A stretch of DNA of 31,633 nt from a virus: the IMG/VR virus record IMGVR_UViG_3300027833_000153, positions 1-31,633 of that record; one strand, written 5' to 3'. Positions within the stretch are counted from its first letter, which is position 1; every line of letters begins with the position of its first letter. Under the pieces are notes generated by a model. That model searched no databases and was not told the DNA's origin. It saw nothing but the letters and a program-made list of their open reading frames with translations. Shown here piece after piece: positions 1 to 31,633 of this stretch. The translations under genes and the position numbers were made by a program.

Positions 1-2
1 AC

Positions 3-2555
3 CTGATACGCAGATATCAAGACAAGTACATCGACATCTTCCGCCTTCAAGAGTCTGTTGCTGACGCTCGTGGAAAGCTAGAGCAAGATCAAGACTTCCG
101 CATGGCGGAGGAACTGTTCTATGGTAAGGCAGCCGAACGTTTGGAGCAGCTAGACAATAAGACTAACGATGTGGTGACCGCTATCAGGGAGGCCAAGCTG
201 AATATGGATCAGGTTGATGAGTACCTCTACGCTATGCACGCAAAAGAGCGTAACGCTAGGCTGAAAGAGACAGAAGGGATAGAGAACGGTAGTGGTATGA
301 CCGATGCCGACGCCGACAACATCATAGCCTCATATGAAAAAGGGTATGGCTTGATTGGGGAGGATCAGAAGCCAGCTATGCAAGCTGTCCATGCTATGGT
401 CATGGAGATTGCTGCGGATAACAGGAAGTTGATGGTGGAGTCTGGCCTTATGTCTCAGGAAGAGGCAGATGCGCAGCAGCTACACTCACCAAACTATGTT
501 CCCCTTCAAGGTTTTGCTGTTGATGAAAGCGGTTCACGTACGCAAACGGAATACGCAGGCGGATCTAGTGGCTTTAACGTAAGGGGAAGGGAAGGTAAGA
601 AAGCTGGGGGTAGGGAGAGTGCGGCAGCCAATCCATTGGCGCAGCTGATTACCAACTCCGCTAACCTACGCATCCGTGCAGAAAGAAACTTGGCCTTGCA
701 GAAACTGCATAACCTAGTCAAAGAAAACCCTAACTCGGGTATATGGGAAGTGATACCCCCAGGCCAAACTATTGACCCCAACCGTAGTGTAGGTGTGAAA
801 ATTGACGGGAAGGAACACTTCATTCAGTTTAATAAGGGGATGGAAAAATATTCCGATACCCTAAAGGACATGGGGGTGGATAAGCTTACCATGCTCAATA
901 AGTTTCTACGTCCAATTAACAACTGGTTGAGGAGGTCATTTACGACAATCAACCCTGAGTTTATCCTAACCAACTTCGCTCGTGACATTCAGTCGGCTGT
1001 GTTTAACGCCATGGCTGAGGCTGACATACCAGGAGGACAGATATCAGGCAAGTCAGAGGTGGTCGGAAAGATGATGAAGCGTGTCCCGCAAACCTTAAAG
1101 GGGTTGCTGAACACAAACCTAGGCAGAGATGTAGATCCTAACATAGCTAAGTACTACGCTGAGTTCAAAGAGGATGGGGGTAAAACTGGGTGGGCATACG
1201 CGCAAAGCCTAGCAGATAGGAAGGAATCTTTGGAAAACCAGATTAATAAAAAAAAGGGGGGGTTCAACGGTAAGCAGATCCTAGAGTTAGTAGAAGGGGT
1301 AAACGACGCTGTCGAAAACAGCATCCGTCTGGCTGCATACATAGAGGCTCGCGAAGCTGGTGTATCGCGTGAGAAGTCGGCTCAACTAGCGAAGGGTATT
1401 ACCGTCAACTTCAACAAGCAAGGTGAGGCGAGTGGGGTACTGAATACTTTGTACTTGTTCTTCAACGCTTCGGTTCAGGGTAGCGCTAGAACGATTAAAT
1501 CTTTAGGGTCGAAGAGGGTTCGGAAGAACATGGCTGGAGCCGTCGTTATTTCGGCTATGCTGGACATGGTGAACCGAGGTATGTCCGATGAGGATGAGGA
1601 CGGTATTTCTTTCTACGATAAGATCTCGGACTATGAAAAGGAACGGAACATAATTATTATGACAGGTGGCAGTAGCTACAAAAAAATCCCCTTACCATAC
1701 GGGTATGGAGCCATCTGGAACCTCGGGACTTCAGCTGGTAGCGTAGCTGCTGGGGCTCGGTCTGTCGATGAAGCCCTACTCTTCTCGGCTACAAACGTCT
1801 TCACTTCTTTCTCTCCGCTTCAGGTGGGCGGGAGTGATGATAAGTTTAAAGAAGGGGTTCAGATGATTTTCCCTACTGCTTTACAGCCAGTCGCAGACCT
1901 AGCTGTAAACCAATCTTACTACGGTAACAAAATTTACGCCGAGCAATTCCCTGGATCTACTCCAAAGCCCAAGTCGGAGATGGCGTACAGGGCTCCCACT
2001 CCATTTATTGAAGCAGGCAAAACAGTCAATAGATTGACGGGGGGAACGAAAGACAAGCCTGGACGCATTGATTTCAATCCTGACCAACCGTGGTACGCCG
2101 CAGAGTACTACATGGGTGGAGCAGGTAAGATGGCGACACGTACAGGTAAATTAATTGATGATGTTGCACAAGGAATCCCAGCAAAGAAAACTCAGTTGCC
2201 TTTTGCTAGGAGTTTCTCAGGTGATGCAAGAGAGACCGCTTTCTACTCCGACATGGATAAGTTCGTGGAGTACGGTACCGAGGTAGAGCAGCTATTTAAT
2301 GAATCTGTTTCTAGCAAGATTGGTGGGCCAGATAAGAAGAGGTATGCAGGCATTAATGATCTATACGGACAACTCCGCATTGCCGAAGGGCATATCAAGT
2401 TGGCAAGGAATCTAATCAAAGCGCAGAACGACGAGACTCACTCATTGTACATCCCCGATGCAGCAAGGAGAGCAGCGAAGATAGAGGAGCTAAGGGAGGA
2501 TCAGCGGAAAGCGATGATGGTCTTCAACAAAAAATACAGCGATGCCAGAAAATAA
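3..2555 (+). CDS. Large polyvalent virion protein, C-terminal part (5' truncated by window edge)
   Basis: The reading frame is open from the first bases, so the start lies outside the window; an internal ATG at 102 would give 817 residues. The protein is mostly helical and charged. Its most recognisable stretch is RSFTTINPEFILTNFARD (about residue 280 counted from the ATG at 102), which resembles the LPD38-type domain found at the C-terminal side of very large phage 'polyvalent' proteins that are packaged and injected with the DNA. It is followed by a stretch of small residues and a conserved-looking segment on ring-like aromatic and proline residues, then a basic C-terminus. It overlaps the holin gene by 14 bases, so the two are probably co-transcribed. 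No enzymatic motif is visible in this part; any catalytic domains would be upstream. Family assignment is by recognition only and moderately sure. Confidence 0.6.
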   Translation: MIRRYQDKYIDIFRLQESVADARGKLEQDQDFRMAEELFYGKAAERLEQLDNKTNDVVTAIREAKLNMDQVDEYLYAMHAKERNARLKETEGIENGSGMTDADADNIIASYEKGYGLIGEDQKPAMQAVHAMVMEIAADNRKLMVESGLMSQEEADAQQLHSPNYVPLQGFAVDESGSRTQTEYAGGSSGFNVRGREGKKAGGRESAAANPLAQLITNSANLRIRAERNLALQKLHNLVKENPNSGIWEVIPPGQTIDPNRSVGVKIDGKEHFIQFNKGMEKYSDTLKDMGVDKLTMLNKFLRPINNWLRRSFTTINPEFILTNFARDIQSAVFNAMAEADIPGGQISGKSEVVGKMMKRVPQTLKGLLNTNLGRDVDPNIAKYYAEFKEDGGKTGWAYAQSLADRKESLENQINKKKGGFNGKQILELVEGVNDAVENSIRLAAYIEAREAGVSREKSAQLAKGITVNFNKQGEASGVLNTLYLFFNASVQGSARTIKSLGSKRVRKNMAGAVVISAMLDMVNRGMSDEDEDGISFYDKISDYEKERNIIIMTGGSSYKKIPLPYGYGAIWNLGTSAGSVAAGARSVDEALLFSATNVFTSFSPLQVGGSDDKFKEGVQMIFPTALQPVADLAVNQSYYGNKIYAEQFPGSTPKPKSEMAYRAPTPFIEAGKTVNRLTGGTKDKPGRIDFNPDQPWYAAEYYMGGAGKMATRTGKLIDDVAQGIPAKKTQLPFARSFSGDARETAFYSDMDKFVEYGTEVEQLFNESVSSKIGGPDKKRYAGINDLYGQLRIAEGHIKLARNLIKAQNDETHSLYIPDAARRAAKIEELREDQRKAMMVFNKKYSDARK

Positions 2556-2988
2556 AAAGATAAAAGACACCGCTCTTGGGGCGTGGCTAAGTAGCAAGGC
2601 CCCTTCGTTAGCATCAAAGGTTGGGGATCTCCTGCCTGACAGGGGGGTGCTAGGCATTGTAAAGAACCTAGTGGGTGGGGAGCCCAACATTTCCCCTGAA
2701 GATATGCTTGAGTTCGAGCAGTTGAAGATGCAGCAAGAGATCTCGGCTCAAGAGCAAGTCACACGCAGGTGGGAGGCGGACTCCAAAGGGGATGTACAGC
2801 TGTCTAAGTACATCAGGCCAGCGAGCTTGATTGCTTTGACCTCGTTCTATATGATCGTAACAGTTTGGGATGGGCTCGATGATGACTTCACTCCCCCTCA
2901 GATTTACATCCGACTGCTTGAGCTGCTTATGCTTACCGTATTCGGGGCATACTTCGCAGGTAGAACGATTGAAAAGGTAAAGAGATGA
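2542..2988 (+). CDS. Holin, GTA/3TM-type
   Basis: 148 residues. Residues 60-148 carry the pattern of the 'Holin of 3TMs, for gene-transfer release' family: an amphipathic helix with TRRWEAD, then LSKYIRPASLIALTSFYMI as a membrane segment, a polar loop, and a final hydrophobic helix ending in FGAYFAGRTIEKVKR. The family is thought to make membrane lesions that let the endolysin reach the cell wall. The first 50 residues are soluble and contain GDLLPD and KNLVGGEP, also usual in this family. The ATG lies within the end of the upstream gene and the stop overlaps the next start (ATGA), so translation is probably coupled. It sits among virion genes rather than next to an obvious endolysin. Confidence 0.8.
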   Translation: MPENKKIKDTALGAWLSSKAPSLASKVGDLLPDRGVLGIVKNLVGGEPNISPEDMLEFEQLKMQQEISAQEQVTRRWEADSKGDVQLSKYIRPASLIALTSFYMIVTVWDGLDDDFTPPQIYIRLLELLMLTVFGAYFAGRTIEKVKR

Positions 2989-4394
2989 GATTGAGAAAGA
3001 AGTACCAGAACGGAGGGGGAGTTCCTGGAGGGGATCCAAAGCGCGAAGCAGAGCAGCTTGCCTTTGCTCAACTCTTAAAAGACGAGGCTTTTAAGAAGAA
3101 GCTGGAAGAGAAGATGCGCTTGCGTGATGAGTACGGGGTCTACGCTGACGACGCTGCTGGTCTCCCATCTATCGATCCATTCCTGGCTTTGACTGCAGCG
3201 GGGGATGCAGAAGCCATCGGTTCTGGACTTTCAGAAATGGCTGGTGGAGACCTACTTACTGGAGCAGGAAACGTTATGCTCGGTGCCGCCAGCCTCGCAA
3301 TCCCTGGTACCCTCCCGAAGATTAAGAACGTAAGGGGACTGGATGTAACATTGAGAGACGTTAACATGCCTGCGCATAGAGGCAATGTCGCTGACATAAC
3401 TGTAGGGGACATAGAGCTGGCCAGTATGTCAAGGAATGAAGACGTACTCGTCCAGGGAAGACCGATGTATGAGCCAGACATTAATGCTGGTGCGTCCAAA
3501 CTAGCGGAAAGTAAGGACAGGTTAGCCTATCTAAAAAAGAACGACCCAACATCAAGTGAGATACCAACGCTTGAGAAGAGTCTCATCAATCGACTAGGCA
3601 AGTACCCCGAGGAAGTTGCGGACATGTCGGCGGGGTCTATTAGAAGGGCTATGGCCGATGCGACAAAAGAAATGCTGGATCATGTTCCTATTGGAGCAAA
3701 GACTGGAGCCACGTCATACTCTACAGACTCTTACCCTATTGTATTGCAGCGATGGGCTAAGGGTCAGCTGTCCGCAAACCGATTTGATGACGTCAGCCGA
3801 TTTGAGGGTGACCTATTGAACCAATCTGGAAAGAAATATAAAAACTCTCCTGAGGTAGAGCAGTGGCACAAAAGATACGAGGGCAATGAAGAGGTGGTAG
3901 GGTATTATAACGACGATTTTTTCGACAACACTTTTTCGCCACGCAATCAAATGGATTTCGATCAGTTTACTCGTATCGATCCTGCTGCCAAAGCTGCTGT
4001 AGATGGGAACAATTTAAACAGAGCGGAAGACTTATACGATAAGTACCGTGCTCAAGCAGACAATCCGTTTGGCGTTAGCTCATTCGGTACGTCTGGGTCT
4101 GAGGCCATCTTAGATTTTGATGAGGCTCAAGAACTGGCAGATATATTCAACAAAAGAATTCGTGCCGCTGCTGACAGGAGACCGTCAAAGCAGGCCAATA
4201 TGTTGAAGAGGGGGGACAATAAGGCTAAAGCGCAGATAGGAAAAGACGAAGGTATCCCACTCGCTAAAGTCGTAGACAGAGGGGAGGGGTTCACCATTGT
4301 CTACCCCCAGATTCCGTTCCACAGAAACTTTGAGGAAGGGGGTAAGTTCAAGATCAAAAGGCAGCGCCCGACAGGGATGCAAGTAAAGAGATGA
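2985..4394 (+). CDS. Tagged virion-associated protein of unknown function
   Basis: 469 residues. The N-terminus MRLRKKYQNGG belongs to the tag shared with the late genes at 19879, 20712, 21338, 23296, 24455 and 24901. The C-terminus has EEGGKFKIKRQRP, a basic GG tail like those ending the genes at 19879 and 21338. After the tag comes a charged helix (to about residue 45) and then an Ala/Gly-rich hydrophobic stretch around residues 60-105 which could interact with membrane. The rest is soluble without a recognised catalytic motif. The start is fixed by an ATGA overlap with the holin. The tag suggests it is packaged in or ejected from the particle; that is inference. It is the last gene of the left plus-strand block and is followed by hairpins. 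Confidence 0.75.
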   Translation: MRLRKKYQNGGGVPGGDPKREAEQLAFAQLLKDEAFKKKLEEKMRLRDEYGVYADDAAGLPSIDPFLALTAAGDAEAIGSGLSEMAGGDLLTGAGNVMLGAASLAIPGTLPKIKNVRGLDVTLRDVNMPAHRGNVADITVGDIELASMSRNEDVLVQGRPMYEPDINAGASKLAESKDRLAYLKKNDPTSSEIPTLEKSLINRLGKYPEEVADMSAGSIRRAMADATKEMLDHVPIGAKTGATSYSTDSYPIVLQRWAKGQLSANRFDDVSRFEGDLLNQSGKKYKNSPEVEQWHKRYEGNEEVVGYYNDDFFDNTFSPRNQMDFDQFTRIDPAAKAAVDGNNLNRAEDLYDKYRAQADNPFGVSSFGTSGSEAILDFDEAQELADIFNKRIRAAADRRPSKQANMLKRGDNKAKAQIGKDEGIPLAKVVDRGEGFTIVYPQIPFHRNFEEGGKFKIKRQRPTGMQVKR

Positions 4395-4452
4395 AAGGGG
4401 GTGGACTGCCTTAAGCAAAGCAATTAGAAACAATAAAGAGCCCACCCCTTTC
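4393..4452 (+). terminator. Possible long-loop hairpin after the left late block
   Basis: GAAAGGGG-TGG at 4393-4404 can pair with CCACCCCTTTC at 4442-4452 with one bulged G, leaving a 37-nt loop. It begins on the stop codon of the preceding gene. There is no T-run directly after it, so it may be an RNA-stability hairpin instead of a terminator. Confidence 0.35.
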
Positions 4453-4495
4453 CTAACCTTAACACAGGCCACTTGTCTGGCCGCTGCTAATATAC

Positions 4496-4526
4496 GAAAA
4501 GGGAGCGCCGTTGCGCCCCCTTTTCT
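4496..4526. terminator. Bidirectional intrinsic terminator between converging blocks
   Basis: GAAAAGGGAGCGC at 4496-4508 pairs with GCGCCCCCTTTTC at 4513-4525 around a four-base loop; one A-C mismatch interrupts a 13-bp stem. The flanking A-run and T-run make it usable from both strands. It lies exactly where the plus-strand virion block (ending 4394) and the minus-strand early block (ending 4596) converge. Confidence 0.8.
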
Positions 4527-4595
4527 ATCAATCAAGGTGACACACACCCCGATACATAGAGACAATGACTCCCTATGTATATCGCAATATAAGTC

Positions 4596-5105
4596 TTAAG
4601 TAAAGATGCTGCAAACCTTACCCGTTCCTGGGTGTAGGTATGTAGTGCAGTACCCCACAAGCTGATAGCTATCAAACGTTTGCAAATCTGAAAGCACCAG
4701 CATTGTAATAAGATCCTCTCGATCCTTTCTAGTGTAGCACTTCTTGTACGCTTGACTCTTGGGGACACACACACTGAAATCAACCTCGTTCTTTACGTAA
4801 CTTTTTAACTCCTCCCTGTCAACAACGACGAATGCAGCCAGGTCTGGCATGTCAAAAGCTATGGTAGTAGCCTCGCCAAACACCCATCCGTGTTTGCCTT
4901 GCACGTTCTTAAGCTCTACCCATATCTCGTCGGGCAGGTTATTTCCTTTGACATCGACACCTTGATCGTCATGCCAGTAGTCTATGTGCATGTGTATGTC
5001 TTCCTCTCTACTAGATTTTCGGACACCAGGGTTAGCTCGTTCGTATCGAGTAGCGGCGACACCGCCGTCTCTCCAGGATCTCTTTCTTCGGCTATCACTG
5101 ACCAT
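4596..5105 (-). CDS. PD-(D/E)XK-like phage nuclease/resolvase family protein
   Basis: 169 residues. The core DYWHDDQGVDVKG...EIWVELKNVQGKHGWVFG (about residues 42-80) has an Asp in a hydrophobic strand followed by E-L-K on the next strand, the layout of the PD-(D/E)XK nuclease fold. Similar proteins with VDVKG and ELKNV..GW are common in tailed marine phages, usually unnamed. The N-terminus is basic and could touch DNA. It is the last gene of the minus-strand block and overlaps the 77-residue gene upstream by 11 bases. A DNA-processing or resolvase role is inferred from the fold pattern and from the neighbouring replication genes; the substrate cannot be told. Confidence 0.6.
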   Translation of the reverse strand: MVSDSRRKRSWRDGGVAATRYERANPGVRKSSREEDIHMHIDYWHDDQGVDVKGNNLPDEIWVELKNVQGKHGWVFGEATTIAFDMPDLAAFVVVDREELKSYVKNEVDFSVCVPKSQAYKKCYTRKDREDLITMLVLSDLQTFDSYQLVGYCTTYLHPGTGKVCSIFT

Positions 5106-5328
5106 TGAACTCCTCCGTATGTTGCTTGACAGCTTCTCTTACTAGATCCGCTTCAACGAGTAGCCACTTACGATACACACTTACTGCGTCATACACAGCC
5201 GCGACGTCCGTAACTGGATCTCCATCCAGATCGTGAAGGGATTCGTATAGAGATGTACAGGCTTCATGCATGCGATTGCAAGCGCCCTGATAAACCTGAC
5301 TTAGAGCACGCAGATTATCATCCCCCAT
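5095..5328 (-). CDS. Small acidic protein of unknown function
   Basis: 77 residues, predicted all helical, rich in Asp, Glu and Val; contains YESLHDLDGDPVTDVAAVYDAV. No family recognised. It overlaps both neighbours (11 bases each side), which together with the absence of any gap supports it as a real translated member of the operon between two nuclease-like genes. Confidence 0.65.
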   Translation of the reverse strand: MGDDNLRALSQVYQGACNRMHEACTSLYESLHDLDGDPVTDVAAVYDAVSVYRKWLLVEADLVREAVKQHTEEFNGQ

Positions 5329-5764
5329 GCTGCAGTTGTTTTATGTCTTCAATCACACGGTCAATTTGCTGCTTATTCTTCGCTATATATACAGCGCAGT
5401 CCTTGTTGTTATCAACGAGGTGACGTAGAAAAAGTTTCCAGCGCATGCTGAAATCATGATGAGAGTGCAGGTACCCCTTGGTTTCGATGACCCAGCTCTC
5501 GTCCGTGGCCACGAAGTCTGGCGTATACCTGATAGGCAACTGAATACTGTTGCTCCGATCGCTCAGGTCTTTTCTCTTGGCGGTCATCTTCAAGTACCTG
5601 TTGGGATACCTGAACTTATCCATCAACAGATACTCCTTCTCTTCGTACTTAAAGTCTAGCCCCGCTGCCCTAAGCTGGTCGTTGCAGTACTTCTCGATAC
5701 CGCTCTTGAATTTACCCAGGTTCTTCTTGCGACTAGGTCTAGTCGCTGACTTCCTCTTCTTCAT
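5318..5764 (-). CDS. Endonuclease with PD-(D/E)XK motif (T7 endonuclease I-like or resolvase)
   Basis: 148 residues from the ATG at 5764; an in-frame start at 5845 exists but would run far into the helicase gene and adds an unrelated hydrophobic peptide, so 5764 is preferred (26-base overlap with the helicase, ACAGGG just upstream). The N-terminus MKKRKSATRPSRKK is strongly basic. Residues about 75-105 read RYTPDFV...WVIETKGYLH followed by D..MRWKLF, which is the P-D-x(n)-E-x-K catalytic pattern of phage endonucleases that resolve branched DNA or degrade host DNA. Position directly after the primase-helicase fits a role in processing replication intermediates. Exact subfamily not determined. 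Confidence 0.7.
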   Translation of the reverse strand: MKKRKSATRPSRKKNLGKFKSGIEKYCNDQLRAAGLDFKYEEKEYLLMDKFRYPNRYLKMTAKRKDLSDRSNSIQLPIRYTPDFVATDESWVIETKGYLHSHHDFSMRWKLFLRHLVDNNKDCAVYIAKNKQQIDRVIEDIKQLQHGG

Positions 5765-7607
5765 CGCCCTGTAATATACCACCAAAGGATGTATTAGGGG
5801 CAATAGTATACCTGATTTTATCAATAGGAATCTCTTTCTGAACACCTCCAGTAAAAGACAACGGGCTAATGATTGGCTTTTGTTTGCCCCACTCCACGAA
5901 ACCCGTGTGAGAATTATTCATAATCATCTTAAAGGGTTCGTCAAGAGATGAGGGCTGACCTCCAGTCTCTGTCTCCCTTACCTTCCTGATATGAACCTCT
6001 GTCATGCTACGAGTATGCGGGTCAGGGGCCTGCACCTTTCGGTGTATAGTGAGGAAGCAGTCCGCTCTGTTCACAAACTTACCGCCCCCCTCTGTGTCTT
6101 CTGCATAGGGTGCGCTCGGTAATCCATCCGCCCCCTTCCTTCTCTGTGCCTCAGTGACAGCGTGCATGTTCAACCATACAGCGACATCGTTATTCTTACT
6201 GAATGTAAGGAAAGATGTAGCAGCCTCGTAGTGGTAGTCGTGAGTGTTCTGCATCTCAGACTTCCGAAGGTCTAGCCGCAAGCTATTGTATGGGTCTACA
6301 AACACCGCGTCGATGCCGTGATAGAACTGTGTCTTCTCCATGAAGGTGATCATGTCCATGTATGTGTAAACATGGGTCGTGGTCACGATATAGAAGTGGT
6401 CGTTCACGAACTCGTATGAAGCCTTGCGCTCCTGGTAGGTCATGTTGGCTACCTTCTTGTCGCAGACCATTTGCATCAGTGACATCTTGATGCTGCTTGT
6501 TCTATTCTCCGCACTGTAGATCATCCACTTCCAACCATGGCGAATTGTGGAGTTAGCGATTAGGTACAGAGCACTGGTGGTTTTACCCACGTTACTGTGT
6601 CCGTTCATGATAACGAACTCTTTCTTGTACCGAAAGTATTTATCTAGCTCCTCACTACCAGTGTCTAATCCCTGCTCAATACGCCCTTGACTAAAGTCCT
6701 CGATCCATTGGAAGTCATCATCCGCGTCTACCAAGAAGCTTAAGTCCCCATCCTCGATGCGCATTTGTCTTTGCGCTTCCTCCTCTTGCTGTACGATGTC
6801 GCGTATAGGACGCGTCTTACCATGCTCAATGCCTTCTCGGATTGCATCCAAGGCAGATTGCATACTGTCTATATCTCTTTTAGATATCTCCCTAGAGAGG
6901 ACGCGGATAACCTCCTCCTCTTCCATCTTACCAGCAGCGATGTATCCACCGCAGAGCGTGGCTGCTTTGATTAGCACATTGTGCTTCTCTCCATGCGATG
7001 CATTGCGCACCATACGGGCAGCGATATTGAGTTTGTCATAGTCAGTGTGTTGAGGTGTCGGCTCTAAGGCTGGCTCCTCAAACTTCTCTTCACTAACAAA
7101 CTTCCCGAACTTCTGGCTGACAGTCTTAATGACTATCTCAGGGTCATAGCTCTCAAAACACGCACGGCTTTCATTGATGCCGCTCTCGTCTAGGTCAAGG
7201 CCATACCTCCCGTCGAAGTATCGGACAAGGGCTCTGAAGTGATCCCTGTGTCGCTCTGGATTGCTTACTCTTACTAGCGCCTTTACGCCAGTACCTGATG
7301 GGGATTCCCAACAGCTGTAGATGTACTCGTCTGTAGCAAGTACCTTCTTAGTAGATTCAACTTCAACGTGATCAAAGTCAAGAACTATGTAACTACTGTG
7401 TTCGTTGATGTCATTATCGGAACGAGACGAGAACTCCCCACTGAACAATACAGCGGGGAGTTGCATCTTCTTCTCTTTGTTTCCCGATCTTACACTTTCA
7501 ACTACTGTACGTGACCTCCCGTCCCGAATGCGATGCAGTGCTTGAACTACTGTCAACGGGTGCGGACTGGCCTTGTCGTATATGCTTCTGAAGATCGTTA
7601 TGTTCAT
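5739..7607 (-). CDS. Primase-helicase fusion (BT4734/VirE-N-type PrimPol plus RecA-fold helicase)
   Basis: 622 residues. The N-terminal third matches BT4734-like primase domains of Bacteroidetes elements: YIVLDFDH (residues 73-80, the two-Asp metal motif of archaeo-eukaryotic-type primases) and SPSGTGVKAL (102-111). A linker follows, then a RecA/DnaB-like motor with Walker A GHSNVGKTT (336-344), Walker B AVFVDPYN (434-441) and later motifs ending in IRKVRETETGG. It should open the fork and make primers or prime-polymerise; it is the only replicative helicase in the window. The start at 7607 is chosen because the PrimPol domain begins immediately; this gives a 110-base overlap with the upstream gene. 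No DNA polymerase is visible here. Confidence 0.85.
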   Translation of the reverse strand: MNITIFRSIYDKASPHPLTVVQALHRIRDGRSRTVVESVRSGNKEKKMQLPAVLFSGEFSSRSDNDINEHSSYIVLDFDHVEVESTKKVLATDEYIYSCWESPSGTGVKALVRVSNPERHRDHFRALVRYFDGRYGLDLDESGINESRACFESYDPEIVIKTVSQKFGKFVSEEKFEEPALEPTPQHTDYDKLNIAARMVRNASHGEKHNVLIKAATLCGGYIAAGKMEEEEVIRVLSREISKRDIDSMQSALDAIREGIEHGKTRPIRDIVQQEEEAQRQMRIEDGDLSFLVDADDDFQWIEDFSQGRIEQGLDTGSEELDKYFRYKKEFVIMNGHSNVGKTTSALYLIANSTIRHGWKWMIYSAENRTSSIKMSLMQMVCDKKVANMTYQERKASYEFVNDHFYIVTTTHVYTYMDMITFMEKTQFYHGIDAVFVDPYNSLRLDLRKSEMQNTHDYHYEAATSFLTFSKNNDVAVWLNMHAVTEAQRRKGADGLPSAPYAEDTEGGGKFVNRADCFLTIHRKVQAPDPHTRSMTEVHIRKVRETETGGQPSSLDEPFKMIMNNSHTGFVEWGKQKPIISPLSFTGGVQKEIPIDKIRYTIAPNTSFGGILQGDEEEEVSD

Positions 7608-7857
7608 CGCGGGCGATGATTAACAGGATGAGGTAACCCGCCAAGTCCAGTAGGGTATCCTCTGTCTCGTCGTTCAAGCCAGCGTTTTGTATGCGCTTCA
7701 ACTTGTCGTCGATACGTTGTCGTATCCCATACTCGGCATTGGCGGAAGAAAAAACGTTCAGAGGGGACAGCGCACTGTCACCATAAGCGTCATTCTTTTC
7801 CAGCAGCAACTCCCTAACGGTGTTAGTCGCCGCTACTATCTGTTCCCTTCTGGTCAT
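7498..7857 (-). CDS. DUF1599-like (nucleotide-modification-associated/MazG-like) protein
   Basis: 119 residues. The pattern LLLEKNDAYGDSALSPLNVF...GIRQRIDDKLKRI...DTLLDLAGYLILL is typical of the DUF1599 family, which in phages is linked with nucleotide metabolism and hypermodified DNA and is helical like MazG pyrophosphohydrolases. The core ends near residue 85; the last 35 residues are Ser-rich and are encoded in the 110-base overlap with the primase-helicase. No base-modifying enzyme is visible nearby, so its substrate remains open. Overlaps the upstream gene by 35 bases. Confidence 0.7.
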   Translation of the reverse strand: MTRREQIVAATNTVRELLLEKNDAYGDSALSPLNVFSSANAEYGIRQRIDDKLKRIQNAGLNDETEDTLLDLAGYLILLIIARDEHNDLQKHIRQGQSAPVDSSSSTASHSGREVTYSS

Positions 7858-8113
7858 CCAGTGATCGTTGTGATTTGCCTATGACTTTCCTATCTAATAT
7901 CTCATCTATAGATACTCGCTTGTCTTTTGCTTTACTGGTTTTGTAAAACAATTTCTTGAGTCGGCTCATTGTCTTATCGTCATAGAGCATGATGTCTATG
8001 GGATCGTCAAAGCTCGACACAATCCAAGTCTCTACAGAAACATCCCGTTTGTTCTTCCTGTAAGAAGCTTTTACGGTGATGTAAAAGATATCAGGTTTAG
8101 AAAGGCAGGTCAT
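7823..8113 (-). CDS. Small phage protein of unknown function
   Basis: 96 residues from the ATG at 8113 (a longer start at 8158 would add only an Arg/Ser-rich peptide from inside the upstream gene). The N-terminal half looks like beta strands (FYITVKASYRKN, VETWIVSSFDD), the rest is basic and helical. It overlaps the SSB-like gene by 17 bases and the DUF1599-like gene by 35. No family recognised; context places it with replication genes. Confidence 0.6.
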   Translation of the reverse strand: MTCLSKPDIFYITVKASYRKNKRDVSVETWIVSSFDDPIDIMLYDDKTMSRLKKLFYKTSKAKDKRVSIDEILDRKVIGKSQRSLDDQKGTDSSGD

Positions 8114-8396
8114 CAGCGACCTTCGACTCTTGCTTCTTAGCTCGAGCTTCCTTTGCACCCTCGCTGTTCGGATCGTAGACTCGGCAGCAAGCCTTTCCGC
8201 TACGGCTCATGAACATAGTCAAGTACACGTTACCTCCGTGTCCCTCACTGTTCTTTGCGGTAAGGTATTTGTCCAGCATCTCTTGAAGCTCGTGGTCCTT
8301 AAGCTTAAGCCTCCACCCGATGAGCTCATTGTTGTCGTTGTAGGAGGGGTCATCGGCCCAGCCGACGAGCACACTGTCGTTCTTTCTTTCTGTCAT
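8097..8396 (-). CDS. Putative single-stranded-DNA-binding protein with DDLPF tail
   Basis: 99 residues. It ends in ESKVADDLPF, nearly identical to the acidic tip (DDIPF) by which bacterial SSB recruits partner proteins. The body, about 75 residues, is predicted to be mostly strands (GWRLKLKDHEL, GNVYLTMFMS, ACCRVYD), compatible with a small OB fold, though no OB signature is certain. It lies between the RecE-like/annealing pair and the primase-helicase, where phages normally carry their SSB. A true SSB is likely but unproven; the tail could also belong to another SSB-mimicking protein. Confidence 0.6.
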   Translation of the reverse strand: MTERKNDSVLVGWADDPSYNDNNELIGWRLKLKDHELQEMLDKYLTAKNSEGHGGNVYLTMFMSRSGKACCRVYDPNSEGAKEARAKKQESKVADDLPF

Positions 8397-8407
8397 GTTT
8401 ACGTGTG

Positions 8408-8479
8408 TTAGAGTATTTGCAACAAGGCGAATATAACTAGGATAGCTATGAATGCAAGGTCAGACTTCAAATTTTGCAT
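8408..8479 (-). CDS. Putative 23-residue single-TM microprotein
   Basis: ATG at 8479 to TAA at 8408-8410. After MQNLKSD the remainder is one continuous hydrophobic helix (LAFIAILVIFALLQIL). The start lies inside the last codons of the RecE-like gene (18-base overlap) and the ORF fills exactly the otherwise empty gap before the SSB-like gene. The hydrophobicity and the fit to the gap are the support; no homology is known and translation is unproven. Confidence 0.4.
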   Translation of the reverse strand: MQNLKSDLAFIAILVIFALLQIL

Positions 8480-9224
8480 AACCTTCCAATTCTTCTTCGT
8501 CTCGCGCCATCCACTCCTGGATGTTTGTTAACGCTTCATTGAATTTCATCTCACCAGAGAACAGGGTTTTCTCTGAGCACCTCACCAAACCTGGGTAGTA
8601 GGGGTCGGTCTTCTCCTGTACGAGCCAGTAGAATTCATCCTTGCCTGTCACCAAAGTGTAGATGTAGGCTTGGATATCGTAGCAGAAGGATCCGACATCG
8701 TACCTGAATTTACTCATCGATCGGGTGGACTTGCTGTCGCACACAAAGTCTGGGTGTAGGTAGTCGATGAAGCCCTTCAGGGGTACACCATCGATGTCTT
8801 CGTTGAACTCCACCTGCGGCTGTCCCCCACTCAACACTGAGTGAAGTAGCCCCTCGTCGTCAAGCCTTGTGATCATGTCCTCGGCCTTCTTCCAGTCGTC
8901 GCTGCTAACTACTGTACGACCCGACTCCTTTGCTGTCTCGGAAAATACCTGAACCCTTTCCTTGTACACCTTGGTTAGCTTAGGGTTATTGGACTTGATA
9001 CCCTTGGTTAGATCCTCCTCATCCATAACAATGTACTGATTGGGGGCTTCGTTGGGGGTCAATAACAGGCAGTCGTAGAGGGAGCCGAAGCGCAAGGCGT
9101 CACTCTCCTTAAAGAGTGTGCCCCGCATGTACTTCTCCCACTGCCTCATGTCACCGAGGGCATACTTCATTGAAGAGTATGACAGGTGCGGTTTCCCGTA
9201 CCGTTCTTTTAGTTGATCTCTCAT
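8460..9224 (-). CDS. RecE-like exonuclease (PDDEXK-type recombination nuclease)
   Basis: 254 residues. HLSYSSMKYALGD at the N-terminus, then ALRFGSLYDCLLLTP (43-57), E139 in QVEF, LKGFIDYLHPD (149-159) and VCDSKST (161-167), then Q185 in CYDIQAYIYT: the order and residues of the RecE-type PD-(D/E)XK nucleases (acidic D154 and D163, K165). The His often found after FGS is Asp here. Such enzymes resect linear dsDNA to give 3' overhangs. The next gene upstream in the operon encodes an annealing-protein candidate with a 4-base overlap, the classic exonuclease/annealase pair. Confidence 0.8.
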   Translation of the reverse strand: MRDQLKERYGKPHLSYSSMKYALGDMRQWEKYMRGTLFKESDALRFGSLYDCLLLTPNEAPNQYIVMDEEDLTKGIKSNNPKLTKVYKERVQVFSETAKESGRTVVSSDDWKKAEDMITRLDDEGLLHSVLSGGQPQVEFNEDIDGVPLKGFIDYLHPDFVCDSKSTRSMSKFRYDVGSFCYDIQAYIYTLVTGKDEFYWLVQEKTDPYYPGLVRCSEKTLFSGEMKFNEALTNIQEWMARDEEELEGYAKFEV

Positions 9225-9847
9225 CGAACGAATTTGAAGAGTCCAGACAATTGCTGTTCGGAAAGCTGATCCCCGTACTTGCTCTCGATCAAGTCGTATG
9301 CCTTACGCTTGTCAGGGTGACCCTTGATGTAGTTCACGGCCTTCTCCATCATGTCCGCCTCGGGCTCCTCCTTCTTTGCAGGAGCTTTCTTGGCAGGGGC
9401 CTTCTTTGCAGGGGCTTTCTTGGCGGGGGCCTTCGGCTTTGCAGCAGCAGGGTGAGAGAAGTCCTCCTCTTTCTTTGCTGGCTTCGTGTCCTGCTGTGCG
9501 ATCGCTGTCTCCACCTCGTTAGCTGAGGCGATGCTTGCATCGATACCAATACCGAGCATAGCGAGAGCTCTACCTACGGCTGACGTCTCGCAGTTCTCTA
9601 CATAGCTGGTCTTGTTGATGTTGCTAGAAGAACGATCCTCGTGGGCATGGCCCGTGGCGATGACCCTCTGGTTTTCATCTGCTATGATACACTTGAACAC
9701 GACCAACTCGCTGTCGAAGTGGGTTAGCTCAGTGATGACACTGTAGTTCTTGATGGAGTCTTCTTGACGCAGGTATTTAATGCGTTCGTTGACTTCAACG
9801 TACTGCTTGCCACGGATGTTCGTGGTCTTGAATTTGTATGTACTCAT
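9221..9847 (-). CDS. Single-strand annealing protein (ERF/Rad52-like group) with Lys/Ala/Pro linker
   Basis: 208 residues. Residues 10-115 contain VNERIKYLRQ, VVFKCIIADENQRVIATGHAHED and NKTSYVENCETSAVGRALAMLG, a signature of phage ssDNA-annealing proteins that work with RecE-like nucleases (the E-x-x-E-T-S-A-x-G-R-A-L element is highly characteristic). A low-complexity KKAPA linker follows at about residues 135-160 and a short helical C-terminal domain (MEKAVNYIKGHPDKRKAYDLIESKYGD) resembling a small DNA- or protein-binding domain. Overlaps neighbours by 4 bases on both sides. Role: homologous recombination and replication restart of the phage genome. Confidence 0.75.
   Translation of the reverse strand: MSTYKFKTTNIRGKQYVEVNERIKYLRQEDSIKNYSVITELTHFDSELVVFKCIIADENQRVIATGHAHEDRSSSNINKTSYVENCETSAVGRALAMLGIGIDASIASANEVETAIAQQDTKPAKKEEDFSHPAAAKPKAPAKKAPAKKAPAKKAPAKKEEPEADMMEKAVNYIKGHPDKRKAYDLIESKYGDQLSEQQLSGLFKFVR
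9371..9430 (-). repeat. Four 15-bp tandem units coding KKAPA linker
   Basis: Units begin at 9371, 9386, 9401 and 9416 and alternate between two variants (a 30-bp higher-order repeat). They encode the repeated Lys-Lys-Ala-Pro-Ala of the annealing-protein linker. Copy number is likely variable between relatives. Confidence 0.8.
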
Positions 9848-10266
9848 TTGATTAATGAAATAAAGGTTGCGTAATCTACTTTACCGTACAGTTTTTCCAG
9901 TGGCACGCTGACGAAACGTGAATCCATATCGATGTCAACACTCTCGGTGCGCTCTTCGATTTTCTTGGCGACCTCACCTGAGAAGGGCCATGTTTGGTTT
10001 TTGTCCTGGGCTTTGTAAAGACCAGCCTCTTTCTCTAATCGCTTTGATCTCGTATGAATCTTTCCCAAAGCAATGCCGAGCACCCTAGCCTTTCCGCTTA
10101 CGCTTGACTTCGTTCGACCCATACTGTCCGCAAGGCGGCTAACGGTAGGCGCGTCAATACATATTGACATCACGCCTCCACTTTCCTCGATGATTAAATC
10201 CAAGTTGTCTTCTAGAATGCCTGTCTCTTCAGCATTCCACATTTTGTGTGTGAGTTTCTTGCTCAT
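9844..10266 (-). CDS. Putative DNA-binding protein with Myb/HTH-like N-terminus
   Basis: 140 residues. The N-terminal half reads KMWNAEETGILEDNLDL and then PTVSRLADSMGRTKSSVSGKARVLGI, the pattern of a SANT/GcrA-like helix-turn-helix in which a Trp-x-x-E-E helix precedes a recognition helix after 'GRT'. The C-terminal half is charged (KTHTRSKRLEKEAGLY is not a known motif). It overlaps the annealing protein by 4 bases. It could be a regulator of the early promoters or a DNA-compacting protein; the sequence does not decide. Confidence 0.5.
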   Translation of the reverse strand: MSKKLTHKMWNAEETGILEDNLDLIIEESGGVMSICIDAPTVSRLADSMGRTKSSVSGKARVLGIALGKIHTRSKRLEKEAGLYKAQDKNQTWPFSGEVAKKIEERTESVDIDMDSRFVSVPLEKLYGKVDYATFISLIK

Positions 10267-10276
10267 TGTGTTGTTG

Positions 10277-10906
10277 TTAAAATCCTTTTTTTGCTGCCGC
10301 CATCCTGAGATTATTTATCTCCTTGATCAGGTCACTATCCGTAGCTCCATCATCATACATCACGAACTGATCACACATGTTCATGAAGTCCCGCACAATA
10401 TCCATGGATGCTAGAGCTTGCTCCATCAGTCGTTGACGCTGATTGAAATTTCTTTCAAGATGCTCAGGTTTAAAGCATACTTGAATCAAGTTTTTGTCTG
10501 AGCTTTCTAACAGTGACTCAATGCAGTTCCTAAACTGCTTAGAGTACCCAAAGTCTGACTCCCTCAAGTTGTTGCACTTGCGGATACTGTTGATCATTGT
10601 GCTGTGATCTCGGTCAACACTCTTACCCAGGCTTCCCAGAGTAGATGAGGGGTCTAGACTCATAGCCAAGAAGCAGTATGCGTGCCTAGCGTGTGCTATT
10701 TTCTTTACCCTGCTTCGACCCTTAATTAATTCTGGGTCTACATCAAACACTTCGCTCACCACTCTCATCACTTCACTTCTAAGTAAGTCTGAGTTTATGT
10801 GCGTTTTTAATTGCAGTTTTGTGGACAGGCCAGTCAGTTGTTTGCGCTCCATCTGCACTCGTTCACTTGCGATTTTGAACCTCTGATGTGGGCTTAATTT
10901 TTTCAT
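10277..10906 (-). CDS. DnaA domain-IV-like origin-binding protein without AAA+ domain
   Basis: 209 residues. Residues 45-115 match the C-terminal DNA-binding domain of DnaA: VSEVFDVDPELIKGRSRVKKI, ARHAYCFLAM and the signature VDRDHSTM (97-104; bacterial DnaA has GRDHTTV). The AAA+ ATPase and domain I are absent; instead there is a 44-residue basic N-terminus and a 95-residue helical C-terminus. It may bind DnaA boxes or phage iterons to start replication or to act as a repressor. It overlaps the upstream stop by one base (TAATG). Family call of the domain is firm; function inferred. Confidence 0.8.
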   Translation of the reverse strand: MKKLSPHQRFKIASERVQMERKQLTGLSTKLQLKTHINSDLLRSEVMRVVSEVFDVDPELIKGRSRVKKIAHARHAYCFLAMSLDPSSTLGSLGKSVDRDHSTMINSIRKCNNLRESDFGYSKQFRNCIESLLESSDKNLIQVCFKPEHLERNFNQRQRLMEQALASMDIVRDFMNMCDQFVMYDDGATDSDLIKEINNLRMAAAKKGF

Positions 10907-11358
10907 TACTTAATTGATACGTTGGTTACTTTCATAAAGATTTTGCTCGGCGCATGAGCGAAGTACTTGAGCAGGGCAGGGCATAGCCAGAACTCGTGGG
11001 TGTCCAGCGTGTCATACTCTGTTGCTATGATTTGATAGTCGTTACCACCCATGCTTGGGGCGACGTGCTCGGCTAGGATTCCCCAACCAGGGAACTGCCC
11101 GTCACTGAATAGGATGTCGATGCAGGCTTGGTCGGGTTGAGAAGACCGTAAGCGTGCAATCTCATCGAAGATTTCGTCTGCTCCAGCTACAAAGGGTTCC
11201 TTGATTAAGCCTAGGCCGTAGTGGTCGAAGACCCAAGAGCTTTCGTGCTGATAGACACGCATGGTGTATATCGAATTCTGACAGTCTCGTGTGCCCAGTT
11301 TGGGTTCACGATTAGATGTGATGACGGATCGGATTTGTTGTGCCCACTCTTTAAGCAT
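10906..11358 (-). CDS. Conserved protein, DUF6717-like
   Basis: 150 residues. WVFDHYGLGLIKEPFVAGADEI, followed by FSDGQFPGW and finally EFWLCPALLKYF, is the pattern of a small widespread family seen in phages and bacteria that I recall as DUF6717; its biochemical role is unknown. The N-terminal 20 residues are extra and basic. Overlaps the upstream gene by 8 bases and the DnaA-like gene by one. Confidence 0.6.
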   Translation of the reverse strand: MLKEWAQQIRSVITSNREPKLGTRDCQNSIYTMRVYQHESSWVFDHYGLGLIKEPFVAGADEIFDEIARLRSSQPDQACIDILFSDGQFPGWGILAEHVAPSMGGNDYQIIATEYDTLDTHEFWLCPALLKYFAHAPSKIFMKVTNVSIK

Positions 11359-11743
11359 ATGTCTTTGTGATTTCTGGTTGAATGATGAGCCGACCGAAGG
11401 TGGCGAGCATCGGGTGTGTTGTGTTGTCTATGTCTTGGCGCTTGCTGTTGAACCAATGTACCCTGCGCTTGGGGTTGTAGTGGAAGAAGCTCTTCACATC
11501 AGGAACAGAGAACTGACCTCGTGGCTTGACGATGACCGAGTCACACTCGACCCATGCACACACAGTCTTATTCTCTCCGCTCAAGATTCGCTCTGCTGTG
11601 CCCCTCTGATTGCGGAGGACGGCGTTGTGCATCTCCAGGATTACGTCCTCGGGGTCGTAATATTCTACCTCATCCCCAGTGCGCACCTGCCATCGGTACT
11701 TGTTCGGTCCATTGGCAAGGTGGAATCGGACCTTAGTGGTCAT
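11351..11743 (-). CDS. Conserved phage protein of unknown function
   Basis: 130 residues from the ATG at 11743; the longer frame start at 11875 is read through the neighbouring gene in another frame and is rejected. Strong beta pattern at the N-terminus (TTKVRFHLANGPNKYRWQV) and a segment KTVCAWVECDSVIV reminiscent of small phage and plasmid proteins that have WQ and CAW motifs. No catalytic residues recognised. Overlaps upstream by 11 bases and downstream by 8. Confidence 0.65.
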   Translation of the reverse strand: MTTKVRFHLANGPNKYRWQVRTGDEVEYYDPEDVILEMHNAVLRNQRGTAERILSGENKTVCAWVECDSVIVKPRGQFSVPDVKSFFHYNPKRRVHWFNSKRQDIDNTTHPMLATFGRLIIQPEITKTYA

Positions 11744-11924
11744 GGCGCTCAAGGATTTTAGTGATGGTGATGGAGCCGAAGCTCGTTTGGTTTTGGATGC
11801 GGCGCTTGTGATTGATGGCATCATCCATGTCGTAGCAGGGGATCCAATCTGAGGACACCCCGTCACCTTCGTCACCTGCTAGGTACGCTACTACGTACTT
11901 CATCTTACTGCTGTCTTTACTCAT
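11733..11924 (-). CDS. Small phage protein of unknown function
   Basis: 63 residues; begins MSKDSSKMKYVVAYLAGDEG and contains a CYDMDDAINHKRRIQNQ helix. The pattern strand-helix-strand suggests a tiny alpha/beta domain. Overlaps upstream gene by 4 bases (ATGA) and downstream by 11. Confidence 0.55.
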   Translation of the reverse strand: MSKDSSKMKYVVAYLAGDEGDGVSSDWIPCYDMDDAINHKRRIQNQTSFGSITITKILERHDH

Positions 11925-12115
11925 TGCTTGTGTGGGTTGCGAGCGGCGATGCGCTCAGGGAACATGACGTCCAGGATTTTCCTTTGCTTCTTTTCGTATC
12001 TCTCACGCTTGCCTTCGTCATGCACTTCATACTGAAGCACGTCATCGAGTAGGTCAAGGAGTTTATTGAGTGCCGTGGCTTGCTCCACCGTCCATCTTGT
12101 TTCAGTATCCGTCAT
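11921..12115 (-). CDS. Small helical protein of unknown function
   Basis: 64 residues from the ATG at 12115, chosen because it makes an ATGA overlap with the gene upstream and because many neighbours begin with MTD. Helical and charged (NKLLDLLDDVLQYEVHDEG, then KRERYEKKQRK); could form a coiled-coil dimer. Confidence 0.55.
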   Translation of the reverse strand: MTDTETRWTVEQATALNKLLDLLDDVLQYEVHDEGKRERYEKKQRKILDVMFPERIAARNPHKQ

Positions 12116-12258
12116 CGTTTTGTGGGGTTGATGCACTTGACTCGGCGTTGCTCCGCCTTGTGCTTTTCGTATGCTTCATCGGATACGGGAATCTCTACGC
12201 GCTTGCCGACTTGACTGGACATCATGTCCTCCAACCATAGGGTGAGTGTGTCTTTCAT
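12112..12258 (-). CDS. Small protein of unknown function
   Basis: 48 residues from the ATG at 12258 (too short for usual gene length cutoffs in this form). Begins MKDTLTLWLEDMM; basic C-terminus. The start is supported by ATGA overlap with a tiny membrane ORF upstream and by the CA-rich leader before the ATG that recurs in this block. Confidence 0.5.
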   Translation of the reverse strand: MKDTLTLWLEDMMSSQVGKRVEIPVSDEAYEKHKAEQRRVKCINPTKR

Positions 12259-12341
12259 TGTGTGTGTGTTGCGATTAATAAGAGGATGCACAGGAAGATC
12301 CCTGCCCATCCGAATGCGATAATGTCTTCAGTGTCCTTCAT
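12255..12341 (-). CDS. Putative 28-residue single-TM microprotein
   Basis: ATG at 12341, stop TGA at 12255-12257 forming ATGA with the next gene. A short acidic N-terminus (MKDTEDI) is followed by one hydrophobic helix (IAFGWAGIFLCILLLIA). Overlaps the upstream gene by 14 bases, so it occupies a gap with coupling at both ends. A second tiny membrane ORF of the same style lies at 8408-8479. Confidence 0.45.
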   Translation of the reverse strand: MKDTEDIIAFGWAGIFLCILLLIATHTQ

Positions 12342-12600
12342 AGTCTTCTAGTACTACGGCGTCACCACTAGCAAGGGCGTCACGCTCATCCCTCCCTAAA
12401 AAGCCCCCACCTCGTTTGCTTACAAGCTGAAATCTATATAGGCCCCACCCCCACTGATTCTTGAGGTCATCCCACCATATGTTGAGGTCGTGTGGCATAT
12501 TGTTCCACATGACTGTCATCCAATCGTCCTCCCCGTATACTTTGTAGGGGCCGTAGCCTGACATCTCGTCGAGGCACTTGATGTATATGTGATCAGCCAT
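12328..12600 (-). CDS. Trp-rich small phage protein of unknown function
   Basis: 90 residues from the ATG at 12600, which overlaps the stop of the 59-residue gene upstream (ATGGCTGA); a start at 12618 is also open. Unusually rich in Trp (DDWMTVMWNNMP, NIWWDDLKNQWGWGLY) and acidic at the end (VVLEDYEGH). No family recognised. Confidence 0.6.
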   Translation of the reverse strand: MADHIYIKCLDEMSGYGPYKVYGEDDWMTVMWNNMPHDLNIWWDDLKNQWGWGLYRFQLVSKRGGGFLGRDERDALASGDAVVLEDYEGH

Positions 12601-12772
12601 TGGGGGAAAGGAGGTCAAGGATTTTTGCTAACGCATCAGTGTATTCAGGCTTGATGTTGTCTTCGTCTTTGTTCAAGAGGCGTAGGAATTTCACTACCTC
12701 ATGTTCACGAGATTGATACTCGTGAATCTGCTTACGCAGGTTGTTGAACTGAAGGTTTCTTTCGTCGGTCAT
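12593..12772 (-). CDS. Small helical protein, first gene after promoter P1
   Basis: 59 residues, ATG at 12772, TGA at 12593-12595. Begins MTDERNLQFNNLRKQIHEYQ and is helical and charged throughout, consistent with a coiled coil. It starts 24 bases after the -7 element of promoter P1, with the recurring CATCAATCAACC-type leader between. Not recognised. Confidence 0.6.
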   Translation of the reverse strand: MTDERNLQFNNLRKQIHEYQSREHEVVKFLRLLNKDEDNIKPEYTDALAKILDLLSPNG

Positions 12773-12795
12773 TGTGTGGTGGTTGATTGATGGAG

Positions 12796-12847
12796 CAAAC
12801 CTACAACATTGTTAAGTGGTTGTCAAGTTCTTTAACACTTTTTAACA
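12796..12847 (-). promoter_or_regulatory. Early promoter P1 (TTGACA-N17-TAGGTTTG with TGTTAAA repeat)
   Basis: Read on the minus strand: TGTTAAA at 12847-12841 and again at 12837-12831 (10-bp period), TTGACA at 12826-12821, a 17-bp spacer, then TAGGTTTG at 12803-12796. TAnnTTTG is the Bacteroidetes -7 element. It serves the gene starting at 12772. Same layout as the four other copies. Confidence 0.85.
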
Positions 12848-13126
12848 TTCTCCCCTGTCTTCCTTCAGAATGTCGAAGACTTGTACAGGTACGGAGTCTC
12901 GGAACGCAGTGTCTTGTTTGCATATCCACTTGTACATGGTGTTCGAGTCCTCGTACTTAGCAAACCTGTTCGACAGCTCCCGCATTACGGGTGAGTCGAT
13001 GTCCTTGCAGTATCCGAACCGCTTGTTCATCTCTTTGTGTTGATCCCTCATGTATCTCGCTCGTTCTCTTAGCCGTGTCGCGATGTGCCTGTCGAGGTGC
13101 TTGGTGCGTGTGAAAAATTTATTCAT
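12842..13126 (-). CDS. Basic small protein of unknown function
   Basis: 94 residues from MNKFFTRTKHLDRH at 13126 (ATGA overlap with upstream stop). Strongly basic N-terminal half (RHIATRLRERARYMRDQHKEMNKRF, abridged), so may bind nucleic acid. The stop codon TAA after a Cys codon (TGT TAA) is part of the TGTTAAA repeat of promoter P1. Confidence 0.6.
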   Translation of the reverse strand: MNKFFTRTKHLDRHIATRLRERARYMRDQHKEMNKRFGYCKDIDSPVMRELSNRFAKYEDSNTMYKWICKQDTAFRDSVPVQVFDILKEDRGEC

Positions 13127-13293
13127 GTGTTGGTTTCTACTTCTTGCACTCGGTTCCACTGGTAGTTCTTGGTCACGGGAACCCAGTATTCGATGTCGGT
13201 CTCAGGGTCGTACCAGAGTTCGTGGTGCTGCCCCGTGATGTCATCCTGCCATGCACTGGTATACTCAAGGCGGTCAATTATTTCTTGCTTCAT
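13123..13293 (-). CDS. Small acidic protein of unknown function
   Basis: 56 residues from the ATG at 13293; a longer frame to 13470 is antisense-like low-quality sequence and rejected. MKQEIIDRLEYTSAWQDD begins the protein; aromatic and acidic residues (HHELWYDPETDIEYWVPV) dominate. Preceded by a CA-rich leader without Shine-Dalgarno. Confidence 0.5.
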   Translation of the reverse strand: MKQEIIDRLEYTSAWQDDITGQHHELWYDPETDIEYWVPVTKNYQWNRVQEVETNT

Positions 13294-13322
13294 TGGTTCT
13301 GTGTCAAATTTTTGTGTGTGTG

Positions 13323-13532
13323 TCAGAGGTACTTGCGGATGCAGAAGTCCACCACAGCCTGCCAATCGATGTGGTCTGTGTCCATAGGGGTGAATTCGAG
13401 CGCCGTGAGTGTTTTGCGGCGGGCATCCACAGGGAATTCTTTTGCCACGAAGGAATTGATATCCTCCCAATTGACGAGGGTGAACAGCTTTACCTGAAGC
13501 TCATTCTGGAGCGGTGTGAGTGTGTTTGTCAT
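13323..13532 (-). CDS. Small phage protein of unknown function
   Basis: 69 residues from MTNTLTPLQ at 13532 (ATGA overlap with upstream stop). Contains KLFTLVNWEDINSFVAKEF and ends FCIRKYL. A comparable ending FxSMVQWCIDRRKS appears in the 18162-18431 protein, a weak resemblance only. Confidence 0.55.
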   Translation of the reverse strand: MTNTLTPLQNELQVKLFTLVNWEDINSFVAKEFPVDARRKTLTALEFTPMDTDHIDWQAVVDFCIRKYL

Positions 13533-13711
13533 GGTTGTTGGTTTTTCCATTCGTCTGCGCGGAATTGGATTTCCGCATCGGAGATTTGCACATAGATATC
13601 AAAGCCTACGTGAACGTATACATATGAGAAGTCGGCCTGATATGCATCCACGTCAATGGACTTGAAGTAATTCAGGCAGTCTTCGATTGTGGACTTGTAT
13701 TGCTTGTTCAT
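13529..13711 (-). CDS. Small phage protein of unknown function
   Basis: 60 residues; MNKQYKSTIEDCLNYFKSID then a Tyr/Val-rich strand region (FSYVYVHVGFDIYVQI) and a short helix. Probably a small alpha/beta protein. ATGA-type overlaps on both sides. Confidence 0.55.
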   Translation of the reverse strand: MNKQYKSTIEDCLNYFKSIDVDAYQADFSYVYVHVGFDIYVQISDAEIQFRADEWKNQQP

Positions 13712-13950
13712 TTTGATTGCTCAGGTAGTTTTTCCCCCATGACCCACCCGAAACAGAACTCGGCAAGGGCTCCCCTGAAGTTCTCCATCTCGGTTCCGTC
13801 ATCATCGAGCGTGTCGGTGACGTCATGATCAAGCAGAAGCCATAGGCGGTCAACAAAATCGCTGTCGAGACTCATTTCATCAATGGCGTTGAATTGTTTG
13901 CGTTGCTTTGGAGTAAGTAGGTCTGTCTTCGTGTATTCGTAGTAGCTCAT
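13708..13950 (-). CDS. Small acidic protein of unknown function
   Basis: 80 residues from MSYYEYTKTDLL at 13950. The open frame extends to 14076 but that part is the tRNA-Arg gene read in-frame, so the start just downstream of the tRNA is chosen. Acidic (DHDVTDTLDDDGTEMENF); ends FCFGWVMGEKLPEQSK. No family recognised. Confidence 0.6.
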   Translation of the reverse strand: MSYYEYTKTDLLTPKQRKQFNAIDEMSLDSDFVDRLWLLLDHDVTDTLDDDGTEMENFRGALAEFCFGWVMGEKLPEQSK

Positions 13951-13964
13951 GTGTTCTGTGTTTG

Positions 13965-14037
13965 TACCCACGGCAGGAATCGAACCTGCGACCGACTGCT
14001 TAGAAGGCAGTTGCTCTATCCCCTGAGCTACGTGGGT
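13965..14037 (-). tRNA. tRNA-Arg(TCT)
   Basis: Complete 73-nt cloverleaf on the minus strand: acceptor ACCCACG/CGTGGGT, D-stem GCTC/GAGC, anticodon stem ACTGC/GCAGT with loop CTTCTAA (anticodon TCT), T-arm GCAGG-TTCGAAT-CCTGC, discriminator A. CCA is not encoded. AGA is a codon used often in the late genes, so the tRNA may supplement the host pool. Confidence 0.95.
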
Positions 14038-14113
14038 GGGGTAGGGGCCTCTCACCCCCTCGACGCACGATGACAAAGTTCAAATGGGTGGTGCGCTCTC
14101 ACCCTCAACACCC

Positions 14114-14129
14114 CGTGGTCCCCACCACG
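14114..14129 (-). other. Perfect hairpin after a small gene
   Basis: CGTGGT-GGGG-ACCACG on the minus strand, one base past the stop of the 39-residue gene. No T-run follows, so it is more likely an mRNA-end stabiliser or processing element than a terminator. The rest of 14038-14113, up to the tRNA, shows no gene. Confidence 0.4.
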
Positions 14130-14130
14130 T

Positions 14131-14250
14131 TCACTTCATACCAATGATGCCAGCAACAACGCTGTATAGTTCGTTTGCTTCATCGAAACTGTAAGGGTCA
14201 TCGATACACATCATCTCAAGCGCATAGCGCAAATCATTTTCGTCTTCCAT
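14131..14250 (-). CDS. Very small acidic protein of unknown function
   Basis: 39 residues from the ATG at 14250, TGA at 14131-14133. MEDENDLRYALEMM, then DDPYSFDEANELYSVV and a hydrophobic end. Five bases downstream of the previous stop, in operon spacing. Codon use looks coding; no homologue recalled. Confidence 0.45.
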   Translation of the reverse strand: MEDENDLRYALEMMCIDDPYSFDEANELYSVVAGIIGMK

Positions 14251-14255
14251 TGCGG

Positions 14256-14684
14256 TTACCCAAACACTATTTCGTTGTACAGGATGCACTGCAACAGCAC
14301 ATCGCTTGTTGTCGCGTCACCATTATCCCTCATCATGTCGTTGAAGTGACGAGGATAAGAGTTTGCCATGGTCATCACGCCCCTCTTAATACTTGCGGGG
14401 GTGATGTGATTTAGTTCTCGGTCGTCATCCTCCACCTCTACGTAGAAGCGGAGGTCGTGGATGCAACACCATGACATGACCTTTGAGTATGTCTCCCCCA
14501 ACTTCTGCTCTTTCCATGGGGACTCCTTGTGCCTTGTCTTTAGGCTACCCCAATCGATGCACTTAATCCAGTAATTGCTACCCCCTTCGAAGGCCCCGAC
14601 GATCAGGTCTGTTGCCTTTGAAAACTCGATACTTGTCTTGACCTCGATGGTCTTGAGTGTTGCTACGTCTGTCATGATACTCAT
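14256..14684 (-). CDS. Conserved-looking phage protein of unknown function
   Basis: 142 residues. MSIMTDVATLKTIEVKTSIEFSKATD opens, then AFEGGSNYWIKCIDWG, a GGSNYW pattern that I have the impression recurs in phage proteins, and ITPASIKRGVMTMANSYPRHFNDMM near the C-terminus. An alternative start is MTDVATLK at 14675; the one at 14684 is preferred for its ATGA overlap. No catalytic motif recognised. Confidence 0.65.
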   Translation of the reverse strand: MSIMTDVATLKTIEVKTSIEFSKATDLIVGAFEGGSNYWIKCIDWGSLKTRHKESPWKEQKLGETYSKVMSWCCIHDLRFYVEVEDDDRELNHITPASIKRGVMTMANSYPRHFNDMMRDNGDATTSDVLLQCILYNEIVFG

Positions 14685-14824
14685 TTGCTTCTGTTAATCT
14701 GTTTGTTTACCAAGTCGATAGCGTCATCGACTTTCTTTTCTGTTTCGATTTCCCCTGCAAATTCAACGCAGTTGCTTGCCTTCCAGAGTGCGTCTCGCAC
14801 CAACATGAGTTCTGCTTTTGTCAT
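14681..14824 (-). CDS. Small helical protein, paralogue-like pair member
   Basis: 47 residues from the ATG at 14824. MTKAELMLVRDALWKAS resembles the start of the next gene upstream (MTQDEIQKVQQALMMAE), and both end in an Ile/Leu/Lys helix (AIDLVNKQINRSK and AIEITDKYTDE). They look like a tandem duplication. ATGA overlaps at both ends. Confidence 0.5.
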   Translation of the reverse strand: MTKAELMLVRDALWKASNCVEFAGEIETEKKVDDAIDLVNKQINRSK

Positions 14825-14979
14825 TCGTCTGTGTACTTGTCTGTGATTTCGATTGCCTCGGTCAGCACTTTGCTGAGTGGATTGGACAGCCCTTCGATTG
14901 CCCCCTTTGGGGTGGCGAGATAGAACATCTCCGCCATCATCAGTGCCTGTTGCACCTTTTGGATTTCGTCTTGTGTCAT
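14821..14979 (-). CDS. Small helical protein, paralogue-like pair member
   Basis: 52 residues from the ATG at 14979. Two helices, similar in pattern to the product of 14681-14824. The reading frame upstream of 14979 is a shadow of the 220-residue gene. ATGA overlaps at both ends. Confidence 0.5.
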   Translation of the reverse strand: MTQDEIQKVQQALMMAEMFYLATPKGAIEGLSNPLSKVLTEAIEITDKYTDE

Positions 14980-15638
14980 ACTTTTTCGCTGATGGGTCCG
15001 TGTTCTCCGTAGATGTGCCTCCATCCAATGAACCTCCATTCGTTCGGCTGTTTGGCAATCTCCCAGTATGCCTTCTCCTCTGTCTCTGACAGCATACCCT
15101 CGTGGTATACCCTTGCCCAATCGGACACCTCCCTGTCTGAGATTTCCACCCCTGTGGAGTCTGAAAAATCGTCTTGCCACACGTTGATACCGAGCGTTTG
15201 CTTGCCTGCCCACTTGCCTGGTGTGTCGTCGCCCTCTCGAACCCATACCGTGAAGCCTCGCATCTTGAGCAGGACAGCGGCAATCTCCACGTCTGTGGCG
15301 GGGAGTTCCTGAGTGTATAGCTTCACCCGCTCCTCGGTAGCGAGTAGGCAACCATGGGCTGTGTACCACTCGTCCTCCTCGGATGGGTCCCACTCGGTCC
15401 AGTGGCAGATGTCCTGCTCGAAGGCGGCCTCCAACACCTCGTCGTCGGTGCGCTCAGAGGTGGGCTTCATGTCCGTCCAAAAGTCTTTCCAATTGGGGCC
15501 ACGCAATTCTGCGATGACGTCCGCTTCGTACTTGATGTACATGGCTCCGTCTCCGAAGAGCCATCCTGAATTCATGCCTTCGCCTGTTTTGTCACAGCGT
15601 CGAGCATATACTACGGGGGTGGTGATTGTGTCTGTCAT
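14976..15638 (-). CDS. Conserved phage protein, first gene after promoter P2
   Basis: 220 residues from MTDTITTPVVYARRCDKTGEGMNSGW at 15638 (positions 1-26, abridged in meaning: a Cys and Gly-rich start). The C-D-x-T-G-x-G-M-x-x-G-W pattern followed by acidic, Trp-rich segments (HWTEWDPSEEDEW) is of a type I have seen in phage early proteins without known role. The C-terminal part contains a YWEIAKQPNEWRFIGWRHIYGEHGP element. The start is 19 bases past the -7 element of P2; an ATG at 15677 lies upstream of the promoter's -7 and is rejected. Confidence 0.65.
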   Translation of the reverse strand: MTDTITTPVVYARRCDKTGEGMNSGWLFGDGAMYIKYEADVIAELRGPNWKDFWTDMKPTSERTDDEVLEAAFEQDICHWTEWDPSEEDEWYTAHGCLLATEERVKLYTQELPATDVEIAAVLLKMRGFTVWVREGDDTPGKWAGKQTLGINVWQDDFSDSTGVEISDREVSDWARVYHEGMLSETEEKAYWEIAKQPNEWRFIGWRHIYGEHGPISEKV

Positions 15639-15656
15639 GTCGATTGATTGATGATG

Positions 15657-15708
15657 CAAATATAAGGAGTTGTTCAAACGTTGTCAAGGTATTTAACACT
15701 TTTTAACA
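15657..15708 (-). promoter_or_regulatory. Early promoter P2 (TTGACA-N17-TATATTTG with TGTTAAA repeat)
   Basis: Minus strand: TGTTAAA at 15708-15702 and 15698-15692, TTGACA at 15687-15682, 17-bp spacer, TATATTTG at 15664-15657, the best match of the five to the Bacteroidetes -7 consensus. Drives the gene starting at 15638. Confidence 0.88.
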
Positions 15709-15938
15709 TTTAGCCGTTCTTCACAGCCCATGAACAGCTCGATGTGTTCGTCCCACTCGATGTCGTACCCCTCCCCGATTCCGTACTCGGTCAAGGGGCG
15801 TTGGTGGTGGTCCACGAACTGAGCCGCCCAACGTACCACGAGGTCATACGTGTCCACGAAATGCACGTGGGGCTTGCTCGCTACGTAGAACATGGTGTAC
15901 GCCACCACCTCCATGATTTTTTTGTCTCTCTCGGTCAT
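15693..15938 (-). CDS. Small phage protein of unknown function
   Basis: 81 residues. N-terminal MTERDKKIMEVVAYTMFYVASKP, then His-containing VHFVDTYDLVVRWAAQFVDHH, and an acidic segment EWDEHIELFMGCEERLNVKKC. Its last codons and stop (AAT GTT AAA AAG TGT TAA) are the TGTTAAA direct repeat of promoter P2. ATGA overlap with the upstream gene. Confidence 0.6.
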   Translation of the reverse strand: MTERDKKIMEVVAYTMFYVASKPHVHFVDTYDLVVRWAAQFVDHHQRPLTEYGIGEGYDIEWDEHIELFMGCEERLNVKKC

Positions 15939-16111
15939 TGCTCTTTCGTTTCGAATTCGTCGTAGAACTTGCCGATGCCACCTTTCAGGCTGTCGCGCTC
16001 TTCGTCGGAGTCATACTGACCGAGCATCACCCAGTTCGGGTAGGTGAGGGAGCGCGTGGCGCGTCCATACAGGTTGAACATACGTTGGGAGGGGGTTTTG
16101 TTTTCGGTCAT
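15935..16111 (-). CDS. Small protein of unknown function
   Basis: 58 residues from the ATG at 16111. MTENKTPSQRMFNLYGRATR is basic, the C-terminal half acidic (DSDEERDSLKGGIGKFYDEF). ATGA overlaps on both sides place it firmly in the operon. Confidence 0.55.
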   Translation of the reverse strand: MTENKTPSQRMFNLYGRATRSLTYPNWVMLGQYDSDEERDSLKGGIGKFYDEFETKEQ

Positions 16112-16245
16112 CGGTCTCTTGTGTCAGGGTCCATTTCGATTGCACACTCTGTGCAGTCTACTTCTTCTTGGTCGGGGCCATAGCCCACGAGTCTGCGTCC
16201 TGTGCCTTCGCACATTTCACAGGTGTATATGTCTTTTTCTTTCAT
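16108..16245 (-). CDS. 45-residue zinc-ribbon protein (DnaJ-type CxxCxGxG)
   Basis: ATG at 16245. CEMCEGTGRR and then CTEC give a four-cysteine CxxC-x(n)-CxxC ribbon with the Gly pattern of DnaJ zinc fingers. No J domain is present. Together with the next gene upstream it forms a pair of tiny zinc-ribbon proteins. Role unknown; could be protein-binding adaptors or RNA-binding. Confidence 0.55.
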   Translation of the reverse strand: MKEKDIYTCEMCEGTGRRLVGYGPDQEEVDCTECAIEMDPDTRDR

Positions 16246-16266
16246 TATTTCAGGGGGTTGCAAGCG

Positions 16267-16461
16267 TCAGGGTTGTGGTGGGGGTTGTGGGTTTGACACA
16301 GACGCCTCTCGGCGGGCATACTCCGCCGCTTGCTCGTCAGTCCAAGAGACTGCGCCCTCTTGGTAGCATTCGTCGCACCGCTCGACGTATTCTTTCTCGC
16401 CGAGTGTACGGGTGGTGTGGATGTAGCCTTTGCCGCTACAGGTTTCGCATTGTGTGCTCAT
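16267..16461 (-). CDS. Zinc-ribbon protein with hammerhead-derived 3' end
   Basis: 64 residues from MSTQCETCSGKGYIH at 16461; a longer frame to 16524 is rejected because the upstream gene ends at 16463. CETCSGKGY ... CDEC is a DnaJ-like zinc ribbon. The final 25 codons (from WTDEQAAEYARREASVSN on) are encoded by DNA that matches the 3' half of the two hammerhead ribozymes of this block at 16295-16340, followed by a Pro/Gln tail from the same CCCACAACCCCC leader sequence. So the C-terminus appears to be captured ribozyme/leader DNA. Confidence 0.6.
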   Translation of the reverse strand: MSTQCETCSGKGYIHTTRTLGEKEYVERCDECYQEGAVSWTDEQAAEYARREASVSNPQPPPQP

Positions 16462-16462
16462 G

Positions 16463-17197
16463 TCAGTGGATTTTGATTTTGACGTTCTTGCTACCCTTGC
16501 CCACGATCCCCGAGCACAGGCCACAGGTGGAGCAGTTGGACACGCTTAACTCCTTGGATGCAGGGCATTGGACAGCCGTCGAAGTGTCGTCGGGTTCGGT
16601 GCAGACGAAGGCCCGCCACCCCGTGATGGATGCCGCGTCTTTGTCAGAGTGGGCCGAAGCCATGAAGTATTGGGAGTAGTCTTGCGCCCAGTCCTTGCGG
16701 GCCTGGTGTGTGTACCCCGTCCACTTGCATTGCCCCGCCACCACGATGTCGCCAACAAGGTCGAGTGGGAGGAGCGAAGGCTCCCCGTATGTACCGAAGC
16801 GGATGAAGTCCGCACGTTCGGCCATAAGCTTGATACCCAAGCGGTCCACGTCATCCAAGCCTTCGTGGATTTCTTCCATGCACAGGGATTTGAGCATGGA
16901 CACCATGCCTGAGAACTGCATATACTTGTGGGTGTAGCACTTGCCATTGCCTGAATTGTTCGAGAGCGGGCAGTCCATGCAGTTGGCCGCGTCGAGGTCG
17001 AAGAAATCCGACATTGGAATTTTTCTCTTGCCGTCGAGGTGTGACCGCACGAGGGCCAATTGGCGAAGGTCGAAGTGATACGTTTGCAGGACTTTGTCCG
17101 TGGGTCGTGCAATCTTTGCGTTGGTGGTCTTGCCTAAGCGGACCACATGGAGGACGTCGCCGTCATGCCACGCTATGCGGGTGGGTGTCTTTGCCAT
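16463..17197 (-). CDS. Cys-rich conserved phage protein (DUF7227-like), first gene after P3
   Basis: 244 residues from MAKTPTRIAWHDGD at 17197; a start at 17242 lies upstream of the promoter's -7 element and is rejected. Cysteines in order: CMDCPLSNNSGNGKCYTHK, then FIRFGTYGEPSLLPLDLV, GQCKWTGYTHQ, WRAFVCTEPDD, CPASKE, and a final CSTCGLCSG. The order RFGTYG-E-P and TGYTH with a C-terminal cysteine cluster matches a phage family often left unnamed (I recall it as DUF7227); a metal cluster or zinc site is likely. Function unknown. Not a radical SAM protein by visible motif (no CxxxCxxC). Confidence 0.65.
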   Translation of the reverse strand: MAKTPTRIAWHDGDVLHVVRLGKTTNAKIARPTDKVLQTYHFDLRQLALVRSHLDGKRKIPMSDFFDLDAANCMDCPLSNNSGNGKCYTHKYMQFSGMVSMLKSLCMEEIHEGLDDVDRLGIKLMAERADFIRFGTYGEPSLLPLDLVGDIVVAGQCKWTGYTHQARKDWAQDYSQYFMASAHSDKDAASITGWRAFVCTEPDDTSTAVQCPASKELSVSNCSTCGLCSGIVGKGSKNVKIKIH

Positions 17198-17221
17198 GGG
17201 TGGTGGGGTTGATTGATGATT

Positions 17222-17273
17222 CGAAGATACGGACTTGTTCAAAGGTTGTCAAGGCTTTTAACACTTTTTAACA
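17222..17273 (-). promoter_or_regulatory. Early promoter P3 (TTGACA-N17-TATCTTCG with TGTTAAA repeat)
   Basis: Minus strand: TGTTAAA at 17273-17267 and 17263-17257, TTGACA at 17252-17247, 17-bp spacer, TATCTTCG at 17229-17222. Drives the gene starting at 17197. Confidence 0.85.
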
Positions 17274-17486
17274 ATTCGGAAAGCTGTACCACACCACGGA
17301 GACTCCTTTCGTGGACAGGTTCAGGCTTGCGCCACTGTCAATGAGCCGCGAAAGGAACAAGTGCGGGGCATACACAAGCGTGATTTCCTCATGTGCGGGG
17401 TCGAACTTGAACGTGGGTGGGAGGCCGCCGAATCGGTTGACGACATTGAGAAACGCTTTTTGCTGGGCTTTGTAATTGTCCGTCAT
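17268..17486 (-). CDS. Small phage protein, gene after P4
   Basis: 72 residues from MTDNYKAQQKAFLNVV at 17486. Short helix then strands (EITLVYAPHLFLSRLI, GVSVVWYSFPN). Ends with Cys-TAA taken from the TGTTAAA repeat of P3. A longer frame to 17666 runs through a promoter and is rejected. It is the only gene between P4 and P3. Confidence 0.6.
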   Translation of the reverse strand: MTDNYKAQQKAFLNVVNRFGGLPPTFKFDPAHEEITLVYAPHLFLSRLIDSGASLNLSTKGVSVVWYSFPNC

Positions 17487-17514
17487 GTGGGGGTGTGTTG
17501 ATTGATTGATGACA

Positions 17515-17566
17515 CAAATGTAGTGGATTGTTGAAGGGTTGTCAAGGCTTTTAACACTTTTTAACA
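17515..17566 (-). promoter_or_regulatory. Early promoter P4 (TTGACA-N17-TACATTTG with TGTTAAA repeat)
   Basis: Minus strand: TGTTAAA at 17566-17560 and 17556-17550, TTGACA at 17545-17540, 17-bp spacer, TACATTTG at 17522-17515. Serves the 72-residue gene at 17486. Preceded by a tRNA-like hairpin. Confidence 0.87.
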
Positions 17567-17576
17567 TTTGAGTTGG

Positions 17577-17626
17577 AGCGCAGAGGGGACTCGAACCCCC
17601 CGCCCTTGCGGGCCACCATGTGCGCT
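17577..17626 (-). ncRNA. tRNA-like mini-RNA (acceptor and T-arm, no anticodon arm)
   Basis: On the minus strand AGCGCA (17626-17621) pairs with TGCGCT (17582-17577). Inside lie a GCCC-GCAA-GGGC hairpin (17613-17602, GNRA loop) and a T-arm, GGGGG-TTCGAGT-CCCCT (17600-17584), followed after the acceptor by CCA. It has the T-loop TTCGAGT of tRNAs but at 50 nt has no room for D and anticodon arms. It follows the metallopeptidase gene by 9 bases and precedes promoter P4. It may be a processing (RNase P/Z) signal, a tRNA mimic, or a tRNA remnant. Confidence 0.45.
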
Positions 17627-17635
17627 TGTGTGTGT

Positions 17636-18082
17636 TCACTCGAAGTATCCGCCGAACAATTCCCAAGCCACCTCGTCTGTGACCTCGTACTTGTGGTACT
17701 TACACATCAGCGGGCAACTTTCGTTGTGCTCAACCCCAAGGACGCTGTGAAGTAACTCGTGTAGGGTCGTGTACAGAAGCTCGGTGTGTGTGCTCGTGTC
17801 ACTTGCGCCCTCGCAAGTCCCTTTGACGATGTGGACGATGTTGCGCCCAAGCCAAGCGTATCCAAGGGTGGAGCACTCGCCCCCGTCCACGATTCGGACC
17901 TCTTGCCTCGGTAGGCGCGGGTGTCCGTTCGCCTGTAGTCGGCGGTTGGCATCGTAGATGATGTCGATGACCTTGCGCCGAAGGGCGTACACGCTGTCAT
18001 CCATGCGCATTGGCTCGTGTCCGTATGCCCCGCGAGTACGGCGGCGAGTAGAGCGGGAGGGGGTGGGGGTGGGTGTGTTCAT
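17636..18082 (-). CDS. Putative zinc metallopeptidase (HExxH, metzincin-like), ribozyme-led
   Basis: 148 residues from MNTPTPTPSRS at 18082. A Pro/Thr/Arg-rich N-terminus is followed by a compact domain with TLHELLHSVLGVEH (active site at residues 108-119) and CPLM (Met126), which recall the HExxHxxGxxH helix and Met-turn of metzincins, but with one extra residue before the Gly. CECS and EGASDTSTH are nearby. No signal peptide, so it would act in the cytoplasm unless released at lysis. Its mRNA start is a hammerhead cleavage site 21 nt upstream of the ATG. Confidence 0.6.
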   Translation of the reverse strand: MNTPTPTPSRSTRRRTRGAYGHEPMRMDDSVYALRRKVIDIIYDANRRLQANGHPRLPRQEVRIVDGGECSTLGYAWLGRNIVHIVKGTCEGASDTSTHTELLYTTLHELLHSVLGVEHNESCPLMCKYHKYEVTDEVAWELFGGYFE

Positions 18083-18097
18083 GTGTGTGTGGGTTTT

Positions 18098-18147
18098 GAC
18101 ACAGACGCCTCTCGGCGTTTCGACCAATCAGGTCTCGTCAGTGTGCC
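18098..18147 (-). ncRNA. Hammerhead ribozyme A (type I), 5' of metallopeptidase gene
   Basis: Minus strand, all conserved parts present. Stem I: GGCACA (18147-18142) with UGUGUC (18103-18098), one G-U pair. Core CUGACGA (18141-18135). Stem II: GACC/GGUC (18134-18131 with 18125-18122), 5-nt loop. GAAA (18121-18118). Stem III: CGCC/GGCG with a GAGA loop (18117-18106), closed by the A118-U105 pair. Cleavage after C18104. The 3' product would begin at 18103, giving a 21-nt 5'-OH leader to the ATG at 18082. It lies between two genes, in a gap of 79 bases. Confidence 0.9.
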
Positions 18148-18161
18148 TGACTTTCAGCGAG

Positions 18162-18431
18162 TTAGATGGTGAATCCGTGGCACTCCAACTGACGCTTGTT
18201 CTCGCGGCTCTGGCACTCGTCTGCGATGGCTCGCCAATACGCTTCGATGTCCAGCAATTGGTGGAAGAAGGCAAGCCGTTGGTCGTACGCCTGATCCTCG
18301 CGCATCAGGCCCTCCTTGACGCTCTTGCGGCGGTCGATGCACCACTGCACCATTGAATCGAAGGTGGATTGGTCGAGGGTTTGCAGGGACGCAATCGCGT
18401 TTTGGCAGCTAGGGGTAAGGGTGTATTCCAT
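18162..18431 (-). CDS. Small helical protein of unknown function, ribozyme-led
   Basis: 89 residues, ATG at 18431. MEYTLTPSCQNAIASLQTLD opens; FDSMVQWCIDRRKSVKEGLM and FFHQLLDIEAYWRAIADECQ are helices. No family recognised. The start follows hammerhead B by 24 bases and a CA-rich leader; the stop precedes hammerhead A by 14 bases. So the gene is flanked by ribozymes and would be cut out as a separate mRNA. Confidence 0.65.
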   Translation of the reverse strand: MEYTLTPSCQNAIASLQTLDQSTFDSMVQWCIDRRKSVKEGLMREDQAYDQRLAFFHQLLDIEAYWRAIADECQSRENKRQLECHGFTI

Positions 18432-18455
18432 GTGTGTGTGGGGGGTTGTGGGTTT

Positions 18456-18505
18456 GACACAGACGCCTCACGGCGTTTCGGCTACTTAAGCCTCGTCAGT
18501 GTGCC
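18456..18505 (-). ncRNA. Hammerhead ribozyme B (type I), 5' of 18162-18431 gene
   Basis: Minus strand. Stem I: GGCACA (18505-18500) with UGUGUC (18461-18456). Core CUGACGA (18499-18493). Stem II: GGCU/AGCC (18492-18489 with 18483-18480) with a 5-nt loop. GAAA (18479-18476). Stem III: CGCC/GGCG with a GUGA loop (18475-18464). Cleavage after C18462, leaving a 30-nt 5'-OH leader. Relative to copy A, pairs 2 and 4 of stem II change on both sides (A-U to G-C, C-G to U-A) and the stem III loop stays GNRA: compensatory evidence for a maintained fold. Confidence 0.9.
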
Positions 18506-18518
18506 TGACTGCCTACGC

Positions 18519-19070
18519 TCAGAAGGCCATTTCGAGTTGGCCCTCCTCCGCAATCGCCGCCGCCACAATCGCCTCCTGCTCGGCGAGCCAGTGTGCCTTC
18601 GCAAGGTTGGCAGCTTCGACGATGGTCAGCCCTGCGGGGATTTTGCCTGCACTCTCGACCGCTCGGGGTGTGTACCCCTCAGGTGCGGACACCACCTCCG
18701 AACGTGTGCCGTCCACGGCTTCGACCACCTCGGTACGGGAGGCCAAGTCCTTCGCCGCTCTCGCCTCCGCCTTTCGCAGGGACTCACGTTGTGCCCTTGC
18801 CTCCATACGGTCGTTCGAGGACTTGCCCCCTTGACCCGCCTTCTTCGCCATCTCCTTCGGAGAGGTGTGCTTGCGCTGCTTTGCCCAAGCTGCCTTGTTG
18901 GCGGCCTTTCGTTCGGCCCTTGTGGGCTTGGATGCCTTGGGTGTGCTTGCCTTACGCTTGGGCTTGGGCTTGGACGCTTGCTCGGCGGCAAACTTCGCTT
19001 TGTTGGCGGCCTTCCGCTCTGCTCTCGTGAGCTTGCGGCCTTCGGCGGTGTGAGTAGGAGTGTATGTCAT
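18519..19070 (-). CDS. Lys/Ala-rich basic protein, first gene of the early block (after P5)
   Basis: 183 residues from MTYTPTHTAEGRKL at 19070. Two near-identical segments TRAERKAANKA occur at about residues 15-28 and 50-63, followed by a long charged helix and an Ala-rich C-terminal helix ending EEGQLEMAF. Low-complexity, very basic N-terminal half suggests nucleic-acid or host-polymerase binding. As the first product of the strongest position in the block it could be a host-takeover or histone-like protein; no family was recognised. Codon third positions are very GC-rich. Start is 26 bases past the -7 element of P5; an ATG at 19091 is rejected as too close. Confidence 0.6.
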   Translation of the reverse strand: MTYTPTHTAEGRKLTRAERKAANKAKFAAEQASKPKPKRKASTPKASKPTRAERKAANKAAWAKQRKHTSPKEMAKKAGQGGKSSNDRMEARAQRESLRKAEARAAKDLASRTEVVEAVDGTRSEVVSAPEGYTPRAVESAGKIPAGLTIVEAANLAKAHWLAEQEAIVAAAIAEEGQLEMAF

Positions 19071-19095
19071 GGGGGTTGTGTTTTGAACCATGCCG

Positions 19096-19147
19096 CAAAC
19101 TTAGGGTATTGTTGAAAGGTTGTCAAGGGTTTAGAGGGTGTTTAACA
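19096..19147 (-). promoter_or_regulatory. Early promoter P5 (TTGACA-N17-TAAGTTTG, one TGTTAAA half)
   Basis: Minus strand: TGTTAAA at 19147-19141; the second half-repeat is degenerate. TTGACA at 19126-19121, 17-bp spacer, TAAGTTTG at 19103-19096. Probably starts the whole leftward block. Confidence 0.82.
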
Positions 19148-19612
19148 TTTGTTGGGAAATTAAAGTGCTGACAATCAGCGAGTTAAGGGTGAAAAAGTTT
19201 TTGCCTCGCAGCGGCGGGTGTTACACGTAGGCATGACGTAGGGGGGTGATGTGCGGGACACGTGTGGGGGGGCTTGGGTGCATAGCGCAAGAGCGGGTGG
19301 GGGTTGTGCCCGTGATGCGTGCGTCATGCGTGTGCCATGCGTGCATGATGCGTGCGTGTCGCGAGGGAAAAAGCTGAAATCCTAGCGGGCCTATGGGATA
19401 TGTGAGGGGGAGGGGGTCGCAGGGTTGCGTTCGGGTGCGCGTCACATACGTGTACACATATATATAATCCCCCGCATACAATGTTCTCCCATTTTTTTGA
19501 CGATCCTGTCCTGCTTTCGCCCCTTGTAGTCTCTGCACAGCTGTCTCACTTTCGTCAGGGTCCTCAGACCCCTGGCGCGTTTGCGACGTTGTTGACATGT
19601 GGTACACAGGGG
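19148..19612. other. Divergent control region, no convincing gene
   Basis: Between the leftward P5 and the rightward promoter. It contains a GCTGA/TCAGC hairpin near 19169, the 11-bp-phased ATGCGTG array, an AT-rich stretch with GTGTACAC at about 19450-19470, and a CAGGGTC/GACCC hairpin at 19556-19574. An ORF on the minus strand (19221-19649) is low-complexity and spans these elements, so no gene is called. This is a candidate origin or operator region. Confidence 0.5.
19315..19358. repeat. Four ATGCGTG direct repeats with 11-bp period (iterons)
   Basis: ATGCGTG starts at 19315, 19326, 19337 and 19348, exactly 11 bp apart, so all copies face the same side of the helix. Typical of an initiator or repressor array. 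Binding partner unknown; the DnaA-like or HTH-like phage proteins are candidates. Confidence 0.7.
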
Positions 19613-19643
19613 TTGACTTTGTCAATTTTTTCGTGTAACTTCG
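19613..19643 (+). promoter_or_regulatory. Rightward late promoter (TTGACT-N17-TAACTTCG)
   Basis: TTGACT at 19613-19618, exactly 17 bp, TAACTTCG at 19636-19643: same architecture as the early cassette but without the TGTTAAA repeat. It is followed by a 230-base leader before the first late gene at 19879. Confidence 0.65.
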
Positions 19644-19668
19644 CATCAACCTCCAGCGAGATTCTCAA

Positions 19669-19760
19669 GGTCGCTAATAGTCCAGGGGGCTTTGGGCCCC
19701 TGTCCTGCGACCAAAGCAATTTAAAAGCCACTAGGGATTTTTTGTGACTCTATAGTGGCT
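19669..19760 (+). ncRNA. Structured 5' leader of late block
   Basis: Stem 1: GGTCGC (19669-19674) with GCGACC (19707-19712) enclosing CAGGGG/CCCCTG (19683-19688 with 19697-19702). Stem 2: AGCCACTA (19726-19733) with TAGTGGCT (19753-19760), an 8-bp perfect pair with a 19-nt loop holding a T6 run. Another small hairpin follows near 19842. It may be an attenuator or a ligand-binding RNA; no known class recognised. 19761-19878 holds no gene. Confidence 0.45.
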
Positions 19761-19878
19761 GCACAGTACTCCGCTACATGGGTGTGAAAGGGGGATGCTT
19801 GTGTCCTATGCTCTCGTGAGGTTAAAGCGATACTTTAAGTGCCCGTAGGCATGACTCTAGGAGTATTATCTTAGCAGT

Positions 19879-20715
19879 ATGAGACTGAAGTATCAGAATG
19901 GTGGGCGTACAGGGGATCCACCTAAGTCAAACCGTGACGCCATCCCTCAGTACTCGTCTATGGAGGAGATGATGGCCATGTCACCCTATGATCGTGGAGG
20001 CAGCGGCTCTGTCCAGAACGTATTCGGTCCAGCAGATTACACACTGGGGGCATTCCCACTCATGCGTGCCTTGTCCCCAGCGGCAAAATCCGTAGGTAAG
20101 TACCTAGGGTTGGGTAGAAAGGCTTCCTCTAAGATTCCTTATAAGCCCATAGACATTACAGACGCCAAAAACATCAGTGATTTCCCGACAGACATCCCTG
20201 GTAAGGAACTTGGTAGCGAGTATGAGTTCTTGATCAACGAGATTATGGACGACTACAATTGGGACAATCTCTTCCATATGAAGGAGTTGTTCAACAAAAG
20301 CTCAAAAGATTTGGCAGCAGATAAAAAAATATACAGTGCCGTAATGAAGAGAGTCGAGGACTTCTACACTCCAAACAAGGGTGGTCAGGATGTGGTATCG
20401 GCGCTTCTCAACGTAAAAAACTCGGGGCAAACGTTATCAAAGATCAACAAAATCCGCACTGAAGCTATTGAGGAGGTCGCTGATGAGTTTCGTAAAGATC
20501 CTTTAAGTTTTGGAGGGAGTGAAATCGACTTCGATCGTTTCATACAACAATCCGCCAACAGGGTTCACAACAAAGTGAAAGACTACGCAGCCTCTCAAAT
20601 AAAAAATTCAGCATCAGAAACCGCTGAAATAGAAGTGGCCCGTAGGATGAATGAAGCAGTGAACCCATTCTACAGCAATGCCATCGGAGGCAGGATTAAA
20701 GTTCTAAAAAAATGA
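19879..20715 (+). CDS. Tagged virion-associated protein
   Basis: 278 residues. N-terminal tag MRLKYQNGGRTGDPPKS and C-terminal AIGGRIKVLKK, both shared with other late genes. Between them an acidic, helical protein with no recognised catalytic motif (for example YFLGLGRKASSK and NKGGQDVVSALLNV). First gene of the rightward block, ATGA overlap with the next. Confidence 0.72.
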   Translation: MRLKYQNGGRTGDPPKSNRDAIPQYSSMEEMMAMSPYDRGGSGSVQNVFGPADYTLGAFPLMRALSPAAKSVGKYLGLGRKASSKIPYKPIDITDAKNISDFPTDIPGKELGSEYEFLINEIMDDYNWDNLFHMKELFNKSSKDLAADKKIYSAVMKRVEDFYTPNKGGQDVVSALLNVKNSGQTLSKINKIRTEAIEEVADEFRKDPLSFGGSEIDFDRFIQQSANRVHNKVKDYAASQIKNSASETAEIEVARRMNEAVNPFYSNAIGGRIKVLKK

Positions 20716-21335
20716 GACTAAAGTATCAGAACGGTGGACGTCCAGGGGATCCAAAGAAAAAGAAGATGCCCGATTGGTACCCCGCTTTCCTACACGCCCT
20801 ATCTGGGGTGGAATCTTCGTATGGTAAGAACATGATGAACCCTACGACTACAGCAACGGGGCTGTATCAGCAGATGTTCAAGGAGATCAAGGACATGCCA
20901 GAGATGAAGGGTGTTTCTAGAGCTCAGTTCGCGAAAGACCTCAAGCTGCAGGGCAAGATTCAAGACATGCGTATGCGTGGAGAGATACCTGAAGTGCCAG
21001 GATTGCTTCGCAACGTAAGAGATATAAAGTCTAAGAACCTCACCCCAGACGAAGTTGCGGCTATGAGCCACTTCATAGGTAGGGATGGGCTTATGCAGCA
21101 GCTCAAGAGCGGGTACGATATCCCAGGGAAGAACGCTTCTTTCGACGAATACCTCTCTCGGTACCGAAAAGCGCGAGCTACATACAAACCCCCAGAGGAA
21201 AAGATGCAACCGCTCGAGGTTTCTCCCCCGCAGCAGGTAGAGCCAGCTCTGCAAAACGCATTCAAGATATTAAGGGAAGCACCTAAGGTTTCCCCAGACT
21301 TACAAAACGCAATCGATATATTACGTAGAGGTTGA
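20712..21335 (+). CDS. Tagged lytic transglycosylase (SLT/lysozyme-like)
   Basis: 207 residues. Tag MRLKYQNGGRPGDPKKKK, then ALSGVESSYGKN (catalytic Glu34) and TATGLYQQMF (50-53 GLYQ), the ES-x-x-G / GLYQ pattern of soluble lytic transglycosylases that cut the glycan strands of peptidoglycan. No signal peptide; with the tag it is best seen as a virion protein that opens the wall at entry. The C-terminal third is Pro/Gln-rich. ATGA overlaps on both sides in frame-shifted spacing. Confidence 0.78.
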   Translation: MRLKYQNGGRPGDPKKKKMPDWYPAFLHALSGVESSYGKNMMNPTTTATGLYQQMFKEIKDMPEMKGVSRAQFAKDLKLQGKIQDMRMRGEIPEVPGLLRNVRDIKSKNLTPDEVAAMSHFIGRDGLMQQLKSGYDIPGKNASFDEYLSRYRKARATYKPPEEKMQPLEVSPPQQVEPALQNAFKILREAPKVSPDLQNAIDILRRG

Positions 21336-21337
21336 AT

Positions 21338-23146
21338 ATGAGACTCAAAAAAAGATATCAGAACGGTGGTGGTTTCGGGGATCCCCCACAGGGTACCATC
21401 ACCCCGAAAGAGGCTTTGATGCGGGCACTGCAACCTCAGAACCAGTTCAGGTTGACTGGTGGGGACGCTCCGTTCCGCACTATCAGAAATGAGAAAGATC
21501 GTATGGCGGCAGAGACTGTCGATGACAGCATGTTTGAGATGGCTAGGTTCCTCCCAGTAATCGGTGAGGGTATCGACGCTGCCGAGCTGGCTAAAGTAGC
21601 CGCTACAGGTAAGGACTTCTACGGGGAGAAGCAAGACCCAGGGCTGTTCACTGCGCTCACCGCCGCAGGGTACTTGATCCCAAATGCTCTCGAGAAACCC
21701 ATGAAGGCGGCATGGCGAGCAGTGAAGAATTTCCCTGCGAAGATACCAAAGCGAGAGTTCCGTGAACTCCCTAGCGAGCAGAGAGAGGCTGTACTGCAAA
21801 ACCTAACTCAAGCTCACAATGAGGTGTACGATATGTCGAGCGACGCAAGTAACTTGGACCGAATGGTTCTTTACCCAGCGGGCGTTTCTCATAACATCCG
21901 CCAGCTTTCTTCGCTGATGTCAGGGAGTAAGCTCGAGAACGCCGTTGGAAAGGACGGGTTGATCCAAGTTAGTCAAATCGAGAACTTAATCAACAGTAAA
22001 GACCTGTCTGCCGTAGAGCGAGAGGCACTGCAAGAGGTGATGGAAACTGAGGCCTTCCAAGCCCTGCGTGAGATGGGGGGTGGGAGTAAAGTGGACTACA
22101 ACAAGTTCAGGAACCTCACTTCTAATCAAACATCCGTACATAACAACATGTATGTGGAGGATAGTGACGATCTTGCAGACTACGGGTTGGGGAGGTTGGG
22201 TTATCAGGATTTGGATCGTTACACGGGGTCCGACTTAGAAGCCATGAGAGCGGGCGCTCGGGTCAATGCCATCAAGCACAATAGGACTGACTTGATGAGC
22301 AAAGAGAGAGGTCACTACGGACGGGACGTTATCGGGCACTACCGCACCTTCGAGCGCCCAGACGAGAAAGGGGTGCTGTACATCTCTGAGCTGCAGGCCG
22401 ACCCACTGCAAGCGCGTGGATCTGCAGGGCAGAAACGTATTGGGTTGAACATTGGGGAGGGAGGACCTACTACTAAGCAAGCTAACCTCATCAAGAACCA
22501 AGACCAGTTCCTTATCTCTCACATCCTAGAGCAAGAAGCGAAGGGGGTAGACAAGCTCCGCTTCCCGACGGGGGAGACGACAAGCAAGATTCAGGGGTAC
22601 GGGGATCAGAGCCGTAGAATTAGCAGGGCCGAGTCAGACGTTAGTCTGTACGAGAACATCTCTAAGGAGGCTAGGGAGAACGAGCTCGTAGACAAGACCT
22701 TCAAAGAACACCCGATGTTCAAGGGGAAGAGTGAGGATGAAATCATGTATATGCTAGAGGGAATTACAACAACAAGGCGAAACCTACCTTCTTCTTCAGA
22801 TAGCCGAATAATGGGTGAGTACGAGAAGGGGTTCAGGGAGCTCGGCGGAAATGAAAACACTACCCGAAAAGCTATCTTCGATTGGTACGACGCAACCAAG
22901 AAGAAGCGCTCTTCGCGTGAGCACCTATCTCGCATCAACGCTAGTGAGCAAGCCACTCAAGGAATTATGAAAGGTTACGACCGCCTCCCGAAAGCTTTGA
23001 AGAAGCACGGGTTGGATGCGACAAATTTCACTGACGATGTAGGCAACACTTGGTGGGAGGTAGATATCCCCGCTCGCATCGGAGAGGGTGTAGGGGAAAT
23101 CCGTGCCTATAAGAAAGGCGGTAAGTTTAGAATATTAAAGAAATAA
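21338..23146 (+). CDS. Tagged polyvalent-protein relative
   Basis: 602 residues from the ATG at 21338 (the frame can begin at a TTG at 21332, but the tag MRLKKRYQNGG begins exactly at the ATG). Residues about 340-365 (LYISELQADPLQARG) resemble the E-x-Q-S-D-x-x-Q element of domains in phage polyvalent proteins, followed by a stretch with KLRFPTGE and, near the C-terminus, WWEVDIPARIGEGVG and the tail KKGGKFRILKK. It is likely packaged in the particle. Enzymatic role not determined. Confidence 0.72.
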   Translation: MRLKKRYQNGGGFGDPPQGTITPKEALMRALQPQNQFRLTGGDAPFRTIRNEKDRMAAETVDDSMFEMARFLPVIGEGIDAAELAKVAATGKDFYGEKQDPGLFTALTAAGYLIPNALEKPMKAAWRAVKNFPAKIPKREFRELPSEQREAVLQNLTQAHNEVYDMSSDASNLDRMVLYPAGVSHNIRQLSSLMSGSKLENAVGKDGLIQVSQIENLINSKDLSAVEREALQEVMETEAFQALREMGGGSKVDYNKFRNLTSNQTSVHNNMYVEDSDDLADYGLGRLGYQDLDRYTGSDLEAMRAGARVNAIKHNRTDLMSKERGHYGRDVIGHYRTFERPDEKGVLYISELQADPLQARGSAGQKRIGLNIGEGGPTTKQANLIKNQDQFLISHILEQEAKGVDKLRFPTGETTSKIQGYGDQSRRISRAESDVSLYENISKEARENELVDKTFKEHPMFKGKSEDEIMYMLEGITTTRRNLPSSSDSRIMGEYEKGFRELGGNENTTRKAIFDWYDATKKKRSSREHLSRINASEQATQGIMKGYDRLPKALKKHGLDATNFTDDVGNTWWEVDIPARIGEGVGEIRAYKKGGKFRILKK

Positions 23147-23147
23147 C

Positions 23148-23276
23148 ATGAAAGAAGAAGACGACATCAGCTTCCTCAACCCAGATCGGGTGAAGAAGAC
23201 AGAAGAGAAACTGGAGAGTGGGGAGATCACCTGCAACATCGACTCCCCCGAGGACTGCGAATCTTGCAGCGGGTAA
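23148..23276 (+). CDS. 42-residue acidic protein with C-terminal Cys cluster
   Basis: ATG at 23148, one base after the previous stop codon; TAA at 23274-23276. Very acidic N-terminus and CNIDSPEDCESCSG at the end (four cysteines). Fits the gap before the promoter at 23283. Not recognised. Confidence 0.5.
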   Translation: MKEEDDISFLNPDRVKKTEEKLESGEITCNIDSPEDCESCSG

Positions 23277-23282
23277 TCTATT

Positions 23283-23290
23283 TATATTTG
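23283..23290 (+). promoter_or_regulatory. TATATTTG -7 element, leaderless-type start
   Basis: TATATTTG ends six bases before the ATG at 23296. In Bacteroidetes the transcript would start at or next to the ATG, so the mRNA may be leaderless. No clear -33 element is seen. Confidence 0.5.
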
Positions 23291-23295
23291 TAGTA

Positions 23296-23955
23296 ATGAA
23301 GACGTTACGTAGATATCAAGACGGAGGTAAGCCACCGCAGGGTATCCCAAGCAAAGAGAGAATTCAACAGCTCGAATCCCTTAATCGACCCATGACGGAG
23401 GCCGAGCGCAGGGAGTACGTGTCTTATTCTTTCAATCCAGCAGCTGGTCCGAATGCACTATTCAGCATGTTGGCAGGGTTCAGTCCTGCAGCAGAGTCTA
23501 TTGATGTACTTGGCAAGGGACTTACCTACGGTGCGGGTTACTTGTCTAAACTCAGCCCTGCTGCCAAGCGTGTCATGATGGCGTTGGGTGTCGGCAAAAA
23601 GGCAGATCGCATGGATGATGCGTACTATGATAGTATGTACTACGATTCAAGCGACGGAGTATTGACCGCAGAGGGTATTCCTGATTACCTAAGCACCCCC
23701 CCAAGTAAAAAGACTCCATTTGGTCGGGGCGGCGACGCCGCTTCTGATATGTTAAAAAGAAGAGCGGACACTCAGATGCGAATACAGCGATATGACGAAA
23801 GAATGGCTCTGCTAAGGGATGTTTACGGTGACAAAATACCTAAAGATATTTCTTCGTTGGCTCGAGCGCGTAGAGCAAACGATGTGGAAACAATCAAGAT
23901 GCTTGAGAGTCGCGTAAAAGAATCAGCGGACAGGGCAATGCGTAATCTTCAGTGA
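23296..23955 (+). CDS. Tagged virion-associated protein
   Basis: 219 residues from the ATG at 23296; the frame is open further upstream but the tag (MKTLRRYQDGGKPPQG) and promoter fix the start. Contains a hydrophobic Ala/Gly-rich stretch at about 55-95 and a charged C-terminal helix. No recognised catalytic motif. Confidence 0.68.
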   Translation: MKTLRRYQDGGKPPQGIPSKERIQQLESLNRPMTEAERREYVSYSFNPAAGPNALFSMLAGFSPAAESIDVLGKGLTYGAGYLSKLSPAAKRVMMALGVGKKADRMDDAYYDSMYYDSSDGVLTAEGIPDYLSTPPSKKTPFGRGGDAASDMLKRRADTQMRIQRYDERMALLRDVYGDKIPKDISSLARARRANDVETIKMLESRVKESADRAMRNLQ

Positions 23956-23972
23956 TAGGATAAGAACATAAT

Positions 23973-23980
23973 TATATTTG
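23973..23980 (+). promoter_or_regulatory. TATATTTG -7 element, leaderless-type start
   Basis: TATATTTG followed by TAGT and then the ATG at 23985. Same arrangement as at 23283 and 31303. Confidence 0.5.
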
Positions 23981-23984
23981 TAGT

Positions 23985-24455
23985 ATGGCAACACTAACAG
24001 TAACGCTCAAAGAAGAGCTCGAGCTGAATGGCAAGGATCGAGGTAGTGAGCTGACGCTCAGTGTCGGTAGCGTTACGCAAGCGTACCATAGGATCGTAAC
24101 CTGCCCAGCAAACAACGATACTACTATTGCTACGTTCCAGACAGCAGTGCATACTGCAGACAACGCCATCGATCTTGAGGACGCAAAGTATATCCGAGTA
24201 ACCAACCTCGATACCAGCAATGAAGTAGTGCTTTCACTACAGATTTCCAACAGTGAGAACGGTACCGCCGACGGCAGCGCCAGTATTCTTTTGGCTGCAG
24301 GCAGAAGCTACATCATGGGGATCCCTCACGAGGGTATCGCATGTGACGATGACTCCGCAGCCATCATAACCGACACGGCACTCCACGACCTGGAATCGCT
24401 TGTCGTAGACCCAAAGGCCAATTCCGTAAGCGTAGAAGTATTCATAGCAAGCTAA
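23985..24455 (+). CDS. Putative virion structural protein (beta-rich)
   Basis: 156 residues, almost all beta strands and rich in Thr, Ser and Asp (begins MATLTVTLKEELELNGKD; contains YIRVTNLDTSNEVVLSLQI). Small proteins of this type are frequent beside capsid/tail genes of marine phages; a decoration or tail-fibre-associated role is likely but not shown. Untagged, unlike its neighbours. Confidence 0.6.
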   Translation: MATLTVTLKEELELNGKDRGSELTLSVGSVTQAYHRIVTCPANNDTTIATFQTAVHTADNAIDLEDAKYIRVTNLDTSNEVVLSLQISNSENGTADGSASILLAAGRSYIMGIPHEGIACDDDSAAIITDTALHDLESLVVDPKANSVSVEVFIAS

Positions 24456-24901
24456 TGAGATTAAAGTATAAAGAAGGGGGGAACTACCAGAATGGTGGAA
24501 CTTACGACCCCTATTCCCCTATGACAAAAGAAGAGCGTCAGTTCCAGAGAGGAATGGAACGCTATGACGAAGGGGTGAAGGGCATGCTCAAGAAGGAGAT
24601 GAGGCAGAGGGACCGAGAAGCGTTCCGCACAGCACGAAGAGACCCCGATGGGTACTACCCCGCCTTGGATTCTGAAACCAGTATTTTACTTGAAATGCTG
24701 GAGAGCGGTCAACTAAATAAAGAAGATGCCATGAGAATTGGTAAGAGGCGCAGGCTGGGTAAGCAGGTCGGACCCTTTGCCGCTGAAGCGGCCCTCGGTC
24801 TATTAGCGTCTGGTAAAGTGGCTCAGAGTAAAGCCGAGCGCCAGGGACTAGGTCGCCCTAAGTTTGGGCGGGCCCTACTTTCAGCTTTAGGGTTGATCTG
24901 A
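24455..24901 (+). CDS. Tagged virion-associated protein, doubled tag
   Basis: 148 residues. The N-terminus MRLKYKEGGNYQNGGTYDP contains two GG tag-like elements. Charged helix in the middle and an Ala/Gly-rich hydrophobic C-terminus (PFAAEAALGLLASG). Stop and start of neighbours overlap by single bases. Confidence 0.68.
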   Translation: MRLKYKEGGNYQNGGTYDPYSPMTKEERQFQRGMERYDEGVKGMLKKEMRQRDREAFRTARRDPDGYYPALDSETSILLEMLESGQLNKEDAMRIGKRRRLGKQVGPFAAEAALGLLASGKVAQSKAERQGLGRPKFGRALLSALGLI

Positions 24902-25167
24902 TGAAGTGCAAGAAGAAGTATAACGACGGGGGTATCTTTGGGAAACCGAGTAAAAAGAAGCAGCGTAAGAACGTAGCGCCTCAAAACCCCAGGTTTCTTC
25001 CTTCTGCTCAGATGGAAGGAGAGGGATCTCTAGAGAAAAAGGAAAAGAAAGAGAAGAAGAGGAAGCTTAAGCTGGTGAAGAGAAAGGGGAGGGTGTGTAT
25101 GACTACAGGTGGCGGCAGAAAACTAGGTAGGTCTGTGGACGCTTCTTGCAAGAAACCTGGATCCTAA
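24901..25167 (+). CDS. Tagged, strongly basic small protein
   Basis: 88 residues. MKCKKKYNDGGIFGKPSKKK is a tag variant; two Lys runs follow, and the end CMTTGGGRKLGRSVDASCKK has paired cysteines. Possibly a DNA-packaging or condensing virion protein; unrecognised. Confidence 0.62.
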   Translation: MKCKKKYNDGGIFGKPSKKKQRKNVAPQNPRFLPSAQMEGEGSLEKKEKKEKKRKLKLVKRKGRVCMTTGGGRKLGRSVDASCKKPGS

Positions 25168-25209
25168 TGGGGAGTAAGGGTTACTTTAACCCACGATTAA
25201 AGAGGTACG

Positions 25210-25698
25210 ATGAACTTAAAAGAACCAAGCTTGCGGCTGGAGGTCGTCCGATTCAGCAGCGAGAAGGACAGCACAAACGGGTTACTGTTCGATATAACTG
25301 ACGGCAAAAAGGCGTTCCTTGGATATACTTTAGAAGATGAGCTTAGAGAACAAAAAATCAAAGGGGAAACTAGAATCCCTGAAGGAGAGTATGAGATTAC
25401 GCTACGCACGTTTGGTGGATTTCATGACAGATATGCGTCACGATTCCGCGATATTCATGTGGGAATGCTGTGGGTCCGTGACGTCCCTGGGTTCTCGGAT
25501 ATACTCATACACTGTGGAAATACTGACGAAGACACGTCGGGCTGTCTCCTCGTGGGTGACACGCAAGAAAACAACCAAGTAAAGAAGAACGGATTCATAG
25601 GGCACTCCACCCGCGCCTACTTCCGAATCTACCCACTGGTTGCGAATGAGCTCCGTGACGGGAAACGCGTTACGATAAAATATACGGACCTGAGTTAA
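25210..25698 (+). CDS. DUF5675 family protein
   Basis: 162 residues. LRLEVVRF...GLLFDIT, LEDELREQKIKGETRIPEGEYEI (abridged) and IHCGNTDEDTSGCLLVG (100-116) are the DUF5675 signature. The H-x-G-N...D-T-x-G-C-L element looks like the Cys active site of L,D-transpeptidases and the family is often found in phages near lysis genes, so a cell-wall role is plausible. A base at 25205 (GAGGTACG) may be the ribosome site. 25168-25209 shows no gene. Confidence 0.7.
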   Translation: MNLKEPSLRLEVVRFSSEKDSTNGLLFDITDGKKAFLGYTLEDELREQKIKGETRIPEGEYEITLRTFGGFHDRYASRFRDIHVGMLWVRDVPGFSDILIHCGNTDEDTSGCLLVGDTQENNQVKKNGFIGHSTRAYFRIYPLVANELRDGKRVTIKYTDLS

Positions 25699-26117
25699 GC
25701 CTCTAGTTTGTTGTAGAAGCGCTGCACCATCAGCCTACCTTTCTGAGACAGGGCATATCTCACCCTGTAGTTGTACTTCGTTTCCTCTCGAAACAGGTGA
25801 TCTTCTCTGGTGGCAGACGGGGTCATCTTATCAAAGTGTTTGTATAGGAAATCTTCTTTTACTAGAGGGTATACAATCCTGTCTGCCATCTTTTTCTTGT
25901 TCATGCCGTAGTCTTCAGCAGCATAGTCTAGGGTCCAGAACTCTAGGTCGTAAGCCCAGAGCATGAAGTATACCTCCTTTTGGAAGACATTGTGATGCTC
26001 TTGACACCATAGCAGAGTCTCCCTCAGGGTCTTAAGGTGATTTTTCTTTACGTATCTTTGAGGAAGAGGAGAGAAGTCCCTGAATAGCTTCTTCTTTTTT
26101 ACAGTACTTCGAGGCAT
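25695..26117 (-). CDS. Winged-helix-like DNA-binding protein, inverted inside the late block
   Basis: 140 residues from MPRSTVKKKKLFRDFSPL at 26117. A helical N-terminal half and the C-terminal NYRVRYALSQKGRLMVQRFYNKL have the strand-turn-strand and helix of MarR-type winged helices. Overlaps the DUF5675 gene tail-to-tail by 4 bases. Its ATG shares the CATG with the plus-strand gene starting at 26116. Probably regulates late or middle genes. Confidence 0.6.
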   Translation of the reverse strand: MPRSTVKKKKLFRDFSPLPQRYVKKNHLKTLRETLLWCQEHHNVFQKEVYFMLWAYDLEFWTLDYAAEDYGMNKKKMADRIVYPLVKEDFLYKHFDKMTPSATREDHLFREETKYNYRVRYALSQKGRLMVQRFYNKLEA

Positions 26118-26442
26118 GGATGATAGAGACAAGTTCTTACTGGAGATTCAGAAGCTTCACGTCATGATGGAGGAGCTAACCCTAAAGTACAATATGCACG
26201 GGGAAGTGGTCAATATTATGTTGACTGGGATACTGGACTACGATGAGTTAGGGGAGCCAGTATTAAAGGCGGTGTACTCTTTAGACGTAGATAACGAGGA
26301 TCTACTGCAGGAGGCTTTTGATTTCCTGTCTTTCTCCTATACCTTTTCAGAGGAAAACGACGACCTGGCTTCAGAAACCTGGTATAGATCTATACTGGAC
26401 GACTTTGATGATCACCCCGACATAGACCCTTCTTGTAACTGA
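26116..26442 (+). CDS. Small acidic phage protein
   Basis: 108 residues, rich in Asp and Glu (DVDNEDLLQEAFDFLSF, DDFDDHPDIDPSCN), mostly helical. Divergent to the winged-helix gene with interlocked starts. Stop overlaps next ATG. Confidence 0.6.
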   Translation: MDDRDKFLLEIQKLHVMMEELTLKYNMHGEVVNIMLTGILDYDELGEPVLKAVYSLDVDNEDLLQEAFDFLSFSYTFSEENDDLASETWYRSILDDFDDHPDIDPSCN

Positions 26443-26678
26443 TGCAGGGATTAATACGAAAAATAGTTATCGGGAGAGACCCGAAGGACGCCATGGCTTA
26501 TTATGTCGGCATGAGGGCTGGCAAGGGTAACGTTGCTGCTATTATACTTGACGAGGCGCACCTGCATCACTACAGTAAAACACGGTACTTGGTATACTTA
26601 GATGTAGATGACGTTCAGGTTTTGTGGAAAGCGGTAGATGACATGCCTTGTATAATTGAATACGATTTGAATTTTTAA
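26442..26678 (+). CDS. Small phage protein of unknown function
   Basis: 78 residues. MQGLIRKIVIGRDPKDAMAYYVG and LVYLDVDDVQVLWKAVDDM. No family. Overlaps both neighbours by one base (TGATG, TAATG). Confidence 0.6.
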   Translation: MQGLIRKIVIGRDPKDAMAYYVGMRAGKGNVAAIILDEAHLHHYSKTRYLVYLDVDDVQVLWKAVDDMPCIIEYDLNF

Positions 26679-27253
26679 TGAATATGCTATACTACTTCGT
26701 CGTAGACCTGCCTAAGGTGGCTAACGACGAGATCGACTTTGCGGATACTACGCTAAAGATTGATACCAAGTTTAATGAGTTTGAACACCGAGTAACACAA
26801 GGGGAGGTGGTTTCAACTCCTCATAAGTTCCCTACCGACGTTAAACCTGGAGACACTTTATTCTTCCATCACTTAGTTGTGATAAACGGAGGAATGCCTC
26901 TCGAAGGATACAAGGGGAAGTACCTTGTGTCTTACGATCCTGAACATTGCCTTAACTCTCACGCCTTTGCGTACCAACCGAAAGGTACCGATGAGGTCTA
27001 TCCTCTTTCTACTTGGTCTATTCTATCCCCTTGCTTTGAAGATGACTTAGAGTCAGAAGTTTTTGAGGTTATAACACTAGAGAAGAAGCTTCCTACTAGG
27101 GGTGTTGTAGCTTTTGATAGCGACAACTTAAAAGAGCTAGGTGTAAAGAAAGGAGACACGGTGGGCTTTAAAGAAAACAGGGACTACAGGTTCAAGATTC
27201 AGGGGGAGGAGTACTACCGAACGCGTTGTGATGACTTGATGTATGTCGTCTAA
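26678..27253 (+). CDS. Tandem GroES-like co-chaperonin
   Basis: 191 residues. The C-terminal half reads RGVVAFDS..LKELGVKKGDTVGFKENRDYRFKIQGEEYYRTRCDDLMYV, with the V-K-x-G-D-x-V-x-F and G-x-x-Y-x-R patterns of GroES/Cpn10. The N-terminal half has a similar GEVVSTP...VKPGDTLFFHH, suggesting two GroES folds in one chain. Phage co-chaperonins help the host chaperonin fold the major capsid protein. No GroEL is seen here. Confidence 0.6.
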   Translation: MNMLYYFVVDLPKVANDEIDFADTTLKIDTKFNEFEHRVTQGEVVSTPHKFPTDVKPGDTLFFHHLVVINGGMPLEGYKGKYLVSYDPEHCLNSHAFAYQPKGTDEVYPLSTWSILSPCFEDDLESEVFEVITLEKKLPTRGVVAFDSDNLKELGVKKGDTVGFKENRDYRFKIQGEEYYRTRCDDLMYVV

Positions 27254-27533
27254 GAAGTTCACTGCGCTGGATGCAGCGAAGCGGTTGATGGGGAGCATGG
27301 AAGTCGCCATCAATAATATGATCGAGGAGATTAAGAAGCCTGTAGACGCTGAGATAAACGGAAGCGCTCGCAAGGCGGAGCTTCAGTCCATCAAACAAAC
27401 GGCCATCGACTGTAAAGAATTACTTGTGGAAAGGCAAAGGTTGGAACAGATGATGAGAGACCTTACATTGGGCGACGGAGTTTCACCAGATAAAGACTAC
27501 ACGGGTGGCTTCGCAGAAAAATATTCAAAATGA
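27243..27533 (+). CDS. Possible small terminase subunit
   Basis: 96 residues, helical with a coiled-coil-like segment (ELQSIKQTAIDCKELLVERQ...LEQMMRDL), upstream of the large terminase. The resemblance to small terminase subunits is of pattern and position only. Overlaps both neighbours. Confidence 0.4.
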   Translation: MSSKKFTALDAAKRLMGSMEVAINNMIEEIKKPVDAEINGSARKAELQSIKQTAIDCKELLVERQRLEQMMRDLTLGDGVSPDKDYTGGFAEKYSK

Positions 27534-27847
27534 CTTGGCAGAAAGAAGGTTGGGATCGTCTCATGATGTTGTTGGAGGATAATGAATGCCTCTTGGCCGA
27601 TGGATTTAATCAGTCTCTTGTGGGTATTACTCAAGGTGTGAACCCTGTAGCGATCTACGATATAAATCTTATGGTGAATCATCTAGTCGATCAACATGAG
27701 ATGACGCCCGACGATGCTATTGAACACTTAGAGTTCAATGTTGTTGGTGCTTACGTCGGAGAGAAGACGCCAATGTATGTAGCCCTAGACTTTGAAAGAC
27801 TGCAAGATCATGTTAAAGATTATAGCGCTCATAGCTCAGACGGTTAG
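27530..27847 (+). CDS. Small phage protein whose 3' end lies in the tRNA
   Basis: 105 residues. The core (MTWQKEGWDRLMMLLEDNE, VNHLVDQHEMTPDDAIEHLE) is helical and acidic. The last codons (from 27825) and the TAG stop (27845-27847) are inside the tRNA-Met gene, so the C-terminus is tRNA sequence read as protein. Confidence 0.58.
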   Translation: MTWQKEGWDRLMMLLEDNECLLADGFNQSLVGITQGVNPVAIYDINLMVNHLVDQHEMTPDDAIEHLEFNVVGAYVGEKTPMYVALDFERLQDHVKDYSAHSSDG

Positions 27848-29177
27848 AGCATCCGACTCATACTCGGCGGGTCGTGGGTTCAAGTCCTACTGGGCGCACT
27901 TACTTCTAATCTATTTTCCTCTAGCTTCATACGCTCAGTGTGACGTAGATATAATTGATGTCAACCTAAATACCTATGAGGTCACCCTAGAGGTGGTCAA
28001 TAGTGAGGGCTGCGGTATGCAGGGGTATCAGGCGACTCCAGGTGCGATAAACATGCTTATGATTGGGATGCATGTCCCAGGAGTTGATGAACCGTGGGAC
28101 CCAGACGGGCCGTGTGACATGTCCCCTAACTCGAATCACTTAGGTTGGACTTACGGGACTAGTTTAAGTTCAACACCAAACAACTGGGCTAACGACTTCG
28201 ACATAGACATGCCTCTATATAGTGGGGACACGGTTGTGATGCAGTTAGACAATCCATACGGGACAGACTGTGTAAACGACCCTTTCTTGACAGGGGGTAT
28301 AAGCTGCTGTGCTCCTCAGTACATAGACTATTGGATAGGTCTGGGTGAGTGTATCGAGATCGTTATTTGGCAAATCAACTACAGTAACACTTGGTATGCC
28401 GCAGACGGCGGATGGGCTACAACAGGGCCTAATGGGGATGGAACTGATTGGGGTTCTACAGGAACTTACCCTGACCAAGAGATTGAAAACTGGTGGGTGT
28501 CCTGCGAGCAGGCAGGTCCGATATATATAATCGATACGGTTTATGTGGAGGTCCCAGCGGACACAGTCATTCAATCGGATACGATATACATAGACATCTG
28601 GTATTACACTACGGACACTATAGAGGTGTATCTTACTGACACAACCTATCTTGTTGACTATGTGTACGATACAACCTACGTGTATCAGTTGGACACTGTG
28701 CTTGTACCCGATCCAGTGTATGATACAACCTACGTATATAGCGTGGATACAACCTACGTATATAGCGTGGATACAACCTACGTGTATGATCTAGATACGA
28801 TATATGAGTATGTAGTACAAGAAATATGGTTGGATTGTGAAACAGGTATTCCTTGTGACGATCAGCCAGGAATGGGTGAATGTGACGAGGTTAGTGTTTT
28901 TGTCCCAAATGTATTCACTCCAAACAACGATGGTGTTAATGACTCTTTCAATGCTGTCCAGTCAGATCCTTCTTGCTGGTCGGAATGGACGTTAGTCATA
29001 TACAATAGGTGGGGTGCAGTAGTCTTTGATACCAACAACCCTAATGAGCCGTGGGACGGCAGTAATAACGGAGGCGTGAGTTTTGTTCCAGACGGTGTTT
29101 ATGTCTGGGTTATTCAGGGGTCTTCTGTTGTTGGTGGTTCAGTAAATCTTACGGGTACCATACAGATTTTACGATGA
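27810..29177 (+). CDS. T9SS-type-B (CHU/gliding CTD) exported repeat protein
   Basis: 455 residues from the ATG at 27810 (an ATG at 27792 is also open). Only after the tRNA region does a clear secretion signal appear (LLLIYFPLASYAQ, then CDVD). A Cys-containing beta-rich body follows, then TTYVY/DTTYVYSVD repeats (about 280-340) and the C-terminal CHU_C domain (FVPNVFTPNNDGVNDSF, then VIYNRWG and W-D-G...GVYVW). That domain directs proteins to the type IX secretion system and cell surface of Bacteroidetes. Its place next to the terminase makes it either a particle component or a surface protein expressed during infection. ATGA overlap with the terminase gene. Confidence 0.7.
   Translation: MLKIIALIAQTVRASDSYSAGRGFKSYWAHLLLIYFPLASYAQCDVDIIDVNLNTYEVTLEVVNSEGCGMQGYQATPGAINMLMIGMHVPGVDEPWDPDGPCDMSPNSNHLGWTYGTSLSSTPNNWANDFDIDMPLYSGDTVVMQLDNPYGTDCVNDPFLTGGISCCAPQYIDYWIGLGECIEIVIWQINYSNTWYAADGGWATTGPNGDGTDWGSTGTYPDQEIENWWVSCEQAGPIYIIDTVYVEVPADTVIQSDTIYIDIWYYTTDTIEVYLTDTTYLVDYVYDTTYVYQLDTVLVPDPVYDTTYVYSVDTTYVYSVDTTYVYDLDTIYEYVVQEIWLDCETGIPCDDQPGMGECDEVSVFVPNVFTPNNDGVNDSFNAVQSDPSCWSEWTLVIYNRWGAVVFDTNNPNEPWDGSNNGGVSFVPDGVYVWVIQGSSVVGGSVNLTGTIQILR
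27825..27898 (+). tRNA. tRNA-Met(CAT) (elongator or Ile2)
   Basis: 74-nt cloverleaf: acceptor GCGCTCA/TGGGCGC, D-stem GCTC/GAGC, anticodon arm TCCGA-CTCATAC-TCGGC (anticodon CAT; outermost pair mismatched), T-arm GTGGG-TTCAAGT-CCTAC, discriminator A. G1-C72 excludes an initiator. CAT could also be a lysidine-type Ile tRNA. Overlaps two ORFs. Confidence 0.9.
28722..28793 (+). repeat. 24-bp tandem repeat coding DTTYVYSV
   Basis: Unit starts at 28722, 28746 and 28770 (two nearly identical, the third diverging at its end). A looser copy lies at 28668. Encodes the Asp-Thr-Thr-Tyr-Val-Tyr stalk of the exported protein. Confidence 0.75.
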
Positions 29178-31297
29178 ACGCTCTTGTAGATTTAGATGAG
29201 TATGAAGACAAGGCTATTTCGATATGCCCCAGTGGGACGCATGGCGACCACATTGAAGTCGGTGGGCTTCTCATTATCCTTCCCAAGACCCCTAAGGTCA
29301 AGGAGATCTTGTACTACGATTTACCCCCTAAAGATCAATACTGGAGGAGAGCTGATCTTCCCAAGGAGATCTCGCGTATTCGTTCTATGGATGAGTGGGC
29401 GGAAATGCCAAGGGAATTCAGAGAAAAGTTTCGTCCATATATCGAGGAAGAGTTTCGGCGTAGGCGTGAGGGCGTTTGGTTTTATAACCGAGGTGACGCT
29501 ACATACATCACTGGACGTCACTACATGATGCTTCAGTGGTCGGTGCTTGATATTGGAGCACCGTACTACTTAAACTTCCAGAGAGATATCTTTCTTCATT
29601 TGGCAGCATGTGAGGCAGATCCTCGCTGTATAGGACAGCTTTACACCAAGTGTCGTAGATCTGGATACACCAATATATGCTCGTCTGTTATAGTAGACGA
29701 AGCCACTCAGGTAAAGGATAAGCTCCTGGGTATACAGAGTAAAACTGGTAAGGACGCTCAGGAAAACATCTTCATGAAGAAGGTGGTGAATATGTTCCGT
29801 AAGTACCCATTCTTTTTTAAGCCTATTCAAGACGGTACAACAAACCCTAGGATGGAGCTTGCATTTCGAGAGCCATCAAAGAAAATCACAAAAAACAATA
29901 AAACAGCTCAGGTGGGTGACGCATTGAATACTGTCATCAATTGGAAGAACACAACCAATAATGCGTATGACGGGGAGAAGCTACACTTGATGTACTTAGA
30001 CGAGGCAGGTAAGTGGGAGAAGCCTACCGACATAAGGGAGGCATGGAGGATTCAGAGGACCTGCCTAATCGTAGGCAGGAAGATCGTGGGGAAAGCTATG
30101 GTGGGGAGTACGGTAAACCCCATGGGTAAAGGAGGAAGTGAGTACAAAGACCTATGGGAGGACTCGGACCCAGCGGATAGAAATAAGAACGGTAGGACCA
30201 GGAGTGGATTGTATAGGCTATTCATACCTGCGTACGAATCAATGGAGGGGTTCTTTGATTTGTACGGAGGGGCAATCATAGAAGACCCTGAAGAAAACGT
30301 TGAGGGCATCGACGGGGAGTACGTTCATATGGGGGCGAAGACGTTCTTAAAGAACGAGAGGGATAGTCTTAAGCATGACGCATCAGAGTTGAATGAGGTC
30401 ATAAGGCAGTTCCCCTTCACTACGGATGAAGCGTTTAGGGATAGCATAGAGGGCAGCTTATTTAACATAGGTAAGATATATGAGCAGGTTGAGCACAACG
30501 ACTCTCTATACCCAAACCCAGTTGTACAAGGGCAGTTCTCTTGGAAAGGAGGGGTTGAAGACACCGAGGTGGTTTTTACTCCTGACGCTAATGGTAGGTT
30601 CAGAGTGGCGTGGATGCCACCCCCCGAGCTAAGGAATATTAAGGCAAACGACAGGAGTAAAAAGATAGCCCCACACCCACACTTAGGATGCGGAGGTGTA
30701 GATAGCTATGACTTGGACGCTACTGTTGACGGTAGGGGATCTAAGGGGGCTCTACATATGTACAACAAGTTCAACATGCAGGTTCCTGCAAATATGTTTG
30801 TTGTAGAGTATGCGTCCAGACCTCCATTGGCGAGCATCTTCTATGAGGACGTTTTAATGGCGGCTGTTTTTTACGGGTACCCAATCTTAATTGAGAACAA
30901 CAAGTATGGTATAGCTCGTTATTTCGAGTCAAGAGGATACGATGGGTATCTAATGGATCGCCCCTCTCACCTATTGAGTACTAGTTCTAAGGTCAACGTA
31001 AAGACAAAAGGAATACCATCAAACTCCATTGATGTGATTCAGTCTCATGCTCAAGCTATCGAAGCTTATATCCACGATTACGTAGGGGTGAACAGGGATA
31101 CTGGAGAGGTAGGGAACATGTACTTCAATAGAACCCTAGAGGACTGGATCGGATACGACATAAACAATAGAACCAAGTTTGACCTTACGATTAGTTCTGG
31201 CCTGGCTCTTTTAGCCGCTCAAAAAGTGAAGCCTAAAAAGGAGGCTACGTCTTTTGATGAGAAGCGATTCTTTAGACGATATAAGGTGAGGGGTTGA
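29174..31297 (+). CDS. terL: Terminase large subunit (crAss-like)
   Basis: 707 residues. ATPase part: Walker A variant KCRRSGYTN (159-167) that lacks the usual GK[ST], comparable to the KSARVGYS of lambda gpA; Walker B HLMYLDE (271-277); a following motif near W-x-I-Q-R-T. Nuclease part: GVDSYDLD (508-515) with a further acidic residue at E545 (VVEYASRPP). Length and C-terminal NKYGIARYFESRGYDGY agree with crAss-like phages. It packages DNA into the procapsid. Confidence 0.85.
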   Translation: MNALVDLDEYEDKAISICPSGTHGDHIEVGGLLIILPKTPKVKEILYYDLPPKDQYWRRADLPKEISRIRSMDEWAEMPREFREKFRPYIEEEFRRRREGVWFYNRGDATYITGRHYMMLQWSVLDIGAPYYLNFQRDIFLHLAACEADPRCIGQLYTKCRRSGYTNICSSVIVDEATQVKDKLLGIQSKTGKDAQENIFMKKVVNMFRKYPFFFKPIQDGTTNPRMELAFREPSKKITKNNKTAQVGDALNTVINWKNTTNNAYDGEKLHLMYLDEAGKWEKPTDIREAWRIQRTCLIVGRKIVGKAMVGSTVNPMGKGGSEYKDLWEDSDPADRNKNGRTRSGLYRLFIPAYESMEGFFDLYGGAIIEDPEENVEGIDGEYVHMGAKTFLKNERDSLKHDASELNEVIRQFPFTTDEAFRDSIEGSLFNIGKIYEQVEHNDSLYPNPVVQGQFSWKGGVEDTEVVFTPDANGRFRVAWMPPPELRNIKANDRSKKIAPHPHLGCGGVDSYDLDATVDGRGSKGALHMYNKFNMQVPANMFVVEYASRPPLASIFYEDVLMAAVFYGYPILIENNKYGIARYFESRGYDGYLMDRPSHLLSTSSKVNVKTKGIPSNSIDVIQSHAQAIEAYIHDYVGVNRDTGEVGNMYFNRTLEDWIGYDINNRTKFDLTISSGLALLAAQKVKPKKEATSFDEKRFFRRYKVRG

Positions 31298-31302
31298 TTT
31301 AT

Positions 31303-31310
31303 TATATTTG
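31303..31310 (+). promoter_or_regulatory. TATATTTG -7 element before portal gene
   Basis: TATATTTG 24 bases before the ATG at 31335. It is the third late copy. Confidence 0.45.
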
Positions 31311-31334
31311 TGGGTATTAATTACTTGACCCCAC

Positions 31335-31633
31335 ATGTACAATAATAAAGGTGACCAGTCAGGTGGTTTTCCCAATCCTCTAGCGTCCCAGGAAGAGAAG
31401 CTGAGTAAGGAGTACGGCTTGAGGTACGCTAAGGCTATTGAAGGTCAGTGGGGAAATCCAGATAGCGCGAATTCAAATATAGGGGGCAAGAAAAATACCT
31501 TCTCTAGAAATCGGGATTACGCGAACGGAACTCAAGACACCAGCATCTACAAGCAGATGTTAAACGCTCTGGACCCAAGCAATGGTGACGGGAGCTTGAT
31601 GAACCTTGATTTCACTTCGGTCCCCATCCTACC
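31335..31633 (+). CDS. Portal protein, N-terminal part (3' truncated by window edge)
   Basis: 99 residues of an open frame. MYNNKGDQSGGFPNPL, then LSKEYGLRYAKAIEGQW and a YANGTQDTSIYKQML...LMNLDFTSVPIL stretch, close in pattern to crAss-like portals (R-x-Y-A-x-G-x-Q; N-L-D-x-S). Directly after the terminase, as expected. Confidence 0.65.
   Translation, partial: MYNNKGDQSGGFPNPLASQEEKLSKEYGLRYAKAIEGQWGNPDSANSNIGGKKNTFSRNRDYANGTQDTSIYKQMLNALDPSNGDGSLMNLDFTSVPIL

Follow-up and report, generated by a model that had tools for sequence, protein, structure and literature searches.

Five phage promoters of the Bacteroidota type carry a predicted box for the host regulator RprY

The E. coli CpxR and PhoB boxes, which serve proteins of the OmpR/PhoB family, are direct repeats 10–11 bp apart that lie upstream of the core promoter. 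Control of phage genes by a host regulator of this family has been described in cyanophages, where promoters under the host PhoBR system carry boxes, some of them with EMSA support (PMC10976474). Within the Bacteroidota, RprY of P. gingivalis binds its own promoter in EMSA (PMC3646045); this species lacks RprX, and control is partly by repression (PMC3646045, PMC6032018, PMC5706477). The available text of these three papers on the P. gingivalis and Bacteroides RprY regulon yielded no consensus for an RprY box, and no RprXY binding box was found in the accessible portions of the literature searched. Core promoters of the phylum are of a −33/−7 type, with TAnnTTTG, a TTG near −33 and a transcription start five bases past the final G (PMC6847099).

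The window analysed here is the whole 31,633-nucleotide stretch of IMG/VR virus record IMGVR_UViG_3300027833_000153. We infer that the phage infects a Bacteroidota host, since its genes include a CHU_C type IX secretion signal and its terminase relatives lie among Flavobacterium and Cellulophaga phages. The same 52-base promoter cassette stands ahead of five gene groups. A direct pattern check of the window located all five copies where the earlier note had placed them and added their strand, which it had not given. The genes that they precede would be early ones, judging from the gene content of the block. The features are as follows.

12796–12847, minus strand: cassette 1; box 1 12841–12847, box 2 12831–12837, TTGACA 12821–12826, −7 element TAGGTTTG 12796–12803, predicted +1 A at 12791, ATG of the first gene at 12772
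15657–15708, minus strand: cassette 2; box 1 15702–15708, box 2 15692–15698, TTGACA 15682–15687, −7 element TATATTTG, predicted +1 A at 15652, gene 14976–15638
17222–17273, minus strand: cassette 3; box 1 17267–17273, box 2 17257–17263, TTGACA 17247–17252, −7 element TATCTTCG, predicted +1 A at 17217, gene 16463–17197
17515–17566, minus strand: cassette 4; box 1 17560–17566, box 2 17550–17556, TTGACA 17540–17545, −7 element TACATTTG, predicted +1 A at 17510, gene 17268–17486
19096–19147, minus strand: cassette 5, diverged; TGTTAAA 19141–19147, second box CTCTAAA, TTGACA 19121–19126, −7 element TAAGTTTG, predicted +1 at the A that opens ATG 19091; with ATG 19070 as the start, the leader would be 21 nt
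4596–19091, minus strand: leftward gene block under the five promoters, with many small ORFs first
5739–7607, minus strand: primase/helicase, in the leftward block
8460–9224, minus strand: exonuclease VIII-like protein, in the leftward block
9844–10266, minus strand: candidate phage regulator, a weak D5-like transcription-regulator match (phrog_323, E=2.3e-5)
10277–10906, minus strand: DnaA_C protein, in the leftward block

The core TTGACA-N17-TAnnTTyG, with its 17-bp spacing, is exact in all five cassettes, as previously described. The arrangement of the upstream repeats had been given as [TGTTAAA-N3]x2-TTGACA, a pattern that has no match in the window even with 3 mismatches; the actual order is TGTTAAA-N3-TGTTAAA-N4-TTGACA-N17-TAnnTTyG, box 2 and TTGACA being separated by N4 rather than N3. 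Searched in this form with up to 3 mismatches, the full pattern returns four exact copies in the window and none in 100 dinucleotide shuffles. The two half-sites, which share a GTTAA core, lie 10 bp apart and form an exact pair in four of the five cassettes. The claims of two TGTTAAA repeats and of a shared CATCAATCAA leader in every cassette both hold for these four and fail at 19096–19147, which retains one half-site, lacks the leader and goes unmatched when the full pattern is searched with 3 mismatches. The core alone is unremarkable (9 matches against 5.2 expected at up to 2 mismatches), and it is the box pair that makes the cassette improbable. The five cassettes together are far beyond chance. 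The 17-bp spacer, whose partial conservation had been overlooked, reads TTGACAAC..TT.AACAA in 5/5 cassettes. The exact cassette core has no match in IMG/VR.

Judged by its sequence, each cassette is a Bacteroidota promoter of the −33/−7 type with a predicted start. The −7 element is TAnnTTTG in four cassettes and TAnnTTCG in cassette 3, the −33 element is CTTG with G at −33 in all five, and the predicted +1 is an A throughout, so placed that the transcript would begin ATCAATCAA in four of them. The TTGACA had been taken for an unusual sigma70-like element; with the F. johnsoniae spacing, as given in the available text of the source, its TTG sits at −35 to −33 (PMC6847099), and TAnnTTyG stands at −10 in place of the TATAAT of an E. 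coli-type sigma70 promoter (TTGACA-N17-TATAAT). TTG is likewise enriched at −35 to −33 in unrelated box-bearing phage promoters (14/32 and 14/27 nonredundant, among the matches listed). The cassettes thus share TAnnTTTG, the TTG near −33 and the predicted +1 position with the promoters described for the phylum, and differ from that description in their paired TGTTAAA boxes, the extension of TTG to TTGACA and the conserved spacer (PMC6847099). Copies 1 and 5 have a G at disfavoured positions of the −7 element; that of cassette 1 may be weak, because G at −10/−9 is nearly absent in the F. johnsoniae promoters described there (PMC6847099).

The pair TGTTAAA-N3-TGTTAAA is not peculiar to this phage. 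Pattern scans blind to gene content were run on samples of at least 118 genome and at least 119 viral stretches, with exact duplicates removed (leaving 113 viral rows from 108 loci); nonredundant totals vary slightly between analyses owing to different filters. The bacterial sites are mostly from Bacteroidota among the matches listed, where 68 of 118 have a gap of 26–28 between box and TAnnTTTG (63/111 nonredundant, p about 1e-34), the gap in the four full copies of the window being 27. An RprX-type sensor kinase lies downstream of 45 of these 68 sites, and the other 23 sit ahead of other genes; at other gaps such a kinase follows 0/50 of the genome sites listed. Across 296 sampled Bacteroidia genomes there are 21 exact sites, 16 of them with an RprX-type kinase downstream, and a reversed control pattern has none.

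The association also holds when kinase genes are picked by protein. In a first sample of 30 loci, the best matches (48/60 genomes had a match), 22 have a box of at least 12/14 upstream, compared with 1.3% in shuffles. A second sample gave 8/19 against the same 1.3%; it drew on 20 hand-chosen regions of the RprY-match list, namely four over the RprY cut-off and then high-ranking matches mostly from genomes outside the first test, with one region yielding no kinase and one repeat (L515, the same gene as L466). For the kinase itself, no NCBIfam model scores above cut-off. The adjoining regulator carries Response_reg and Trans_reg_C domains and has RprY as by far its best NCBIfam model (E=6e-92 and 3e-106, under the model cut-off), and in 11 of the 13 genomes common to both searches the gene with that genome's best RprY match has an exact box no more than 3 kb upstream. 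Upstream of the four regulators that exceed the NCBIfam RprY cut-off, the boxes are weak (9, 10, 10 and 11 of 14). A Pho box was considered and rejected, the regulators adjoining the kinase matching RprY far better than Bacteroidota PhoB; the available text of a B. fragilis PhoB paper gave no Pho box sequence. By sequence comparison, then, the phage box matches the autoregulatory site of a host RprXY-type system in many Bacteroidota.

Unrelated phages share the box pair at the same phase to the −7 element: among the matches listed, 30/74 viral sites have a gap of 26–28 and 27/74 lie one helical turn further upstream. The earlier note had staked its reading on conservation of the repeat in relatives. 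None of 80 helicase relatives has an N3 pair of at least 12/14 at a gap of 26–28, and this counts against that reading; the box is therefore not ancestral to this phage group. A 52-bp cassette PWM run on the same 80 relatives gives a best score of 15.8 (L143), compared with 66.8–75.8 for the cassettes themselves and 4.6 for the best reversed-sequence control; several matches with lower scores are TTGACAA-TAnnTTnG promoters in which the N3 pair is missing. Among named relatives, Flavobacterium phage elemoA has one box site (gap 37, 13/14 match), and the five other stretches examined have none. No helicase relative was confirmed within bacterial genomes, and two viral target proteins had no match among named phages.

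Our preferred reading, to which we assign a probability of about 0.6, is that the phage carries a predicted host RprY box on five early promoters read by host RNA polymerase. The polymerase would recognize the cassettes as −33/−7 promoters, and RprY, of the OmpR/PhoB family, would bind the upstream box on one face of the helix, abutting −33. The box position, about −56 to −40, suggests activation rather than blocking, and the early operons might then be boosted together while the host system is active; the motif being that of a host regulator's control site, the phage might in this way make use of a host switch. RprXY would be an envelope-type stress system, one that phage entry might itself trigger. 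The repeat layout, the upstream position and the family of the presumed binding protein resemble those of the E. coli CpxR and PhoB boxes, which differ in sequence (GTAAA and TGTCATA, against TGTTAAA here) and in core promoter type. Against this reading, published work on P. gingivalis gives RprY in part a repressing role (PMC3646045, PMC6032018). Moreover, most bacterial rprX-type promoters are without a TTG at −33 (5/63 among the matches listed have one), whereas many phage promoters have it, and the two may therefore be controlled in different ways. The operator or UP-like site proposed earlier survives as a regulator site upstream of Bacteroidota promoters, which makes co-regulation of the five operons, as the note had claimed, probable; its general UP-element variant is improbable.

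That variant, in which the boxes would simply make strong promoters through the RNA polymerase alpha subunit, accounts for A/T-rich repeats phased at 10 bp immediately upstream of −33 and for the second peak among viral sites, a helical turn farther up. We consider it unlikely, as the box pair is missing from 11/11 16S upstream regions scanned (best 8–10 of 14; 12 loci were tried, one too short for use and two reaching just some 130 bases upstream), exact sites are few in hosts and mostly confined to one operon (16/21), and genomes have no second peak at 36–38 (10/111 among the matches listed, p=0.64). Still less probable is that a single promoter segment was recently duplicated, the likeness then reflecting copying rather than shared control: the cassettes do belong to a 79-bp repeat family with 65–78% identity to its reference copy, but the boxes are identical in 4/5 while adjacent positions and flanks vary, the conserved blocks coincide with functional elements, and every copy lies at a gene boundary.

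Slightly more plausible than either, though doubtful, is that boxes and conserved spacer together serve as the operator of a regulator made by the phage itself, for which the D5-like protein at 9844–10266, encoded inside the gene block, would be a candidate. The half-sites resemble TTnAACA and would run TGTTAAA, TGTTAAA, then inverted TTGACAA and TTnAACA about one symmetry axis, with exactly symmetrical spacing and with the spacer motif kept in 5/5. The relative L124 retains TTGnACAA..AACAAT ahead of the same CATCAATCAA leader; one of its copies also has a single TGTTAAA, spaced as in the cassettes. On the other side, TTGACAA fits the consensus poorly (4/7), and the matches to half-site 4 occur in related copies, so that the five cassettes are not independent; the fourfold dyad was accordingly rejected as a proven operator and is retained as a rival only. 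The same-phase pair also occurs in unrelated phages and on bacterial rprX-type promoters, where a D5-like protein is not expected. No phage protein need be invoked as binder of the box, given the match to the host RprXY autoregulatory box. Under the RprY reading, the inverted TTnAACA of the spacer could offer RprY, or else a phage repressor, an additional half-site. The DnaA-like protein was set aside as an unlikely box binder, in view of the DnaA-box sequence.

Capture of a host regulator is known from cyanophages; the regulator, box and phylum here appear new in the literature searched. Like the cyanophage case, as set out in the available text, the present one would have phage genes carrying boxes for an OmpR/PhoB-family host regulator; it would differ in the RprY-type regulator, in the phylum, and in having its box recur at one fixed phase across five operons, where the cyanophage boxes serve nutrient-stress genes (PMC10976474). 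With the RprY regulon as described in P. gingivalis and Bacteroides it would share regulator family, autoregulation and phylum, the genes being host genes there and phage genes here (PMC3646045, PMC6032018, PMC5706477). If the RprY reading is true, such capture, known for cyanophage PhoB, has a further instance in another phylum, with another regulator and a strict promoter geometry. For RprXY, which occurs widely among Bacteroidota as a two-component system, the box provides a candidate site of binding, and the cassettes are phage promoters that can readily serve in transcription studies of the phylum. More tentatively, and with the odds somewhat against it, Bacteroidota phages may recurrently use host RprXY for early promoters (with the box at −56 to −40 or shifted upstream by a helical turn), the reaction to entry switching on the first genes; the same data would then define a phylum-wide RprY box.

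In three cassettes the TGTTAA of a box doubles as the Cys-stop end of the preceding gene: box 1 of cassette 1 closes ORF 12842–13159, box 2 of cassette 2 closes ORF 15693–15938 and box 1 of cassette 3 closes ORF 17268–17486.

All five copies of the promoter cassette described in the earlier note are present, and all lie on the minus strand. The true order of elements is TGTTAAA-N3-TGTTAAA-N4-TTGACA-N17-TAnnTTyG, so that the claimed spacing holds between the two TGTTAAA boxes (N3) and from TTGACA to the -7 element (N17) but not between the second box and TTGACA, where four bases stand instead of three. Four copies match the full pattern exactly, while none of 100 shuffles contains one; the fifth has lost its second box and its leader. 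With the last G of TAnnTTTG set at -5, where PMC6847099 places it in F. johnsoniae promoters, the predicted +1 is an A in 5/5 cassettes and the predicted transcript 5' end is ATCAATCAA in four of them; the TTG would then occupy -35 to -33, and the two boxes -56 to -50 and -46 to -40. The TGTTAA of a box is, in three copies, also the Cys-stop end of the preceding gene, and the TT.AACAA conserved in the spacer nearly matches the box in inverted orientation.

The 17-mer TGTTAAAAAGTGTTAAA occurs frequently in viral contigs, where TAnnTTTG tends to follow at 26-27, 36-37 or 48 bases; 13 cases cluster at 31 bases in the opposite direction. This distance pattern prompted a scan of bacterial genomes and viruses for TGTTAAA-N3-TGTTAAA-N15..45-TAnnTTTG. 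Judged by record titles, the bacterial matches listed are mostly from Bacteroidota; among them, 56/118 have a gap (bases from box pair to TAnnTTTG) of 26 and 68/118 a gap of 26-28. The viral matches listed mostly fall at gap 26-28 (57/113), the class of the window, or one helical turn further upstream at gap 36-38 (39/113). The peaks persist among the matches listed after removal of similar sequences (genomes, 63/111 at 26-28; viruses, 30/74 at 26-28 and 27/74 at 36-38).

The genes behind the listed genome sites at gap 26-28 mostly encode a sensor kinase (~520-620 residues) and, after it, an OmpR-type regulator. A translated search recovered the kinase at 45/68 of these sites versus 0/50 at other gaps, among the genome matches listed. 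Independently sampled, 296 Bacteroidia genomes contain 21 exact sites, spread over 19 of them; 16 of the 21 sites precede the kinase, and a reversed control pattern has no site. The best NCBIfam model for the adjacent regulator is RprY (307 and 354 bits, under the cut-off of 370), ahead of Bacteroidota PhoB (167 and 194 bits), and in 11 of the 13 genomes that have both an exact site in this sample and a listed RprY match, the exact site lies within 3 kb upstream of the best RprY match. Conversely, when 30 kinase genes were picked by protein similarity alone, the 250 bases upstream held a box pair matching at least 12/14 positions in 22, versus 1.3% of shuffles, many also having a -7 element at 26-28; a sample picked by RprY family gave 8/19 versus 1.3%. 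The four regulators above the RprY cut-off have weak boxes (9, 10, 10 and 11 of 14), some of their upstream regions showing, on reading, spaced GTTAA cores. The box is thus common without being universal. The suggestion that the repeat is UP-like fares poorly for a general UP element, the box pair being found in 0/11 16S upstream regions. Where the genome target is not the kinase, it can be a secreted protein or an HtrA-type Trypsin_2/PDZ protease, which fits an envelope-type stress system; in P. gingivalis, RprY is linked in PMC5706477 to oxidative stress and sodium.

The TTGACA had been singled out as a sigma70-like oddity, a view that gives way to another: its TTG is best read as a -33 element, which recurs in viral box promoters. 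Among the matches listed, nonredundant viral box promoters have a TTG 22-23 bases ahead of the -7 element in 14/32 cases at gap 26-28 and 14/27 at gap 36-38, versus 5/63 in hosts. The phage type, window included, thus often joins -33 element and box, whereas host rprX-type promoters mostly carry the box alone. The ACA may be incidental or belong to a half-site.

Cassette sequence and geometry, like the association of the box with rprXY-type operons, are shown by the analysis. In the best supported mechanism, host RNA polymerase would initiate at the five promoters, aided by host RprY, the response regulator of the RprXY two-component system, bound at the upstream box pair. Of the earlier proposal that five operons are co-regulated, the common cassette stands; co-regulation itself we infer, as we do RprY binding, activation and early timing. 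That phage entry triggers the RprXY system is speculation. For cyanophages, PMC10976474 describes use of the host's PhoBR by the phage, with EMSA; our search of open-licence papers turned up neither an RprY box in print nor a case from a Bacteroidota phage.

Conservation of the TGTTAAA repeat in relatives, which the earlier note had named as a test, was not found in this form: at 12/14 matches or better, an N3 pair at gap 26-28 is absent from all 80 phage relatives identified by the window's helicase. Closest is L124, with 80% identity in the helicase: of its three CATCAATCAA leaders, two have promoters with the TTGnACAA..AACAAT of the window, and one of these promoters retains TGTTAAA once, its distance unchanged. 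In three other relatives (L138, L143 and L161), TGTTAAA is repeated in tandem before or near CTTG, at other spacings, and in Flavobacterium phage elemoA a single box site lies at gap 37. The window's phage seems to have acquired the box rather than inherited it. L124 also encodes (5734-6162, plus strand) an HTH_17 protein whose C-terminal part resembles, by eye, the RNA polymerase alpha C-terminal domain, with no homologue found in the window or the 79 other relatives.

Type-I hammerhead-like ribozymes lie in the same operons as the cassettes. Of the 16 copies, the window has two full ones, eight relatives together have 13, and Cellulophaga phage phi18:3 has one:

Window 18440-18509, minus strand: hammerhead-like ribozyme
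Window 18082-18151, minus strand: hammerhead-like ribozyme
L128 (4), L152 (2), L197 (2), L129, L134, L158, L166, L173: hammerhead-like ribozymes in relatives
L510:21890-21962: hammerhead-like ribozyme

Their GUC cleavage site lies directly 5' of start codons. The 16-sequence alignment has standard pairs in 99% of pair cells, versus 24-55% in slid controls, and both sides change in 8/13 pairs, a strong covariation; Rfam matched one window copy, below threshold. The predicted hammerheads would cut polycistronic early RNA, leaving CA-rich leaders like those of the cassette promoters. The kind is known: PMC3088659 describes phage hammerheads arranged in tandem, which may cleave long transcripts. 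A third copy of the repeat (16274-16314, minus strand) keeps only stem III, cleavage site and leader, without the catalytic core. Two relatives carry another repeated hairpin, with near-constant loop TGAAC.TAGTGAA, varying stem and no Rfam match reported:

L126:223-284, 1017-1078, 4704-4765: repeated hairpin
L173:238-270, 1243-1275, 2210-2242: repeated hairpin

In the window, a 31,633-base virus record, the leftward block is made up of small genes and includes replication functions; the rightward blocks hold the terminase (phrog_6681) and other genes. The terminase shares 42-49% identity with those of elemo-group Flavobacterium phages and of an environmental podovirus, with Cellulophaga and Tenacibaculum phage terminases more remote, and one phage protein has a CHU_C type IX secretion signal. 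On these two grounds the host is very probably a member of the Bacteroidota; a flavobacterium is likely. The window has two tRNA genes:

13964-14037, minus strand: tRNA-Arg(TCT) gene
27825-27899, plus strand: tRNA-Met gene

The tRNA-Arg region gives short matches (88-95% identity) to cyanophage DNA, mostly tRNA-Arg. Directly upstream of cassette 4, a tRNA-like element (17574-17626, minus strand; no ARAGORN call) has, by eye, an acceptor stem and canonical T-arm, a short GCCCGCAAGGGC hairpin replacing the D and anticodon arms. A promoter-like site without TGTTAAA boxes (19613-19643, plus strand) faces the opposite, rightward genes and shares TTGAC.TTGTCA ... TAACTTCG with a similarly boxless site at L124:965 (minus strand). 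Several otherwise unlike ORFs of the window (20712, 21332, 24455, 2985, 19879 (+)) have a similar N-terminus, such as MRLKYQNGG.(P)GDP.

Follow-up and report, generated by a model that had tools for sequence, protein, structure and literature searches.

Hammerhead ribozymes occur in prophages as clusters on one strand that flank single genes or short blocks of genes, and Perreault et al. (2011; PMC3088659) proposed that they process long transcripts into mRNAs for operons or single genes. According to the same text, three natural clusters self-cleave in vitro and one of these also does so in E. coli. It further describes HHphage, of the haloviruses HF1 and HF2, which lies 13 nt upstream of a start codon in an early operon and whose cleavage site is linked to a mapped transcript 5' end (PMC3088659). 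An association of hammerheads with Mu-like phages is mentioned in PMC10085705, and for phage hammerhead arrays after 2011 the open-access literature gave only this note besides PMC3088659; the role of prokaryotic hammerheads was still termed an open question in 2017 (PMC6155905). The general idea that hammerheads process phage transcripts is thus not new, having been put forward in 2011 (PMC3088659). What we add is an example from a phage operon, together with three regularities of its family: how far the predicted cut lies from the downstream ATG, how often a hammerhead touches the stop codon of the gene before it, and how uniform the leaders are within a phage.

Copies A and B in a leftward phage operon

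The window, by which we mean the whole 31,633-base virus record analysed, contains terminase, primase/helicase and exonuclease genes; replication-type genes run leftward from about 19.1 kb, and the terminase and others run rightward. The first leftward operon has the order promoter, gene 1, hammerhead copy B, gene 2, hammerhead copy A, gene 3, tRNA-like element, next promoter. Both internal junctions of this three-gene operon carry a hammerhead, and copies A and B flank gene 2 (18162-18431, minus strand, 89 aa) on its own strand, giving more than one hammerhead in a single phage operon. The promoter ahead of gene 1 (TTGAC...TAAGTTTG, 19096-19126, minus) is one of five with the form TTGAC...TAnnTT[TC]G that precede leftward genes, the other four being at 17545, 17252, 15687 and 12826. 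This form is of the Bacteroidota type, and the host of the phage is therefore probably a Bacteroidota bacterium. Gene 1 (18519-19091, minus) encodes up to 190 aa, although the second ATG, at 19070, is the more likely start; its relatives were found in two other phage loci (L140 and L145). Gene 3 (17636-18082, minus, 148 aa) had been called a metallopeptidase, and it does contain the zinc-protease-like motif HELLHSVLGVEH, but the Pfam model Peptidase_M10 gave only 11.9 bits (E = 0.2), below its cut-off of 24. We found no relatives of gene 3 in viral_contigs or phages, and none of the ribozyme region or of one rightward-operon gene among GenBank phages.

Read 5' to 3' on the minus strand, copy A (18098-18147) is a complete type I hammerhead with an open stem I, identified by direct reading, Rfam alignment, folding, a held-out profile model and a structural descriptor. 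A stem I of 6 bp (18147-18142/18103-18098; GGCACA/UGUGUC) is followed by the core CUGACGA (18141-18135), stem II (18134-18131/18125-18122; GACC/GGUC, loop UGAUU), the core GAA (18121-18119), stem III (18118-18114/18109-18105; A-CGCC/GGCG-U, loop GAGA) and C17 (18104), with the predicted cut between 18104 and 18103. The original prediction had placed all core nucleotides, three stems and a GNRA loop on stem III at this site, and each was borne out; its coordinates (C17 = 18104, G8 = 18136, G12 = 18121) were right throughout, as was the location of copy A in the 79 nt that separate the stop of gene 2 (18162) from the ATG of gene 3 (18082). Its assignment to type I, with an open stem I and a predicted cut after C18104, is backed by the sequence, by covariation and by the profile model. 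Copy B (18456-18505, minus) lies 358 nt upstream in the same register, with the predicted cut between 18462 and 18461. The residues C3 U4 G5 A6 N7 G8 A9, G12 A13 A14, the A15.1-U16.1 pair and H17 are all present in both copies, and folding of the 50-mers gave three helices in each, with loops closing stems II and III and stem I open. The hammerhead is the lowest-energy fold of both isolated 50-mers (-17.9 kcal/mol for copy A). A strict descriptor (core, stem II of at least 3 bp, stem III of at least 4 bp, U-H, stem I of at least 4 bp) matched exactly twice in the 31,633-nt window, at copies A and B, and never in 400 dinucleotide-preserving shuffles of it. We have very little doubt that copies A and B are hammerhead ribozymes.

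The leader predicted to follow cut A (18083-18103, minus; UGUGUCAAAACCCACACACAC) would carry a 5'-OH and has the 21 nt originally claimed for it. The leader after cut B (18432-18461, minus) has 30 nt and contains UCAAACCCACAACCCCC, which is similar to the leader that follows the gene 1 promoter (shuffle p = 0.002); for the cut-A leader the corresponding value is p = 0.05.

Two other elements were noticed in this region. An 18-nt repeat (TAACTCGCTGAnnGTCAG, minus) lies at 18147-18164 before copy A and again at 19168-19185; this second occurrence is ahead of the operon promoter and has no ribozyme after it. About 10 nt past the stop of gene 3 there is a tRNA-like element (17574-17626, minus) with a 6-bp acceptor-type stem, a T arm (GGGGGUUCGAGUCCCCU) and a CCA end, in which a GCAA hairpin replaces the D and anticodon arms. 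It scored 21.4 bits with the Rfam model mascRNA-menRNA, below the cut-off, is not called by ARAGORN, and has no exact sequence relatives in viral_contigs. Its role could be that of an RNase P site or of an attachment site.

A family of compact phage hammerheads

A single strict pattern matched at least 119 stretches in IMG/VR, and 16 among 84,980 genomes of bacteria and archaea, including Paenibacillus, Clostridia, Gemmatimonadaceae, Acidobacteriaceae, an Aliivibrio MAG and others. A copy is carried by contigs of the culturable Paenibacillus daejeonensis (L123 and L125). Stem I comprised 3-7 bp in all 110 of the non-redundant copies listed, and mostly 0-1 bp after random re-pairing of the 3' strands. 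We aligned 72 phage copies, leaving out the window; they had been selected for a stem I of at least 4 bp, a choice that slightly biases the alignment in favor of stem I. Of its cells, 96.9% are paired; two-sided changes number 295, whereas shuffles have 78 +/- 8, and the covariation score is 0.673 versus 0.136. Two-sided changes are seen in all stem I and stem II pairs outside the search pattern (six in stem I and the three variable ones in stem II). Stem III is fixed by the pattern, and stem III variants in members of the arrays also pair. With the held-out model built from these 72 copies, copy A scored 66.2 bits and copy B 67.0 bits (E about 1e-21), part of which stems from the core and stem III, both fixed by the search pattern. 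The same model gave 223 matches across the 119 loci listed. As regards a possible tertiary contact between loop II and stem I, in the group with a 6-bp stem I loop II fits UNANW in 35 of 44 five-nucleotide loops, and an A is found at -7 in 54 of 66.

Over 61 nt, copies A and B share 87% identity. Their differences include a compensatory exchange in stem II (ACC/GGU in A, GCU/AGC in B) and a change in loop III from GAGA to GUGA, both GNRA. Taken with the strong family covariation, the compensatory changes show that the fold is under selection. A third copy, which did not figure in the original prediction, is a 3'-half remnant (copy C, 16274-16314, minus) that retains stem III, UC, the 3' strand of stem I and the leader; it is 97% identical to copy B over 35 nt and scored 8.8 bits with the held-out phage model. 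Since copy C lacks the stem I partner and GAAA, it should be unable to cleave. It is read through as the C-terminal codons (RREASVSNP...) of an ORF (16267-16461) resembling a DnaJ zinc finger. One could regard all the copies as fossils without function that recombination has carried from one gene junction to another: copy C is truncated, A, B and C have one repeat in common, and a competing fold is predicted to win over the hammerhead in the flanks of A and B (see below). However, every core residue is kept in A and B, and the evidence of selection for the fold given above makes this explanation very improbable. The decay of copy C does imply that a hammerhead is not indispensable at every junction.

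The comparison with Rfam that the original prediction had proposed gave a divided result. The model Hammerhead_1 (RF00163) covered copy A exactly, from 18147 to 18098, yet its 21.7 bits (E = 0.63 for the window) fall short of the gathering score of 34, so that copy A would escape a default Rfam scan. Similarly, 47 phage copies found by the phage model (E <= 0.001) in ten loci included none that reached the gathering score of any Rfam hammerhead model. At a relaxed threshold, Hammerhead_1 did find some phage copies, at 24.9-29.7 bits. Type III was rejected as a better fit, Hammerhead_3 giving copy B only 18.3 bits versus 48.5. A gathering score is a database cut-off and not a structural feature, and because every structural feature is present in copies A and B, we attribute the low scores to a limitation in the Rfam model. 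The compact phage form is overlooked when Rfam is used at its default settings, and its abundance in viral metagenomes is likely underestimated.

Several loci depart from the common form. On the plus strand of L030, a type II hammerhead (1587-1663; 42.1 bits with Rfam, above gathering) is followed about 400 nt downstream by a type I copy (2013-2062). In L029 (region 3823-4256) and L079 (region 1061-1449), both minus, the hammerhead has no ORF after it; what follows is about 250-290 nt of partly conserved sequence (AACTAAAGGAATCGGTTGTCGGTGACGGGTGAGCAGG), a promoter of the form TTGACT/TATAAT, and an unusual tRNA-like gene that is annotated as tRNA-Cys(aca). In L047 (region 7527-7681, minus) a hammerhead lies about 40 nt ahead of a tRNA gene with an unassigned anticodon. 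The matches in L066 (816-861, minus) and L099 (8663-8707, plus) have short stems and are followed by a common motif, GTGGAGT...CCCA-GC-GGGGAATAAC, which sets them apart from the leader copies; they may represent another ribozyme context. Finally, L007 (1650-1704), L044 (5815-5868) and L056 (8492-8546) have UGGUAC in loop II and ACCA shortly after stem I (AGGAAACCA), and a pseudoknot between loop II and the tail is possible in this subgroup.

Layout around genes and the proposed role

We examined the surroundings of 189 distinct copies among the matches listed, using a simple ORF finder after removal of near-duplicates. The distance from the predicted cut to the ATG has a median of 27 nt and is at most 60 nt in 173 of the 188 measurable copies listed; for the starting set, the rate within 60 nt was 18% on the opposite strand and 32% at random sites. 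In 105 of the 180 copies listed, versus about 13 expected, the stop of the longest ORF upstream falls no more than 15 nt from the hammerhead start, with peaks at +2, +6 and +10, i.e., the start of stem I, the end of stem I and the UGA of CUGA. All 48 multi-copy loci among the matches listed are single-strand, with none mixed. Across a whole record, the copies are gathered in a single cluster, of up to 8 in about 6.5 kb, and many arrays have some junctions without a hammerhead. The downstream genes are small (median 107 aa) and mostly of unknown function; where a PHROG is known, those listed belong to replication, recombination or regulation. Among the 25 downstream families listed of 38, the annotated ones are DNA polymerase, primase, a RecE-like exonuclease and a regulator, and none of the 25 is structural.

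Identity within a phage exceeds that between phages for stem I (0.78 versus 0.34) and for the leader, taken as the 10 nt after stem I (0.61 versus 0.34). The difference is smaller for stem II (0.55 versus 0.42), and for stem III, partly fixed by the search pattern, identity is 0.74 within and 0.78 between phages. Judged from these comparisons, the part held uniform within a phage is the part that would remain on the mRNA after the predicted cut.

We therefore favor, with a probability of about three in four, co-transcriptional cutting by the hammerheads between cistrons, which would yield near-monocistronic mRNAs with a standard 5'-OH leader. Each hammerhead would cut itself after C17 while RNA polymerase passes. 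The RNA of the upstream gene would then end in the folded stem II and III hairpins with a 2',3'-cyclic phosphate, and that of the downstream gene would begin with an A/C-rich 5'-OH leader of 21-30 nt, similar to the leader born at the promoter. Each gene would come to have a nearly monocistronic mRNA with the one standard leader, whatever the sequence upstream and without any need of host RNases. We infer all three of its cellular elements, namely cleavage in the cell, a benefit (leader standardization, insulation or stability) and early timing.

The uniformity of stem I could also be read as a trace of circularization, in which the 358-nt RNA released by cuts B and A is joined end to end, through reversal of the hammerhead reaction or by RtcB, to give a circular mRNA or a regulatory RNA. 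Because stem I is identical in copies A and B, the 5' UGUGUC of the excised RNA can pair with GGCACA of copy A; moreover, stem I is homogeneous within phages, and 32 of the 81 neighboring pairs listed have the same five 5'-strand bases. Most neighboring pairs, however, do not, and homogenization of leaders accounts for the uniformity of stem I. RtcB is absent from all 30 of the 30 related phage records, although a host may supply it, and Perreault et al. report that circular products were sought and none found (PMC3088659). We consider circularization most unlikely.

The original prediction that one polycistron becomes separate mRNAs fits the anatomy of the operon and the layout of the family, but the flanks of both copies favor another structure. 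Once 17-nt flanks are included, the predicted energies favor a competing fold over the hammerhead, by 4.9 kcal/mol for A and 3.2 kcal/mol for B; these values reflect secondary structure alone, without tertiary contacts or co-transcriptional folding. The family median for this comparison is 0, and copy A is among the worst tenth. A hairpin, GUCAG(GCACA)CUGAC (18137-18151, minus), takes up the 5' strand of stem I and the core; together with a second pairing, of UGUGU (18103-18099) with ACACA of the leader (18090-18086), it excludes the ribozyme fold. The competing fold might reduce cutting, serve as a switch specific to the window phage, or be irrelevant given tertiary contacts.

A regulated ribozyme would make use of such a fold, or of ribosomes finishing the upstream gene, to gate the cut, so that it occurs only at low upstream translation (or the reverse). 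Both stem I strands of A and B do have competing partners, and in the family the stop codons lie inside or adjoining stem I or on the UGA of CUGA, where a terminating ribosome would cover the ribozyme. But the competing hairpins are not conserved in phage relatives with the same stem I, and in the window the stops are 13-14 nt upstream of the hammerheads; contact with the stop could be mere compact packing. Nor is pairing of the leader 5' terminus above shuffles in the 110 copies listed (p = 0.13), being strong only in some phages, the window phage included, and we rejected a 5'-terminal leader hairpin as a general stabilizer for the same reason. Regulation of this kind is an unlikely primary role. 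A broader form of the cutting between cistrons that we favor, widespread in phages, would have a hammerhead docked on the upstream stop at each junction and stamp the same short 5'-OH leader on each mRNA of an operon, with upstream translation able to gate the cut, and would have been overlooked because Rfam cut-offs miss the compact form. We put this forward tentatively, as rather less than an even chance.

Comparison with known systems

RF00163 Hammerhead_1 is the nearest model, with the same topology and core and an end-to-end alignment on copy A, albeit at a score below gathering. Among described phage systems, the clusters of Perreault et al. (2011) resemble the window operon in that several same-strand hammerheads flank genes. 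They differ in that the window phage is known only from a metagenome, with an uncertain host, and that its type I copies are compact and regularly spaced from the ATG; moreover, copies of the family often touch the upstream stop and have leaders uniform per phage, regularities not present in the accessible text of 2011. The same regularities of distance, stop codon and leader were not found in the open-access literature, most subscription journals lying outside this coverage. HHphage of HF1 and HF2 (PMC3088659) has a variant core and is a single copy in an archaeal virus, whereas the window has the canonical core in two copies plus a remnant.

A fixed ATG distance, contact with the stop codon, and leaders that are uniform per phage and differ between phages make a specific role of these hammerheads testable. 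Cutting between cistrons to leave a defined leader has two other precedents: in T7 early mRNA the cut is made by RNase III, a protein enzyme of the host, and RiboJ is an engineered insulator that leaves a defined leader. The outcome in the window would be alike, but its cutter, neither a host enzyme nor engineered, is encoded in each junction.

Follow-up and report, generated by a model that had tools for sequence, protein, structure and literature searches.

A complete tRNA gene overlapping two adjoining protein genes in a tailed-phage genome fragment

In bacteria and phages, functional tRNA genes and coding sequence are normally separate. This also holds for mixed bacterial tRNA-mRNA operons, such as E. 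coli thrU-tyrU-glyT-thrT-tufB, in which tRNAs share one transcript with a protein gene without entering coding sequence. In animal mitochondria, tRNA excision sets the ends of messages and frees usable messages. Structured elements read in frame as extra protein are known from Rickettsia, where palindromic elements are inserted in frame in protein genes; these elements are repeats, not tRNA genes, and do not lie at the start codon. Finally, phage genes with stop/start coupling overlap, the second gene starting within the end of the first.

The locus described here lies in a 31.6 kb viral record (the window, meaning the whole stretch of DNA that was analysed) and resembles each of these systems in part. 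As in the mixed operons, a tRNA and a protein gene would share a transcript, but here the tRNA is placed within coding sequence; as in mitochondria, tRNA excision would set message ends, but it would damage both neighbours; and as with the Rickettsia elements, a structured element would be read as additional protein, although in this case it is a tRNA gene at a gene start. Overlapping phage genes, as found in the tRNA-free relatives L001 and L096, differ from the window junction in that the latter has a complete tRNA holding one gene's stop and the next gene's coding sequence. Other members of the phage group (L043, L044, L069, L076, L152 and L165) also carry AUA- and AGA-reading tRNA-Ile and tRNA-Arg genes in this region, on the upstream side of the terminase gene, but these are located between genes in L152 and L165, and apparently also in the other four. 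No description of a tRNA overlap of this kind was found in the open-access literature searched, which is the sole scope of this negative result.

The features of the locus are collected in Table 1. The large terminase subunit gene identifies the window as coming from a tailed phage, its product being related to the terminases of Flavobacterium and Cellulophaga phages. Elsewhere in the window, a gene at 26678-27253 matches the phage co-chaperonin GroES family (phrog_13932, Cpn10), and the ORFs at 2985, 19879, 20712, 21332, 24455 and 24901 (also 23218) begin with a near-identical N-terminal motif, e.g., MRLKYQNGG or MRLKKRYQNGGG, a common tag on six or seven otherwise different proteins.

Table 1. 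Features of the window at and around the tRNA-bridged junction (L005 and L170 are two further records with the same layout)
Feature	Position	Strand	Remarks
tRNA-Arg (UCU), second tRNA of the fragment	13964..14037	-	ARAGORN, Rfam; outside the junction
Upstream ORF, phrog_13182	27530..27847	+	Function unknown; final codons and stop lie in the tRNA
Secreted-protein ORF	27810..29177	+	Taken from ATG 27810 and running through the tRNA; C-terminal CHU_C domain (type IX secretion)
tRNA, anticodon CAU	27825..27898	+	ARAGORN, Rfam; encodes no CCA
ACG in D-loop	27840..27842	+	In L005/L170 this site is an in-frame ATG that overlaps the upstream stop (ATGGTTAG)
TAG stop of upstream ORF in tRNA D-loop (GGTTAG)	27845..27847	+	Same in L005/L170
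C at tRNA position 38 (CTCATAC)	27863	+	The usual A of CAU tRNAs would create an in-frame TAA
Putative signal-peptide hydrophobic core and c-region, LLLIYFPLASYAQ	27900..27938	+	Compared with homologue signal peptides, e.g., MKRWLLLLYFPLSSYAQ
Large terminase subunit, next gene	29174..31297	+	phrog_6681, E 8.8e-204

The anatomy of the junction can be read directly from the sequence. From its ATG (a TTG lies upstream at 27792), the secreted-protein ORF runs through M-L-K-I-I, 25 tRNA codons (ALIAQTVRASDSYSAGRGFKSYWAH) and then LLLIYFPLASYAQC; the tRNA together with the next C makes exactly 25 codons, with the hydrophobic core directly after, and the ORF ends in a CHU_C domain (PF13585, E 1.6e-17, 63.9 bits against a cut-off of 27). 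The core and AQ site of a putative Sec signal peptide are present and conserved in homologues, and its start region is the tRNA; the predicted leader, 43 residues with two hydrophobic stretches, is unusual. The sequence-only reading had placed the tRNA in frame between M-L-K-I-I and the core with no start codon between them, and ARAGORN, Rfam and the ORF translation agree with it, the codons after the tRNA being TTA CTT CTA ATC TAT TTT CCT CTA GCT TCA TAC GCT CAG, without ATG, GTG or TTG. What it overlooked is that the tRNA also holds the stop of the upstream ORF. Its claim that tRNA processing and translation would be mutually exclusive follows from this layout and applies to the upstream gene as well, since excision would strip the stop from the upstream message and the start from the downstream one.

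The tRNA itself was called by ARAGORN at 27825-27899 and typed as tRNA-Met, and its cloverleaf matches Rfam RF00005 with 63.0 bits (E 1.3e-11), well above the gathering cut-off of 29. While it is a well-formed CAU tRNA, the Met identity given by the earlier reading is doubtful: 57 positions are identical to E. coli ileX as against 50 to the elongator genes metT/metU, the G1-C72 pair is unlike that of an initiator tRNA, and a tRNA reading AUA has an evident use here, so that tRNA-Ile2, the type with a lysidine-modified CAU anticodon, is the more likely identity. AUA makes up 26% of the Ile codons of the fragment and AGA/AGG half of its Arg codons, a usage that suits tRNAs reading AUA and AGA. 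BLAST of the tRNA against E. coli gave only weak tRNA-Val matches, and an exact pattern of its core had no match in the viral contigs; a degenerate pattern of the 3' half matched L005 and the contig of L170 and nothing else. The tRNA-Arg(UCU) gene of the window lies inside the 5' part of a mechanically called ORF (13708-14076); in many relatives a tRNA-Arg(UCU) is kept beside the terminase gene.

A complete tRNA abutting the hydrophobic core in frame was found in only three records, the window and the pair L005/L170. The latter, from two metagenomes, carry a tRNA-Ile(UAU) with its cloverleaf kept (59.9 bits with RF00005 in L005) in the same place and frame, identical to the window tRNA at 58 of 75 positions. 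Their upstream gene ends at the same stop in the D-loop, and the D-loop also has an ATG in the secreted-protein frame. Because the arrangement recurs in these records, the tRNA junction is a real, shared feature and no assembly accident. If the window tRNA decodes AUA, it would be equivalent to the UAU tRNA of L005. Between the two tRNAs, four anticodon-stem pairs and one acceptor pair are changed on both sides with pairing kept and 95% of cells paired, a retention reached by 67 of 500 shuffles in a comparison of only two sequences, and the first anticodon-stem pair is non-standard in both. Judged by score, cloverleaf and two-sided changes, the window tRNA is probably a working gene. The residues common to the window and L005 (IAQ, VRA, GRGFK) are encoded by near-invariant tRNA nucleotides and would be shared with or without conservation as protein. 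A Plastid-ycf2 match on the minus strand of L005 in the Rfam search was below the cut-off and was set aside as an artefact of tRNA similarity.

The body of the secreted-protein gene is intact (about 400 codons) in the window, L005 and L170. L005 and L170 are identical over the 138 lead bases and 88% identical in the gene body (dN 0.032, dS 0.65). Their divergence is uneven, about 5% near the junction and flanks and 12% in the body, where it reaches 15 of 60 bases; at about 2741-3340 the body rises far above the flanks, mostly at third codon positions. Allele exchange by recombination within the body is probable, and since the body seems to have exchanged alleles, the purifying selection seen between the two may partly be older than the junction.

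About 70 distinct upstream junctions of the secreted-protein family (73 sequences in one count) were available for comparison. Most have an ordinary short signal peptide with its own start (MKRW-LLLLYFP-SSYAQ; e.g., MKRWLLLLYFPLSSYAQ), the n-regions of tRNA-free homologues including MKRW..., MRICTG... and MRHRSPRRV...; in L001 the start MRICTGLLILLWVSSPLYSQ overlaps the end of the upstream gene, and in L082 and its kin MKERLFAIWLLILSAASSAQ begins shortly 3' of a separate tRNA-like element. This element (position 16332-16408 of the L082 record, 26.3 bits, under the Rfam cut-off) has a clear T arm and acceptor stem and an odd D arm. The ATG at 27810 is not homologous to the start codon of the tRNA-free relatives. 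A search of genome contigs with the whole secreted protein gave no match other than to the CHU_C domain of bacterial proteins. Over its first 200 codons the window gene shares 94.5% of residues with L081 (dN 0.031, dS 1.03); as the body is nearest L081 in its first half and the window terminase nearest L001, the gene is, on these comparisons, a mosaic.

The earlier reading that the tRNA was inserted at the gene start, splitting a signal peptide, is borne out in part: the tRNA is patchy and absent from many homologues, but its arrival would be a replacement of the original start and n-region at a gene-gene junction and no splitting, since tRNA-free homologues have a short n-region of their own and the predicted joint of MLKII(A) with LLLIYF was absent from all of the roughly 70 distinct junctions. 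The tRNA may have recombined onto the gene start or been fused there by deletion. The window does not group as sister to L005/L170 in the terminase tree, and the patchy junction needs two changes on it; a single origin would nevertheless be compatible with the well-supported branches. In L171, a 40 kb record in which no tRNA was found, the sequence at the junction is similar to the 5' half of the tRNA (1 and 8 of 2000 shuffles were as good), and its only in-frame start lies in this stretch, at the place of the L005 D-loop ATG, giving MPNIRH-LLLLLW. The stretch is possibly a tRNA remnant kept as a start region, or it may be an old part of the junction that offered the short homology by which the tRNA was joined to it. 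In L010, which is close to L171 and has neither tRNA nor secreted-protein gene, the upstream protein ends in a somewhat similar way (NHSIED*), so the L171 similarity may reflect old coding sequence, not a remnant.

The best explanation, with close to an even chance of being correct, is that an AUA-reading phage tRNA lies across a two-gene junction and that the same RNA has two exclusive uses. The upstream gene, the tRNA and the secreted-protein gene would be transcribed as one RNA, and each molecule would then yield either the tRNA or the proteins, since excision takes both the upstream stop and the downstream start. If tRNA-processing enzymes cut the transcript, the tRNA would be freed and both signals lost; if it stays uncut, ribosomes would end the upstream gene at the D-loop TAG and the CHU_C protein would be translated from an in-frame start before the tRNA (ATG 27810 in the window; in L005/L170 the D-loop ATG is the more likely start). 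In the window, the translated tRNA would supply a long n-region with basic residues (VRA...GRGFK) before the hydrophobic core of the exported protein.

How much the open frame through the tRNA says depends on how often tRNAs are open. In the window tRNA, a TAG at positions 8-10 and another at 21-23 close two of the three frames, and only frame 1, that of the secreted-protein gene, is open. Of the 49 distinct tRNAs at the loci retrieved, 11 can be read through in frame 1, three in frame 3 and none in frame 2; the open ones are mostly tRNA-Ile, and frame 1 is open in all nine distinct UAU tRNAs. A tRNA is thus not bound to be open in the frame that the gene requires, but for a tRNA-Ile this is expected about once in three. 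This suits the alternative that the frame is incidental, the start having been lost when the tRNA arrived and the secreted-protein gene being silent or made without a signal peptide, and so do the loss of the start codon of the tRNA-free relatives and the patchiness of the junction on the terminase tree. The body, however, is intact in all three phages, and between L005 and L170, both of which have the junction, it shows purifying selection; we consider this alternative unlikely.

It is also rather unlikely that ribosomes stopping at the D-loop TAG re-initiate inside the tRNA, at the D-loop ATG in L005/L170 and at the corresponding ACG in the window, leaving ATG 27810 unused. The D-loop ATG of L005/L170 (MVRAGSLYGQGRGFKPHW-VYLLLLIPM) overlaps the upstream stop just as ATGGCTAG does in L033 and ATGCCTAA does in L171, both without a tRNA, and an ATG at this place is the sole in-frame start in L171; the window, however, has ACG there, a very poor start codon, with an in-frame ATG 30 bases upstream.

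Another possibility, which appears improbable, is a dead tRNA copy kept only as n-region coding sequence. The non-standard first anticodon-stem pair of both copies would fit this, as would C38: in the CAU tRNAs of 61 Bacteroidota genomes position 38 is A at more than 100 places and C, G or T at one, and A38 in the window tRNA would read TCA-TAA in the gene frame. But both copies score 60-63 bits and have kept their pairing through two-sided changes, and C38 need not reflect the reading frame, being present in most non-embedded UAU tRNAs of relatives. As proof of a coding constraint C38 was rejected for this reason, and it is suggestive but not proof that the frame has left its mark; two CAU tRNAs with C38 in other viral contigs have no comparable open frame.

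Least probable is the unusual start after processing suggested earlier, a tRNA-punctuated leaderless message read from a non-AUG codon near the 3' cut: L005 has GTG and TTG at and just after the tRNA end, but the window has no recognised start codon there or anywhere before the end of the hydrophobic core, and 12 codons without a basic residue before the cleavage-site Gln are too short for a Sec signal peptide.

In conclusion, it is a tentative but real possibility that a working tRNA doubles as signal-peptide coding sequence and as the upstream stop, its maturation acting as a switch between the tRNA and two proteins for each transcript. If true, two genes would have their expression coupled to tRNA maturation, the starts and stops of such genes would be misplaced by gene callers that mask tRNAs, and the junction would illustrate the extent that gene overlap can reach.

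Follow-up and report, generated by a model that had tools for sequence, protein, structure and literature searches.

The window comprises 31,633 bases and is a virus record from IMG/VR to which no host genome is attached. On its plus strand, at 27810..29177, lies a gene for a putative type B cargo of the type IX secretion system (T9SS). The most likely start is the ATG at 27810, which gives a protein of 455 amino acids, including the codons of a nested tRNA gene (27825..27899) that would have to be read through. Downstream of the tRNA, the gene encodes the hydrophobic core of a signal peptide, LLLIYFPLASYA (27900..27935), with predicted cleavage before a Gln codon (27936); a head domain (mature residues 1-199, 27936..28532), which is predicted to be a beta-sandwich; a stalk of Asp-Thr-Tyr-Val repeats (28533..28835); and a type B T9SS C-terminal sorting domain (CTD), which was placed at 28899..29174 by matches to the CHU_C and TIGR04131 profiles. 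Upstream, also on the plus strand, a small gene of unknown function (phrog_13182, 27530..27847) has its last codons and its stop inside the tRNA. Downstream, the gene for the large subunit of the terminase (29174..31297, plus strand; phrog_6681, E = 9e-204) shares 4 nt with the end of the cargo gene.

Most of what an earlier note had read from these letters holds up. It had described a signal peptide, and the core is indeed followed by Gln and Cys, which are invariant in all 15 of the relatives that we aligned over their N-termini. It had also described Thr/Tyr/Asp repeats: these three amino acids make up more than half of a stretch of 101 residues (Thr 19%, Tyr 19%, and Asp 16%, with 11 occurrences of “DT”), and within this stretch the DNA itself contains a 24-bp tandem repeat (2.8 copies, 28722-28787). 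The CHU_C-type C-terminal domain is matched by PF13585 (E = 1.5e-17, 63.9 bits), and the gene does abut the terminase. The start was misplaced, as there is no start codon at 27899, which is the last base of the tRNA gene. We also note that the mature protein is strongly acidic, with 62 Asp or Glu residues and 2 Lys or Arg.

The earlier note had proposed that the protein is T9SS cargo and that a model of the gliding-type CTD could be used to check this. The curated cut-offs are 27 bits for CHU_C (PF13585) and 35 bits for TIGR04131, the NCBIfam model of the type B sorting domain, and the window's C-terminus exceeds both (it scores 42 bits against TIGR04131). CHU_C is the only Pfam match of the protein at E <= 0.01; the same search found no Por_Secre_tail (PF18962), which is the type A C-terminal domain. 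The earlier note had also held that the loss of residues that the T9SS needs would count against export. On this point our evidence is at the level of the whole domain, which both models recognize; one study reports that motifs A-E, within the last 100 residues, are each required for the SprB CTD to be secreted (PMC12618676). At the other end of the protein, essentially all complete relatives have signal-peptide-like N-termini that end in [A/S/G]QC, which is as expected from the Q-rule for signal peptidase I of Bacteroidetes (PMC5837995). Given the two profile matches, the Q-rule signal peptide, and conservation across the family, the claim that this is T9SS cargo is well supported by sequence.

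The protein belongs to a large family of phage proteins. A protein scan gave 8 close relatives, and an alignment scan found at least 214 viral contigs that encode relatives, of which we retained the best 80. All 42 of the phage relatives that we aligned match both PF13585 and TIGR04131, and none of these 42 members has a match in PHROG. Isolates of related phages infect Flavobacterium, Cellulophaga, Tenacibaculum, or Maribacter. We considered whether the gene was captured from a host and rejected this: the cellular matches that we fetched share the sorting domain alone or, at most, also part of the repeats that precede it, and among about 790 Bacteroidota genomes, a profile of the head matched just 2: one weakly, and one strongly but with a truncated head that is joined to hydrolase-like sequence near a contig end. 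Judging from these searches, the head is essentially phage-specific. A Flavobacteriales genome contig (L251:1441-2883) carries a head that breaks off near residue 134, where it is fused to hydrolase-like sequence at the end of the contig, which could be capture, decay, or misassembly. As for the sorting domain, in a tree built on 94 columns, in which many forks are weak, just two changes are needed to separate 28 phage rows from 80 cellular rows, with one cellular row (L237) inside. Of these 80 nearest cellular CTDs, nearly all fall outside the phage clades, and the CTDs of the phages look like lineages that have long been in phages, not like recent copies from hosts.

The head does not resemble any protein that would suggest a function. 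The AlphaFold 2 model of the head (pLDDT 80, pTM 0.81) looks like a generic beta-sandwich only, with no informative match in the PDB (best VIA-align Z of 5.9; Foldseek E above 0.05), and sequence searches of the head and the CTD against solved structures gave nothing. In the full-length model, the CTD has high confidence and weak Ig-like matches that include PorU, and the stalk has low confidence. Among viral predicted structures (BFVD), Foldseek found only two that match the head well, A0A516LPX6 (TM 0.78) and A0A7S9STS8 (TM 0.54; Virus NIOZ-UU157). These share the head fold, so members of the family are already in the databases, one of them as a “Gliding motility-associated C-terminal domain-containing protein,” a name that reflects the domain only. 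We did not find any paper that discusses the function of these two proteins.

The head is a constrained, working domain that is exchanged between phages. From 27933 to 28564, the window is 85.6% identical in DNA to the phage L002, while their terminases are 69% identical in DNA; at the protein level, the head is 94% identical to that of L090 and L002 and the terminase is 72% identical. The comparison with L010 and L102 is the reverse: the terminase is 90% identical, the CTD 68%, and the head 40% (all as protein), and positions 28770-31300 are colinear with L010 at 76% DNA identity. Because the head matches L002 while the stretch with the CTD and the terminase follows L010, these identities indicate that the head has a different history from the sorting domain and the terminase and that the window's gene is a mosaic. 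One joint of the exchange coincides with the beginning of the mature protein and the other with the beginning of the stalk. More broadly, across 31 phages, the identity of the terminase is correlated with that of the CTD (rho = 0.39, with 0 of 500 permutations as high) and barely with that of the head (rho = 0.10, with 26 of 500 permutations as high). CTDs are sometimes replaced too, as phages with about 90% identical terminases are found in both CTD clades. Finally, between the window and L002, the head has a dN/dS of about 0.03, so it is under strong purifying selection.

How would the protein reach the surface? Type B CTDs require a shuttle related to PorP or SprF, which is usually encoded directly downstream, and three orphan type B cargos of F. 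johnsoniae use one common shuttle (PMC12618676). Directly downstream of the window's cargo gene is the terminase instead. Also, PorP/SprF (PF11751) was found in 0 of 20 related phage records, as compared to 5-16 copies in each of five host-type genomes that served as controls. For the cellular CTD genes that are nearest, just 2 of the 28 downstream ORFs that we scanned are PorP/SprF, so these signals, too, mostly lack linkage to a shuttle gene. Since we found no phage shuttle, the phage cargo would borrow one from the host. The cargo would reach the periplasm by way of Sec and signal peptidase I, the host's SprA translocon and a PorP/SprF-type shuttle from the host would recognize the type B domain, and the cargo would be held on the surface of the infected cell, with its head on the repeat stalk. 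Surface display would follow from what is established about type B CTDs: the characterized proteins end up on the cell surface (PMC12618676, PMC9143113), apparently anchored by PorP-like proteins (PMC9143113). We infer the export, the anchoring, and the timing, and on the whole we think it likely that the phage makes a cargo that the host's T9SS exports and that is displayed on the infected cell.

We are much less sure of the purpose. Our best guess, with low confidence, is that the cargo alters the surface of the infected cell, by superinfection exclusion, masking, or adhesion, and we rank these above the decoy and virion roles that are discussed below. A literature search did not turn up a clear paper on phage resistance that depends on the T9SS or on gliding. 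If the protein were specifically an adhesin, then infected cells would stick to one another, to particles, or to new hosts, which would aid transmission. A head on a repeat stalk with a type B CTD does resemble known type B adhesins (PMC12618676), and by eye, two relatives (L117 and L167) have CARDB-like and GCTD...DDGSC modules, but the structure searches gave no known adhesin fold for the head, and we view this as rather unlikely.

Another reading is that the cargo is a decoy for the shuttles. Overproduced fusions to a type B CTD are secreted only when the shuttle is produced along with them, as shuttles are scarce (PMC12618676). An excess of orphan cargo late in infection could fill the PorP/SprF shuttles and SprA and so deprive the cell of its own type B adhesins, as well as of receptors that rely on these, and the lack of a shuttle in the 20 phage records would fit with this. 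But such a decoy would need just the CTD, which does not account for the strong purifying selection on the head or for its exchange as a unit, so we consider a decoy to be improbable.

Another concern about surface display is whether this particular gene is expressed. The nested tRNA is a tRNA-Met/Ile2 (CAT) of 75 nt, or 25 codons; it was found by ARAGORN, which called the anticodon, and by Rfam (RF00005, 63 bits). The cargo ORF, with its stop at 29177, is in the same frame as 27792, and there is no ATG, GTG, or TTG between the tRNA and the hydrophobic core. Because the nearest in-frame starts (the ATG at 27810 and the TTG at 27792) precede the tRNA, the tRNA gene is embedded in the ORF's 5' end: its codons keep the frame, contain no stop, and lie between MLKII (from the ATG at 27810) and the core of the signal peptide. 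If the codons of the tRNA are left out, then the N-terminus reads MLKIILLLIYFPLASYA/QC, which is a textbook signal peptide; we mean this as a description and not as a claim about the ancestral DNA. As the signal peptide could be obtained only by translation through the tRNA gene, expression of the window's cargo is uncertain. Indeed, the tRNA might have disabled the gene by taking its start region, as no start codon follows the tRNA and its maturation would cut the message. Against this, the tRNA amounts to exactly 25 codons that preserve the frame and include no stop, an ATG lies upstream, and two contigs from two metagenomes have a tRNA-Ile(TAT) of exactly 75 nt at the same spot and in the same frame, with open frames (L014:2601-2675 and L140:2926-3000). 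A disabled gene therefore seems doubtful to us, about on a par with the decoy. In the window and in both of these contigs, the stop codon of the upstream gene is also inside the tRNA. Several relatives also have starts that overlap the end of the upstream gene, by 20-40 nt. Pattern scans for other junctions of a tRNA and a signal peptide returned only L014, the contig of L140, and L254, and we discarded L254, as the 260 bases around its match, examined by eye, do not have this arrangement. The scans did not find a second copy of the window's own junction, although near copies may not appear in such scans, so an assembly error in the window retains some small probability.

The cargo lies in a variable slot between the terminase and a conserved block of small genes (a GroES-like gene and two others). 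In relatives, the slot contains this cargo, a 245-aa ORF, GroEL-like, HNH-like, or lipoprotein-like ORFs, or tRNAs, several of which were named by eye. CHU_C is present in 15 of 47 records that were selected by terminase or by cargo. In L002-L008, L108, L111, L114, L120, and L169, a tRNA-Arg(TCT) lies some 5-10 nt beyond the stop of the cargo, so the two kinds of gene seem to travel together. Promoter and terminator scans gave no more matches than expected by chance. Ig-like domains are common in virions, the cargo gene is beside the terminase on the same strand, and there is no terminator-like site between them, but it is very improbable that the protein is a virion component with a C-terminal domain that is no more than an Ig-like structural module, given that a Sec signal that follows the Q-rule is conserved in essentially all relatives, that none of the 42 members matches a PHROG, and that the cargo's presence varies among phages with near-identical terminases.

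Returning to display on the infected cell, a broader proposal is plausible, if somewhat more doubtful than display itself. Bacteroidota phages may own a modular display platform, in which head cassettes are swapped at the junctions between signal peptide and head and between head and stalk, while the sorting domain, which is fitted to the host's shuttle, tends to stay. Infected cells would then carry interchangeable recognition domains. In some members, an in-frame tRNA gene would supply the n-region of the signal peptide, so that tRNA and cargo from one transcript would be mutually exclusive.

T9SS cargo in phages is already known, and the type B variant is new. In 2020, Cryophage was reported to have genes with type A CTDs on an endoglucanase, a GH39 protein, and a PA14 protein (Bellas et al. 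2020, PMC7468147). Those are also genes of Bacteroidetes phages with a T9SS sorting domain, they are also highly variable between variants, and superinfection exclusion was proposed there too. In contrast, the window's cargo is type B, has another head, sits in a slot next to the terminase, and shows exchange of the head within the gene. In a study of gut phages (de Jonge et al. 2019, PMC6949934), sorting domains of the T9SS were noted in phage genes close to the head module, as here, and close to BACON ORFs; the window's cargo does not have a BACON domain. The type B cargos of F. johnsoniae have the same ends (a signal peptide and a TIGR04131 domain), and the three orphans also lack a neighboring shuttle gene, but those proteins are cellular and have other bodies. 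If our interpretation is correct, then remodeling of the host surface via the T9SS would be a widespread trait of phages, beyond the one reported case, and the type B signal, being an orphan, would allow a prediction of the host shuttle. With the head cassette, there would be a direct way to probe what phages gain from decorating infected Bacteroidota cells. Also, it is unusual for a tRNA to be nested in the coding region of a signal peptide.

Type A cargos are found in phages of this terminase clade as well. Of eight long records that were picked by terminase alone (L018, L020, L021, L030, L044, L053, L069, and L075), six encode type A cargo; L053 has type B too, and L069 has a partial match that is below the curated cut-off. 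Four records encode a secreted protein of 738-829 amino acids with GCTDP..NYD...DDGSC repeats, downstream of a portal-like gene (L075:15815-18028, L020:13169-15655, L021:13176-15605, and L030:13220-15445), and Pfam confirms a type A sorting domain in L020 and L075. After the type A cargo, L020 (15831-16901) and L030 (15618-16685) have an ORF of 356-357 amino acids with a signal peptide and a C-terminus like that of an outer-membrane beta-barrel. It does not match a Pfam family or, convincingly, a solved structure; from its sequence, it could be a phage shuttle or a porin. L028, L030, and L031 have a 515-aa GroEL-like chaperonin (identified by eye) in the slot, about 1.5 kb upstream of the terminase and near the GroES-like gene. 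In L032, a small secreted ORF (5761-6120) with a dockerin-like ending, PGDLDNNGTVDVEDLLLFLSNYG, is directly upstream of the type B cargo. Finally, seven otherwise different proteins of the window share an N-terminal tag similar to MRLKKxYQNGG (2985-4394, 19879-20715, 20712-21335, 21332-23146, 23218-23955, 24455-24901, and 24901-25167), and two of them also end in GG[KR]xxxLKK; perhaps the tag is a shared signal for the targeting or processing of packaged proteins.
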